From: Bacteroidales bacterium
GTDB taxonomy: Bacteria; Bacteroidota; Bacteroidia; Bacteroidales; F082
Direction of reading: 5' to 3'
Length of the DNA stretch: 37,299 bases
Assembly: GCA_016290215.1 (NCBI GenBank)
Contig: JAEETH010000032.1
Location: 1 to 37,299 of the forward strand
Each line of letters opens with the position of its first letter. Position 1 is the first letter of the stretch. This document shows, in pieces, positions 1 through 37,299 of this stretch. Under the pieces are notes generated by a model. That model searched no databases and was not told the DNA's origin. It saw nothing but the letters and a program-made list of their open reading frames with translations. The translations under genes and the position numbers were made by a program.

Positions 1-51
1 CAATTACATGGACATTATTAAATCAATTTACCATTGATAATGAAAATGTTG

Positions 52-59
52 TAGTTTTG
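52..59 (+). promoter_or_regulatory. Bacteroidota-type -7 box for the C10 protease gene
   Basis: TAGTTTTG matches the TAnnTTTG consensus of the primary sigma factor in this phylum. A TTG at 34-36 lies 15 nt upstream, shorter than the usual 19-21 nt, so the -33 element is uncertain. The predicted transcript would carry a leader of about 150 nt that contains the inverted repeat at 115-190. Confidence 0.5.
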
Positions 60-114
60 CGGTGTAAATCAAATTGAACAAGATGAGTTTGTAGATACGA
101 GAAAATAGCTGTTT

Positions 115-190
115 GGCTGTCAGCCTTTAGCCATCAGCAGTCAGCTAAAGTGCTACCAAGCTGAAAGCTGACGGCTGATAGCTTACAGCC
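115..190. repeat. imperfect inverted repeat in the C10 protease leader
   Basis: The arms 115-146 and 159-190 are imperfect reverse complements. The outer GGCTGT pairs with ACAGCC, and repeated AGCTGA/TCAGCC-like words make up the rest. It can fold as a long hairpin in the untranslated leader. It looks like the dispersed palindromic intergenic repeats common in these genomes. A regulatory role is possible but not shown. Confidence 0.55.
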
Positions 191-222
191 AATGAACCAA
201 TAGAAATTAAAAAAGTCATAAT

Positions 223-1305
223 ATGTCAAAAGTTCTTTCCTTCTTACTAATTGCGCTTTGCGCTTTGAATGGCTGGGCGCAAGCTCCTCTACTGAAAACT
301 GTTGAAAAACCAGATGCGGCCACACCGACGCTTCGCGCGGATGGATTGCTTCATTCGCATTGGACACAAGATTATCCCTACAATCAATTTTGTCCTAGAG
401 ACCCAGTGAATGGCAATGCATACAGCGTGGCAGGCTGTCCTGCTATTGCCATGGCGCAGATTATTAACTATTTGCGAACAACAGAAGACACTCGCTTTAC
501 CGACGATGACGACTACAACCATTACTATGCGGGACGCAATTATGTCATTGACGACGATTGGGCAAGCTTGAAATTTCCGTCCTTCCCGCAATTGAATGAA
601 ATGTTGGATTCCATCGACGCCACATTCCAGCGCGGCGAGGAACTGCCTGACGAGTTTGCCGCCGCCTTGGTCTTTGCTTGCGGCACGGCCTGCACGCAGG
701 TCTATACTTCGCAAAGTTCCGGCACCTTCTATGTGGACCAAGCCTTTGAGGCCTACCAACGCTTTGGCTTTACGGACTGTGTGCTGTATCGCGAGCCCAG
801 TGACGAAATGTACACCACCTTGATTTCCAATCTGCAAGCCGGTTATCCTGCCCATCTAGCTGTTGAAAATCCTGCTGGAACGGTTGGGCATAATGTGGTG
901 GTCGATGGCTATCGCGAGTCGGATGGCAAGTTCCATATCAATTTCGGCTACGGTGGCACTCTGGACAACTGGTACGACATCCCCGACCCCAATTTCTATT
1001 ACGGCATGACCAAGGTGGAAGGCATCATTCTGAACATTATTCCTAAAGATGGACCTTTGGCCGTTCACGAGTCCACCGTCCAACAGCCGTTAGAGGTTTA
1101 TCCTAACCCCGTTTCCGATGTCCTCTACGTGAAGAACCTTCCTTGCGAAAAGGTTGAGTATTCCATTTTCAATTTGATGGGACAAGAAGTGGCTGCAGGT
1201 TCCTCAAGTGGAACCATTTCCGTGGCTGGATTGGAAAAAGGAGTTTATTTCTTGCAGGTCAAGGAAGAAGGTATCTGTGAAACGGCGAAGTTTGTTGTGA
1301 AATAA
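223..1305 (+). CDS. secreted C10 (streptopain-like) cysteine protease with T9SS sorting domain
   Basis: A 360-aa exported protein. Residues 1-19 form a signal peptide ending GWA, so the mature protein probably starts at Gln20. The centre resembles peptidase family C10 (streptopain, SpeB; interpain, periodontain). The nucleophile lies in VAGCPAIAMAQIINYL (Cys72). The catalytic His lies in VGHNVVVDGY (His223). The HINFGYGG block (238-245) corresponds to the HVNWGWGG region of relatives, with Phe replacing one conserved Trp. Residues about 288-360 are a type A C-terminal sorting domain (LEVYPNPVSDVLYVKN onward), so the protein should cross the outer membrane by the T9SS. C10 enzymes usually carry a long inhibitory propeptide. 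Here only about 20-30 residues precede the catalytic region, so this form is short and may lack the usual prodomain. The adjacent downstream gene starts 6 nt later and may be co-transcribed. Confidence 0.85.
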   Translation: MSKVLSFLLIALCALNGWAQAPLLKTVEKPDAATPTLRADGLLHSHWTQDYPYNQFCPRDPVNGNAYSVAGCPAIAMAQIINYLRTTEDTRFTDDDDYNHYYAGRNYVIDDDWASLKFPSFPQLNEMLDSIDATFQRGEELPDEFAAALVFACGTACTQVYTSQSSGTFYVDQAFEAYQRFGFTDCVLYREPSDEMYTTLISNLQAGYPAHLAVENPAGTVGHNVVVDGYRESDGKFHINFGYGGTLDNWYDIPDPNFYYGMTKVEGIILNIIPKDGPLAVHESTVQQPLEVYPNPVSDVLYVKNLPCEKVEYSIFNLMGQEVAAGSSSGTISVAGLEKGVYFLQVKEEGICETAKFVVK

Positions 1306-1311
1306 CCCATT

Positions 1312-1806
1312 ATGTCGGAACTGAAGGCGATATTATCGGGTAGGCTCAGCGGCAACGACGTCAAAGCCTTGGCTGGAGCCGACTTCAAAGAGGAGTTGTT
1401 TCAGTTGCTTCTCGACCCTGACAAACGCATCTCCGACAACGCTGCCTGGGTGCTGACGCATTTGCCTAAGACTGCCGACGCTTGGTTGGCCGAGCGCCAA
1501 AACATCCTTATCGACGAGGCCATGCGTACGGCAAGCACCACCAAACGCCGCCTAATCATGAACCTCTTGGAACGGACCACCTTCGACCCCGACCACATCC
1601 GCACCGATTTCCTCGATTTCTGCTTCAACACCATTCTTTCCGATGAACCCATCGGCGTGAAGAGCTTAGCCATCAAGTTGGCGTACGCGCAGAGTGTGCA
1701 TTATCCCGAGCTACTCGAAGAAATCAACGCCACCCTTCGGATGATGGAGCCAGAGGAACTTCCCGCGGCCTTGAAGCACCTCAGAGGAAAGATGCTTGCA
1801 AAATAA
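1312..1806 (+). CDS. small helical protein of unknown function (possible HEAT-like)
   Basis: A 164-aa protein with no signal peptide, so probably cytoplasmic. It is predicted all-helical with amphipathic helix pairs, for example around residues 25-50 (EELFQLLLDP then ISDNAAWVLTHLP) and 70-125. This resembles a short HEAT/ARM-type solenoid, but I do not recognise a named family. It starts 6 nt after the protease stop, so the two probably share a transcript, although one product is exported and the other is not. Function is unknown. Confidence 0.7.
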   Translation: MSELKAILSGRLSGNDVKALAGADFKEELFQLLLDPDKRISDNAAWVLTHLPKTADAWLAERQNILIDEAMRTASTTKRRLIMNLLERTTFDPDHIRTDFLDFCFNTILSDEPIGVKSLAIKLAYAQSVHYPELLEEINATLRMMEPEELPAALKHLRGKMLAK

Positions 1807-1908
1807 ACTAATAACAGCAAAGCAAAATAAACTAATGGAAGGGATGTATTGAAGGGTTTGGGAGGGTGATGGGATAATATGATTGTCATTGATTGTCCAA
1901 ATCCAGGT

Positions 1909-1927
1909 GGGGTACAATTTGTACCCC
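1909..1927. promoter_or_regulatory. perfect palindrome upstream of the DUF3791/DUF3990 module
   Basis: GGGGTACAA and TTGTACCCC are perfect reverse complements around a single central T. The site lies about 44 nt upstream of the -33 element of the next promoter. It could be an operator for a dimeric repressor, or a short hairpin (7-bp stem, 5-nt loop) ending the upstream transcript. No T-run follows, so an operator is slightly favoured. Confidence 0.35.
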
Positions 1928-1970
1928 TATTCGAATGAAAGCGGCTGACGGAATTAGCGGAATAAAACAT

Positions 1971-2001
1971 TTTGCCAAATAGGGAAAGATTTGTATTTTT
2001 G
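1971..2001 (+). promoter_or_regulatory. promoter of the DUF3791/DUF3990 operon
   Basis: TTTG at 1971-1974 and TATTTTTG at 1994-2001 are separated by 19 nt. This is an almost ideal -33/-7 pair for the Bacteroidota housekeeping sigma factor. The start codon of the first gene lies 33 nt beyond the -7 box. Confidence 0.7.
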
Positions 2002-2034
2002 CGGTGATAAATAATCCTTCTTGAAGGTTGCATT

Positions 2035-2274
2035 ATGAAGAATGTTGTAGAAATACCGAGGACACAAGTGATGATGACTTTTGTGGCCACTTGCATCGAG
2101 ACCACCGCCCGACTGCTGAACACTTCCTACAAAGAGGTGTACGAGCGGATGAAGCGTGTGGGGCTGATAGAGCGGTTTATACTTCCGCATTACGAAACCC
2201 TTCATAGTGAGAGCCGAGAGAACCTTGCGGAGGTGTTGGTAGAATGTATGAACAGTTGGGAGGGCAGGAAATGA
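2035..2274 (+). CDS. DUF3791-like small protein, probable antitoxin partner
   Basis: A 79-aa helical protein that resembles DUF3791 proteins, which are typically encoded next to DUF3990 genes in Bacteroidota and Firmicutes. The recognisable core is FVATCIETTARLLNTS followed by KEVYERMKRVGLIERFILPHYETLH. It is first in a three-gene set; its TGA overlaps the likely ATG of the DUF3990 gene as ATGA, implying translational coupling. By analogy with toxin-antitoxin pairs it may neutralise the DUF3990 protein. That role is inferred from gene order and size, not visible in the sequence. Confidence 0.7.
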   Translation: MKNVVEIPRTQVMMTFVATCIETTARLLNTSYKEVYERMKRVGLIERFILPHYETLHSESRENLAEVLVECMNSWEGRK

Positions 2275-2762
2275 GTGAAATAATCGTCTATCATGGTGGA
2301 ACGGAAACGGTGGAGTTTCCCATCTGCAAATTTGGCCGTCGCAACTTGGACTTCGGCCAAGGCTTTTATGTCACAGACCTTCGCAAACAAGCCGTTGACT
2401 GGGCTACACAAGTGGCCGACCGTAGGAAAGCACCGCCAATCTTAAACAGATACCGTTTAAACCGTGATGCCATATTAGCTGAAGCGCGCTGCAAGGTCTT
2501 CACGGCATACGACAAGGAGTGGCTGCATTTTATTGTGGCCAGCCGTCGTGGTGAGCCTGTGGCCGACAATTACGATTACATTGAAGGCGGTGTGGCCAAC
2601 GACCGTGTGATTGACACTGTTAACCTTTATATGGCAGGTCTGATGGATGAGGACACCGCTTTGCTTCGCTTGTCGGAGCATCGGCCTAACAACCAAATGT
2701 GTTTGCTCTCACAAGAATTAACCGAAAAATACCTGATTTTCGATGGAACAGAAGCAATCTGA
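2271..2762 (+). CDS. DUF3990 family protein, ADP-ribosyltransferase-like candidate toxin
   Basis: A 163-aa protein. I chose the ATG at 2271, which overlaps the previous stop as ATGA; an in-frame ATG at 2244 would add nine residues. It opens with IIVYHGGTETVEFP, then GRRNLDFGQGFYVTDLRKQAVDWA. This is the YHGT...DFGxGFYlT...A..WA pattern of DUF3990, a family placed in the ADP-ribosyltransferase superfamily. The segment LHFIVASRRG followed by YDYIEGGVANDRV is also typical. The probable reaction is transfer of ADP-ribose from NAD+ to a host target, unknown here. It is sandwiched between two small helical proteins, which fits a toxin between antitoxins. Family identity is fairly firm; toxicity is inference. 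Confidence 0.75.
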   Translation: MSEIIVYHGGTETVEFPICKFGRRNLDFGQGFYVTDLRKQAVDWATQVADRRKAPPILNRYRLNRDAILAEARCKVFTAYDKEWLHFIVASRRGEPVADNYDYIEGGVANDRVIDTVNLYMAGLMDEDTALLRLSEHRPNNQMCLLSQELTEKYLIFDGTEAI

Positions 2763-2991
2763 AGACCCCGTAAAGTCGCCTGTCATACAGGAGATTATCA
2801 TGAGCAACCGCATTGGTGCCATTTCAATGGAGTTGTCCAAACGGCTGAATATTGAACCCGTGAAAGCATTGCAACTGTTTTACGAAAGCCAGACCTGCGC
2901 CGACCTTCATGACAAATCCACTGGCCTTTACCTTTATGGAGATTTGTATGTGGCGGATGAGTTTATGAGGGAGATGGAATATGGGATGTAG
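2743..2991 (+). CDS. small helical protein, second DUF3791-like partner
   Basis: An 82-aa protein whose first ATG lies inside the 3' end of the DUF3990 gene (20-nt overlap). A shorter start at 2800 (MSNRIGAISMELSKRL) is preceded by AGGAGA and would give 63 aa. Either is possible. The core ISMELSKRLNIEPVKALQLF, then ESQTCADLHDKS and YLYGDLYVADEF, is the type of small protein commonly found directly after DUF3990 genes. It is more divergent than the first DUF3791 protein. Overlap and order suggest it belongs to the same toxin-antitoxin-like module. Confidence 0.65.
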   Translation: MEQKQSEDPVKSPVIQEIIMSNRIGAISMELSKRLNIEPVKALQLFYESQTCADLHDKSTGLYLYGDLYVADEFMREMEYGM

Positions 2992-3067
2992 GGTGCTTGG
3001 TGGATGCGGTGATATAAAACGATTTTTTTTGATGAATATATAAACAATAACAAATCAAATATAAACC

Positions 3068-6000
3068 ATGAACATTAGAATTTTTCATATTTCAGATTTT
3101 CACCTAAACAAAAACAACCTTAGGGATTGGAGCGATTTCTTGAAATCAAGCTTCATCAACTATGTTAATGAGAATAAAGCGAAAGAGAATTTTATCGTTT
3201 GTTCAGGTGATATGATTGATAAAGGTGGAGCTGATTTTGGTGGTGTTATGGCTGGCTTAGAAAAATTCAGAGATGATGTTATCTATCCTATTGTCAGTCA
3301 AACAGGTATTAATGTGGATAGATTCATCTTAGTTCCAGGCAATCATGACATCGACCGTAATGCAGATAAGGACTATACGAGAAGAGGTGTCCGCGACTCA
3401 ATTAAAGACAGTGGTGCTGATAAAATCAATGAATATGTCAGAGATTTAATCGAGAATAAAGGTGACCCTTCAAAACGCACAAGAGGATATTATGATTTTA
3501 TTGTCGGTTTTTATGCAAATTGTAGCAATATTACTAATAATTATCTTGGTTCAGTGTTCAATTATTGTATTAATGGGAAAAACCTCGCTTTCACGGCCTT
3601 TAATACTGTTTGGAATTGTTGCGATGACAATGACAAGGATTGGGGTCTAGCAATCGGAGAGCCTCAATATATCGCCTGCAATAATGTCATACCTGATGAT
3701 GCTGTTAAGATTGCTATCATGCACCATCCTTTGGATTGGCTTCTTTTTGAAAAGCAAACGATACAAGCATGGATCCGTAAAGATTATGACTTGTTGCTGA
3801 TGGGACATGTTCATGAAAACGACACAATGTTGACCATGAATAATATGGGCAGTTTAATAATGAATTTTTCACCTTGTTTTACCAACGATATTCGAAAAAA
3901 TTCTATTACATATTCAAATGGTTTTTCAGTTATTGATTTTGATACCGACAACAAACAACTTGATTTCTCCTTTCAGAAATACAATCATAAATTTCGTAAA
4001 TATGAGTTGAATCACGAATTCGCAGAATCGGGTTGCTTTCATGCAGAAATTACAGAAGGCGTTAGCGATAAGCTAGCTCAACTCATGACGCGATGCATGA
4101 ATCATCTTAGGACTAAACATGTTCCCGATATTAACGATAGTATTATTCCTCAAAAGGCAAAAGCAATAGGAACCCTCAACGAGGCATTTGTCATGCCTCC
4201 CTTGAAAAAGAACGGTGATTTGGACTATGAAGAGGAATACACATTGTCCTCAATCCTCAACTCGCAAGAAAATATGGTATTCTTCGGGCAGCACGAAAGC
4301 GGGAAGACAGTCCTGCTGAATAAAATGTTGATAGAATATGTTGACAATGAGTCAGTATTCGGTGTCGTTCCTGTCTATTTTGATTTCGATGTACAATCTA
4401 GTCAGGACATAGAAACCATCATCAAAGGCTATCTTGACTGCAACACCAACGAGGCAGAGATGCTCATTAATGCGAACAAGATAGTGTTGCTTGTCGACAA
4501 TTATTCACCTGTTGAGTCAAAGAAGGAAAAAGCAAAAAAATTATATCACTTCATCGCCGACAATACCGTACGAATGATAGCCTCGTCAAATCATGAAATA
4601 ATCGATAGTATTCCCGATAGTTTTGTCAGGAACAATGAGATTTCGTGTGAGTACTACTTCATCCATCAGTTCCAATCATCAAACGTCAAAGAACTAATTA
4701 CAAAATGGTCGCCCGACATACAGACACTGGAAAGAAACCAGAAGATCGAAAACCTTGTTAACCGCTTTTGCTCTTTCTCATTACCTTGTACTGCAATGTC
4801 AGTATCTCTCTATCTGTGGAGCACCGAGAACAGCAATCGTGACCCCGTAAACCCATCCGTTCTCCTCGACATATATATGGAGATTATTCTAGAGCGAATG
4901 TCAATAGAAAACATCTATGTCAACACATTCGACTATGAGAACAAGGCGAGTCTTTTGGCTTTTCTTGCTCAATCTGTCCATGATGAGATGCAAGGTGATT
5001 ATTCTTATACGCTAAGCTATGGTCATTATATTATTAAAATAGAGGATTATTTGAAAAAGGTGGGGTTTCAGGGTATTGATGCTGAACATCTTGCCAAATA
5101 CTTTATCGACCGTAAGGTTTTTTTGCTGAAAGATGGCAACGTTGAGTTCGCTCACGCTTGCTTCTATTATTTTTTCTTAGCAAAAAGAATGATAAAAGAC
5201 ACGACTTTCCGCAAGCAGATACTTAACAAAGATGAGTATTACAAGTATGATCGTGTCATTGAGTATTATAGTGGTCTGGTACGTTCTGATAAAGAGTTGC
5301 TTGAATTCCTTTACAATGAATTTGAATCAGTATTTGCCGAGGTGGCTTTTGTGCATGACGAAGTTGACATGGACAAGTGCTTTACCTTTATCCGTAAAGG
5401 ACAAACTGGATACTCACCTTTGGTCAAGTCCATGAGTCCTCAAAAAGTAATCGACAAGAAACTGACTGAAGAGGAGGCTGAGAAAAAGGTTTTAGCTATA
5501 GCCGATGAAAAATTATCGCAGATTTCAGATAAATTTTACGAGCCTCAACGTCTTTCACCTGATACTTTGGTGCTAATGCTGAGCAAGGCTTTGCGTAACC
5601 TAGACGGCGTTGAAGATACGGTATTAAAGCAAAAAGTATATAATGCCATCGTGAAAAACGCAATGATACTTACGGTAATCGTCAAAGACCAGCTTGCTCT
5701 ATATGCCAATAATCATAAGGGTTCTTTACCGGCCGTTTATAGCGATGTGAAAAACGTAGGAGCATTTTTCCGTTTCATGCCATTGAGCATGCAATTTACA
5801 CTAGGTGAGATTATGTCAACACGAAAGTTGTTGAATTTCTTTTTGGGGAAGTATAATAAGGATGTGCATGATAAAGTGAGCGACGTGGAAAAGTTTGTGT
5901 CAATAGGTATGATGTGGGATAGCACCGGGCTTGAAAACAAGAAACTAATTAAATCCTTCATCAAACAATTGGGCAACAATTCAGCACAAGATTATGTGTT

Positions 6001-6187
6001 GCTGAAGCTTTTGTACTATTTCAACAACAAAGTGGCATTAGGGTCGGAAGAAGAGGACGAATATATTGAATTATTAGCTGAGTTAAAAGTAAAGCAAAAG
6101 GTCATCAAGCCAATTGAAAAGAGTAGAATAATGAGGGAGATGAAAGATGCTAGGAATAGAAGGTTGGCAGCAAAGAAAAAGGAATAG
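3068..6187 (+). CDS. metallophosphoesterase-STAND NTPase fusion, candidate defence protein
   Basis: A 1039-aa protein with no signal peptide. Residues 1-310 are a calcineurin-like metallophosphoesterase: ISDFHL (D10, H12), CSGDMIDKGG (D48), VPGNHDID (N92, H93), IMHHPLDW (H219/H220) and MGHVHEND (H247, H249). All five metal-binding blocks are intact. Residues about 395-640 form a P-loop NTPase of the STAND/NACHT type, with Walker A GQHESGKT (407-414) and Walker B IVLLVDNYS (D477). The C-terminal 350-400 residues are helical and end in a Lys/Arg-rich tail; this is where a sensor region would be expected. STAND proteins with an N-terminal effector enzyme are a common anti-phage architecture (Avs-like and related). 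The gene is AT-rich compared with the flanks, which suggests transfer. It lies between a toxin-antitoxin-like module and a restriction-modification gene. The phage-defence role is inferred. Confidence 0.8.
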   Translation: MNIRIFHISDFHLNKNNLRDWSDFLKSSFINYVNENKAKENFIVCSGDMIDKGGADFGGVMAGLEKFRDDVIYPIVSQTGINVDRFILVPGNHDIDRNADKDYTRRGVRDSIKDSGADKINEYVRDLIENKGDPSKRTRGYYDFIVGFYANCSNITNNYLGSVFNYCINGKNLAFTAFNTVWNCCDDNDKDWGLAIGEPQYIACNNVIPDDAVKIAIMHHPLDWLLFEKQTIQAWIRKDYDLLLMGHVHENDTMLTMNNMGSLIMNFSPCFTNDIRKNSITYSNGFSVIDFDTDNKQLDFSFQKYNHKFRKYELNHEFAESGCFHAEITEGVSDKLAQLMTRCMNHLRTKHVPDINDSIIPQKAKAIGTLNEAFVMPPLKKNGDLDYEEEYTLSSILNSQENMVFFGQHESGKTVLLNKMLIEYVDNESVFGVVPVYFDFDVQSSQDIETIIKGYLDCNTNEAEMLINANKIVLLVDNYSPVESKKEKAKKLYHFIADNTVRMIASSNHEIIDSIPDSFVRNNEISCEYYFIHQFQSSNVKELITKWSPDIQTLERNQKIENLVNRFCSFSLPCTAMSVSLYLWSTENSNRDPVNPSVLLDIYMEIILERMSIENIYVNTFDYENKASLLAFLAQSVHDEMQGDYSYTLSYGHYIIKIEDYLKKVGFQGIDAEHLAKYFIDRKVFLLKDGNVEFAHACFYYFFLAKRMIKDTTFRKQILNKDEYYKYDRVIEYYSGLVRSDKELLEFLYNEFESVFAEVAFVHDEVDMDKCFTFIRKGQTGYSPLVKSMSPQKVIDKKLTEEEAEKKVLAIADEKLSQISDKFYEPQRLSPDTLVLMLSKALRNLDGVEDTVLKQKVYNAIVKNAMILTVIVKDQLALYANNHKGSLPAVYSDVKNVGAFFRFMPLSMQFTLGEIMSTRKLLNFFLGKYNKDVHDKVSDVEKFVSIGMMWDSTGLENKKLIKSFIKQLGNNSAQDYVLLKLLYYFNNKVALGSEEEDEYIELLAELKVKQKVIKPIEKSRIMREMKDARNRRLAAKKKE

Positions 6188-6273
6188 GATAAAACAGCAC
6201 ACCAATTCTTCCAAAATAGAGTAATAATACTATTAATAATAAGCGGAGCAGAAAAACAATGTATTCAAAAACG

Positions 6274-6281
6274 TATCTTTG
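6274..6281 (+). promoter_or_regulatory. -7 box upstream of the hairpin element and RM gene
   Basis: TATCTTTG fits TAnnTTTG exactly. No clear TTG is found at the expected -33 distance. Transcription from here would begin near 6288 and run through the nested hairpin, giving either a small RNA of about 235 nt ending at 6523 or the leader of the RM mRNA. Confidence 0.5.
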
Positions 6282-6380
6282 CCCCCATAAACACCAACAA
6301 AACAAACAACATATCAAACCAACAAGATAGAACATAAATAACATATTATAAATCATAGCGTTTGCTATTTATTCGGTAGC

Positions 6381-6493
6381 GTCTTAAACCTGAGAAATTT
6401 AAAATGCTCATACACGAATAAGTCAAGTAAATGCCTGCGCTTTGGCGTGGGCTTGACTTATCTGTATGAGCGGGCATTCTCAGGGCCTAAGAC
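6381..6493 (+). ncRNA. candidate structured RNA: 113-nt nested hairpin
   Basis: Four stacked helices close a single rod. GTCTTA (6381-6386) pairs with TAAGAC (6488-6493). CCTGAGAA (6389-6396) pairs with TTCTCAGG (6477-6484). GCTCATACA (6406-6414) pairs with TGTATGAGC (6463-6471). ATAAGTCAAG (6418-6427) pairs with CTTGACTTAT (6452-6461). A GC-rich tip CCTGCGC/GCGTGGG closes over TTTG. The first four helices have no mismatches, and all are separated by small internal loops. It is followed at once by a terminator-like hairpin. It is not a tRNA, rRNA or any RNA family I recognise. It could be a regulatory small RNA, an mRNA leader controlling the restriction-modification gene, or a palindromic mobile element. 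Confidence 0.45.
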
Positions 6494-6523
6494 GTGGATA
6501 ATGTTCAAGTCCACGTTCTTTTT
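6492..6523 (+). terminator. intrinsic terminator-like hairpin after the nested hairpin
   Basis: ACGTGGA (6492-6498) pairs with TCCACGT (6510-6516) over an 11-nt loop and is followed by TCTTTTT. It shares two bases with the outermost helix of the upstream hairpin, so the two folds compete slightly at the junction. It would end a small RNA or attenuate the RM mRNA. Confidence 0.5.
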
Positions 6524-6587
6524 GCTCCAAAAGATTGTCCGCCAAACCGAAAACAGATAAGTGAGCGCATAAAACGCAAGGCAATTT

Positions 6588-8834
6588 ATGACAAGACAAA
6601 AAAGTAGCGAAACCGTAACAGAAAACATATTTCGGGAATATTACGGAGCAAACACATTTATAGAAAAATCGGCAATTCCTTCTGTATATGGCTTTACGTC
6701 AAAAAAAGGAACCAATTATGCAGGCTATCCAGATTTTTTCAAAATGGATGAAGAGTATTGTATTGTGGTTGAAGCAAAAGCAACTAATCATGTCGCTGCA
6801 CAAGAAGAAACGCAATATTATATAATTAACAACAAGATACACAAGGACATAATTGGGATTGCTATTTCAGGCCAAAGTATCGATAATATCAAAATCACAT
6901 ATTATTTGAGATTGAATGGAAAATCTGCATTTGTAACATTTCCACAAGAAAACACTTTTCTTTCCCTTTCTGCGATAAAAAAGCAATATGTAAAGTCAAA
7001 ATATGGTGAAAGTGTGACAACAGAGGCCCTTATCACGGTTTTAAAGGATTTGAACAAAAGATTTAATGACAACAATAAAGTACGAGACACCGATCGTAGT
7101 CTGTTTTTTTCAGGGCTTATGATTGCCTTGAAAAACAATAATTTCAGAAGCACCTACAAAAGCATTCAAGCACCATCAAAACAAGAAGTTGCCACGACAA
7201 AAGCAACTGTCCTCGAGGCGCATTACCTTAACAAATCAATTCTTGAAGCGATTACGACAGAACTTGAAAGCAAAATCAACAGCCTTTCAAAAGAATTCAG
7301 TTGGCGAGATAAATTCTCGTTCATAAAAAACATAGACTATACCCTTGAGGAATACAAGAAAATCATTGGGATCATTGAGGAAAAAATCTTTTATCCTTTT
7401 CAAAATGAGGAAAAGCAAGATATTCTAGGACGCGCATATAAAATTTTCTTGTCACGAGCAGGAAAAGTTGATAACAAAAACATCATTCTAACACCTGACC
7501 ATATCAAGGAACTGATGGTTCGGCTGGCACGTTTATCTGTTAATGATGTAGTGTTAGACACATGTGCTGGCTCTGGCGGATTCCTTATGGAAGCAATGGA
7601 AACCATGATTGCACTTGCTAAAGGTGATGAAACTATCATTGATGAAATAACAGAAAAGCAACTTATCGGTTTTGAAACCGACCCCGTTCTTTTTGCTCTT
7701 GCATGTTCTAATATGTTTCTGCATGGCGATGGTAGAACCAATTTACTTTACAGGAGCAGTCTCCTCGATGAAACACAAGAAGGAATCGTAAACAACAGTG
7801 ATAATGAACTTCTTGAATATATACGGAACATGAAACCTACAAAGGTAATTATTAATCCACCTTATGAGAATAACAACCCAATAAAATTTACTATTCAAGC
7901 ATTGAACTATCTTGAACCCGGTGGAAAACTTGTTATAATTATGCCAACCCCTACCTTAACACATAATCAAGGAGGATTAACTGAGAAGGTTTTGTCTATG
8001 GCAAAATTGGAGTATGTTATCAAAATGCCAAACAAATTGTTTACTGAACAAAAGCGGACAGTAAACACATCTATTTTCGGTTTTACAAAAACGCCTCACA
8101 TTCAAACAGATGACGTATTATTTTTTAACCTTGAAGATGATGGTTTTGTCAGTATTCAGCACAAAGGACGAATTGATAAGAACGGAACTTGGCTACAAAT
8201 AGAAGACAATATCTTTGATGCAATATCGAATTCGAAGGAAATTCAGAACATTTGTCAAAAGAAAAAGATATTCAAAAATGGGATTCTCAATTGTGCAGGT
8301 GTACAAATTCGTCGCAACAGCAACTATGAGATGGTAAAGATAAGTACTTTGTTTAATGTAACCAAAGGAACACTTGCAAGCGAGAGCAATATTGAAGGAG
8401 ACTATCCATTTGTTACCGCCAGTGAAGAATGGAAAACACATATTGAATATGACCTTGACACTGAGGCTATTGTTTATGCAGTTAGTGCCGCAGGTTCTTT
8501 AGGGCGTAGCCATTATGTCAAAGGAAAATTCATTGCAAGCAATCTTTGTCTCGTTCTAACTAATAAAAATAACCCCAAATATCCGATAGACTTAGAGTTT
8601 TATAATTGTTATTTTGCGTCAATAAAAAAGCAAATCGTTTCTGATTTGGCAGATGGTACTTCTAAACTGACTATTTCACAAGAACTATTCAAAGATTATT
8701 ACATTGATTATATCCCTTATGACGAGCAGAAAGCTTTTGTTCTAACAAAACTAAAAGACTATTTGAAGATACAAGAGAAATATAGAAAAGCACAAGAGCA
8801 ATTATCTCAAGATATTATCAACTTGGCAAAATAA
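6588..8834 (+). CDS. single-chain restriction-modification enzyme (type IIG-like: nuclease, N6-adenine methylase, specificity domain)
   Basis: A 748-aa protein. The N-terminus carries a PD-(D/E)XK nuclease signature: YPDFF (D49), then VVEAKA (E62, K64), as in HsdR-N-like domains. Residues about 275-560 are an N6-adenine methyltransferase of the HsdM type, with SAM-binding motif DTCAGSGGF (324-332) and catalytic INPPYENN (NPPY 423-426). Residues about 590-748 look like a type I specificity (target-recognition) half: VKISTLFNVTKG, then AAGSLGRSHYVKGKFIASN, ending in a coiled-coil-like helix. The enzyme would both methylate and cut a target from one chain. At 748 aa it is shorter than characterised enzymes such as BpuSI or MmeI, because it has only one recognition half and a compact nuclease. 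No separate R, M or S gene lies nearby. The gene is AT-rich like the preceding STAND gene. Confidence 0.82.
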   Translation: MTRQKSSETVTENIFREYYGANTFIEKSAIPSVYGFTSKKGTNYAGYPDFFKMDEEYCIVVEAKATNHVAAQEETQYYIINNKIHKDIIGIAISGQSIDNIKITYYLRLNGKSAFVTFPQENTFLSLSAIKKQYVKSKYGESVTTEALITVLKDLNKRFNDNNKVRDTDRSLFFSGLMIALKNNNFRSTYKSIQAPSKQEVATTKATVLEAHYLNKSILEAITTELESKINSLSKEFSWRDKFSFIKNIDYTLEEYKKIIGIIEEKIFYPFQNEEKQDILGRAYKIFLSRAGKVDNKNIILTPDHIKELMVRLARLSVNDVVLDTCAGSGGFLMEAMETMIALAKGDETIIDEITEKQLIGFETDPVLFALACSNMFLHGDGRTNLLYRSSLLDETQEGIVNNSDNELLEYIRNMKPTKVIINPPYENNNPIKFTIQALNYLEPGGKLVIIMPTPTLTHNQGGLTEKVLSMAKLEYVIKMPNKLFTEQKRTVNTSIFGFTKTPHIQTDDVLFFNLEDDGFVSIQHKGRIDKNGTWLQIEDNIFDAISNSKEIQNICQKKKIFKNGILNCAGVQIRRNSNYEMVKISTLFNVTKGTLASESNIEGDYPFVTASEEWKTHIEYDLDTEAIVYAVSAAGSLGRSHYVKGKFIASNLCLVLTNKNNPKYPIDLEFYNCYFASIKKQIVSDLADGTSKLTISQELFKDYYIDYIPYDEQKAFVLTKLKDYLKIQEKYRKAQEQLSQDIINLAK

Positions 8835-8944
8835 AACCAATCCAAACTTTCAATTATAGAGCGATAAGACAAACGATACTAATCCTTTACCATCCAATTA
8901 ACTGTAAATCTTTCAATTGCTTTTGTTTCTTCAACCGCGCCCAA

Positions 8945-9091
8945 ATGAACGACGCCATCCTGAAGTTCCGCCGCTACGAGGATGCCTCATTGGAATACAC
9001 TGGCGTAAACCGCCATGCCTCCGACACCCGCATCGGCTTGATGGACAGCACCGTGTCGATTGAGGCAATGCTGGGGTATGGCAAAGATTAA
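8945..9091 (+). pseudogene. orphan 48-codon gene remnant of unknown family
   Basis: The frame encodes MNDAILKFRRYEDASLEYTG, followed by a Gly/Met-containing tail ending GYGKD and TAA. The reading stays open upstream (FNRAQ before the Met) with no plausible start signal. The composition and codon use look like real coding DNA and differ from the AT-rich RM gene just before it. This is most likely the 3' end of a gene whose front was lost when the RM segment was inserted. I do not recognise the family. Confidence 0.4.
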
Positions 9092-9168
9092 AATCATCTA
9101 TTATCGATTTTTACGAACAAATTGCTCTTGTTGCTCTTGCCCATTGATGTATTTTTGAGGAAAATATC

Positions 9169-9176
9169 TAATTTTG
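9169..9176 (+). promoter_or_regulatory. -7 box of the broken YhcG gene
   Basis: TAATTTTG fits TAnnTTTG. A TTG at 9144-9146 lies 22 nt upstream, close to the usual -33 spacing. The start codon is at 9208. Confidence 0.5.
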
Positions 9177-9207
9177 CAGTAGAAAAAACGCCTTAAACCG
9201 TGGAATC

Positions 9208-10013
9208 ATGGAAGACATCATCATAGGAAATGACGGACAATTGCAATTCGACATCCTTTTTGAAGATACCTGCGCCATCATTGAACAGGCCCAAAACAAA
9301 GCCATAAGGGCGATTAACTTTGCCCTTACCATACGGAATTGGCAGATTGGACAAAGAATCGCCCGCGAGGAATTGGATGGAGCAGCAAGAGCTGGATATG
9401 GCGAACAGGTCATTCAACGGCTGTCGGAAAAACTCACATCGAAGTTTGGCAAAGGCTACGACAGGATTTCACTTTACAACTACATCAAGTTTTTCCGCCT
9501 TTTCCCTGAAATTGTTGACGCAGCGAGCCAACAATCTACAAAAGTTGACGCAGTGAGTCAACAATTACTACCTTGGACTCATTATCGCGAACTGATTCGA
9601 GTCGAGAACCGTGAGGCGCGCCAATGGTATGAGCAAGAAGCCTTGAGGGAGACTTGGAGCACACGCACACTGCACCGCAATATCGCTTCGTGTTATACAA
9701 CTATTACTTAAAATGCTTCTTATTGATCGACCTGAAGACAGAGGCTATTTCCCATCAGGATGTCGGCCAAATGGACATGTATGTCAGGATGTATGACGAC
9801 CTAAAACGACCCAAAGGCGACAATCCCACTATTGGCTTGATACTTTGTTCCGATACCAGTGAAGACATGGCTCGATATTCGGTACTACATGACAATGCAC
9901 GACTTTTTCAGGCCAAGTATTTGACCTATCTTCCATCGGAAGAAGAACTTAAACATGAAATCGAGCAGCAAAAAGAGATATTCAGACTGCAACAAACGGA
10001 TAAAAACGAATAA
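9208..10013 (+). pseudogene. YhcG/DUF1016-type PD-(D/E)XK nuclease, broken by internal deletion
   Basis: The first part (9208-9711) encodes the DUF1016 N-terminal domain: residues about 20-160 with AIRAINFALTIRNWQIGQRI, PWTHYRELIRVENREARQWY and WSTRTLHRNIASCY. It then stops after five more codons. The C-terminal nuclease part continues in the +1 frame, from FVLYNYYLKCFLLIDLKTEA to a stop at 10013 (KEIFRLQQTDKNE). Intact homologues place roughly 100 residues between these two segments, including the first catalytic Asp. The junction TCGTGTTATAC would encode both the SCY of the first part and the VLY of the second, so a deletion between short matching sequences is likely. The product would be a 167-aa DNA-binding-domain fragment, or nothing. 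Intact relatives are often found in restriction-modification neighbourhoods. Confidence 0.8.
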
Positions 10014-10032
10014 AAAACGAACACCTAACCCT

Positions 10033-10914
10033 ATGAATCACCCCATTCAAGAAGGCTATATGCCTTATCTCGGCTACCAGACCTACTACCGCATTGTCGG
10101 TGAACCTTCAAGCAAGCCCGCACTGCTTTGTCTGCATGGTGGACCGGGCAGCACACACAACTATTTCGAAGTGCTGGACCGCATCGCTGACACAGGCCGT
10201 CAGGTCATCTCCTACGACCAAATCGGCTGCGGCAATTCTTACCTCGACGGCCATCCCGAACTGTGGACTCAAGAGACCTGGATCAACGAGCTTATCGCCT
10301 TGCGCGAGTACCTGCACCTCGACCAAATCCACCTCCTCGGCCAGTCGTGGGGCGCCATGCAGGCCATTGCCTACATCATCGACTGTCAACCCAAGGGTAT
10401 CAAGTCGGTCATCCTTTCTTCGGGCCATGCCTCCAGTTCGCTGTGGGCCAGCGAGCAGCACCGCCTCATCAAATACATGTCGGAAGAAGACCAAGAGGCC
10501 ATCCGCCATGCCGAAGCCACTGGAAAGTGGGACGACCCCGACTATCTCCGCGCCAACGAGCATTACTATGAGCGTTATGTCATCAGCGTGGACGAAAACT
10601 CGCCCGAGTGTATCCGTCGCCCGAAACGCGCCGGCAACGAAGCCTACCTTTACGGCTGGGGCCCCAACGAATACCAACCCTTAGGCGATCTAGCCGACTT
10701 CGAATACACCGACCGTCTGCACCAAATCACGCAGCCTTGCCTCATCTGCAGCGGCACCCGCGACATCTGCACCCCCGTGGTGGCCGCCTCGCTCTACGAG
10801 AACATCCCCAACAGCCGCTGGGAAGTCTTCAAAGGCGCACGTCACACCTGCTTCGTCGAACAAACCGACAAATACTGCAAGATACTGGAAAAGTGGTTGG
10901 AGGAATGTGATTGA
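10033..10914 (+). CDS. alpha/beta hydrolase, proline iminopeptidase-like (family S33)
   Basis: A 293-aa cytoplasmic enzyme. I chose the ATG at 10033 (MNHPIQEGYMPY) because the longer in-frame start would overlap the upstream pseudogene with a Lys/Ser-rich non-domain stretch. It has the oxyanion-hole motif LHGGPGS (35-40), the nucleophile elbow GQSWG (Ser105), the acid in SGTRD (Asp244) and His271 in GARHTCF. HGGPG plus GQSWGG-type elbows mark the prolyl iminopeptidase branch of S33, which removes N-terminal Pro or similar residues from peptides. The lid region (about 135-215) is intact. It is GC-rich and unlike the AT-rich defence genes upstream. Confidence 0.8.
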   Translation: MNHPIQEGYMPYLGYQTYYRIVGEPSSKPALLCLHGGPGSTHNYFEVLDRIADTGRQVISYDQIGCGNSYLDGHPELWTQETWINELIALREYLHLDQIHLLGQSWGAMQAIAYIIDCQPKGIKSVILSSGHASSSLWASEQHRLIKYMSEEDQEAIRHAEATGKWDDPDYLRANEHYYERYVISVDENSPECIRRPKRAGNEAYLYGWGPNEYQPLGDLADFEYTDRLHQITQPCLICSGTRDICTPVVAASLYENIPNSRWEVFKGARHTCFVEQTDKYCKILEKWLEECD

Positions 10915-10943
10915 AGAAACCGTTTCCCATATTCTTTTCAGAT

Positions 10944-12224
10944 TTAAATAGTTAATAGCATATTTGAGACAATGGTATCCGTCACGGTTTTTGGCACGCC
11001 ACATTCAGCAGCCAAATCCGGCCATTGTGAGGCTACTTCGCTTACCTCATCGATAATCATTGCGGCATCCTTGATGTTGTTTTGATGGGCAAACGTCATC
11101 AGGTCTTGCCTCGTGATGTCGTCAAATTTACCATTGATCGACATTTGGTGTGTAGCCGTCCACCCACCTTTGGGATTATAGGCGTATCCCATGTCGTAAG
11201 CCGGTGAGAGTCGCCAAATGCCATCTTCGTCCATCAAGAATGAGATATTTTTGGTGTGGTCATCCTGGTTACGCACCACCACGTTGAACACCATACGCCT
11301 GAACATCTCCTGAGCAGCCGAGTAGGGCAGACGCAAGGCCCTCATCACGTTGAAAGCCTGTTCGTAGGAATAGGCGCGATGAATCCGATAGTCGAAATGG
11401 GCTATGCCGCAGAGCGTCTGCAGGTGGATTTTTTTGCCGTTATTGCGGTCGAAGCGCTGGGTGAGGAAGTGTGCCCGTCCGTTTTCCTCAATCAACGAGC
11501 AGTCCGTCATCTCGATGCCACAGGCTTTCGCCAGCTTATAGAACGAATACTCCAAACGGCCATGGTTGCCCGTCGCCTTAAAACCTACAGTCGCACTGAC
11601 TCCATCCAACTTAATCAGATAGTAGTTGAATCCTGCGGGTGCTTCCACTTGACCCGATCGAACTTCGCCGGTTTCTTTATTATAGGCAATGATGGCCTTG
11701 GCTCTTTGTCCTCCAGCCGAGGTCCCTAACCGCAGGATTTCGGCAATGGCCGCTTTCTTGTCATCATTGAGATTCACACCGAAGGACGTTTTTTCCGTCA
11801 AGGCATCACGGGCCACCTTCACCAACGAATCAATCTCGAAAAGGGCATTAGGGTCGTATGTAAAATCCATAGCAGGCTCGAACTCCAAGGCACCCATGCA
11901 ACGCTTTCCCAAGAAACACAAGGTCTCGATGGGGTTGCTGCTTGTACGGCCAGTCAAGGCCAACCACCTATCGAACAAGGCACGACCGTAGGTGTCAGGG
12001 AGCGAATCGGCCAACATGCCAGGCAAGCCCTTGTAAGTTTCCCTATCGAGGCTAGCAAAGGAATAAACACGCCCTTCTTGCACAGGCATCATCAATGGAG
12101 AAGGCTCCAAGCCACGTCCAACGAAGCTGCTGTCGTATTCAAATCTCGCAACGTTATACCGCTCGTCCCATCGGAAAGTGCCGACAGGCATGCCAAACAT
12201 GTTCACCTTTGCTACATCTACCAT
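10944..12224 (-). CDS. hipA: HipA-family serine/threonine kinase toxin
   Basis: A 426-aa protein with HipA architecture. The N-subdomain 1 is at about residues 1-110 (WDERYNVARFEYDSSFVGRG, ending GKRCMGALEFEP). The Gly-rich loop GTSAGGQRAKA is at 167-177, with the lysine of LIKLDG near 205. The catalytic loop VVRNQDDHTKN has Asp321 as base and Asn326. The DFG-like SPAYDMG has metal-binding Asp344. All kinase residues appear intact. Known HipA proteins phosphorylate an aminoacyl-tRNA synthetase and slow growth; the target here is unknown. It overlaps the upstream hipB by 7 nt, so the antitoxin is translated first. A tiny C-terminal extension beyond the kinase core is ordinary. Confidence 0.88.
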   Translation of the reverse strand: MVDVAKVNMFGMPVGTFRWDERYNVARFEYDSSFVGRGLEPSPLMMPVQEGRVYSFASLDRETYKGLPGMLADSLPDTYGRALFDRWLALTGRTSSNPIETLCFLGKRCMGALEFEPAMDFTYDPNALFEIDSLVKVARDALTEKTSFGVNLNDDKKAAIAEILRLGTSAGGQRAKAIIAYNKETGEVRSGQVEAPAGFNYYLIKLDGVSATVGFKATGNHGRLEYSFYKLAKACGIEMTDCSLIEENGRAHFLTQRFDRNNGKKIHLQTLCGIAHFDYRIHRAYSYEQAFNVMRALRLPYSAAQEMFRRMVFNVVVRNQDDHTKNISFLMDEDGIWRLSPAYDMGYAYNPKGGWTATHQMSINGKFDDITRQDLMTFAHQNNIKDAAMIIDEVSEVASQWPDLAAECGVPKTVTDTIVSNMLLTI

Positions 12225-12565
12225 GTCGATTCCTCCTTGCTATATTGATGCAGTTTTCCAACGGCCCGTTTTCTAGTTTTGTTTTTTGAAGTGTGGACCA
12301 ACTCATAGTATTCATTAGGGCTTAATTGTTCCTCTTCAACCAAGGGTTGAAGCACATCGAGCAGCCCCAAAGTGCGCAACAACCGTAATAGGGAGTCGAA
12401 GGAACCAATCTCGCCTTTTTCTATTTTTTTCACCGACGACAATGACACTCCCGCTGCCTCGGCAAGGCTCTGCTGGGTGATGTTCTGCTTCAGCCTTACT
12501 TGTCGAACCCGATTCCCAATCTTCTCAAGAATCATCTTGTCTGCAAGCATATAGATATCATCCAT
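12218..12565 (-). CDS. hipB: HipB-like XRE-family antitoxin/repressor
   Basis: A 115-aa protein. Residues about 14-70 form a helix-turn-helix of the XRE type: IGNRVRQVRLKQNITQQSLA, then AAGVSLSSVKKIEKGE. The C-terminal 40 residues are basic (KNKTRKRAVGKLHQYSK) and could contact the kinase or DNA. Its gene precedes and overlaps hipA by 7 nt, the standard antitoxin-first order. It should bind the inverted repeat around its own promoter (12578-12616) and repress the operon together with HipA. Confidence 0.85.
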   Translation of the reverse strand: MDDIYMLADKMILEKIGNRVRQVRLKQNITQQSLAEAAGVSLSSVKKIEKGEIGSFDSLLRLLRTLGLLDVLQPLVEEEQLSPNEYYELVHTSKNKTRKRAVGKLHQYSKEESTW

Positions 12566-12577
12566 AATAGCTCAAAA

Positions 12578-12616
12578 TTAAACTTTAATACTGCAAAAAT
12601 ACGAATAAAAGTTTAA
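12578..12616 (-). promoter_or_regulatory. hipBA promoter with candidate HipB operator
   Basis: On the minus strand a TATTTTTG -7 box lies at 12594-12601. It is flanked symmetrically by TTAAACTTT (12578-12586) and AAAGTTTAA (12608-12616), perfect reverse complements 30 bp apart centre to centre (about three helical turns). A repressor dimer pair on these arms would cover the promoter. The geometry suits autoregulation by HipB. The start codon is 29 nt downstream of the -7 box. Confidence 0.55.
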
Positions 12617-12731
12617 AATGAAACTATTAAATTTGGATTTATCTGCAAAAATACAATACTTCTCAGCGCATCGGCCACATCTATTCGAGTGTTGGGAAGA
12701 CTACTGGCAACATACATGGCAGCAGTATTTT

Positions 12732-13121
12732 TCAGTAATCCATCGGTATTTCAGGATGCGGCACGGAAAGCGGTTGTCCTTTTTGGGAAAGGTAGAACAT
12801 ATCAAGAATTACCGGTATATTTCCCCGGTTCACGCCGTGATGGATGGTGCCTACCATCTCCACGACCGCCTCGCCTTCGTGAACGGTCTTCTCTTTCCCG
12901 TCGAGGGTGATGATGGTAAGCTCGCCTTGCTGCACCACGCCATAGTTCATCACATCGTGATGGTGCCAGCCCAACTTTTTTCCAGGAGAAAACACGTAAC
13001 GGATGGCCACTAACTCAGGTCGCCCGATAGGGTAGTCAGGCATCTCGGCTCCATCCCAACTCTGCGACGTGCGCAGGAGCTCTGTAATCTGCACATCGTC
13101 TCTGTCGTCCTTTTTTCCCAT
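12732..13121 (-). CDS. small single-domain cupin
   Basis: A 129-aa cytoplasmic protein with one cupin fold. Motif 1 lies in PGKKLGWHHHDVMNYGVVQQ (His53-55), with the usual Glu replaced. Motif 2 is in VGTIHHGVNRG (His94/95, Asn98). These histidines probably bind one metal. The tail PHPEIPMDY is short and unstructured. Cupins of this size include sugar isomerases, dioxygenases and sensory domains, and the sequence does not say which. It lies 123 nt downstream of the membrane protein gene on the same strand. Confidence 0.75.
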   Translation of the reverse strand: MGKKDDRDDVQITELLRTSQSWDGAEMPDYPIGRPELVAIRYVFSPGKKLGWHHHDVMNYGVVQQGELTIITLDGKEKTVHEGEAVVEMVGTIHHGVNRGNIPVILDMFYLSQKGQPLSVPHPEIPMDY

Positions 13122-13244
13122 GTTTTTATCTTTTTAAAGTATATAATTCACAACAGCAAAAACCAGATGGCACACTGCAAACGACGTTGCAAAAACCACT
13201 ACCAGGAGGTTTTGGTCAAATTCATGTCCTATTTATTCGATTGC

Positions 13245-13988
13245 CTATTTATCCTGCGTAAACTTCTCTCTGACCTCAATGAGAGCTTTCTCTGCCTCAA
13301 TGAATTCCTGAACCGCCTGCTCATGAATTCTTTCATCTTCTTCGCTAACCTCGTCCTCTACCACAGAGCGCAGACGGCTGAATTCCTTTAGTTCCTCCTC
13401 GCGGACTTTCATCATTTGCACACAACGGTTGCGTATCTTCTTCAAATTAATCAGACAATCCAAGTTATTGATATAATGATCTGGAAAACTAACTTTTATG
13501 AGGTTCTCTAGAGACTGGGCGATTCCCGATCCATAAACCTCGTTCTTGAATTCATCCATTACATTTTCTTGGTAAAAACGGCGCAAATTGTAAAAAGCAG
13601 AAACCTCGTGAACAAAATTGACATTGCCGAGGGTGTTGAAAGTCTCTATATTGGAAGAGAAAACCTTTTCAGTCGTTTCGGAAAACTCAGTATAGATAAG
13701 TTGAACAGATGCCATAAATGTAGAATAGTGACTCTTGAAATGCTCCGGATGAAGGATGGCATCCTGCTGTGCTTTGAATGCTTGCCGAAATACTGAATCG
13801 GCATGTTGCACCTGCTCAATGGTCTTGTCAAAGTCATAGATAATCATCATGACCATTTCCTTCTTGGCCGCCTCCTTATGGCGCCTATCGATGATGGCCG
13901 AGGTGCCAAAGGTGAGTATGATGGAGAAGGTTGTCGCGAGAAGCGTCAACAGGAACTGTTTGGTGTCGGACGATATGTTTTTTTTCAT
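13245..13988 (-). CDS. single-pass membrane protein of unknown function
   Basis: A 247-aa protein. Residues about 11-32 are one hydrophobic helix (FLLTLLATTFSIILTFGTSA) followed by basic IIDRRHKEAAKK, giving an N-terminal anchor. The rest is soluble and mostly helical, and the last 60 residues are rich in Glu/Arg with coiled-coil character. The layout resembles the many one-helix DUF6090-like proteins of Bacteroidota, but I cannot confirm the family. It starts 2 nt after the stop of the winged-helix glycosylase gene, so the two are very likely co-transcribed. Confidence 0.65.
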   Translation of the reverse strand: MKKNISSDTKQFLLTLLATTFSIILTFGTSAIIDRRHKEAAKKEMVMMIIYDFDKTIEQVQHADSVFRQAFKAQQDAILHPEHFKSHYSTFMASVQLIYTEFSETTEKVFSSNIETFNTLGNVNFVHEVSAFYNLRRFYQENVMDEFKNEVYGSGIAQSLENLIKVSFPDHYINNLDCLINLKKIRNRCVQMMKVREEELKEFSRLRSVVEDEVSEEDERIHEQAVQEFIEAEKALIEVREKFTQDK

Positions 13989-13990
13989 AG

Positions 13991-15061
13991 CTATTTTGTT
14001 TGAAATTTCATGTATCTATTCCATTCTTCTTGTAGGTCATCATTATGGTCTCCCATGAAGAACGTGGCTTGTAGGTCATCCTTGAAAGGCGTCCAGTTGC
14101 CGCAAATCACGCCGTCGTGGGAAATGACAGGCTGGAAGATGCCGCTGTTGTTGTGGGCCTTGTGGCTAAAATCAGGCGAGAGGACGACGTCGCGGCTCTT
14201 GTAGCCGATGAGGTATTCGTCGTAGGGCGGAATCAGGAGATATTTGCCTTTGCGGAAACCTCGGGTGCGGCAATCGTTGGTGAAATAGAATTCCCTGCGT
14301 TTTTGTAGAGACGCGCCATGGCACGTCTCTATATGCAGGTAATCACCTAAAATTTCAATTCCCCGCCTGCAATCGTTGATATTCAATCCCGACCACCACA
14401 CAAAATCCTCCAAGGTGGCAGGCTGGCGGCTTTGGAAATATTTGCGCGCAAGCATCGCCAAGGCTTCGTCGCGGTCGGCAGAGGATGTATTGCAACGCTT
14501 GGAAGCGTTGCCTACCTTATCGGCGGCAAGGGCGTAGGTCGCCTTCATCGGTAACAGGTCGCCGCTGCAAAGCGTCCCCGACAGCTCGGCATAGCGGATG
14601 TGGTACGACAGACGATGCTCATCCATGTGGATATCCTTCTCTGCCAAGGCCTGAACGAAATCTTCCTTGGTCACGCTACCCTTGTCGGCAGCGGTTTGCG
14701 CAAGGATTTCGCGGATTTTCATCACTTCCTCTTCGGGGATGCTGATTTTGTTGCTGCTCATCCACCCTTTGATGACCGCCAACGCCTTCGCCGAACAAAG
14801 TTCGAGCAAAGGCCAATAATCTTCGGCGGAAACGAGCTGCCATGTGCCGCGCATCAGGTGCAGACGGATAATCTGCCCGCTGTCGAAGGCCTTCTTGAAG
14901 GCTTTGGCCGAGGGTTTCTTGGTTCGCATTGCCACGCCCCACCGCATCATTCGGTATTCTTGTGCCTGCATCGCGCCCATATAATTCACCACCTCCTCAG
15001 GATTGTCAAACTGCGGGCAGATGAGCTGTTGGTTGAGTAATCGGAGGGCTATGGGATTCAT
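13991..15061 (-). CDS. AlkZ/YcaQ-like winged-helix protein (HTH_42), probable DNA crosslink glycosylase
   Basis: A 356-aa protein. I chose the ATG at 15061 (MNPIALRLLNQQL) because a -7 box lies at 15083-15090; an upstream start in the same frame would read through the promoter. It matches the winged-helix HTH_42 superfamily. MGAMQAQEYRMMRWGVAMRT at 29-48 contains Q32-A-Q34, like the QxQ catalytic motif described for AlkZ-type glycosylases, which unhook interstrand DNA crosslinks. HLMRGTWQLVSAEDYWPLL follows, as in this family. The last third carries the conserved block PPYDEYLIGYKSRD. A palindromic repeat (14305-14332) sits in frame inside the gene and adds about ten residues (around IETCHGASLQK). 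It could be inactive or tolerate the insert as a loop. Confidence 0.72.
   Translation of the reverse strand: MNPIALRLLNQQLICPQFDNPEEVVNYMGAMQAQEYRMMRWGVAMRTKKPSAKAFKKAFDSGQIIRLHLMRGTWQLVSAEDYWPLLELCSAKALAVIKGWMSSNKISIPEEEVMKIREILAQTAADKGSVTKEDFVQALAEKDIHMDEHRLSYHIRYAELSGTLCSGDLLPMKATYALAADKVGNASKRCNTSSADRDEALAMLARKYFQSRQPATLEDFVWWSGLNINDCRRGIEILGDYLHIETCHGASLQKRREFYFTNDCRTRGFRKGKYLLIPPYDEYLIGYKSRDVVLSPDFSHKAHNNSGIFQPVISHDGVICGNWTPFKDDLQATFFMGDHNDDLQEEWNRYMKFQTK
14305..14332. repeat. palindromic repeat inserted in the glycosylase gene
   Basis: GTAGAGACG (14305-14313) and CGTCTCTA (14324-14331) form a hairpin with a short loop. The same palindrome occurs in intergenic DNA at 16944-16971. Here it is read as protein in the HTH_42 gene without a frame change. 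Dispersed palindromes normally sit between genes, so a coding location is unusual. Confidence 0.6.
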
Positions 15062-15082
15062 CGTTTTGTCTCGATTTTCGTG

Positions 15083-15090
15083 CAAAGGTA
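15083..15090 (-). promoter_or_regulatory. -7 box of the HTH_42 glycosylase operon
   Basis: The minus-strand sequence TACCTTTG fits TAnnTTTG and lies 21 nt upstream of the start at 15061. It faces away from the glutaminyl cyclase promoter at 15111-15118. Confidence 0.55.
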
Positions 15091-15110
15091 CATATAAAAT
15101 GGAAAAATCG

Positions 15111-15118
15111 TATTTTTG
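15111..15118 (+). promoter_or_regulatory. -7 box of the glutaminyl cyclase gene
   Basis: TATTTTTG lies 19 nt upstream of the ATG at 15138. No clear -33 TTG is visible. The divergent -7 box at 15083-15090 is only about 20 nt away, so the two promoters may interfere. Confidence 0.55.
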
Positions 15119-15137
15119 CAGCCTAATATCAACGAAA

Positions 15138-16145
15138 ATGAAGAAAATTCTCATCACCATAATGGCAGTGCTACTTTTGGCCTCGTGCGGCGACAAGCAA
15201 CCCAAAGGAACCGCCGACCCCACCGAAAAACCCAAGAAAACGGTTGCTGTTCCTGCTTTTAATGCCGATTCAGCTTACCATTTTGTGGCTAAGCAGACCA
15301 GCTTCGGACCGCGTGTGCCAGCGACCCAAGCCCATGCCGATTGTGCCGATTGGCTCACGACCAAGTTGAATGAGTTTGCCGACACGGTCATCGTTCAGGA
15401 TTTCCGCACCAAGCTTTTCAACGGAATGGGCATCGATGGGAAAAATATCATGGCGGTGTTTCATCCCGAAGCCAAGAAGCGTATTGTGCTTTGCGCGCAT
15501 TGGGATTCACGCCCTTTCGCCGACCATGATGCCGACAAAGCCAACTCGCATAAAGCCATCGACGGCGCCAATGATGGTGCCAGTGGCGTAGGTGTCCTTT
15601 TGGAATGTGCCCGACTTTTCAAGGCTCAGCCGTTGCCCGAAAAATTGGGCATCGACATCGTTCTCTTCGACCTTGAGGATTATGGCCCACACCAGGACGA
15701 AGCTGAAAAGTATTATGATGATAGGGTCAACTACTGGGCATTAGGTTCGCAGTATTGGTCGAAAATGCCCCATGTGTACGGCTACAAAGCCTATTACGGC
15801 ATTCTCCTTGACATGGTTGGTGGTGCAAATCCCAACTTCCCCAAGGAATATTACTCTCAAGGTTATGCCGCTTGGGTAAGCAACAAGGTGTGGCGCAAGG
15901 CTGCCGACTTGGGCTACAGGCCGTATTTCACCAATGAATTGGGAACGATGATCAGTGATGACCACATCCCGATGAACCAAATCGCTGGCATCCCGACCAT
16001 CGACATCATCGACCTGCACCCCGAAAGCAGCAACGAATGTTTCCCCGAGGTGTGGCACACCTTGAACGACAACCTTGAAAACATCGACAAGACCACGCTC
16101 GGCATGGTAGGCGACGTGCTGCTGCATGTTGTTTATGAAGAATGA
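15138..16145 (+). CDS. lipoprotein glutaminyl-peptide cyclotransferase (M28 fold)
   Basis: A 335-aa protein. I chose the ATG at 15138 because it directly gives a lipoprotein signal peptide with Cys17 in LLASCGDK, and the -7 box is just upstream. The rest has the M28 zinc-peptidase fold: CAHWDSRPFADHD (119-131), IDGANDGASGV (zinc Asp146), LFDLEDYG (Glu180/Asp181) and SDDHIPMNQIAGIPTIDII (His276). The HWDSRPFADHD, GANDGAS and DDHIP blocks match the bacterial glutaminyl cyclases of Porphyromonas and relatives rather than aminopeptidases. The enzyme turns N-terminal Gln of exported proteins into pyroglutamate in the periplasm. Several exported proteins in this window are predicted to begin with Gln. 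It ends in a bidirectional terminator shared with the convergent DUF4476 gene. Confidence 0.85.
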   Translation: MKKILITIMAVLLLASCGDKQPKGTADPTEKPKKTVAVPAFNADSAYHFVAKQTSFGPRVPATQAHADCADWLTTKLNEFADTVIVQDFRTKLFNGMGIDGKNIMAVFHPEAKKRIVLCAHWDSRPFADHDADKANSHKAIDGANDGASGVGVLLECARLFKAQPLPEKLGIDIVLFDLEDYGPHQDEAEKYYDDRVNYWALGSQYWSKMPHVYGYKAYYGILLDMVGGANPNFPKEYYSQGYAAWVSNKVWRKAADLGYRPYFTNELGTMISDDHIPMNQIAGIPTIDIIDLHPESSNECFPEVWHTLNDNLENIDKTTLGMVGDVLLHVVYEE

Positions 16146-16174
16146 GAAAAGACCGCAAATGCGGTCTTTTCTCA
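16143..16174. terminator. bidirectional terminator between convergent genes
   Basis: TGAGAAAAGACCGCA (16143-16157) and TGCGGTCTTTTCTCA (16160-16174) form a perfect 15-bp stem with a 2-nt loop. A/T-rich arms provide a U-run for both strands. It contains the stop codons of both the glutaminyl cyclase gene and the DUF4476 gene. Confidence 0.85.
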
Positions 16175-16915
16175 TAAGCCTTGGATATATTCGTTCAGCT
16201 CTCGTTTCGAAGAATCGTAGGTGAGCACTTCGTTTAACAAGTAGTATTTATTCTTTTCCGTGCAATAGGGGTAAGCGAACTTGGCAAACTCTAACTTATT
16301 GCTTTCGAAGGAGAACAGCTTGCAGATGTTGGCGATTTGGCTCGCTGTCATTGGATTGTTGGAAATGACTTGTTTCGCCACCGTCAGTTTAGTGTCATCA
16401 AACGACTCATTTGAAATCATGCGTACCACCTCGTTATAGTCTTCGGGATTCATACCCTGTGGCATAGGAGGAAGTGGAGGAACAGGCGGTGTGGGCATAA
16501 TGTTCTGGTTTCCTTGTGGCATAGGTGGCACATGGGGTAACAACAAATCCATAGTCAGTTCGGGACGGATATGTGCTTGTGTGAAGTCTAAACCGAACAA
16601 GCCATCGTATTGTGCGATGTTGAGGCTTTGCGAACGTGACATGTCGACATACTGGCCAACGCAGTTGTGAAACCTGTTGTCGAGTTCTACTCGAATGTGG
16701 AAGTCTTCGGGCCAAAAGTTTCTGACGCAAATGGAATGGACAGGATTCTCGTTTTGTAAAACGTCGTCGACAAAAAGCCAAAAGCCTTGATGGTTGGTGG
16801 AAATGACGGTCAATGTGGTGGATTGTCCTTGATGTTCAAAGTGATGCGACCGTAACTGTGCCATGGCAGGCATGGTGAACAAAAGAATGAACGCAAAAAA
16901 TAAGTGTTTTTTCAT
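16172..16915 (-). CDS. exported DUF4476 protein with proline-rich linker
   Basis: A 247-aa protein. The signal peptide at residues 1-19 ends PAMA and is followed by Gln20, a predicted glutaminyl cyclase substrate. Residues 20-127 are a beta-rich domain of unknown type. A Pro/Met-rich linker (PPMPQG... PPVPPLPP) spans about 128-155. Residues 156-245 match DUF4476: VVRMISNESFDDTKLTVAKQ, then SFESNKLEFAKFAYPYC. This family occurs almost only in exported Bacteroidota proteins; its function is unknown. No clear -7 box is visible upstream, but the palindrome at 16944-16971 separates it from the T9SS protein gene before it. Confidence 0.75.
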   Translation of the reverse strand: MKKHLFFAFILLFTMPAMAQLRSHHFEHQGQSTTLTVISTNHQGFWLFVDDVLQNENPVHSICVRNFWPEDFHIRVELDNRFHNCVGQYVDMSRSQSLNIAQYDGLFGLDFTQAHIRPELTMDLLLPHVPPMPQGNQNIMPTPPVPPLPPMPQGMNPEDYNEVVRMISNESFDDTKLTVAKQVISNNPMTASQIANICKLFSFESNKLEFAKFAYPYCTEKNKYYLLNEVLTYDSSKRELNEYIQGL

Positions 16916-16943
16916 ACGGATATGGTTTTAAATTGTTTCGATA

Positions 16944-16971
16944 GTAGAGACGGCACATGCACCGTCTCTAC
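16944..16971. repeat. intergenic palindromic repeat, second copy
   Basis: GTAGAGACGG (16944-16953) and CCGTCTCTAC (16962-16971) are perfect 10-bp arms around an 8-nt loop. It is the same family as the copy at 14305-14332. It lies between the first PNGase-like gene and the DUF4476 gene and may act as a transcript end or mRNA-stabilising hairpin. Confidence 0.65.
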
Positions 16972-16989
16972 AATGAAACCTTACAATAA

Positions 16990-19587
16990 TCATTCCACGA
17001 TGACTTTCTTGGTCACTACTTTTCCGCCGATAATGTTGACGAAATAGAGACCAGGTGCCCAGCCGCTGACGTCGATGGTGGCTTGCTTGTCCATCACGAA
17101 GCCGCGCACTTCTTGGCCTTGGGCGTTCAAGATATGGACGCAGAGTTTGCCCATTTCGTAATCCGTGGCGATGGTCATCTGATGCTTCACTGGGTTGGGC
17201 GAAATGCTCACCGTGAACGGGTCTTTCTCGAAGTCGGGATATTCCTTGACATCAACTAATACACCGTCGTTGTTGGAACGGCTTACCACCATGCCTGAGA
17301 CCCTCAGCAGCGGATTGCTGGGATTCGAGCATTGGATGCACGAGTTTTGTCCGCTGACACAGTCAGGGTAGTTGGGATGGCATTGGTCAAGATAAGAGGG
17401 GTCAAATTGATAGAAGAGGTGGGCGCCTCCGTCGGGCAGGTATTCGTTCATGTCATAGTCCCACACCATGCCCATGCTGCCTGGGCACCAACCGCTGCGG
17501 GAGTAGGTCCAAGTGCCAGGTTGGTCATTACACCCTGACGGATTGGGGCTGCAAGAACGCCAGAGGTGCTGGTCATATTTAGGCTGTCCGTTCACGAAAA
17601 TGTGGTGCGTGGCCTCATAGAACTCGGCTGCGTTGCCCGTGTTGTAAGCACCACCGCTTGTGTTGCTCCAATTGTGTCCGGTGGTGATGATTTTCAGGTG
17701 CGCTTCCTCGGTGTTTTCGGCAAAGTCGAAGTCCATCTCGGGCACAGGTTGTTGGTTGGCATAGTCGCCGAAGTCGTAGGTACCAAACCAGATGGGTTGC
17801 ACGTCACTGTAAAGGTAGTCGGGTGTGCCTTTCTGCATGTTGAAGGTCAGGATAGGGCTGAAACTCCAGCTCTGCCAGATTTCGTAATACACCTCAAATT
17901 CTACCAAGCCTTGAAGGATGGAGGTGTAGTCGGTGACATCGATATTGTCGTCGCACTCTATTCCGAAGGGTGAGCAGTAGCGGAACAACTCAACCCACTC
18001 TCCACGATGGTTTTTCACACGCACATAACCGATATGGTCGTAAGGGTCGCAGTTGCCATTCACGCAGCGGTGGTCATAGTGGGCATTAATCGAGGCAAAA
18101 GCACCTACATGTGAAGGCAGGGCATATTCGCCAAGGGCGGTTTGGCCAGAGGAAGTCACCACCAAGTCGCCATTCATAGCCACAGCATCCACATTGTTGA
18201 AGTCATTGGTCACTGTGAAGTGGTTGCTGACCGAGGTGGTCTTGCCTCCCGATTGGGTGATGGTGGCGGTCAGGTCAAAGTCGCCAAAGGCGGTTGGCTC
18301 CCATGATGCGTACCAATAGCCGTTTTCCGGATTGTCGGGATAGGCGGTCTGCAATGATACGGTTTGCCCGCCGATGGTGCACGACACATTCTCAAACTTG
18401 ATGACATTGCCGTGTTCGACGTAGGCACTCAATACCAACATCATGGGTTTGAGTTCAGGCATATAGACGTTGAGGCCGTCGTAGGGTCTGCGGATGGTGA
18501 TTTCTGGAGTGAAATTGTCGGGATTGACCACCTCAAAGGTACGGTTCACGGCGGGAGCGGCTTGCCATTGCGTGCCATCGCCGGCTTGTGTGGCGCGCAC
18601 TTTCACAATGCCTTCCTCGCCAGTCATAGTGACAGTGTTGCCCTCCAAAGTGGCTGGGCCTTCCATGATTTCAAAAGTGACGGGCAACCCCGAAGTGGCC
18701 GTGGCATTGAGCGTGAACGGCTCGTCAAATACGAGCTTGTCAGGGATGGCTTCAAACTCGATGAACTGCGACGCTAATCCTGCGGGCGTGTGACGCACCA
18801 CCACGTTGTCGAAGCCGCCATGCGAGCTGCTGAGGAAGAACACGCCGTCCCATGCAGCGGGGTCGAAGCGGTTGCCACTGCCAGGAGTGAGGCCTGCATT
18901 GATGCCTTGTACCTCGGGAATGGGTTCAAATTCTCCCGTGCAGCCATGGTCGGCGAAAAGGGTGACGGAGCCTTGGCCATCGTTGGCTTCAAGGTCAATC
19001 ATGATTTTCCAACGCGTCCATCCCGTTTCGGGCGATTCGTAGTCGAACGAGGCTGCGATTTCGTTGTTGGGCAGCACGATGCCTGTGACAAACGAAGGTC
19101 GTGGGTCGACGCCGGTCGTGACGAAGTAAATGCCGCCATCTTGGGTGGGTAGGGCAGGGTTGGGGTGAGTGGCTTCATAACTCATCGGGGGCAGCACGGT
19201 GCCGTCGCCGTTGGCATCATAGCCAATGCCGAAGCAGGTGCCCCACCAATTGCGCATCATGTCGATTTCTACCTCGATGATGCCGCCCGTTGAGAAGTCG
19301 AACTCGAAGTTTGGCGTTGTTTTATGGGTGGCCACTTCGCCGTAGTTGGTGTTGGCATTGTCGAAGAAGGCTCCCATGGTCTCATCGGGCGTAGTGGAGC
19401 CAAACGAGCTAATGTATTCGGTCTTCAGCACGCCGCCACCCGCACTGTGGGCGCGCGCCACCCAACCACCTTGGCCGTTCAAGGGCGCGTTTTCGGTGTA
19501 GCTGTTAAAGTCGTCGGAGGCAACGGTTTGTGCAGTTGCTCCTAAGGCAAAAGCCATTAATGCTAAGAGTAGTGATAATCTTTTCAT
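16990..19587 (-). CDS. T9SS-exported PNGase F-like protein, paralogue A
   Basis: An 865-aa protein. I chose the ATG at 19587 (MKRLSLLLALM), since it directly begins the signal peptide ending GATA before Gln20. Residues about 21-270 are a jelly-roll-like region with an acidic DANGDGT loop. About 275-460 are Ig-like (TSGLPVTFEIMEGPATLEGN, ITIRRPYDG). About 465-735 align with PNGase F: CDPYDHIGYVRVKN, GEWVELFRY, GTPDY, NAAEFYEATHHI and SRSGWCPGSMG. By alignment Asp517, Glu569 and Glu655 correspond to PNGase F Asp60, Glu118 and Glu206, so all catalytic residues are kept. PNGase F releases whole N-glycans from Asn. A Cys-rich stretch (736-753) follows. Residues 790-865 are a type A sorting domain, so the enzyme is expected on the cell surface. 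The substrate is unknown. Confidence 0.8.
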   Translation of the reverse strand: MKRLSLLLALMAFALGATAQTVASDDFNSYTENAPLNGQGGWVARAHSAGGGVLKTEYISSFGSTTPDETMGAFFDNANTNYGEVATHKTTPNFEFDFSTGGIIEVEIDMMRNWWGTCFGIGYDANGDGTVLPPMSYEATHPNPALPTQDGGIYFVTTGVDPRPSFVTGIVLPNNEIAASFDYESPETGWTRWKIMIDLEANDGQGSVTLFADHGCTGEFEPIPEVQGINAGLTPGSGNRFDPAAWDGVFFLSSSHGGFDNVVVRHTPAGLASQFIEFEAIPDKLVFDEPFTLNATATSGLPVTFEIMEGPATLEGNTVTMTGEEGIVKVRATQAGDGTQWQAAPAVNRTFEVVNPDNFTPEITIRRPYDGLNVYMPELKPMMLVLSAYVEHGNVIKFENVSCTIGGQTVSLQTAYPDNPENGYWYASWEPTAFGDFDLTATITQSGGKTTSVSNHFTVTNDFNNVDAVAMNGDLVVTSSGQTALGEYALPSHVGAFASINAHYDHRCVNGNCDPYDHIGYVRVKNHRGEWVELFRYCSPFGIECDDNIDVTDYTSILQGLVEFEVYYEIWQSWSFSPILTFNMQKGTPDYLYSDVQPIWFGTYDFGDYANQQPVPEMDFDFAENTEEAHLKIITTGHNWSNTSGGAYNTGNAAEFYEATHHIFVNGQPKYDQHLWRSCSPNPSGCNDQPGTWTYSRSGWCPGSMGMVWDYDMNEYLPDGGAHLFYQFDPSYLDQCHPNYPDCVSGQNSCIQCSNPSNPLLRVSGMVVSRSNNDGVLVDVKEYPDFEKDPFTVSISPNPVKHQMTIATDYEMGKLCVHILNAQGQEVRGFVMDKQATIDVSGWAPGLYFVNIIGGKVVTKKVIVE

Positions 19588-19611
19588 GGTAAATGGATGA
19601 ATTAGTTTGGG

Positions 19612-19642
19612 CAAAAGTAGTCATTTTGCTCAAATTGCACAA
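19612..19642 (-). promoter_or_regulatory. promoter of PNGase-like gene A
   Basis: On the minus strand TACTTTTG (19612-19619) is preceded by TTG (19640-19642) at 20 nt. This is the normal -33/-7 layout, 25 nt upstream of the start codon. Confidence 0.6.
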
Positions 19643-19654
19643 TTTTGGGCAAAT

Positions 19655-19687
19655 AAAAAATGCCGTCAACGCATTGACGGCATTTTT
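19655..19687. terminator. terminator of PNGase-like gene B
   Basis: AAAAAATGCCGTCAA (19655-19669) and TTGACGGCATTTTT (19674-19687) form a stem of about 14 bp over a 4-nt loop, with A/T tracts on both sides. It lies 21 nt past the stop of paralogue B and just upstream of the promoter of A, so the two genes appear to be separate transcripts. Confidence 0.85.
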
Positions 19688-19707
19688 GTTGAGTTGATGT
19701 CGGTTTA

Positions 19708-22362
19708 TTATTCAATGACCACTTTCTTGGTCACGACCTTTCCGCCAACGATGTTGACGAAATACACGCCAGCCGGCAGGTCGCTGACATCGATGGTGGC
19801 TTTGCTATCCATGCTGAAGCTACGCACCTCGACGCCATTGGCGTTCAGGATATGGACACCCATGCGGCCTAATTCGTAGTCTGTCGTGATGGTCATCTGG
19901 TTCTTCACGGGGTTGGGAGTGATGGCTACCTTGAATGGATCCTTGTCCACATCGAAATACTCAGGCGTGTCAAGCAGGATATCGGTGTGGTGGCTGTAAG
20001 TCACTAACTTGCCAGAAACCTTGATGTAGGGGTTTTGGGAATCTTGGCAGTTGGGGCAGTTGTTTTGTCCGTTGACGCAGTCGGGGTAGTTGGGATGGCA
20101 TTGGTCAATGTAGTCGGGGGCAAATTCGTAGGTCAGTTCTGCACCGCCGTTGTCGAGGTAGTCATCGAGGCTGTAGCGCCACACCAAACCTATGCTGCCT
20201 GGGCACCAGCCACTACGGTTGTAGGTCCAAGTGCCAGGTTGGTTGTTACACCCGGCTGGGTTGGGGTTACAAGTACGCCAGAGATGTTGTGTGTACGTTG
20301 TTGCACCATTAATTTTAATATTGTGCGTGGCATCGTAGAACTCGGCAGCGTTGCCTGTATTGTAGTTGCCGTTGGAGCCGCTACTCCAGTTGTGGCCTGT
20401 CGAGACGAGGCGCAGTTCAGCTTTTTCAACGCAGGGGTCAAATTCGACATTGCGGGTGGGCACGGAGAGCTGGTTGGCATAGTCGCCGAAGCTGTAGTTG
20501 CCAAACCACAATTCGTTCATGTCGACGTAAGGATAGTCAGGTGTGCCTTTGCTGTATTCGAAGAGGATGGTGGGGTTGTAGCCACTGCCGTCCCAAACAT
20601 CGAAGTGCACCTCAAATTCAACGAGGCCTTGCAGCAGGCTGGTGAAGTCGCTGACGTCGAGGTCGTCTTCGCACTGTATGCCAAACGGAGTAACATAGCG
20701 GAAGAGTTCCACCCATTCGCCACGGTAGTTCTTGATGCGGCAATAACCCACACGGTCGTATGGGTCGCAGTCGCCGTTCACGCAGTTGTGGTCATAGTGC
20801 ATGTTGATGGCGTTGAAGGCATTGACATGGGAGGGGAAGATATAGTCGGCATAGTTGGTCGCGTTGGAGCTCGATACCACCAAGTCACCATTGCAGGCGG
20901 TCACCACCATGTCGTTGTAGGTGGTGGTCACCTCGAAGGTGTTGGAGGCCGAAGTGGTCTTGCCACCAGTTTGCTTGATGTAGACCGTCATGTTGTAGGT
21001 GCCTTCGCCAGAGGGTGTCCATGAGGTGTACCAATAGCCGTTTTCGGGGTTGTCGGGATGTTCGGTCCTCAAGGTCAGTTCTTGTCCGTCAACAGCGCAT
21101 TTCACTTCTTCGAATTTGAGGACATCGGGATGGTCGATGTAGGCGCTCAACACAATCATGATGGGGTTCTCGAAATCAGGCATGTAGACCTTGGTGCCAT
21201 CATAGGGACGACGGATGGTGATTTCAGGAGCATAGTTTTCAGGGTCAACGACATAGAATGTACGTGTCACCGTGGGTGCGGCCTGCCATTGCTCGCTGTC
21301 GCCAGCTTGTAAGGCACTCACTTTCACTTCGCCTTCTTCGCCCGTAAGCGTGAGGATGCTGCCTTCCACCGTGGCGGGGCCTTCGACAACCTCAAAGGTC
21401 ACAGGAAGACCTGAGGTGGCAACGGCATTCAGTGTGATGGGGGCAGCATAAACGAGTTGGTCGGTGATGGCTTCAAAGTCGATGAACTGGGCTTCCATGC
21501 CGCCAGGGGTGTGGCGGACGGTGAAGTTGTCGAAGCCGCCCCAACCGCTGTTGAGCATGAAGATTTTATCCCACATGGCAGGGTCGAATTTGTCGCCTGA
21601 GCCAGGGGTGAGGCCCATGTTGATGCCTTGGCAATCGGGCACGGGTTCAAATTCGCCGTGCAGCACGTCGCGCTTCATATATAAGGTGACGGCACCTGCG
21701 CCATTGTTGGCATCGAGGTCCATGGAGATTTTCCAACGGTACCATTGGTGTGATGGGTCAAATTCAATGTCGCTGGCCAATTTGTTGTTAGGCAACACGA
21801 CACCGTTGAAGAAACGCGGGTCAGTGCCCGTGTTGGTAGTCAACATGTAGACACCGCCGTCGAGCTTGGTGCTCGTGGAATCGGGGTTGATAGGCTCATA
21901 GTTGCCCTTAATGGGAGGCAGCACAAAGCCGTCGCCATCACCGTCGTAACCGATACCGAAGAGGTCGCCCCAGTGTTCGCGCCACATGTCGCATTCGATT
22001 TCGAGGATGCCACCCGTCGAGAAGTCGAAGCCGAATTCGTCGATGTTACGAGTGGCGATGTCGCCGTAGCTGGTGCCTGAGCAGGTCGAGAACACACCGA
22101 TGGTTTCGTCGGGTGTAGGCATTTGGGGTTGAGAGCCCCACCAGTAGGCAAGATAGCCGGTGTACATATACCTGTTACCGTTACCGGCGCTATGCACCTT
22201 GGTTCTCCAGCCACTTTGACCGTTGAGCGGGGGACGATTTAGAGGGTTTGAGTCTCCGTCGTCGGTGTAGGCACAGTCGTTGAAGTCGAAGGTGACTTCG
22301 ATTTGGGCAGTAAGCCCGATGGCGAAAGCCATCATCGCAATGAGTAGAAATACTTTTTTCAT
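19708..22362 (-). CDS. T9SS-exported PNGase F-like protein, paralogue B
   Basis: An 884-aa protein with the same layout as paralogue A. A signal peptide ends GLTA before Gln20. The N-terminal region includes the acidic loop DGDGDGF. The Ig-like region contains RRPYDGTKVYMP. The PNGase F-like domain spans about 485-755, followed by a Cys-rich stretch CHPNYPDCVNGQNNCPNC, and a sorting domain covers about 810-884. Asp536 and Glu674 match PNGase F Asp60 and Glu206. The Glu118 position is Asp588 (VEFEVHFDVW), unlike A and C, a conservative change that could alter activity or specificity. The gene has its own promoter and terminator. It is the middle member of the tandem trio. Confidence 0.8.
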   Translation of the reverse strand: MKKVFLLIAMMAFAIGLTAQIEVTFDFNDCAYTDDGDSNPLNRPPLNGQSGWRTKVHSAGNGNRYMYTGYLAYWWGSQPQMPTPDETIGVFSTCSGTSYGDIATRNIDEFGFDFSTGGILEIECDMWREHWGDLFGIGYDGDGDGFVLPPIKGNYEPINPDSTSTKLDGGVYMLTTNTGTDPRFFNGVVLPNNKLASDIEFDPSHQWYRWKISMDLDANNGAGAVTLYMKRDVLHGEFEPVPDCQGINMGLTPGSGDKFDPAMWDKIFMLNSGWGGFDNFTVRHTPGGMEAQFIDFEAITDQLVYAAPITLNAVATSGLPVTFEVVEGPATVEGSILTLTGEEGEVKVSALQAGDSEQWQAAPTVTRTFYVVDPENYAPEITIRRPYDGTKVYMPDFENPIMIVLSAYIDHPDVLKFEEVKCAVDGQELTLRTEHPDNPENGYWYTSWTPSGEGTYNMTVYIKQTGGKTTSASNTFEVTTTYNDMVVTACNGDLVVSSSNATNYADYIFPSHVNAFNAINMHYDHNCVNGDCDPYDRVGYCRIKNYRGEWVELFRYVTPFGIQCEDDLDVSDFTSLLQGLVEFEVHFDVWDGSGYNPTILFEYSKGTPDYPYVDMNELWFGNYSFGDYANQLSVPTRNVEFDPCVEKAELRLVSTGHNWSSGSNGNYNTGNAAEFYDATHNIKINGATTYTQHLWRTCNPNPAGCNNQPGTWTYNRSGWCPGSIGLVWRYSLDDYLDNGGAELTYEFAPDYIDQCHPNYPDCVNGQNNCPNCQDSQNPYIKVSGKLVTYSHHTDILLDTPEYFDVDKDPFKVAITPNPVKNQMTITTDYELGRMGVHILNANGVEVRSFSMDSKATIDVSDLPAGVYFVNIVGGKVVTKKVVIE

Positions 22363-22387
22363 AAGGTTTTGAATTAGTTTGAAAAGG

Positions 22388-22419
22388 CAAAAATAGATAC
22401 TTTGATTGAATCAATGCAA
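22388..22419 (-). promoter_or_regulatory. promoter of PNGase-like gene B
   Basis: The minus-strand TATTTTTG (22388-22395) has TTG (22417-22419) 21 nt upstream. The start codon is 26 nt downstream of the -7 box. Confidence 0.6.
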
Positions 22420-22435
22420 TTTTTTGTGATGAATG

Positions 22436-24985
22436 TTAGTCCACTACCATTTTTTTCGTCACCAAACTACCACCAAGCATCTGCACGGTGTATACCCCTG
22501 AGGGCCAACGGCTCACATCTAATGTGCGTTGTCCTTCCATGGTAAAGGTGGCCACAATCTGTCCCTGCATGTTGAGCACCATCACGCTGACGGCACCTTT
22601 CTCATAATCAGTACGTAATGTAACTTGTCCTTTGGCAGGGTTGGGGTAGATCTCGGCTTCAAAAGCCGTTTCGGGGCGTTCGGGATGCAGGCTGGTTAGG
22701 ACGGCTTCGTCGTTGCTGTAGGTGATGACCTTGCCTGCCACGCGAAGCACGGGATTATCGGGGGCGGCACATTCTGTGCAGGTCGTTCCGTCGATGCAAT
22801 CGGGATGGTTGGGATGGCAATAGTCGAGGTAAGTTGGATCGAACTGATAGAACAATTCGGCTTGTCCTGCTGCGAGGTATTCCGTCAGGTCGTAGTCCCA
22901 CACCTTGCCGATGCTGCCTGGGCACCAGCCGCTGCGGTTGTAAGTCCAGGTGCCAGGTTGGTTATTACAACCTGCAGGATTGGGGTTGCAGGTACGCCAA
23001 AGGTGCTGGTCGTATCTCGGTTGGCCGTTCACGAGGATGTGGTGCGTGGCCTCGTAAAATTCAGCGGCGTTACCCGTGTTGTAGGTGCCGTTGGTGCCGC
23101 TGCTCCAATTGTGCCCCGTGGTGGTCAGCTTCAGTTTGGCACTTTGGGCGTTTTCGCTGAAAGAGTAATTGACGACGGGAACGGGCTGCTGATTGGCGTA
23201 GTCGCCGAAGGCGTATGTGCCAAACCATATCTCATCCACATCGGCATAGAGGTATTCGGGGGTTCCTTGGGTGAAGCTGAAAATCAGTGTCGGGTTGTAG
23301 CCGCTGCCAGCCCAGCTTTCCATGTAGAACTCAAATTCCACCAAGCCTTGCAACAAAGAGGTGTAGTCGGTCACGTCCACGTCGTCCTCGCACTGTATGC
23401 CGAAGGGGGTGATGTAGCGGAACAGTTCCACCCATTCGCCACGGTAATTTCTGATTTTCACACCGCCCACACGGTCGTAGGGGTCGCAGTTGCCGTTCAC
23501 ACAATTGTGGTCGTAGTGAGCTGTAATCTCGTTGAAAGCCCCCACATGCGTAGGAAATATGTATTCGCCTTTGGCACTATGCACCGTAGGGGTGCAAACG
23601 AGGTCGTATAAGGCCATCACATCCAAGTGGCTTTCGATAATGTTGACGAGTTCAATGCTGTTGCTGATGGTGGTTACTTTGCCACCTGATTGGGTGACCC
23701 TTACGCTGAGGTCGTAAACACCGTTGAAATTGGGCGTTGTTGGCGACCAAAAACCATAATAATAGCCGTTTTCGGGGTCGTCGGGATAGTCGGTATGCAG
23801 CACAACATCTTCGCCATCGATGGTTGCAGTGATGTCAGTGAACTTGATGACTTCGGGATGCTCAATATAAGCTGAGACTACAATCATAAATGGGTGAATG
23901 TCATCCAAATAGACCTTGGTGCCTTGGTATGGCCGGCGAATCTTCAACTCGGGTTCATAAGCGAACGGGTCAACTACCTCGAACGTCTTCACCACATCGG
24001 GAGCAGGCAGCCAGTTGGCATCTCCAGCTTGGGTGGCTTTCAGCTTCACAATGCCCGTTTCGCCCGTTAAGGTCAATACATTGTTATTAATGGTTGCTGG
24101 GCCTTCCATCAACTCGAAACTGACAGGAAGTCCCGACGAAGCAGTGGCTTCTAAAGTGATTGGATCGTTGAATATTAATTGGTTAGAAATGTCTGCCATC
24201 TCAATGAGTTGGGCATTGCCGTCGGGCTGCTGGCGCACGAGGAGGTTGTCGAAGCCGCCCGTGCCGCCTTGCGAATGGAAGAAAAGGCCGTCCCATACAT
24301 GGTAGTCATTCTTGTCGCCACTGCCAGGGGTGAGGTTCATGCAGACGTTGGTGCAACCCGCCATCTGAATCCATTCTCCTTCGCAGTTGGGCTTCACGAA
24401 CACCGTCACCGCTCCAGCACCATCGTAGGCGGAGAAGTCGAACGACATTTTGTAGCGGCTCCAGCCGCCTTGTTCGTAGTCGAACTCGACGCTTGATTCG
24501 TCGGGCAGGCACACTTTGGCATGACCGCTGTCGCCTTGGGCCTTTACGTAAAGGTAGACGCCGCCATCGGCATCCGTCATACCAGGCAGGATATGTCCGT
24601 CGCCATCACCATCGAAGCCTACACCGAAGAAAGCGCCCCACCAAGTGCGGTTCATGTCCATCTCAAGGTCCATGATGCCACCATTTTGGAAATTGAAATT
24701 GAAGTTTTCGGAAGCTTTGCGCGTGGCAGTGCGACCTACGCCTGCGCCACCGTAGGGATACCAGATGGCAAGGCTTTCGTCAGGGGCCAAATCGGAGTCG
24801 CAGACAAAGCATACATTGAAGTCCTGGGATGAAGCGGCAGTTTGGTAATGCGTCATCCAGCCATCTTGTCCGTTGAGATTTTGCGAGCCTTCAATGAGGC
24901 TGTTGAAGTTGTAAAGGTATTCCACTTGGGCTGTTGCCGTGAAAGCCAAAAGTGACAACAGGGAGAGGAGTATGGTCTTTTTCAT
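22436..24985 (-). CDS. T9SS-exported PNGase F-like protein, paralogue C
   Basis: An 849-aa protein, the most divergent of the three at the N-terminus. A signal peptide ends TATA before Gln20, and an acidic DGDGDGH loop sits in the N-terminal region. The Ig-like region contains RRPYQGTKVYLDD. The PNGase F-like domain spans about 455-725: CDPYDRVGGVKIRN, GTPEYLY, NAAEFYEATHHI and NRSGWCPGSIG. Asp504, Glu556 and Glu642 align with PNGase F Asp60, Glu118 and Glu206, so it should be active. A Cys-rich stretch (CHPNHPDC...CTEC) follows. The sorting domain at about 775-849 has EIYPNPAKGQ and ends in LVTKKMVVD. Its promoter faces the lipoprotein array across a 106-nt divergent spacer. Confidence 0.8.
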   Translation of the reverse strand: MKKTILLSLLSLLAFTATAQVEYLYNFNSLIEGSQNLNGQDGWMTHYQTAASSQDFNVCFVCDSDLAPDESLAIWYPYGGAGVGRTATRKASENFNFNFQNGGIMDLEMDMNRTWWGAFFGVGFDGDGDGHILPGMTDADGGVYLYVKAQGDSGHAKVCLPDESSVEFDYEQGGWSRYKMSFDFSAYDGAGAVTVFVKPNCEGEWIQMAGCTNVCMNLTPGSGDKNDYHVWDGLFFHSQGGTGGFDNLLVRQQPDGNAQLIEMADISNQLIFNDPITLEATASSGLPVSFELMEGPATINNNVLTLTGETGIVKLKATQAGDANWLPAPDVVKTFEVVDPFAYEPELKIRRPYQGTKVYLDDIHPFMIVVSAYIEHPEVIKFTDITATIDGEDVVLHTDYPDDPENGYYYGFWSPTTPNFNGVYDLSVRVTQSGGKVTTISNSIELVNIIESHLDVMALYDLVCTPTVHSAKGEYIFPTHVGAFNEITAHYDHNCVNGNCDPYDRVGGVKIRNYRGEWVELFRYITPFGIQCEDDVDVTDYTSLLQGLVEFEFYMESWAGSGYNPTLIFSFTQGTPEYLYADVDEIWFGTYAFGDYANQQPVPVVNYSFSENAQSAKLKLTTTGHNWSSGTNGTYNTGNAAEFYEATHHILVNGQPRYDQHLWRTCNPNPAGCNNQPGTWTYNRSGWCPGSIGKVWDYDLTEYLAAGQAELFYQFDPTYLDYCHPNHPDCIDGTTCTECAAPDNPVLRVAGKVITYSNDEAVLTSLHPERPETAFEAEIYPNPAKGQVTLRTDYEKGAVSVMVLNMQGQIVATFTMEGQRTLDVSRWPSGVYTVQMLGGSLVTKKMVVD

Positions 24986-25010
24986 GTAGAAATAGTTTTA
25001 AATTATGGTA

Positions 25011-25018
25011 CAAAAATA
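25011..25018 (-). promoter_or_regulatory. -7 box of PNGase-like gene C
   Basis: The minus-strand TATTTTTG lies 25 nt upstream of the start at 24985. It is divergent from the lipoprotein promoter at 25060-25067, so the two gene sets could be controlled together. Confidence 0.55.
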
Positions 25019-25059
25019 AAAAAAACCATAAAACAATAGGTATCAATAGAAAAAAATGC

Positions 25060-25067
25060 TATTTTTG
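25060..25067 (+). promoter_or_regulatory. -7 box of the lipoprotein array
   Basis: TATTTTTG is followed 24 nt later by the first lipoprotein ATG at 25092. Near-identical context (A-rich tract, then CTATTTTT(G/A)CC) precedes lipoproteins 2 and 4. Confidence 0.55.
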
Positions 25068-25091
25068 CCACAATGAAAAAACAACATTAAC

Positions 25092-26150
25092 ATGAAAACA
25101 TACTATCATTTACTTTTATTTGTTTTTTTCGGTGCGTTTTTCGCTTCATGCAGCACCGATGTGGAAATGTATACCGATTACAAGGATGTGGCCATCATTT
25201 ATGGCCTGCTTAATTATCAATCCGACACCAATTATATAAAGATAACCCGTGCTTTTTGCGGCACCAACGATGATCCCATTAATGCCCATGAAGTGGCACT
25301 GATTGCCGATTCGAGCAACTATCCTGGCAAATTAGAAACCCGCCTAGTTGAATTGAAAAGCACGATTGGGAGCCAATATGAGCCCACAGGACGCGAGTTT
25401 GTGCTCGACACGATGACCATCCATGATAAAGAAGAGGGCACGTTTTATTCTCCCGACCAAAAGATCTATTACACCACGGAACAACTTAATGCGAGCAACA
25501 ATGGAAGTAGGTATAAGTATCGTCTTAAGGTTGTCAAGCCCGATGGCGACACGGTCACGGCCCAAACCACCATGGTCGGCGATGAAGAATTCCGCATCTT
25601 GTCGGGTAGTGCTAATTTTCAGTTAGGACACACAAATGCGATGGGAAAGATTGTCTTTAGGGCTGACGGCATGGCCTCCCTCTATGATGTCAAGGTGCGG
25701 TTCAATTATAGTGAGCAACATGTCGGTGAGGAAATGAAATGGAAACATATCAGCCGATCGTTTGGCACAAAGACCATTGATAAGTATCTATTAGAAGAAG
25801 GTACTGAAAATACCTATTATTTACAATATTCTCTGAATTGGTTGTTCAATGCCCTTGAGAGTGCCATCGGCAGCGATACCGTTGTGGACGGCAACCATCC
25901 CAACGTGGTTCGCCACATCGGCAGTTTCGTCATCTCCATCAGTGCCGGTGGTGACGATATGAGCATGTATTATTCCGCAAATCAGGCACAACTGAACAGC
26001 CCTATGTCGCTCGTATCGTTATATACCAACATTGATGGCGGCTATGGCTTGTTTTCGTCGCGTACCACCGTAGAAAAAACGGTAAAACTAACCCTTTTTG
26101 CAACCAGAGACCTCTATAGTGTGACCGCATGGGGGTTCAGGGAACAATAA
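25092..26150 (+). CDS. array lipoprotein 1 (unknown family, possibly DUF4249-like)
   Basis: A 352-aa lipoprotein. The signal peptide ends FFASC, with the lipidated Cys followed by STDVEMYTDYKDVAIIYGLL. The mature part is beta-rich with recurrent short strands. I do not recognise a confident family; the exported one-domain form with VYGLL-like strands resembles DUF4249 proteins, which usually accompany surface machinery. Nucleotide-level identity is patchy. The 5' half is nearly identical to lipoprotein 2, while a segment of about 190 bp in the 3' half (from 25858) is nearly identical to lipoprotein 3. It probably sits in the outer membrane or periplasm. Confidence 0.7.
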   Translation: MKTYYHLLLFVFFGAFFASCSTDVEMYTDYKDVAIIYGLLNYQSDTNYIKITRAFCGTNDDPINAHEVALIADSSNYPGKLETRLVELKSTIGSQYEPTGREFVLDTMTIHDKEEGTFYSPDQKIYYTTEQLNASNNGSRYKYRLKVVKPDGDTVTAQTTMVGDEEFRILSGSANFQLGHTNAMGKIVFRADGMASLYDVKVRFNYSEQHVGEEMKWKHISRSFGTKTIDKYLLEEGTENTYYLQYSLNWLFNALESAIGSDTVVDGNHPNVVRHIGSFVISISAGGDDMSMYYSANQAQLNSPMSLVSLYTNIDGGYGLFSSRTTVEKTVKLTLFATRDLYSVTAWGFREQ

Positions 26151-26189
26151 ATTAATGGAAAAAAGTGTAGCTTTCGGGAAAAAAAGTCC

Positions 26190-26197
26190 TATTTTTA
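26190..26197 (+). promoter_or_regulatory. degenerate -7 box before array lipoprotein 2
   Basis: TATTTTTA sits where the near-identical spacer before lipoprotein 4 has TATTTTTG. The final G of the consensus is lost, so this promoter may be weak and lipoprotein 2 may depend on read-through. Confidence 0.35.
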
Positions 26198-26221
26198 CCT
26201 CTTCATTTAAACTTATAAACA

Positions 26222-27325
26222 ATGAAAAAATTGTATTTTGCTCTTTCATTATTGGCCTGCATGACCTTGTTCAACGCGTGCAGCACCGATGTGGAACTTT
26301 ATACCGACTACAAGGATGTGGCCATCATTTATGGTTTGCTCGATCATCAGGCCGACACCAACTTTATTAAGATTACCAGAGCTTTTTGCGGCACCAACGA
26401 TGATCCCATTAATGCGCATGAAGTGGCGCTGATTGCCGATTCGAGCAACTATCCTGGTAAATTAGATGCCCGCCTCGTTGAATTGAAAAGCACGATTGGG
26501 AGCCAATATGAGCCCACAGGACGCGAGTTTGTGCTCGACACGATGACCATCCATGATAAAGAAGAGGGCACGTTTTATTCCCCCGACCAAAAGGTCTATT
26601 ACACCACGGAACAACTTAATGCGAGCAACAATGGAAGTAGGTACAAGTATCGTCTCATTGTGGTTAAGCCCGATGGCGACACAGTCACTGCACAAACCAC
26701 TATGGTCGGCGATGAGGAGTTCCTCATTTTGTCGAATAGTGTTGATTTTCAGTTGGCGCACTCCGATAGGATGGGAAGGATTGTTTTCAAGGCTGCCGGT
26801 ATGGCTTCAATGTACGATATCAAGATGCAGTTCAACTATCGCGAGCAGTTGGCTGGACAGGAAATGAAGTATAGAAATGTCAGCTGTTCATTTGGCACCA
26901 AGTCGCTTTATGAGTATCCGAAGGTTGAGTATTTGGAAAACACGTATTATCAGGAATACTCAAAAAATTTGCTGTTTAATGCGCTTGAGGATGCCATTGG
27001 CAGCGACACGGTGGTCAATTTCAATCATCCCAATGTGGTGCGCTATTTTGATAGTTTTGTCATATTCATCAGTGCTGGTGGTGATGAGTTGAATTACTAT
27101 AATTCTGTATATCAAGCGCAACTGGATAGTCCGATTTCGCTTGTTTCAACCTTTACCAGTATCGAAGGCGGTTACGGCTTGTTCTCTTCGCGTACTGCCA
27201 TAAAAAAGGCGGTAAGGCTTTCTTCCAAAGCTTTACGAGACCTCTATAGCAAAGAGTCATGGGGCTTTAGAGAGTCCCGAAGTCAAAAGATATTCGTAGA
27301 TGAAATTAAAAACAGTTACTTATGA
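26222..27325 (+). CDS. array lipoprotein 2
   Basis: A 367-aa paralogue. The lipobox is LFNAC. Its signal peptide is almost the same as that of lipoprotein 4 (MKKLYFALSLLACMTLFNAC versus MKKLFFALSLLACVTMFNAC). The central half is nearly identical to lipoprotein 1. The C-terminus differs: where 1 and 3 stop after WGFREQ or WGFKEQ, this one continues with about 15 extra residues ending KNSYL, and its TGA overlaps the ATG of lipoprotein 3 (ATGA). This links the translation of 2 and 3. Function is unknown. Confidence 0.7.
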   Translation: MKKLYFALSLLACMTLFNACSTDVELYTDYKDVAIIYGLLDHQADTNFIKITRAFCGTNDDPINAHEVALIADSSNYPGKLDARLVELKSTIGSQYEPTGREFVLDTMTIHDKEEGTFYSPDQKVYYTTEQLNASNNGSRYKYRLIVVKPDGDTVTAQTTMVGDEEFLILSNSVDFQLAHSDRMGRIVFKAAGMASMYDIKMQFNYREQLAGQEMKYRNVSCSFGTKSLYEYPKVEYLENTYYQEYSKNLLFNALEDAIGSDTVVNFNHPNVVRYFDSFVIFISAGGDELNYYNSVYQAQLDSPISLVSTFTSIEGGYGLFSSRTAIKKAVRLSSKALRDLYSKESWGFRESRSQKIFVDEIKNSYL

Positions 27326-28380
27326 AAACACGGTTATTTTTCTTTTTTCTGCTGACAGTTTTGGCCATTTTCAGTGCTTGCAGCACCGATGTGGACATTT
27401 ATGCCGATTACAAGGATGTACCCATCGTTTATGGTTTGCTCGATTATCGGGCCGACACCAACTTTATTAAGATTACCCGAGCTTTTTGTGGTACCAACGA
27501 CAATCCCATTAATGCCAACGAGGTGGCGTTGATAGCCGATTCGAGCAACTATCCTGGCAAGTTGGAAGCTCGCCTCATTGAATTGAAAAGCGGAATTGGC
27601 GGCATCTATGAGCCTACAGGGTGCGAATTTGTGCTCGACACGATGACCATCCATGATAAAGAAGCGGGCACGTTTTATTCTCCCGACCAAAAGATCTATT
27701 ACACCACGGAACAACTTAATGCGAGAACCAATGGGAGTAGGTATAAGTATCGTCTTAAGGTTGTCAAGCCTGATGGCGACACGGTCACGGCCCAAACCAC
27801 TATGGTCGGCGATGAAGAATTCCGTATCTTGTCGGGTAGCGCAAATTTTCAAATGGAGCACTCCGATAAGCTGACTAAGATTATGTTTAAAGCCGATGGC
27901 ATGGCCTCTCTCTATGATGTCAAGATTCAGTTCAATTATGGTGAGCAACATGCTGGTGAGGAAATGAAATGGAAACACGTCAGTCGCTCGTTTGGAACGA
28001 AATCTCTTGATAGATACCAACGTGTTGAGGGTTCTGAAGACAGCTATTATTTGGAATATTCCGTGAATTGGTTGTTCAATGCTCTTGAGAGTGCCATCGG
28101 CAGCGATACCGTTGTGGACGGCAACCATCCCAACGTGGTTCGCCACATCGGCAGTTTCGTAATCTCCATCAGTGCCGGTGGTGACGATATGAGCATGTAT
28201 TATTCCGCAAATCAGGCACAACTGAACAGCCCTATGTCGCTCGTATCGTTATATACCAACATTGATGGCGGCTATGGTCTGTTCTCGTCTCGCACCACCA
28301 TCGAAAAAACGGTAGGACTCTCCTATTATGCCACGAGAGATCTTTACGCTATGTCGGCTTGGGGCTTCAAGGAACAATAA
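27322..28380 (+). CDS. array lipoprotein 3
   Basis: A 352-aa paralogue with lipobox IFSAC. It shares STDVDIYADYKDVPIVYGLL and the rest of the fold with its neighbours. About 190 bp from 28087 differ by only one or two bases from lipoprotein 1, whereas flanking codons have diverged at third positions. That is the mark of recent gene conversion or unequal exchange. It starts inside the stop of lipoprotein 2 with no spacer, unlike the other junctions. Confidence 0.7.
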   Translation: MKTRLFFFFLLTVLAIFSACSTDVDIYADYKDVPIVYGLLDYRADTNFIKITRAFCGTNDNPINANEVALIADSSNYPGKLEARLIELKSGIGGIYEPTGCEFVLDTMTIHDKEAGTFYSPDQKIYYTTEQLNARTNGSRYKYRLKVVKPDGDTVTAQTTMVGDEEFRILSGSANFQMEHSDKLTKIMFKADGMASLYDVKIQFNYGEQHAGEEMKWKHVSRSFGTKSLDRYQRVEGSEDSYYLEYSVNWLFNALESAIGSDTVVDGNHPNVVRHIGSFVISISAGGDDMSMYYSANQAQLNSPMSLVSLYTNIDGGYGLFSSRTTIEKTVGLSYYATRDLYAMSAWGFKEQ

Positions 28381-28417
28381 ATTAATGGAAAAAGTGCAGC
28401 TTTCGGGAAAAAAGCAC

Positions 28418-28425
28418 TATTTTTG
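28418..28425 (+). promoter_or_regulatory. -7 box before array lipoprotein 4
   Basis: TATTTTTG in a 69-nt spacer that is nearly the same as the 71-nt spacer before lipoprotein 2. It keeps the consensus G and lies 24 nt upstream of the start at 28450. Confidence 0.5.
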
Positions 28426-28449
28426 CCTCTTCATTTAAACTCATGAACG

Positions 28450-29499
28450 ATGAAAAAACTGTTTTTTGCTCTTTCATTATTGGCCTGCGTGACCATGTTC
28501 AACGCATGCAGCACCGATGTGGAACTCTATGCCGACTATAAGGATATCCCTGTGGTTTACGGCTTGCTTGATACTTCTGTTGATACCAATTTTGTGAGAA
28601 TCAACAGGGCTTTTTCGAGCAGCAACGACCATCCCATCAATGCCACCGAGGTGGCCATGATTGAGGATTCTTGTAACTATCCAGGCAAACTCAAAGCGTA
28701 TCTTTTGGAGCTGAAGAAATCCGGAAACGAATATGTCCCTACAGGTCGTGATACCATTTTTCTTGACACGTTAACGATTCTCGACAAGGACCCGGGCGTG
28801 TTTTATTCACCTCGTCAAAAGGTGTATTACACCACTGAAGCATTGAAGGAGAACACGGTCAGCCAACGTTATAGGTATCGTTTGGAGGTTTTTAAAGGCA
28901 ACGACACCATCACTTCTGAGACAGGCTTGGTGGGAGGTGAAGAATTTAGGATTCTCACTTATCAGGCCTCATTTATGTTGAGTGATAACTCCCCTTCTGG
29001 AAAATTATCTTTCAAACCTGCCGCCAATGCGGTTTTCTATGATGTGAAGATGGTCTTCAATTATCAAGAAAAACATGGTAATAAATTGGAGGATAAACAG
29101 GTAAAGTGGGATTTTGGTGTCCAAAGCATAGATCAACTTCCCTATGAGAATGGCGTTTACTATGTGACATACGAAATGAACTCTTTGTTTAACCTTTTGG
29201 AAGATGCCATCGGTAACGACACGGTATTTGATCCCAACCACCCCAATGTGGAACGGTATTTTGACGAGCGTCCCATCGAAATCATGATTGCAGCGGGAGG
29301 CGAAGAGCTTTATAATTACATCAGAGTGAATTCCGTGACGAGTTATTCCCAGGCTGTCCCCGACTATACCAATATTAAAGGCGGCTATGGCGTGTTCTCG
29401 TCACGAGTCAACCGCTCTAAGTCCGTTTTGCTTTCGACGTTTGCCCAAAATGACTTGTATGGCAAAAAAGAATGGGGATTCAAAGACATTTCGTTTTGA
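28450..29499 (+). CDS. array lipoprotein 4
   Basis: A 349-aa paralogue and the most diverged in its mature part. The lipobox is MFNAC, followed by STDVELYADYKDIPVVYGLL. It shares the motifs NHPNVERYF and GGYGVFSSR with the others, but most residues differ. It ends 15 nt before yicC, so yicC-gmk-nadD might be read from the same transcript; I see no terminator between them. Function is unknown. Confidence 0.7.
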   Translation: MKKLFFALSLLACVTMFNACSTDVELYADYKDIPVVYGLLDTSVDTNFVRINRAFSSSNDHPINATEVAMIEDSCNYPGKLKAYLLELKKSGNEYVPTGRDTIFLDTLTILDKDPGVFYSPRQKVYYTTEALKENTVSQRYRYRLEVFKGNDTITSETGLVGGEEFRILTYQASFMLSDNSPSGKLSFKPAANAVFYDVKMVFNYQEKHGNKLEDKQVKWDFGVQSIDQLPYENGVYYVTYEMNSLFNLLEDAIGNDTVFDPNHPNVERYFDERPIEIMIAAGGEELYNYIRVNSVTSYSQAVPDYTNIKGGYGVFSSRVNRSKSVLLSTFAQNDLYGKKEWGFKDISF

Positions 29500-29514
29500 A
29501 ATATTTTAGTAATT

Positions 29515-30387
29515 ATGATTCGTTCCATGACTGGCTATGGCATAGCCGAACAGACTTTTAGCCAAAAGAAAATTTCCGTTGAAATCAAGACTTTGAACAG
29601 CAAACAGCTGGACCTTCAGGTAAAGTTGCCCAACGAGTTGCGTTTCGCTGAACTGGATTTCCGCAACAGAATAGGTGCCAAGTTACAGCGTGGCAAGGTC
29701 GACGTTGTGATTACGGTGACCGACACCGACTTGAGCCAAACTTATCACATTGATGCCGACATCGTGAAGGCTTACAAGGAGCAGATTGAAAGCATTTCCA
29801 CTCAGCTCTCCATTGCGCCTGCCGACGACATGGCCAGCATCTTGTTCAGAATGCCCGGCATCTTCAACGTGCCTGTCGAAAACTACGATGAGGTGTTTGT
29901 CAACAAGGTAGGGGAGACCCTCGACCAGGCTTTGGACATGGTGGACGGTTTCCGCATCCAGGAAGGCCAGACCTTGAAGAAGGACTTGCTGCATCGCGTT
30001 GAGCTGATTCTCAACCTTTTGGAGCAGGTTGAACCCTACGAAAAGAGTCGCCACGAGGTCATCAAGCAGCGCATCACGAAAAACCTCGCCGATTTGACCA
30101 CTTCGGGACAATACGACGAAAACCGCTTCGAGCAGGAACTGATTTATTATCTCGAAAAGCTCGACATCACCGAAGAGAAAGTGCGGCTGCGTCAGCATTG
30201 CAACTACTTCAACGAGAGCTGCGACGAGGACCAGGCGGGCAAGAAACTCGGTTTCATCGCCCAGGAGATGGGCCGCGAAATCAACACCTTAGGCTCGAAA
30301 GCCAACGAGGTGAACATCCAAAAAATCGTCGTCAAGATGAAGGACGAATTGGAGAAAATCAAGGAACAAGTTTGTAATATCTTATAA
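29515..30387 (+). CDS. yicC: YicC family endoribonuclease
   Basis: A 290-aa cytoplasmic protein opening with the family hallmark MIRSMTGYG, then KISVEIKTLNSKQLDLQVKL. The C-terminal DUF1732 domain ends in GFIAQEMGREINTLGSKAN, a nearly invariant block. YicC proteins are metal-dependent endoribonucleases; in E. coli YicC promotes decay of the small RNA RyhB. The full family length is kept. It is first in the conserved Bacteroidota order yicC-gmk-nadD. Confidence 0.92.
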   Translation: MIRSMTGYGIAEQTFSQKKISVEIKTLNSKQLDLQVKLPNELRFAELDFRNRIGAKLQRGKVDVVITVTDTDLSQTYHIDADIVKAYKEQIESISTQLSIAPADDMASILFRMPGIFNVPVENYDEVFVNKVGETLDQALDMVDGFRIQEGQTLKKDLLHRVELILNLLEQVEPYEKSRHEVIKQRITKNLADLTTSGQYDENRFEQELIYYLEKLDITEEKVRLRQHCNYFNESCDEDQAGKKLGFIAQEMGREINTLGSKANEVNIQKIVVKMKDELEKIKEQVCNIL

Positions 30388-30469
30388 AGTTTGCAGTTGT
30401 TCAGTTTGCAGTTGTCAGTTAATTGGACTGCGCAACTGAACAACTAAACAACTGAATAACTGAACAACT
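30388..30469. repeat. short-word inverted repeat cluster before gmk
   Basis: AGTTGTTCAGTT (30395-30406) is the exact reverse complement of AACTGAACAACT, which occurs at 30434-30445 and again at 30458-30469 immediately before the gmk start codon. Two alternative hairpins are possible, one of which would bury the start region. Confidence 0.6.
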
Positions 30470-31045
30470 ATGAAAAAGGGAAAACTTCTGATCTTCAGCG
30501 CCCCTTCAGGTTCGGGCAAAACCACCTTGTTGAACCATGTCATGGCCAATATCCCTGAGATGGCCTTTTCGGTTTCGGCCACCACACGCCCGCCTCGTGG
30601 CGAGGAAGTGAACGGTCGCGAGTATTATTTCCTGACGATGGAAGACTTCAAGCAACGCGTCGAAAATGGTGAGTTTCTCGAATGGGAAGAGGTCTATCCA
30701 GGTCGTTGCTACGGCACTTTGCTTTCAGTTGTGGAGCAGATGCAACTCGATGGCAAGCATGTGGCCTTCGACGTCGACGTGTGCGGCGGCGTCAACATCA
30801 AGGAGCATTATGGCGACCAGGCGTTGTCGGTGTTCATTCAGGCCCCTTCAGTGGAGGTCCTGCGTGAACGCCTCATCAACCGTCAGACCGACTCGATGGA
30901 AGAAATCGAGAAGCGTCTTGCCAAGGCCGCATGGGAGATGGAGTTTGCCCAAGGCAAGTTCGACCGCACCGTCATCAACGACGACCTCGATACTGCCAAG
31001 CGCGAAATCCTCGAAGTGGTCCAAGCTTTTCTTGAAGCCGAGTAA
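30470..31045 (+). CDS. gmk: guanylate kinase
   Basis: A 191-aa enzyme that phosphorylates GMP (or dGMP) to GDP with ATP. The P-loop is SAPSGSGKTTLL (10-21). The GMP-binding segment is SVSATTRPPRGEEVNGREYY (34-53). DVDVCGG marks the catalytic region, and the lid holds INRQTDSMEEIEKRL. The length matches the family. It follows yicC by 82 nt of repeat-rich DNA. Confidence 0.95.
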   Translation: MKKGKLLIFSAPSGSGKTTLLNHVMANIPEMAFSVSATTRPPRGEEVNGREYYFLTMEDFKQRVENGEFLEWEEVYPGRCYGTLLSVVEQMQLDGKHVAFDVDVCGGVNIKEHYGDQALSVFIQAPSVEVLRERLINRQTDSMEEIEKRLAKAAWEMEFAQGKFDRTVINDDLDTAKREILEVVQAFLEAE

Positions 31046-31054
31046 ACTAAGGTT

Positions 31055-31074
31055 CCTGAGCCTGTCGAAGGGCC
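31055..31074. repeat. dispersed CCTGAGCCTGTCGAAGGGCC element, copy 1
   Basis: An exact 20-nt match to 35002-35021. This word is a known type of REP-like intergenic element in many genomes. Here it lies between gmk and nadD. Confidence 0.6.
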
Positions 31075-31090
31075 GTTTAATAAAAGCATC

Positions 31091-31666
31091 ATGAAAAAAG
31101 TCGGCATCTATTCCGGTTCCTTCAACCCCATCCATCACGGTCACGTGATGTTAGCCAATTATTTAGTCGAGTTCTCCGACTTGGATGAGCTTTGGTTTGT
31201 GGTGACGCCGCAAAATCCGCTGAAGAAAAAGGAAGACCTGCTTGATGATGATGAGCGTCTGAAGATGGTGCAATTGGCCGTCGGTGATGACCCACGCTTT
31301 TTCGTCAGCGACATCGAAATGCACCTGCCCACGCCGTCCTATACCATTAATACATTGACGGCCCTGTCGGAACAGCATCCCGATTGTGAGTTCATCTTCA
31401 TTTGCGGCATGGATAGTTTGCAAAACCTGAAAAACTGGCGCGAATACCAGAAAATCTTGGACAATTACGAGCTGTTGGTGTTTCCCCGCGAAGGCTACGA
31501 CGGGGGCGAGTTAGCCAATTACCCTTCAGTGAATATCCTGAAAACCCCAATTATTGAGGTTTCATCTACCTTTATCCGCGATTGTGTGAAGGAAGGTCGC
31601 GATGTGCGGCATTTCATGCCTGAGAAGGCGTTCCAATACATGCAGGAACACCATTTCTACGAATAA
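31091..31666 (+). CDS. nadD: nicotinate-nucleotide adenylyltransferase
   Basis: A 191-aa enzyme that adenylates nicotinate mononucleotide in NAD synthesis. The nucleotidyltransferase signature GSFNPIHHGH is at 9-18 (HxGH). The substrate loop PQNPLKKKEDLL and the late motif ISSTFIR-like VSSTFIRD are intact. It is the last gene of yicC-gmk-nadD and ends at a hairpin shared with a convergent gene. Confidence 0.94.
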   Translation: MKKVGIYSGSFNPIHHGHVMLANYLVEFSDLDELWFVVTPQNPLKKKEDLLDDDERLKMVQLAVGDDPRFFVSDIEMHLPTPSYTINTLTALSEQHPDCEFIFICGMDSLQNLKNWREYQKILDNYELLVFPREGYDGGELANYPSVNILKTPIIEVSSTFIRDCVKEGRDVRHFMPEKAFQYMQEHHFYE

Positions 31667-31673
31667 CCTGTAG

Positions 31674-31694
31674 GGCTGCCGCATTGCGGCAGCC
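31674..31694. terminator. hairpin between nadD and the convergent barrel-protein gene
   Basis: GGCTGCCGC (31674-31682) pairs perfectly with GCGGCAGCC (31686-31694) over a 3-nt loop. No strong T-run follows, so it may act as a rho-independent-like stop or a REP-type palindrome. It lies in the 37-nt gap between two convergent genes. Confidence 0.55.
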
Positions 31695-31703
31695 GCCAAT
31701 CAT

Positions 31704-34700
31704 TCAGAAATCCAAATTAAACGACAGATAGAATCGCGGTTTTTTGGCGATATGTCCATCCTCGATGCCCCAAGCCACGTCGCCCCTAACGAAGTAGCCG
31801 AAGATGGTGGTGCGCAGTCCCACGCCGATGCCGCCCACTAAAGGTTCTTTCATCTCCGTCACGCTGATGTCGAGGTTGCCGTCGGTGATGTAGTGATTGA
31901 ACAAGGAATTGGTGGGCGCGTATGGATTCCAGCCCGTCCAAGCGGTGCCTAAGTCGCCGAAAGCCACGATTTGGAAGTCCCTGATGAATTGCAGGTTGAT
32001 GGGACGGTCCATGAAATAGCTGAACAAGGGGAAGCGCAACTCGCTGTTGAGCACCACGAAGTTGTTGCCGTTGCGGATGTTTTGCTGGAAACCGCGCATG
32101 TTGGTAGCCAAGGTCTGGTAGGCGTAGTTTTGCGTGTAGTCAACGGGGGTACCATTGTTGAAGGAGGCGAAAATCCAGTTGTCGACGCCACCCATGTAAT
32201 AGATGAGCTTGTTTTGCCCAAACGAAGTACTGCCCGCGATGCGGTTGGCCCAAATGAAGTTACGGCTGATACGGGTGTAATGCCGGTAGTCGAAGCCCAA
32301 CACGACCAGGTTGGCTGTGTTTTTCGCAATTTTCTGGTGATATTCGGCGAAGATTTTACCACGTGCCCCCACGAGCAGGTTCCTGCCAATCTTTTTCGAG
32401 TTGTCGTAGACGAGTTCGGCACGCACGCCGCCCCAGTTCACGTAAACATCCTTGTCGGCAAGGCTGTAATCGTCGATGGCCAAGTTGACCCTATGGTCAA
32501 GTCGGTAAATGGCTGTGCCTCTAATGCTTAGAATTTCACTCAAAGGATAGCTTAGCGTGTAGAAACCTTCGTTGGTGAAAGTACGGTAATAGTATCCGGA
32601 GTAGTCGTCGGTGACGAAACGGTGCAGAGTGATACTCTTGTCGAGACGTTTGCTGAAGTCGCTGAAACGCAGCATGTATTCGTTGTTGATGAGGCTGGTG
32701 TTGAGCTTCAAGCCGAGTTCGATTTTGTAGTCTTCCATCAAGTCTTTCATCTTGGTGCCGAGGAAGACGTTGAGGCCTTGGTAAAGATAGATGGGGGAGT
32801 TGCCGCCAGTGAAAGGCTGGTAGCTGTAGTTCATGCTGGTGAAGTCGATTTGGCTCATCAGTTGGTCGGCAAAGAGCTCCACATAGTAGTTGTTCGGCCG
32901 TTGGATGGTGTCTTTGGGACGGGGTTTGGGAGCTGGGCCTAAGCCTTGTTGCATCACTTGCGTAGAGTCAGACCCCAAGGCACCTGCAATCTGCCGTTTG
33001 CGCCTGGCATATCGGTAACTGGTTGAGAAACGGTGCTTTGAAATGGGTTCTACCACGGTGTCCTTTTCCTTTTGTATCAGTTCGGTCAGCAGTCGCTTTT
33101 GCGCGTAGGGACTTAATTGGTTGACGTTTTGTTCTTGACCGCGCAAAATGGGCGACATGAAGAACTTCTCTCCGTTTTGGTCGGCTATCAGCAGGGCGGC
33201 TTTGTGGTCGCGAGGCTGGTAGGAATAATCGATGATATTGGTGGTATAGTCCGTAAGTTGCTCTTTCTTACCGAAATAGCGATAATGGATGATAGTGTCG
33301 ATGTGGCTGATGGCACTGTCGAAGCGGATTTGGTAAAGGTTGAAGTAGCCGCTGGTGTCGTTTAGGTAGAGCAGGCTGCCATCTTTCAGCGGCTCAGGCA
33401 TAGTGCTGTTGGAAAAGCGTTGTTGTGTCAGGTTCTGAAGCACATCGCTTTTGTTGTTGTAGTTGTAGGCAAACAGGTCGAATTGCTTGTTTTGGAAGCC
33501 GATTTTGTCGTCGACTTTCAGCGTGTCGTTGTCGCGGTTCGAGCTGAAAACGATTTGTCGGTCGTCGAAGGTAAAAACGGGGTTCAGGTCGGTGTGGTAG
33601 TCGTTGGTGATTTGTTCTAAAGTATTGGAAAACAGGTTGTAGACATAAATGTCGGGCTTGCCCATGCGGGTGGCAGCGAGCACGATTTTGCGGCTCTTGT
33701 GAGCGTAGGAGAACGAACTGACCTTTTGGAAGTCAAAGAGGAAAGTGCTGGCCTTCTTCCCGCTGTTGACGTCCAAGTTGTAGAGTTGGATTTTGCCTTC
33801 CTCTTCAATGATGAACGACAGGATTTCGTTATTGGGGTGCCAGGCCAGCAACGGAAACGAGGTGTCTATATTTTCGTCGGAGTGGTAGCCGGCCTTGAAC
33901 AGCTGTTGCCGTTTGCCCGTTTGCAGGTCTTCGAGCCAAAGGCGGATTTTTCCTTCGTCGTTGCTGACATAGGCGATATGCCTGCCGTTCGGACTGATGC
34001 TGGGCTGCGTGAAGGTGCGGTACTTTTTGTATTTCAGCTTCATCAAGTCGGTGGGCTGGTTGACCAAGATGGTCTCATAGCGAGCCTTGTAGAAAGCGTA
34101 CCATTCGTCCACTAATTGCTTGTATTCTTTTCCCGTGACGTAAAGCAAGGCCTTTCTGACGTTTTTCGTGTTTTCGGCCAAGGTCAGGATGTCGTTGAAC
34201 GACTTGCTACCGTATTTCTCGTCGATGAAATTCCAAAACGAATAGCCTGCAATCAAGGCGTCTTCATCGCGCAGATGGTTGATTTTTTTGTAATTGCCAG
34301 AGGTGATGCCACGTTGCAGTTGACTCTCTTTGTAGCTGTCCCAGTTGCCCGCGATGAAGGCCACCAAGCCGTCACGGAACCATTGTGGAATATCGTAGCG
34401 GTAGGAACTGCGGATTTGTGAGCCGATGCTCGTGCCGTTCATCACCTGACTGAACAGCAGGCGAACGATACCTTCACGGATTTGGGCTTCGTAGTGGGTG
34501 TAGTCTCCATCGAAATAAAGAATCACCTTCGAACCGATGATTTTGGTGATGCCGCCGGTGTTTCCGTTTTCCTCTTCTTCAAGGTCGATGTTGCTTTGCT
34601 TGAAGTCGCCCTTGCTGTTGAAAACGATGAATTGGATTTTCTTGCTGAAGCGGCTGTTGAGACGGGTCTCCAAGCGCGGAATTTGGTCTTTGGCGTAGGC

Positions 34701-34907
34701 TTGTGCATATTTCGCCAAGTCATCGCCGCCTTGGTAGAAATATACGTCGAAGTTGTCGTTCATGTAGTACGACCAATGGAAGTCGCCCCATTGCACGCGG
34801 TTCTTCCCGAAAGGCATGTTCATACCATTGTAAAACTGGGCATGAGAAAGAGGTGCAACTGCCATGAGCAGCAGAAATAATAGCGCATATTTCGTTTTCG
34901 GCAACAT
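31704..34907 (-). CDS. exported protein with protease-like, TolB-type repeat and beta-barrel regions
   Basis: A 1067-aa protein. I chose the ATG at 34907 because the longer start at 34928 lies inside the -7 box (34926-34933) and would precede the transcription start. A signal peptide ends SHA before Gln. Residues about 30-290 resemble the peptidase MA-like region of such proteins (REGIVRLLFSQVM, IPQWFRDGLVAFIAG), but I see no HExxH zinc motif. About 300-600 hold TolB/PD40 beta-propeller repeats, such as PSISPNGRHIAYVSNDEGK and PVFTFDDRQIVFSSNRDND. The C-terminal third is strand-rich and ends FYLSFNLDF, the terminal aromatic typical of outer-membrane barrels. It is probably a surface or outer-membrane protein of unknown function. 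Similar proteins are found across Bacteroidota. Confidence 0.72.
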   Translation of the reverse strand: MLPKTKYALLFLLLMAVAPLSHAQFYNGMNMPFGKNRVQWGDFHWSYYMNDNFDVYFYQGGDDLAKYAQAYAKDQIPRLETRLNSRFSKKIQFIVFNSKGDFKQSNIDLEEEENGNTGGITKIIGSKVILYFDGDYTHYEAQIREGIVRLLFSQVMNGTSIGSQIRSSYRYDIPQWFRDGLVAFIAGNWDSYKESQLQRGITSGNYKKINHLRDEDALIAGYSFWNFIDEKYGSKSFNDILTLAENTKNVRKALLYVTGKEYKQLVDEWYAFYKARYETILVNQPTDLMKLKYKKYRTFTQPSISPNGRHIAYVSNDEGKIRLWLEDLQTGKRQQLFKAGYHSDENIDTSFPLLAWHPNNEILSFIIEEEGKIQLYNLDVNSGKKASTFLFDFQKVSSFSYAHKSRKIVLAATRMGKPDIYVYNLFSNTLEQITNDYHTDLNPVFTFDDRQIVFSSNRDNDTLKVDDKIGFQNKQFDLFAYNYNNKSDVLQNLTQQRFSNSTMPEPLKDGSLLYLNDTSGYFNLYQIRFDSAISHIDTIIHYRYFGKKEQLTDYTTNIIDYSYQPRDHKAALLIADQNGEKFFMSPILRGQEQNVNQLSPYAQKRLLTELIQKEKDTVVEPISKHRFSTSYRYARRKRQIAGALGSDSTQVMQQGLGPAPKPRPKDTIQRPNNYYVELFADQLMSQIDFTSMNYSYQPFTGGNSPIYLYQGLNVFLGTKMKDLMEDYKIELGLKLNTSLINNEYMLRFSDFSKRLDKSITLHRFVTDDYSGYYYRTFTNEGFYTLSYPLSEILSIRGTAIYRLDHRVNLAIDDYSLADKDVYVNWGGVRAELVYDNSKKIGRNLLVGARGKIFAEYHQKIAKNTANLVVLGFDYRHYTRISRNFIWANRIAGSTSFGQNKLIYYMGGVDNWIFASFNNGTPVDYTQNYAYQTLATNMRGFQQNIRNGNNFVVLNSELRFPLFSYFMDRPINLQFIRDFQIVAFGDLGTAWTGWNPYAPTNSLFNHYITDGNLDISVTEMKEPLVGGIGVGLRTTIFGYFVRGDVAWGIEDGHIAKKPRFYLSFNLDF

Positions 34908-34925
34908 TTCATCCAAATAAGCGGA

Positions 34926-34933
34926 CAAAGATA
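34926..34933 (-). promoter_or_regulatory. -7 box of the barrel-protein gene
   Basis: The minus-strand TATCTTTG fits TAnnTTTG. It overlaps the upstream in-frame ATG at 34928, which supports the start at 34907. Confidence 0.55.
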
Positions 34934-34966
34934 GGCAAATTCTTTAGATTGCTGCGGAAAAATCCT

Positions 34967-34974
34967 TACCTTTG
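34967..34974 (+). promoter_or_regulatory. -7 box of the MBL-fold/TPR gene pair
   Basis: TACCTTTG fits TAnnTTTG. The 95-nt leader to the ATG at 35070 contains a REP-like element (34998-35021) and three AATCTTGAAAT-like repeats. Confidence 0.5.
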
Positions 34975-34997
34975 CCCCGAAAATCACGTGTGCAGTT

Positions 34998-35021
34998 GGC
35001 CCCTGAGCCTGTCGAAGGGCC
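34998..35021. repeat. dispersed CCTGAGCCTGTCGAAGGGCC element, copy 2
   Basis: It contains the same 20-nt word as 31055-31074, here extended to GGCCC...GGGCC ends that can pair. It lies in the leader of the MBL-fold gene. Confidence 0.6.
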
Positions 35022-35069
35022 ATTTTGAATCTTGAAATCTTGAAATTATAAATCTTGAAATTCTATTCT

Positions 35070-35708
35070 ATGCTCAAATTCGAATCCTTTATCTTCAATC
35101 CCTTCTCGGAAAACACTTACGTCGTTTATGCCGAATCGGGCGAATGTGTCATCATCGACCCAGGTTGCGGTACGCCTAACGAGGAAAACCAGCTTTTCGG
35201 CTTCATCGACAGCCACCGTCTCAAGCCACTGATGGCCATCAACACGCATGGTCACATCGACCACATTCTTGGCAATGCCGCGGTAAAGAAACGTTACGGC
35301 ATTCCGGTGGCGGCACATCCAAATGTGAAGGGTGACTTCCAGCGTTCGTTGCAGCAGTCGCAGCTGTTTGGGATGTCGTTCAATGGTGAGTGCGAGCTGC
35401 CCGACCGCGACTTGAAGGATGGCGAAATCATCAAGGTAGGGGAGAGCACTTTGGAGGTCATTTGCACCCCTGGCCATGCCGAGGGTAGCATCAGCCTTTA
35501 TGCCGAAATCGAAGGTTGGGTCTTTACGGGCGATGCGCTGTTTTGCCGCAGCATCGGGCGCACAGATTTTCCTGGAGGCAGTTACGAAACGCTGCGCAAT
35601 AGCATTAAGGAAAGGCTGTTTCACCTGCCCGACGACACGGAAGTGTTGTCAGGCCACGGTGAAAGCACAACCATCTTCGATGAAAGGAAATATAACATGT
35701 TCCTTTGA
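35070..35708 (+). CDS. metallo-beta-lactamase-fold hydrolase (glyoxalase II-like)
   Basis: A 212-aa cytoplasmic enzyme. I chose the ATG at 35070 rather than a TTG at 35055. The MBL metal-binding set is complete: INTHGHIDH (His60, His62, Asp64, His65), CTPGHAEGS (His136), FTGDALF (Asp155) and SGHGEST (His196). YVVYAESGECVIIDPGCG at 17-34 and the overall size fit the hydroxyacylglutathione-hydrolase-like branch, which usually hydrolyses thioesters. The exact substrate cannot be told. Its TGA overlaps the next ATG by one base (TGATG), so translation is coupled to the TPR protein. Confidence 0.85.
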   Translation: MLKFESFIFNPFSENTYVVYAESGECVIIDPGCGTPNEENQLFGFIDSHRLKPLMAINTHGHIDHILGNAAVKKRYGIPVAAHPNVKGDFQRSLQQSQLFGMSFNGECELPDRDLKDGEIIKVGESTLEVICTPGHAEGSISLYAEIEGWVFTGDALFCRSIGRTDFPGGSYETLRNSIKERLFHLPDDTEVLSGHGESTTIFDERKYNMFL

Positions 35709-37132
35709 TGAAGAGGCTGTTTAATATATTGGTTTTCTGTTGTTTGTCGTTGACTGCCTTTTCTCAAGAAGAAACGCGTGTTGTTGACAGCCTGCTTCGT
35801 GTATTGGACCATCAGGAAGGCCGTGACAAAGTGCTGACAATGATAGAGCTGACTTGGGAATTCTATGACATTTCATACGATGATTGCATTGATTGGGGTG
35901 AAAAAGCTATTAACGAAGCCCAAAATCAGTGCTTTAAAGATTTGGAAGCCGACGCCATGTATGCTTTGGGTATGCAATATGGGTATCATGGAGATCTTGA
36001 TTTGTCGCAGGAAAAGCTGAGGGAAGCATTTAGATTGCATGAAATAGTTGGTAACGAGGCAAGAGCTTTTGAAGACCTATGGAACCAAGCCCGCTTTGAG
36101 CAAAAAAATGGTAATATTGATACATCATTTCAGATTTATGAAAAGGTGTTAGTTTATGCTGAAAAACGTCAAGATAGTATAGCTATGGCCCAAGTCTATA
36201 CAAATATGGCCATAATACAACATCAAAAAAACGATTTTGTGCAAGCTGAAAAGAATCTTAAGAAATGCTTTGATATTTATAATTCAATTCCTGACACTGT
36301 GTGGGTGTTAAGGACAGAAACCAACATGGCAGGTATTTATATGGAATGGGGTAAGTATTCTGAAGCTAAGCGTCTTTTCTTGGATGCTATTCCCAAAATG
36401 GAGGCCATAGGCGACTATGGTATATTGGTAAGTGTATATAAAAACTATGGTCAGCTTTTTGTGAAACAGACCATGGATTTTGATTCGGCGAAATATTATT
36501 TTGAGAAGGCATATTCAATAGTCGAATTATTGGAAGAAAATGAAATAAAAGTACCAATCACTGATAAAGTGAATATTTTAGTTGAGTTAGGGAATTCAGA
36601 TTATAACCAAGATAATTATCTAGAGGCCATTGAGAAATATAAAGAAGCGTTTGATTTAGCTGAGTCAAATGCATACTATGCAGGCCAATTGCAGGCTTGT
36701 ATGGGACTTGGAACTGCCTATTCATGCCTTACAAAGCCATCAGAATCGCTATATTATCTGAATCTTTTTTTCGAGTTGGAAGAGAAGTCGGGGATAACTA
36801 TTGCGCATTCATCAATGAGGCTCTCGCTTATGCTTAATTATGCACGTCTTGGTAAATTCGATGAATTGGAATCAGAACTTAGTGATTTTGAAGAGGATTA
36901 TAATGGCATTCTTCGTGAAAATGTAGACATTTATGACCAGCTTCAAGATTTGCAAAATGAATTGAGCGACCTCTTTAACGAGTACGACTCCCAAAACACC
37001 CAAATACAAACCCTCCAAGCCCAACGCAACCACTACCGCTTAGCCTTTTTCGGCCTTTTAGCCATAGTGCTTTTCATGGCGGTTTTGTTTGTGGCCTACA
37101 AAATTGTTCGGAAAAAACGCTTAAAAGTGTGA
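35708..37132 (+). CDS. exported TPR protein with C-terminal membrane helix
   Basis: A 474-aa protein starting at the ATG at 35708. A signal peptide ends AFS before Gln (LTAFSQEET). Residues about 45-380 are tetratricopeptide-like helix pairs, e.g. AQVYTNMAIIQHQKNDFVQA and DNYLEAIEKYKEAFDLAES. About 390-435 is a coiled coil (VDIYDQLQDLQNELSDLFNE). About 440-465 is one membrane helix (LAFFGLLAIVLFMAVLFVAY) with a short basic tail. This is the sensor layout of Bacteroidota TPR histidine kinases and regulators, but no kinase or DNA-binding domain follows. It therefore looks like a sensor or scaffold without an output domain. Base composition is more AT-rich than its neighbours. Confidence 0.75.
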   Translation: MKRLFNILVFCCLSLTAFSQEETRVVDSLLRVLDHQEGRDKVLTMIELTWEFYDISYDDCIDWGEKAINEAQNQCFKDLEADAMYALGMQYGYHGDLDLSQEKLREAFRLHEIVGNEARAFEDLWNQARFEQKNGNIDTSFQIYEKVLVYAEKRQDSIAMAQVYTNMAIIQHQKNDFVQAEKNLKKCFDIYNSIPDTVWVLRTETNMAGIYMEWGKYSEAKRLFLDAIPKMEAIGDYGILVSVYKNYGQLFVKQTMDFDSAKYYFEKAYSIVELLEENEIKVPITDKVNILVELGNSDYNQDNYLEAIEKYKEAFDLAESNAYYAGQLQACMGLGTAYSCLTKPSESLYYLNLFFELEEKSGITIAHSSMRLSLMLNYARLGKFDELESELSDFEEDYNGILRENVDIYDQLQDLQNELSDLFNEYDSQNTQIQTLQAQRNHYRLAFFGLLAIVLFMAVLFVAYKIVRKKRLKV

Positions 37133-37150
37133 AATCTTGAAATAAAACCC

Positions 37151-37158
37151 TACCTTTG
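37151..37158 (+). promoter_or_regulatory. -7 box of the ornithine aminotransferase gene
   Basis: TACCTTTG fits TAnnTTTG and lies 49 nt before the start codon. No -33 TTG is found at the usual spacing. Confidence 0.5.
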
Positions 37159-37207
37159 CACGAAATTTTGATTCTTAAATCTTTAAATCTTAAATAAGTA
37201 ACACGTT

Positions 37208-37299
37208 ATGATCGAGAAAATCACATCATCACAACAAGCTATGGACCTGGAAGCCAAGTACGGTGCCCATAACTATCACCCGCTGCCGGTCGTCCTCGC
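37208..37299 (+). CDS. rocD: ornithine aminotransferase, N-terminal part only
   Basis: The gene runs off the window end after 30 codons (MIEKITSSQQAMDLEAKYGA, then HNYHPLPVVL). The EAKYGAHNYHPLPVVL block is the characteristic N-terminus of ornithine-oxo-acid transaminase, a PLP enzyme that turns ornithine and 2-oxoglutarate into glutamate semialdehyde and glutamate. The PLP site is outside the window, so the call rests on the N-terminus alone. Confidence 0.75.
   Translation, partial: MIEKITSSQQAMDLEAKYGAHNYHPLPVVL

What the first reader, a model, noticed from the sequence alone, without database searches (positions are those of the whole stretch)
16990..24985. Three tandem T9SS-exported PNGase F-like proteins with a shared extra N-terminal architecture
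Each of the three paralogues fuses a jelly-roll-like region with an acidic DxDGDG-type loop, an Ig-like region, a full PNGase F-like domain and a T9SS sorting domain. The CDPYD, NAAEF and SGWCPG blocks match PNGase F, and the key acids align with its Asp60, Glu118 and Glu206. Characterised PNGases are single genes with much shorter accessory parts. Three separately promoted copies in a row suggest a surface system for releasing N-glycans from different glycoproteins.
Basis: partly seen in the sequence, partly recalled or inferred. Interest (0 to 1): 0.7.

Follow-up and report, generated by a model that had tools for sequence, protein, structure and literature searches.

The report
Tandem secreted PNGase F-like genes
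An uncultured bacterium from a genus found in the guts of cattle, deer and horses carries three side-by-side genes for secreted enzymes that look able to cut sugar chains off glycoproteins; they belong to a known enzyme superfamily, but the repeated set, its unusual extra parts and its link to a nutrient importer are new details.

Summary
The observation largely holds. Three minus-strand genes (849, 884 and about 865 aa) each encode a signal peptide, an orphan N-terminal module with a D-x-[DN]GDG loop, Ig-like segments, a PNGase F-superfamily domain (about 33% identical to PNGase F; profile E 7e-38) and a type A T9SS tail. Asp60, Glu206 and Arg248 of PNGase F are kept in all three and in 131 of 131 long relatives. 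The genes are not recent duplicates: they fall in three old clades of a family with one to four copies per array in the genus of Candidatus Limimorpha (ruminant and horse gut). A fourth copy in the same genome sits behind SusC-SusD; that SusC is nearest, among solved structures, to peptide-binding BT2264. No GH18 was found in 60 genus genomes, while 57 of 60 have a PNGase-family gene. The core architecture with other N-modules occurs elsewhere in Bacteroidia, and a T9SS-tailed PNGase with extra modules (PNGaseDo) has been assayed in print. New variant of a known kind. Structure prediction could not be run; activity is inferred.

The parts
22436..24985 (-). P3, clade A PNGase F-like protein, 849 aa
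24212..24928 (-). P3 orphan N-terminal module (aa 20-258), DGDGDG at 24596-24613
   Evidence: limits set by motif; module search
23609..24211 (-). P3 two Ig-like segments (aa 259-459), fold unverified
   Evidence: limits by motif; Big_1 hits below cut-off in P1 and P2
22667..23608 (-). P3 PNGase domain (aa 460-773): D504=Asp60, E556=Glu118, W627=Trp191, E642=Glu206, R684=Arg248
22769..22819 (-). P3 Cys-rich loop CHPNHPDCIDGTTCTEC, downstream of the SGWCPG block
   Evidence: 131 of 131 long relatives
22439..22666 (-). P3 T9SS type A sorting tail
   Evidence: PF18962 50.6 bits; TIGR04183
19708..22362 (-). P2, clade C PNGase F-like protein, 884 aa; D536=Asp60, D588 at the Glu118 position, E674=Glu206, R716=Arg248; Cys loop 20047-20100
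16990..19587 (-). P1, clade B PNGase F-like protein, about 865 aa from the ATG (874 aa from the TTG at 19614); in TTG numbering D526, E578, E664, R706; Cys loop 17329-17382
19656..19687 (-). intrinsic terminator hairpin between P2 and P1, 14 pairs, followed by T tract
19612..19619 (-). TACTTTTG promoter-like element of P1
22388..22395 (-). TATTTTTG promoter-like element of P2
25011..25018 (-). TATTTTTG promoter-like element of P3
15003..16145 (+). M28 family peptidase, recurrent neighbour of these arrays in the genus
   Evidence: Pfam; synteny
16172..16915 (-). DUF4476 protein, frequent neighbour downstream of the array
   Evidence: Pfam; synteny

Best explanation
The three genes encode T9SS-exported amidases of the PNGase F superfamily that hydrolyse the GlcNAc-Asn bond of N-glycoproteins or glycopeptides at the cell surface, using Asp60 and Glu206 equivalents. 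Shown here: homology, conserved catalytic residues, export signals, a T9SS marker in the genome, separate old clades, lineage-specific N-module. Inferred: activity, substrate range, and that the N-module binds or positions substrate. Most likely the clades differ in how the core GlcNAc is held (positions 61, 118 and 120 vary between clades), so that one cell can strip several core types, such as plant core-fucosylated and high-mannose glycans from feed, fungal and host proteins. The released products would be taken up by other gene products; a sister PNGase in the same genome is the third gene behind a SusC-SusD pair.
For: Pfam and PDB matches. Asp60, Glu206, Arg248, Trp251, Cys231 and Cys252 kept in 131 of 131 distinct long relatives. 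Asp60 and Glu206 equivalents are essential in the distant relative Ngly2 (PMC12753239 passages). Six diverse superfamily members, one of them with three extra beta-sheet modules and a T9SS signal, were assayed; PNGaseL cleaved all substrates and the others were narrower (PMC12381499). 147 T9SS tail matches, 142 of them over the cut-off, and a 367-bit PorV match in the genome. Two GH92 and five GH29 matches. No GH18 or GH85 in the genome and no GH18 in 60 genus genomes, 26 of them at least 90% complete, against PNGase-family genes in 57 of 60 and 26 of 26. SusC-SusD immediately upstream of the fourth copy.
Against: No structure model and no assay. Position 118 is Asp in P2. N-glycanase_N is below its cut-off. 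No SusC or SusD among the 20 other ORFs of the window that were scanned. The genome is a MAG, 85% complete. GH18 absence rests on one Pfam model, though the same search matched 6 of 14 control genomes; GH85 was searched in the own genome only.
Confidence: 0.72

Rival explanations
1. The PNGases serve protein rather than sugar uptake: they strip N-glycans so that surface peptidases can cut glycoproteins and a peptide-type SusCD can import the peptides.
For: The SusC next to the fourth copy is nearest among solved chains to BT2264 (E 9e-83 against 1.1e-49 for the next), and so is its 86% identical orthologue upstream of a four-gene array. BT2263-64 was solved with bound peptide (PMC7782687 and PMC11992087 passages). 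An M28 peptidase lies near arrays of both locus types. Four fetched clade B copies have a neighbouring ORF matched by the P1-3 profile; the two of these that I scanned are T9SS-tailed M28 peptidases. The window holds a T9SS-tailed C10 peptidase.
Against: The linked SusD is nearest to other SusD proteins, several of them glycan binding by name, with BT2263 only at 1.5e-8. The best SusC stretch is the plug region. Cargo of SusCD cannot be read from sequence. The genome has GH92 and GH29 genes to use the glycans.
Confidence: 0.3
2. One or more of the copies has lost catalysis and acts as a surface lectin for N-glycans.
For: Relatives vary at position 118 (E 96, Q 29, D 5, V 1 of 131), and PNGase F Glu118Gln is reported to keep under 0.10% activity (PMC9102325 passage).
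Against: All three window copies keep an acid there and keep Asp60, Glu206 and Arg248. Position 118 also varies widely across the superfamily, and type II enzymes have Gly there and are active (PMC9522356 passages).
Confidence: 0.1
3. The domain is a PNGase F-like fold with a different amidase or binding role.
For: No assay known for this clade; about 33% identity to PNGase F; altered loop around Trp191, loss of the Cys204-Cys208 pair, and an added Cys-rich loop.
Against: The catalytic pair and Arg248 are invariant, and distant superfamily members, down to fish Ngly2, proved to be PNGases (PMC12753239 passages).
Confidence: 0.1

Closest known systems
PNGase F (type I), Elizabethkingia meningoseptica, PDB 1pgs/3pms
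   Same: Homologous catalytic domain; Asp60, Glu206, Arg248 and the Cys at 51, 56, 231 and 252
   Different: The chains are 314-326 residues long, without N-module, Ig segments or T9SS tail; Trp59 is Tyr here, the Cys204-Cys208 pair is absent, and a Cys-rich loop is added
PNGaseDo of Draconibacterium orientale (PMC12381499; passages and sections 16-17 seen, sequence not seen)
   Same: Three beta-sheet accessory modules, PNGase domain, T9SS signal; assayed as a PNGase
   Different: I could not obtain its sequence, so kinship to this clade is an inference; the paper calls most of its six genes orphans
Ig-Ig-PNGase-T9SS proteins of other Bacteroidia (L088-L096)
   Same: Same core from about profile position 270 on, same CHPN/CHPK..C..C..C loop, same tail; the window clade nests among them (98/96)
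   Different: N-terminal module is F5/8 type C or Laminin_G_3 in the five scanned, not the orphan module; no two matches on one contig, where only 7 or 3 candidates per genome were scored
PNGase F-II / Bacteroides group 2 PNGase
   Same: Superfamily; a copy of this type sits elsewhere in the same genome (C49)
   Different: Has the PF22252 N-terminal domain, no T9SS tail hit; far away in the tree
Ngly2 of zebrafish
   Same: PNGase F domain with the same catalytic pair; weak profile match (E 0.007)
   Different: Lysosomal, with protease-associated and thioredoxin-like domains

Membership tests
PNGase F superfamily | N-glycanase_C (PF09113) above its cut-off | tested here: met
   49.7, 40.1, 47.5 bits against 25
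PNGase F superfamily | N-glycanase_N (PF09112) above its cut-off | tested here: not met
   15.3 and 16.2 bits against 22.4; P1 not listed. The N half aligns to PNGase F from residue 24-28 on, so I read this as low model sensitivity
PNGase F superfamily | Asp60 and Glu206 equivalents | tested here: met
   3 of 3 in the window, 131 of 131 long relatives
PNGase F superfamily | acid at the Glu118 position | tested here: inconclusive
   Glu, Asp, Glu in the window; variable in the superfamily
PNGase F superfamily | two eight-stranded antiparallel beta-sheet units side by side | not testable with these tools
PNGase F superfamily | release of N-glycans | not testable with these tools
   needs an assay
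PNGase F-II (type II) | PF22252 N-terminal domain | tested here: not met
   no such hit; present in the C49 gene
PNGase F-II (type II) | Gly at the Glu118 position | tested here: not met
   Glu, Asp, Glu
PNGase A / PNGase H+ | PF12222 domain | tested here: not met
   no such hit at E 1 or better; the accession is taken from PMC12753239
T9SS type A cargo | C-terminal sorting domain (PF18962 / TIGR04183) | tested here: met
   all three
T9SS type A cargo | T9SS machinery in the genome | tested here: met
   PorV family 367.5 bits; other components not searched
SusCD-linked utilisation locus | SusC-SusD pair beside the genes | tested here: not met
   none among the 20 window ORFs scanned; met for the fourth copy on contig C86

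The most novel reading that the evidence does not exclude
Candidatus Limimorpha replaced the usual GH18 route by a diversified panel of surface PNGases, tied to a BT2264-like peptide importer, that takes N-glycoproteins apart for peptide as well as sugar; the clades A-D are tuned to different N-glycan cores by coupled changes at positions 61, 118 and 120, and Gln118 forms use another acid (Asp at the position of PNGase F residue 154 occurs in 25 of 29 of them).
Probability: 0.15. Interest if true: 0.7.

Novelty: new variant of a known kind. Interest (0 to 1): 0.5.

Why it matters
PNGase F is the standard tool of glycobiology and its natural specificity range is still being mapped. Here is a lineage with up to four long copies per array in which the catalytic pair is fixed while residues near the core GlcNAc vary between clades, a ready-made series for testing what decides core-fucose tolerance. 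It also points to a route for dietary and host N-glycans that relies on PNGases rather than GH18 in herbivore gut bacteria, and to a possible link between deglycosylation and peptide import.

Tried and rejected
Recent tandem duplication: rejected, since each window copy's nearest relative in another species is 83-86% identical while neighbours are 51-59% identical. Type II PNGase: rejected. N-module as a divergent LamG_3 or F5/8 domain: no support (hhalign probability 5.3 and 0.1), with shallow alignments of 3-4 rows, so a shared fold is not excluded. A compensating acid for Gln118: one candidate column, position 154 equivalent, not provable without a structure. Clade-specific positions: only 7 of 232 columns met the 80% rule; one of them is 120, which I recall as an active-site position. 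A sigma-70 scan gave 8 sites against 8.4 in shuffles and 11 terminators against 9.8, and did not list the hairpin; I relied on the Bacteroidetes TAnnTTTG motif, whose consensus I recall and did not look up. It is present in only 26 of 80 family members; the null there was a simple base shuffle, mean 3.0, maximum 7. PNGaseDo could not be placed because the one named-genome scan kept only the best 80 of 423 loci.

Rows dropped: one search left out four part-copies of own-genome genes and kept 81 copies; the type II-like ORFs gave no phmmer hit with the PNGase F piece, so they are in none of the residue counts. One search kept copies over 900 bits and 800 aa and merged those identical over the last 700 residues. 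A3 used 59 and A4 52 of the 85 rows left after thinning. In some searches only 7 and 3 candidates per genome were scored, so copy numbers there are lower bounds. Counts by eye: 44, 43, 30 and 14 of 60 genomes with a type II-like copy, a long copy, both, and type II-like only, from the table (type II-like meaning over 150 bits).

Full report
What is there. The window is the whole of contig C84 of a 3.8 Mb MAG, 85% complete. Three minus-strand genes lie in a row: P3 22436-24985, P2 19708-22362, P1 16990-19614. For P1 the ATG at 19587 is the likelier start, because it gives the same kind of signal peptide as the others. The gaps are 73 bp and, to that ATG, 120 bp. Each protein reads: signal peptide ending in AQ, N-module of about 240-270 residues, two segments resembling Ig domains, PNGase domain, T9SS tail.

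Is the domain really PNGase F-like? Yes by sequence. N-glycanase_C is above its cut-off in all three. phmmer with P3 reaches PNGase F at 1.7e-29, the profile at 7.3e-38. Identity is 32.6-33.0% over 221 columns. Across 131 distinct long relatives Cys56, Tyr at the Trp59 position, Asp60, Trp191, Glu206, Cys231, Arg248, Trp251 and Cys252 are invariant. The placing of Trp191 is less certain, since the loop around it differs in length. Position 61 is Arg in 97 and His in 34; position 118 is Glu 96, Gln 29, Asp 5, Val 1; position 120 is Trp 103, Tyr 28. In the window the 61/118/120 set is His-Glu-Trp (P1), Arg-Asp-Trp (P2), Arg-Glu-Trp (P3). Asp at 118 also occurs in Bacteroides group 1 PNGases, one of which was shown active (PMC9522356, passages). 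PNGase F itself is reported to show no activity with Asp100Asn (which I take as Asp60 in precursor numbers) and to keep under 0.01% and 0.10% with Glu206Gln and Glu118Gln (PMC9102325, passage). In a sample of 28 superfamily proteins, including the three, Asp60, Glu206 and Arg248 are constant while 118 is not.

A second shared feature is a Cys-rich loop, CHPN-x-P-x-C...C-x-x-C, after the SGWCPG block. It is in 131 of 131 long relatives and, as CHPN or CHPK, in the related proteins L088-L096. Disulfides or a metal site are both possible; I could not test this.

How old is the trio? In a tree of 81 full-length copies from the regions I fetched, the three fall in different clades: P3 in A (32 copies), P1 in B (17), P2 in C (5), the fourth own-genome copy in D (27). 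Window copies are 51-59% identical to each other; the nearest copy in another species is 86, 83 and 83% identical. So this is an old family with gene gain and loss at one place, not a new triplication. Among the 40 genomes with fetched copies the order A-C-B on one contig is seen in the window and in G012; A-C in G024; C-B in G028 and G031; A-B in G018, G048 and G058; A-D-D-B in G023 and G037; other genomes have A-D, D-A-B or single copies. The flanks YicC-DUF4249 on one side and M28, often with DUF4476, on the other recur in many of the 27 loci compared.

Who has it. In 60 genus genomes 57 have PF09113; by hand count from that table 43 have at least one long copy, 44 a type II-like copy, 30 both. 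The genus is that of Candidatus Limimorpha: G130 contig C35 has the length of the L. caballi record JAGHUX010000050.1 and the genes lie at the same places. Where the titles of the 80 named loci give a source it is ruminant gut or horse faeces. Outside the genus, 22 genomes among the 119 and 82 among the 295 (own genome not counted) match the profile at 1e-20. Most of these match only the core from about position 275 or the PNGase part; two places match only the Ig part; one genome (G107) matches over the full length. None shows two matches on one contig, but only 7 and 3 candidates per genome were scored in these calls. The five related Ig-Ig-PNGase-T9SS proteins that I scanned carry F5/8 type C or Laminin_G_3 modules in front. 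The window clade nests among such proteins with support 98/96, and with the Laminin_G_3 kind with 95/87. The orphan N-module was found in 18 of 100 family genomes, 46 places, all but one in open frames of 834-910 aa, the last a 389-aa frame at the place of a truncated copy. It looks private to these PNGases in this family sample; other families were not searched with it.

Expression. TAnnTTTG ends 24, 25 and 25 nt upstream of the three start codons; in the family 26 of 80 have it within 10-80 nt, against a base-shuffle mean of 3.0 and maximum 7. Between P2 and P1 a hairpin of 14 pairs with a T tract folds at -18.1 kcal/mol, z -4.26, 0 of 200 shuffles as good. The generic sigma-70 and terminator scan gave no more than shuffles.

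What surrounds the sister copies. The fourth own-genome copy (C86) directly follows SusC and SusD. Of 131 distinct copies 38 have this SusD immediately upstream: 22 of 59 with Arg61, Glu or Val118 and Trp120 (clade A type), 16 of 28 with Tyr120 (clade D type), none of 29 Gln118, 5 Asp118 and 10 His61-Glu118-Trp120 copies; copies with too little sequence upstream could not show it. The SusC proteins of G000 and G023 are 86% identical and both are nearest to BT2264 among solved chains (9e-83 and 1.6e-73), though the best stretch is the plug region. BT2263-64 was solved with peptide (PMC7782687, PMC11992087, passages). This makes a peptide-uptake reading worth testing; the SusD gives no such lead.

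How it most likely works. Shown: superfamily membership by sequence, catalytic residues, export tails, PorV. Inferred: the proteins reach the surface through T9SS, cut N-glycans from glycoproteins in the gut, and the released pieces feed GH92 and GH29 enzymes (2 and 5 matches) or, as peptides, an importer. No GH18 and no GH85 in the genome and no GH18 in 60 genus genomes suggest that PNGases are the main N-glycan releasing enzymes here; GH85 was not searched beyond the own genome.

Compared with what is known. The PNGase F superfamily tree of 1897 sequences in PMC12381499 and its PNGaseDo, with three beta-sheet modules and a T9SS signal, show that long T9SS-tailed PNGases are known and that one was assayed (passages and sections 16-17). 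A library search for Limimorpha or PNGase, which ranks papers with more of the terms first, listed five papers that hold PNGase only, so none holds both; two further searches listed no paper on tandem T9SS PNGases (ten titles seen of 34 and of 10). Most subscription papers are not held. What I take as new is the multi-clade array, the private N-module, the natural variation at 61, 118 and 120 within one genus, and the SusCD link. That is a new variant of a known kind.

Noticed in passing
window 2244-12565: Defence-like island, GC 36-39% over 2.5-10 kb: STAND NTPase with metallophosphatase domain (PDC-S60, 363 bits), type IIG-like methyltransferase, PDC-S02 protein, DUF3990 protein (PDC-M13B), HipA with an HTH partner.
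   Followed up: partly
window 223-1305: C10 family cysteine peptidase with a T9SS tail.
   Followed up: no
G000 C49 (L019:9146-10861): A type II PNGase with PF22252 domain and no T9SS tail hit in the same genome; of three neighbours scanned, one is chorismate synthase, one a weak symporter hit, one without hit.
   Followed up: partly
window 25092-29499: Three DUF4249 lipoprotein-like genes and one gene without Pfam hit in a row next to the array; DUF4249 genes sit beside the clade A copy in many relatives.
   Followed up: partly
L030:5994-7520, L033:5775-7304: T9SS-tailed M28 peptidases directly next to clade B PNGases.
   Followed up: partly
29 of 131 long relatives, for example L025 and L024: Natural Gln at the Glu118 position, with Asp at the position of PNGase F residue 154 in 25 of 29; the Glu118/His61 forms of clade B, including P1, lie among Gln118 forms in the tree.
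   Followed up: partly
genus genomes G039, G052, G043 and others: 14 of 60 genus genomes show only the type II-like PNGase and no long copy (hand count).
   Followed up: no
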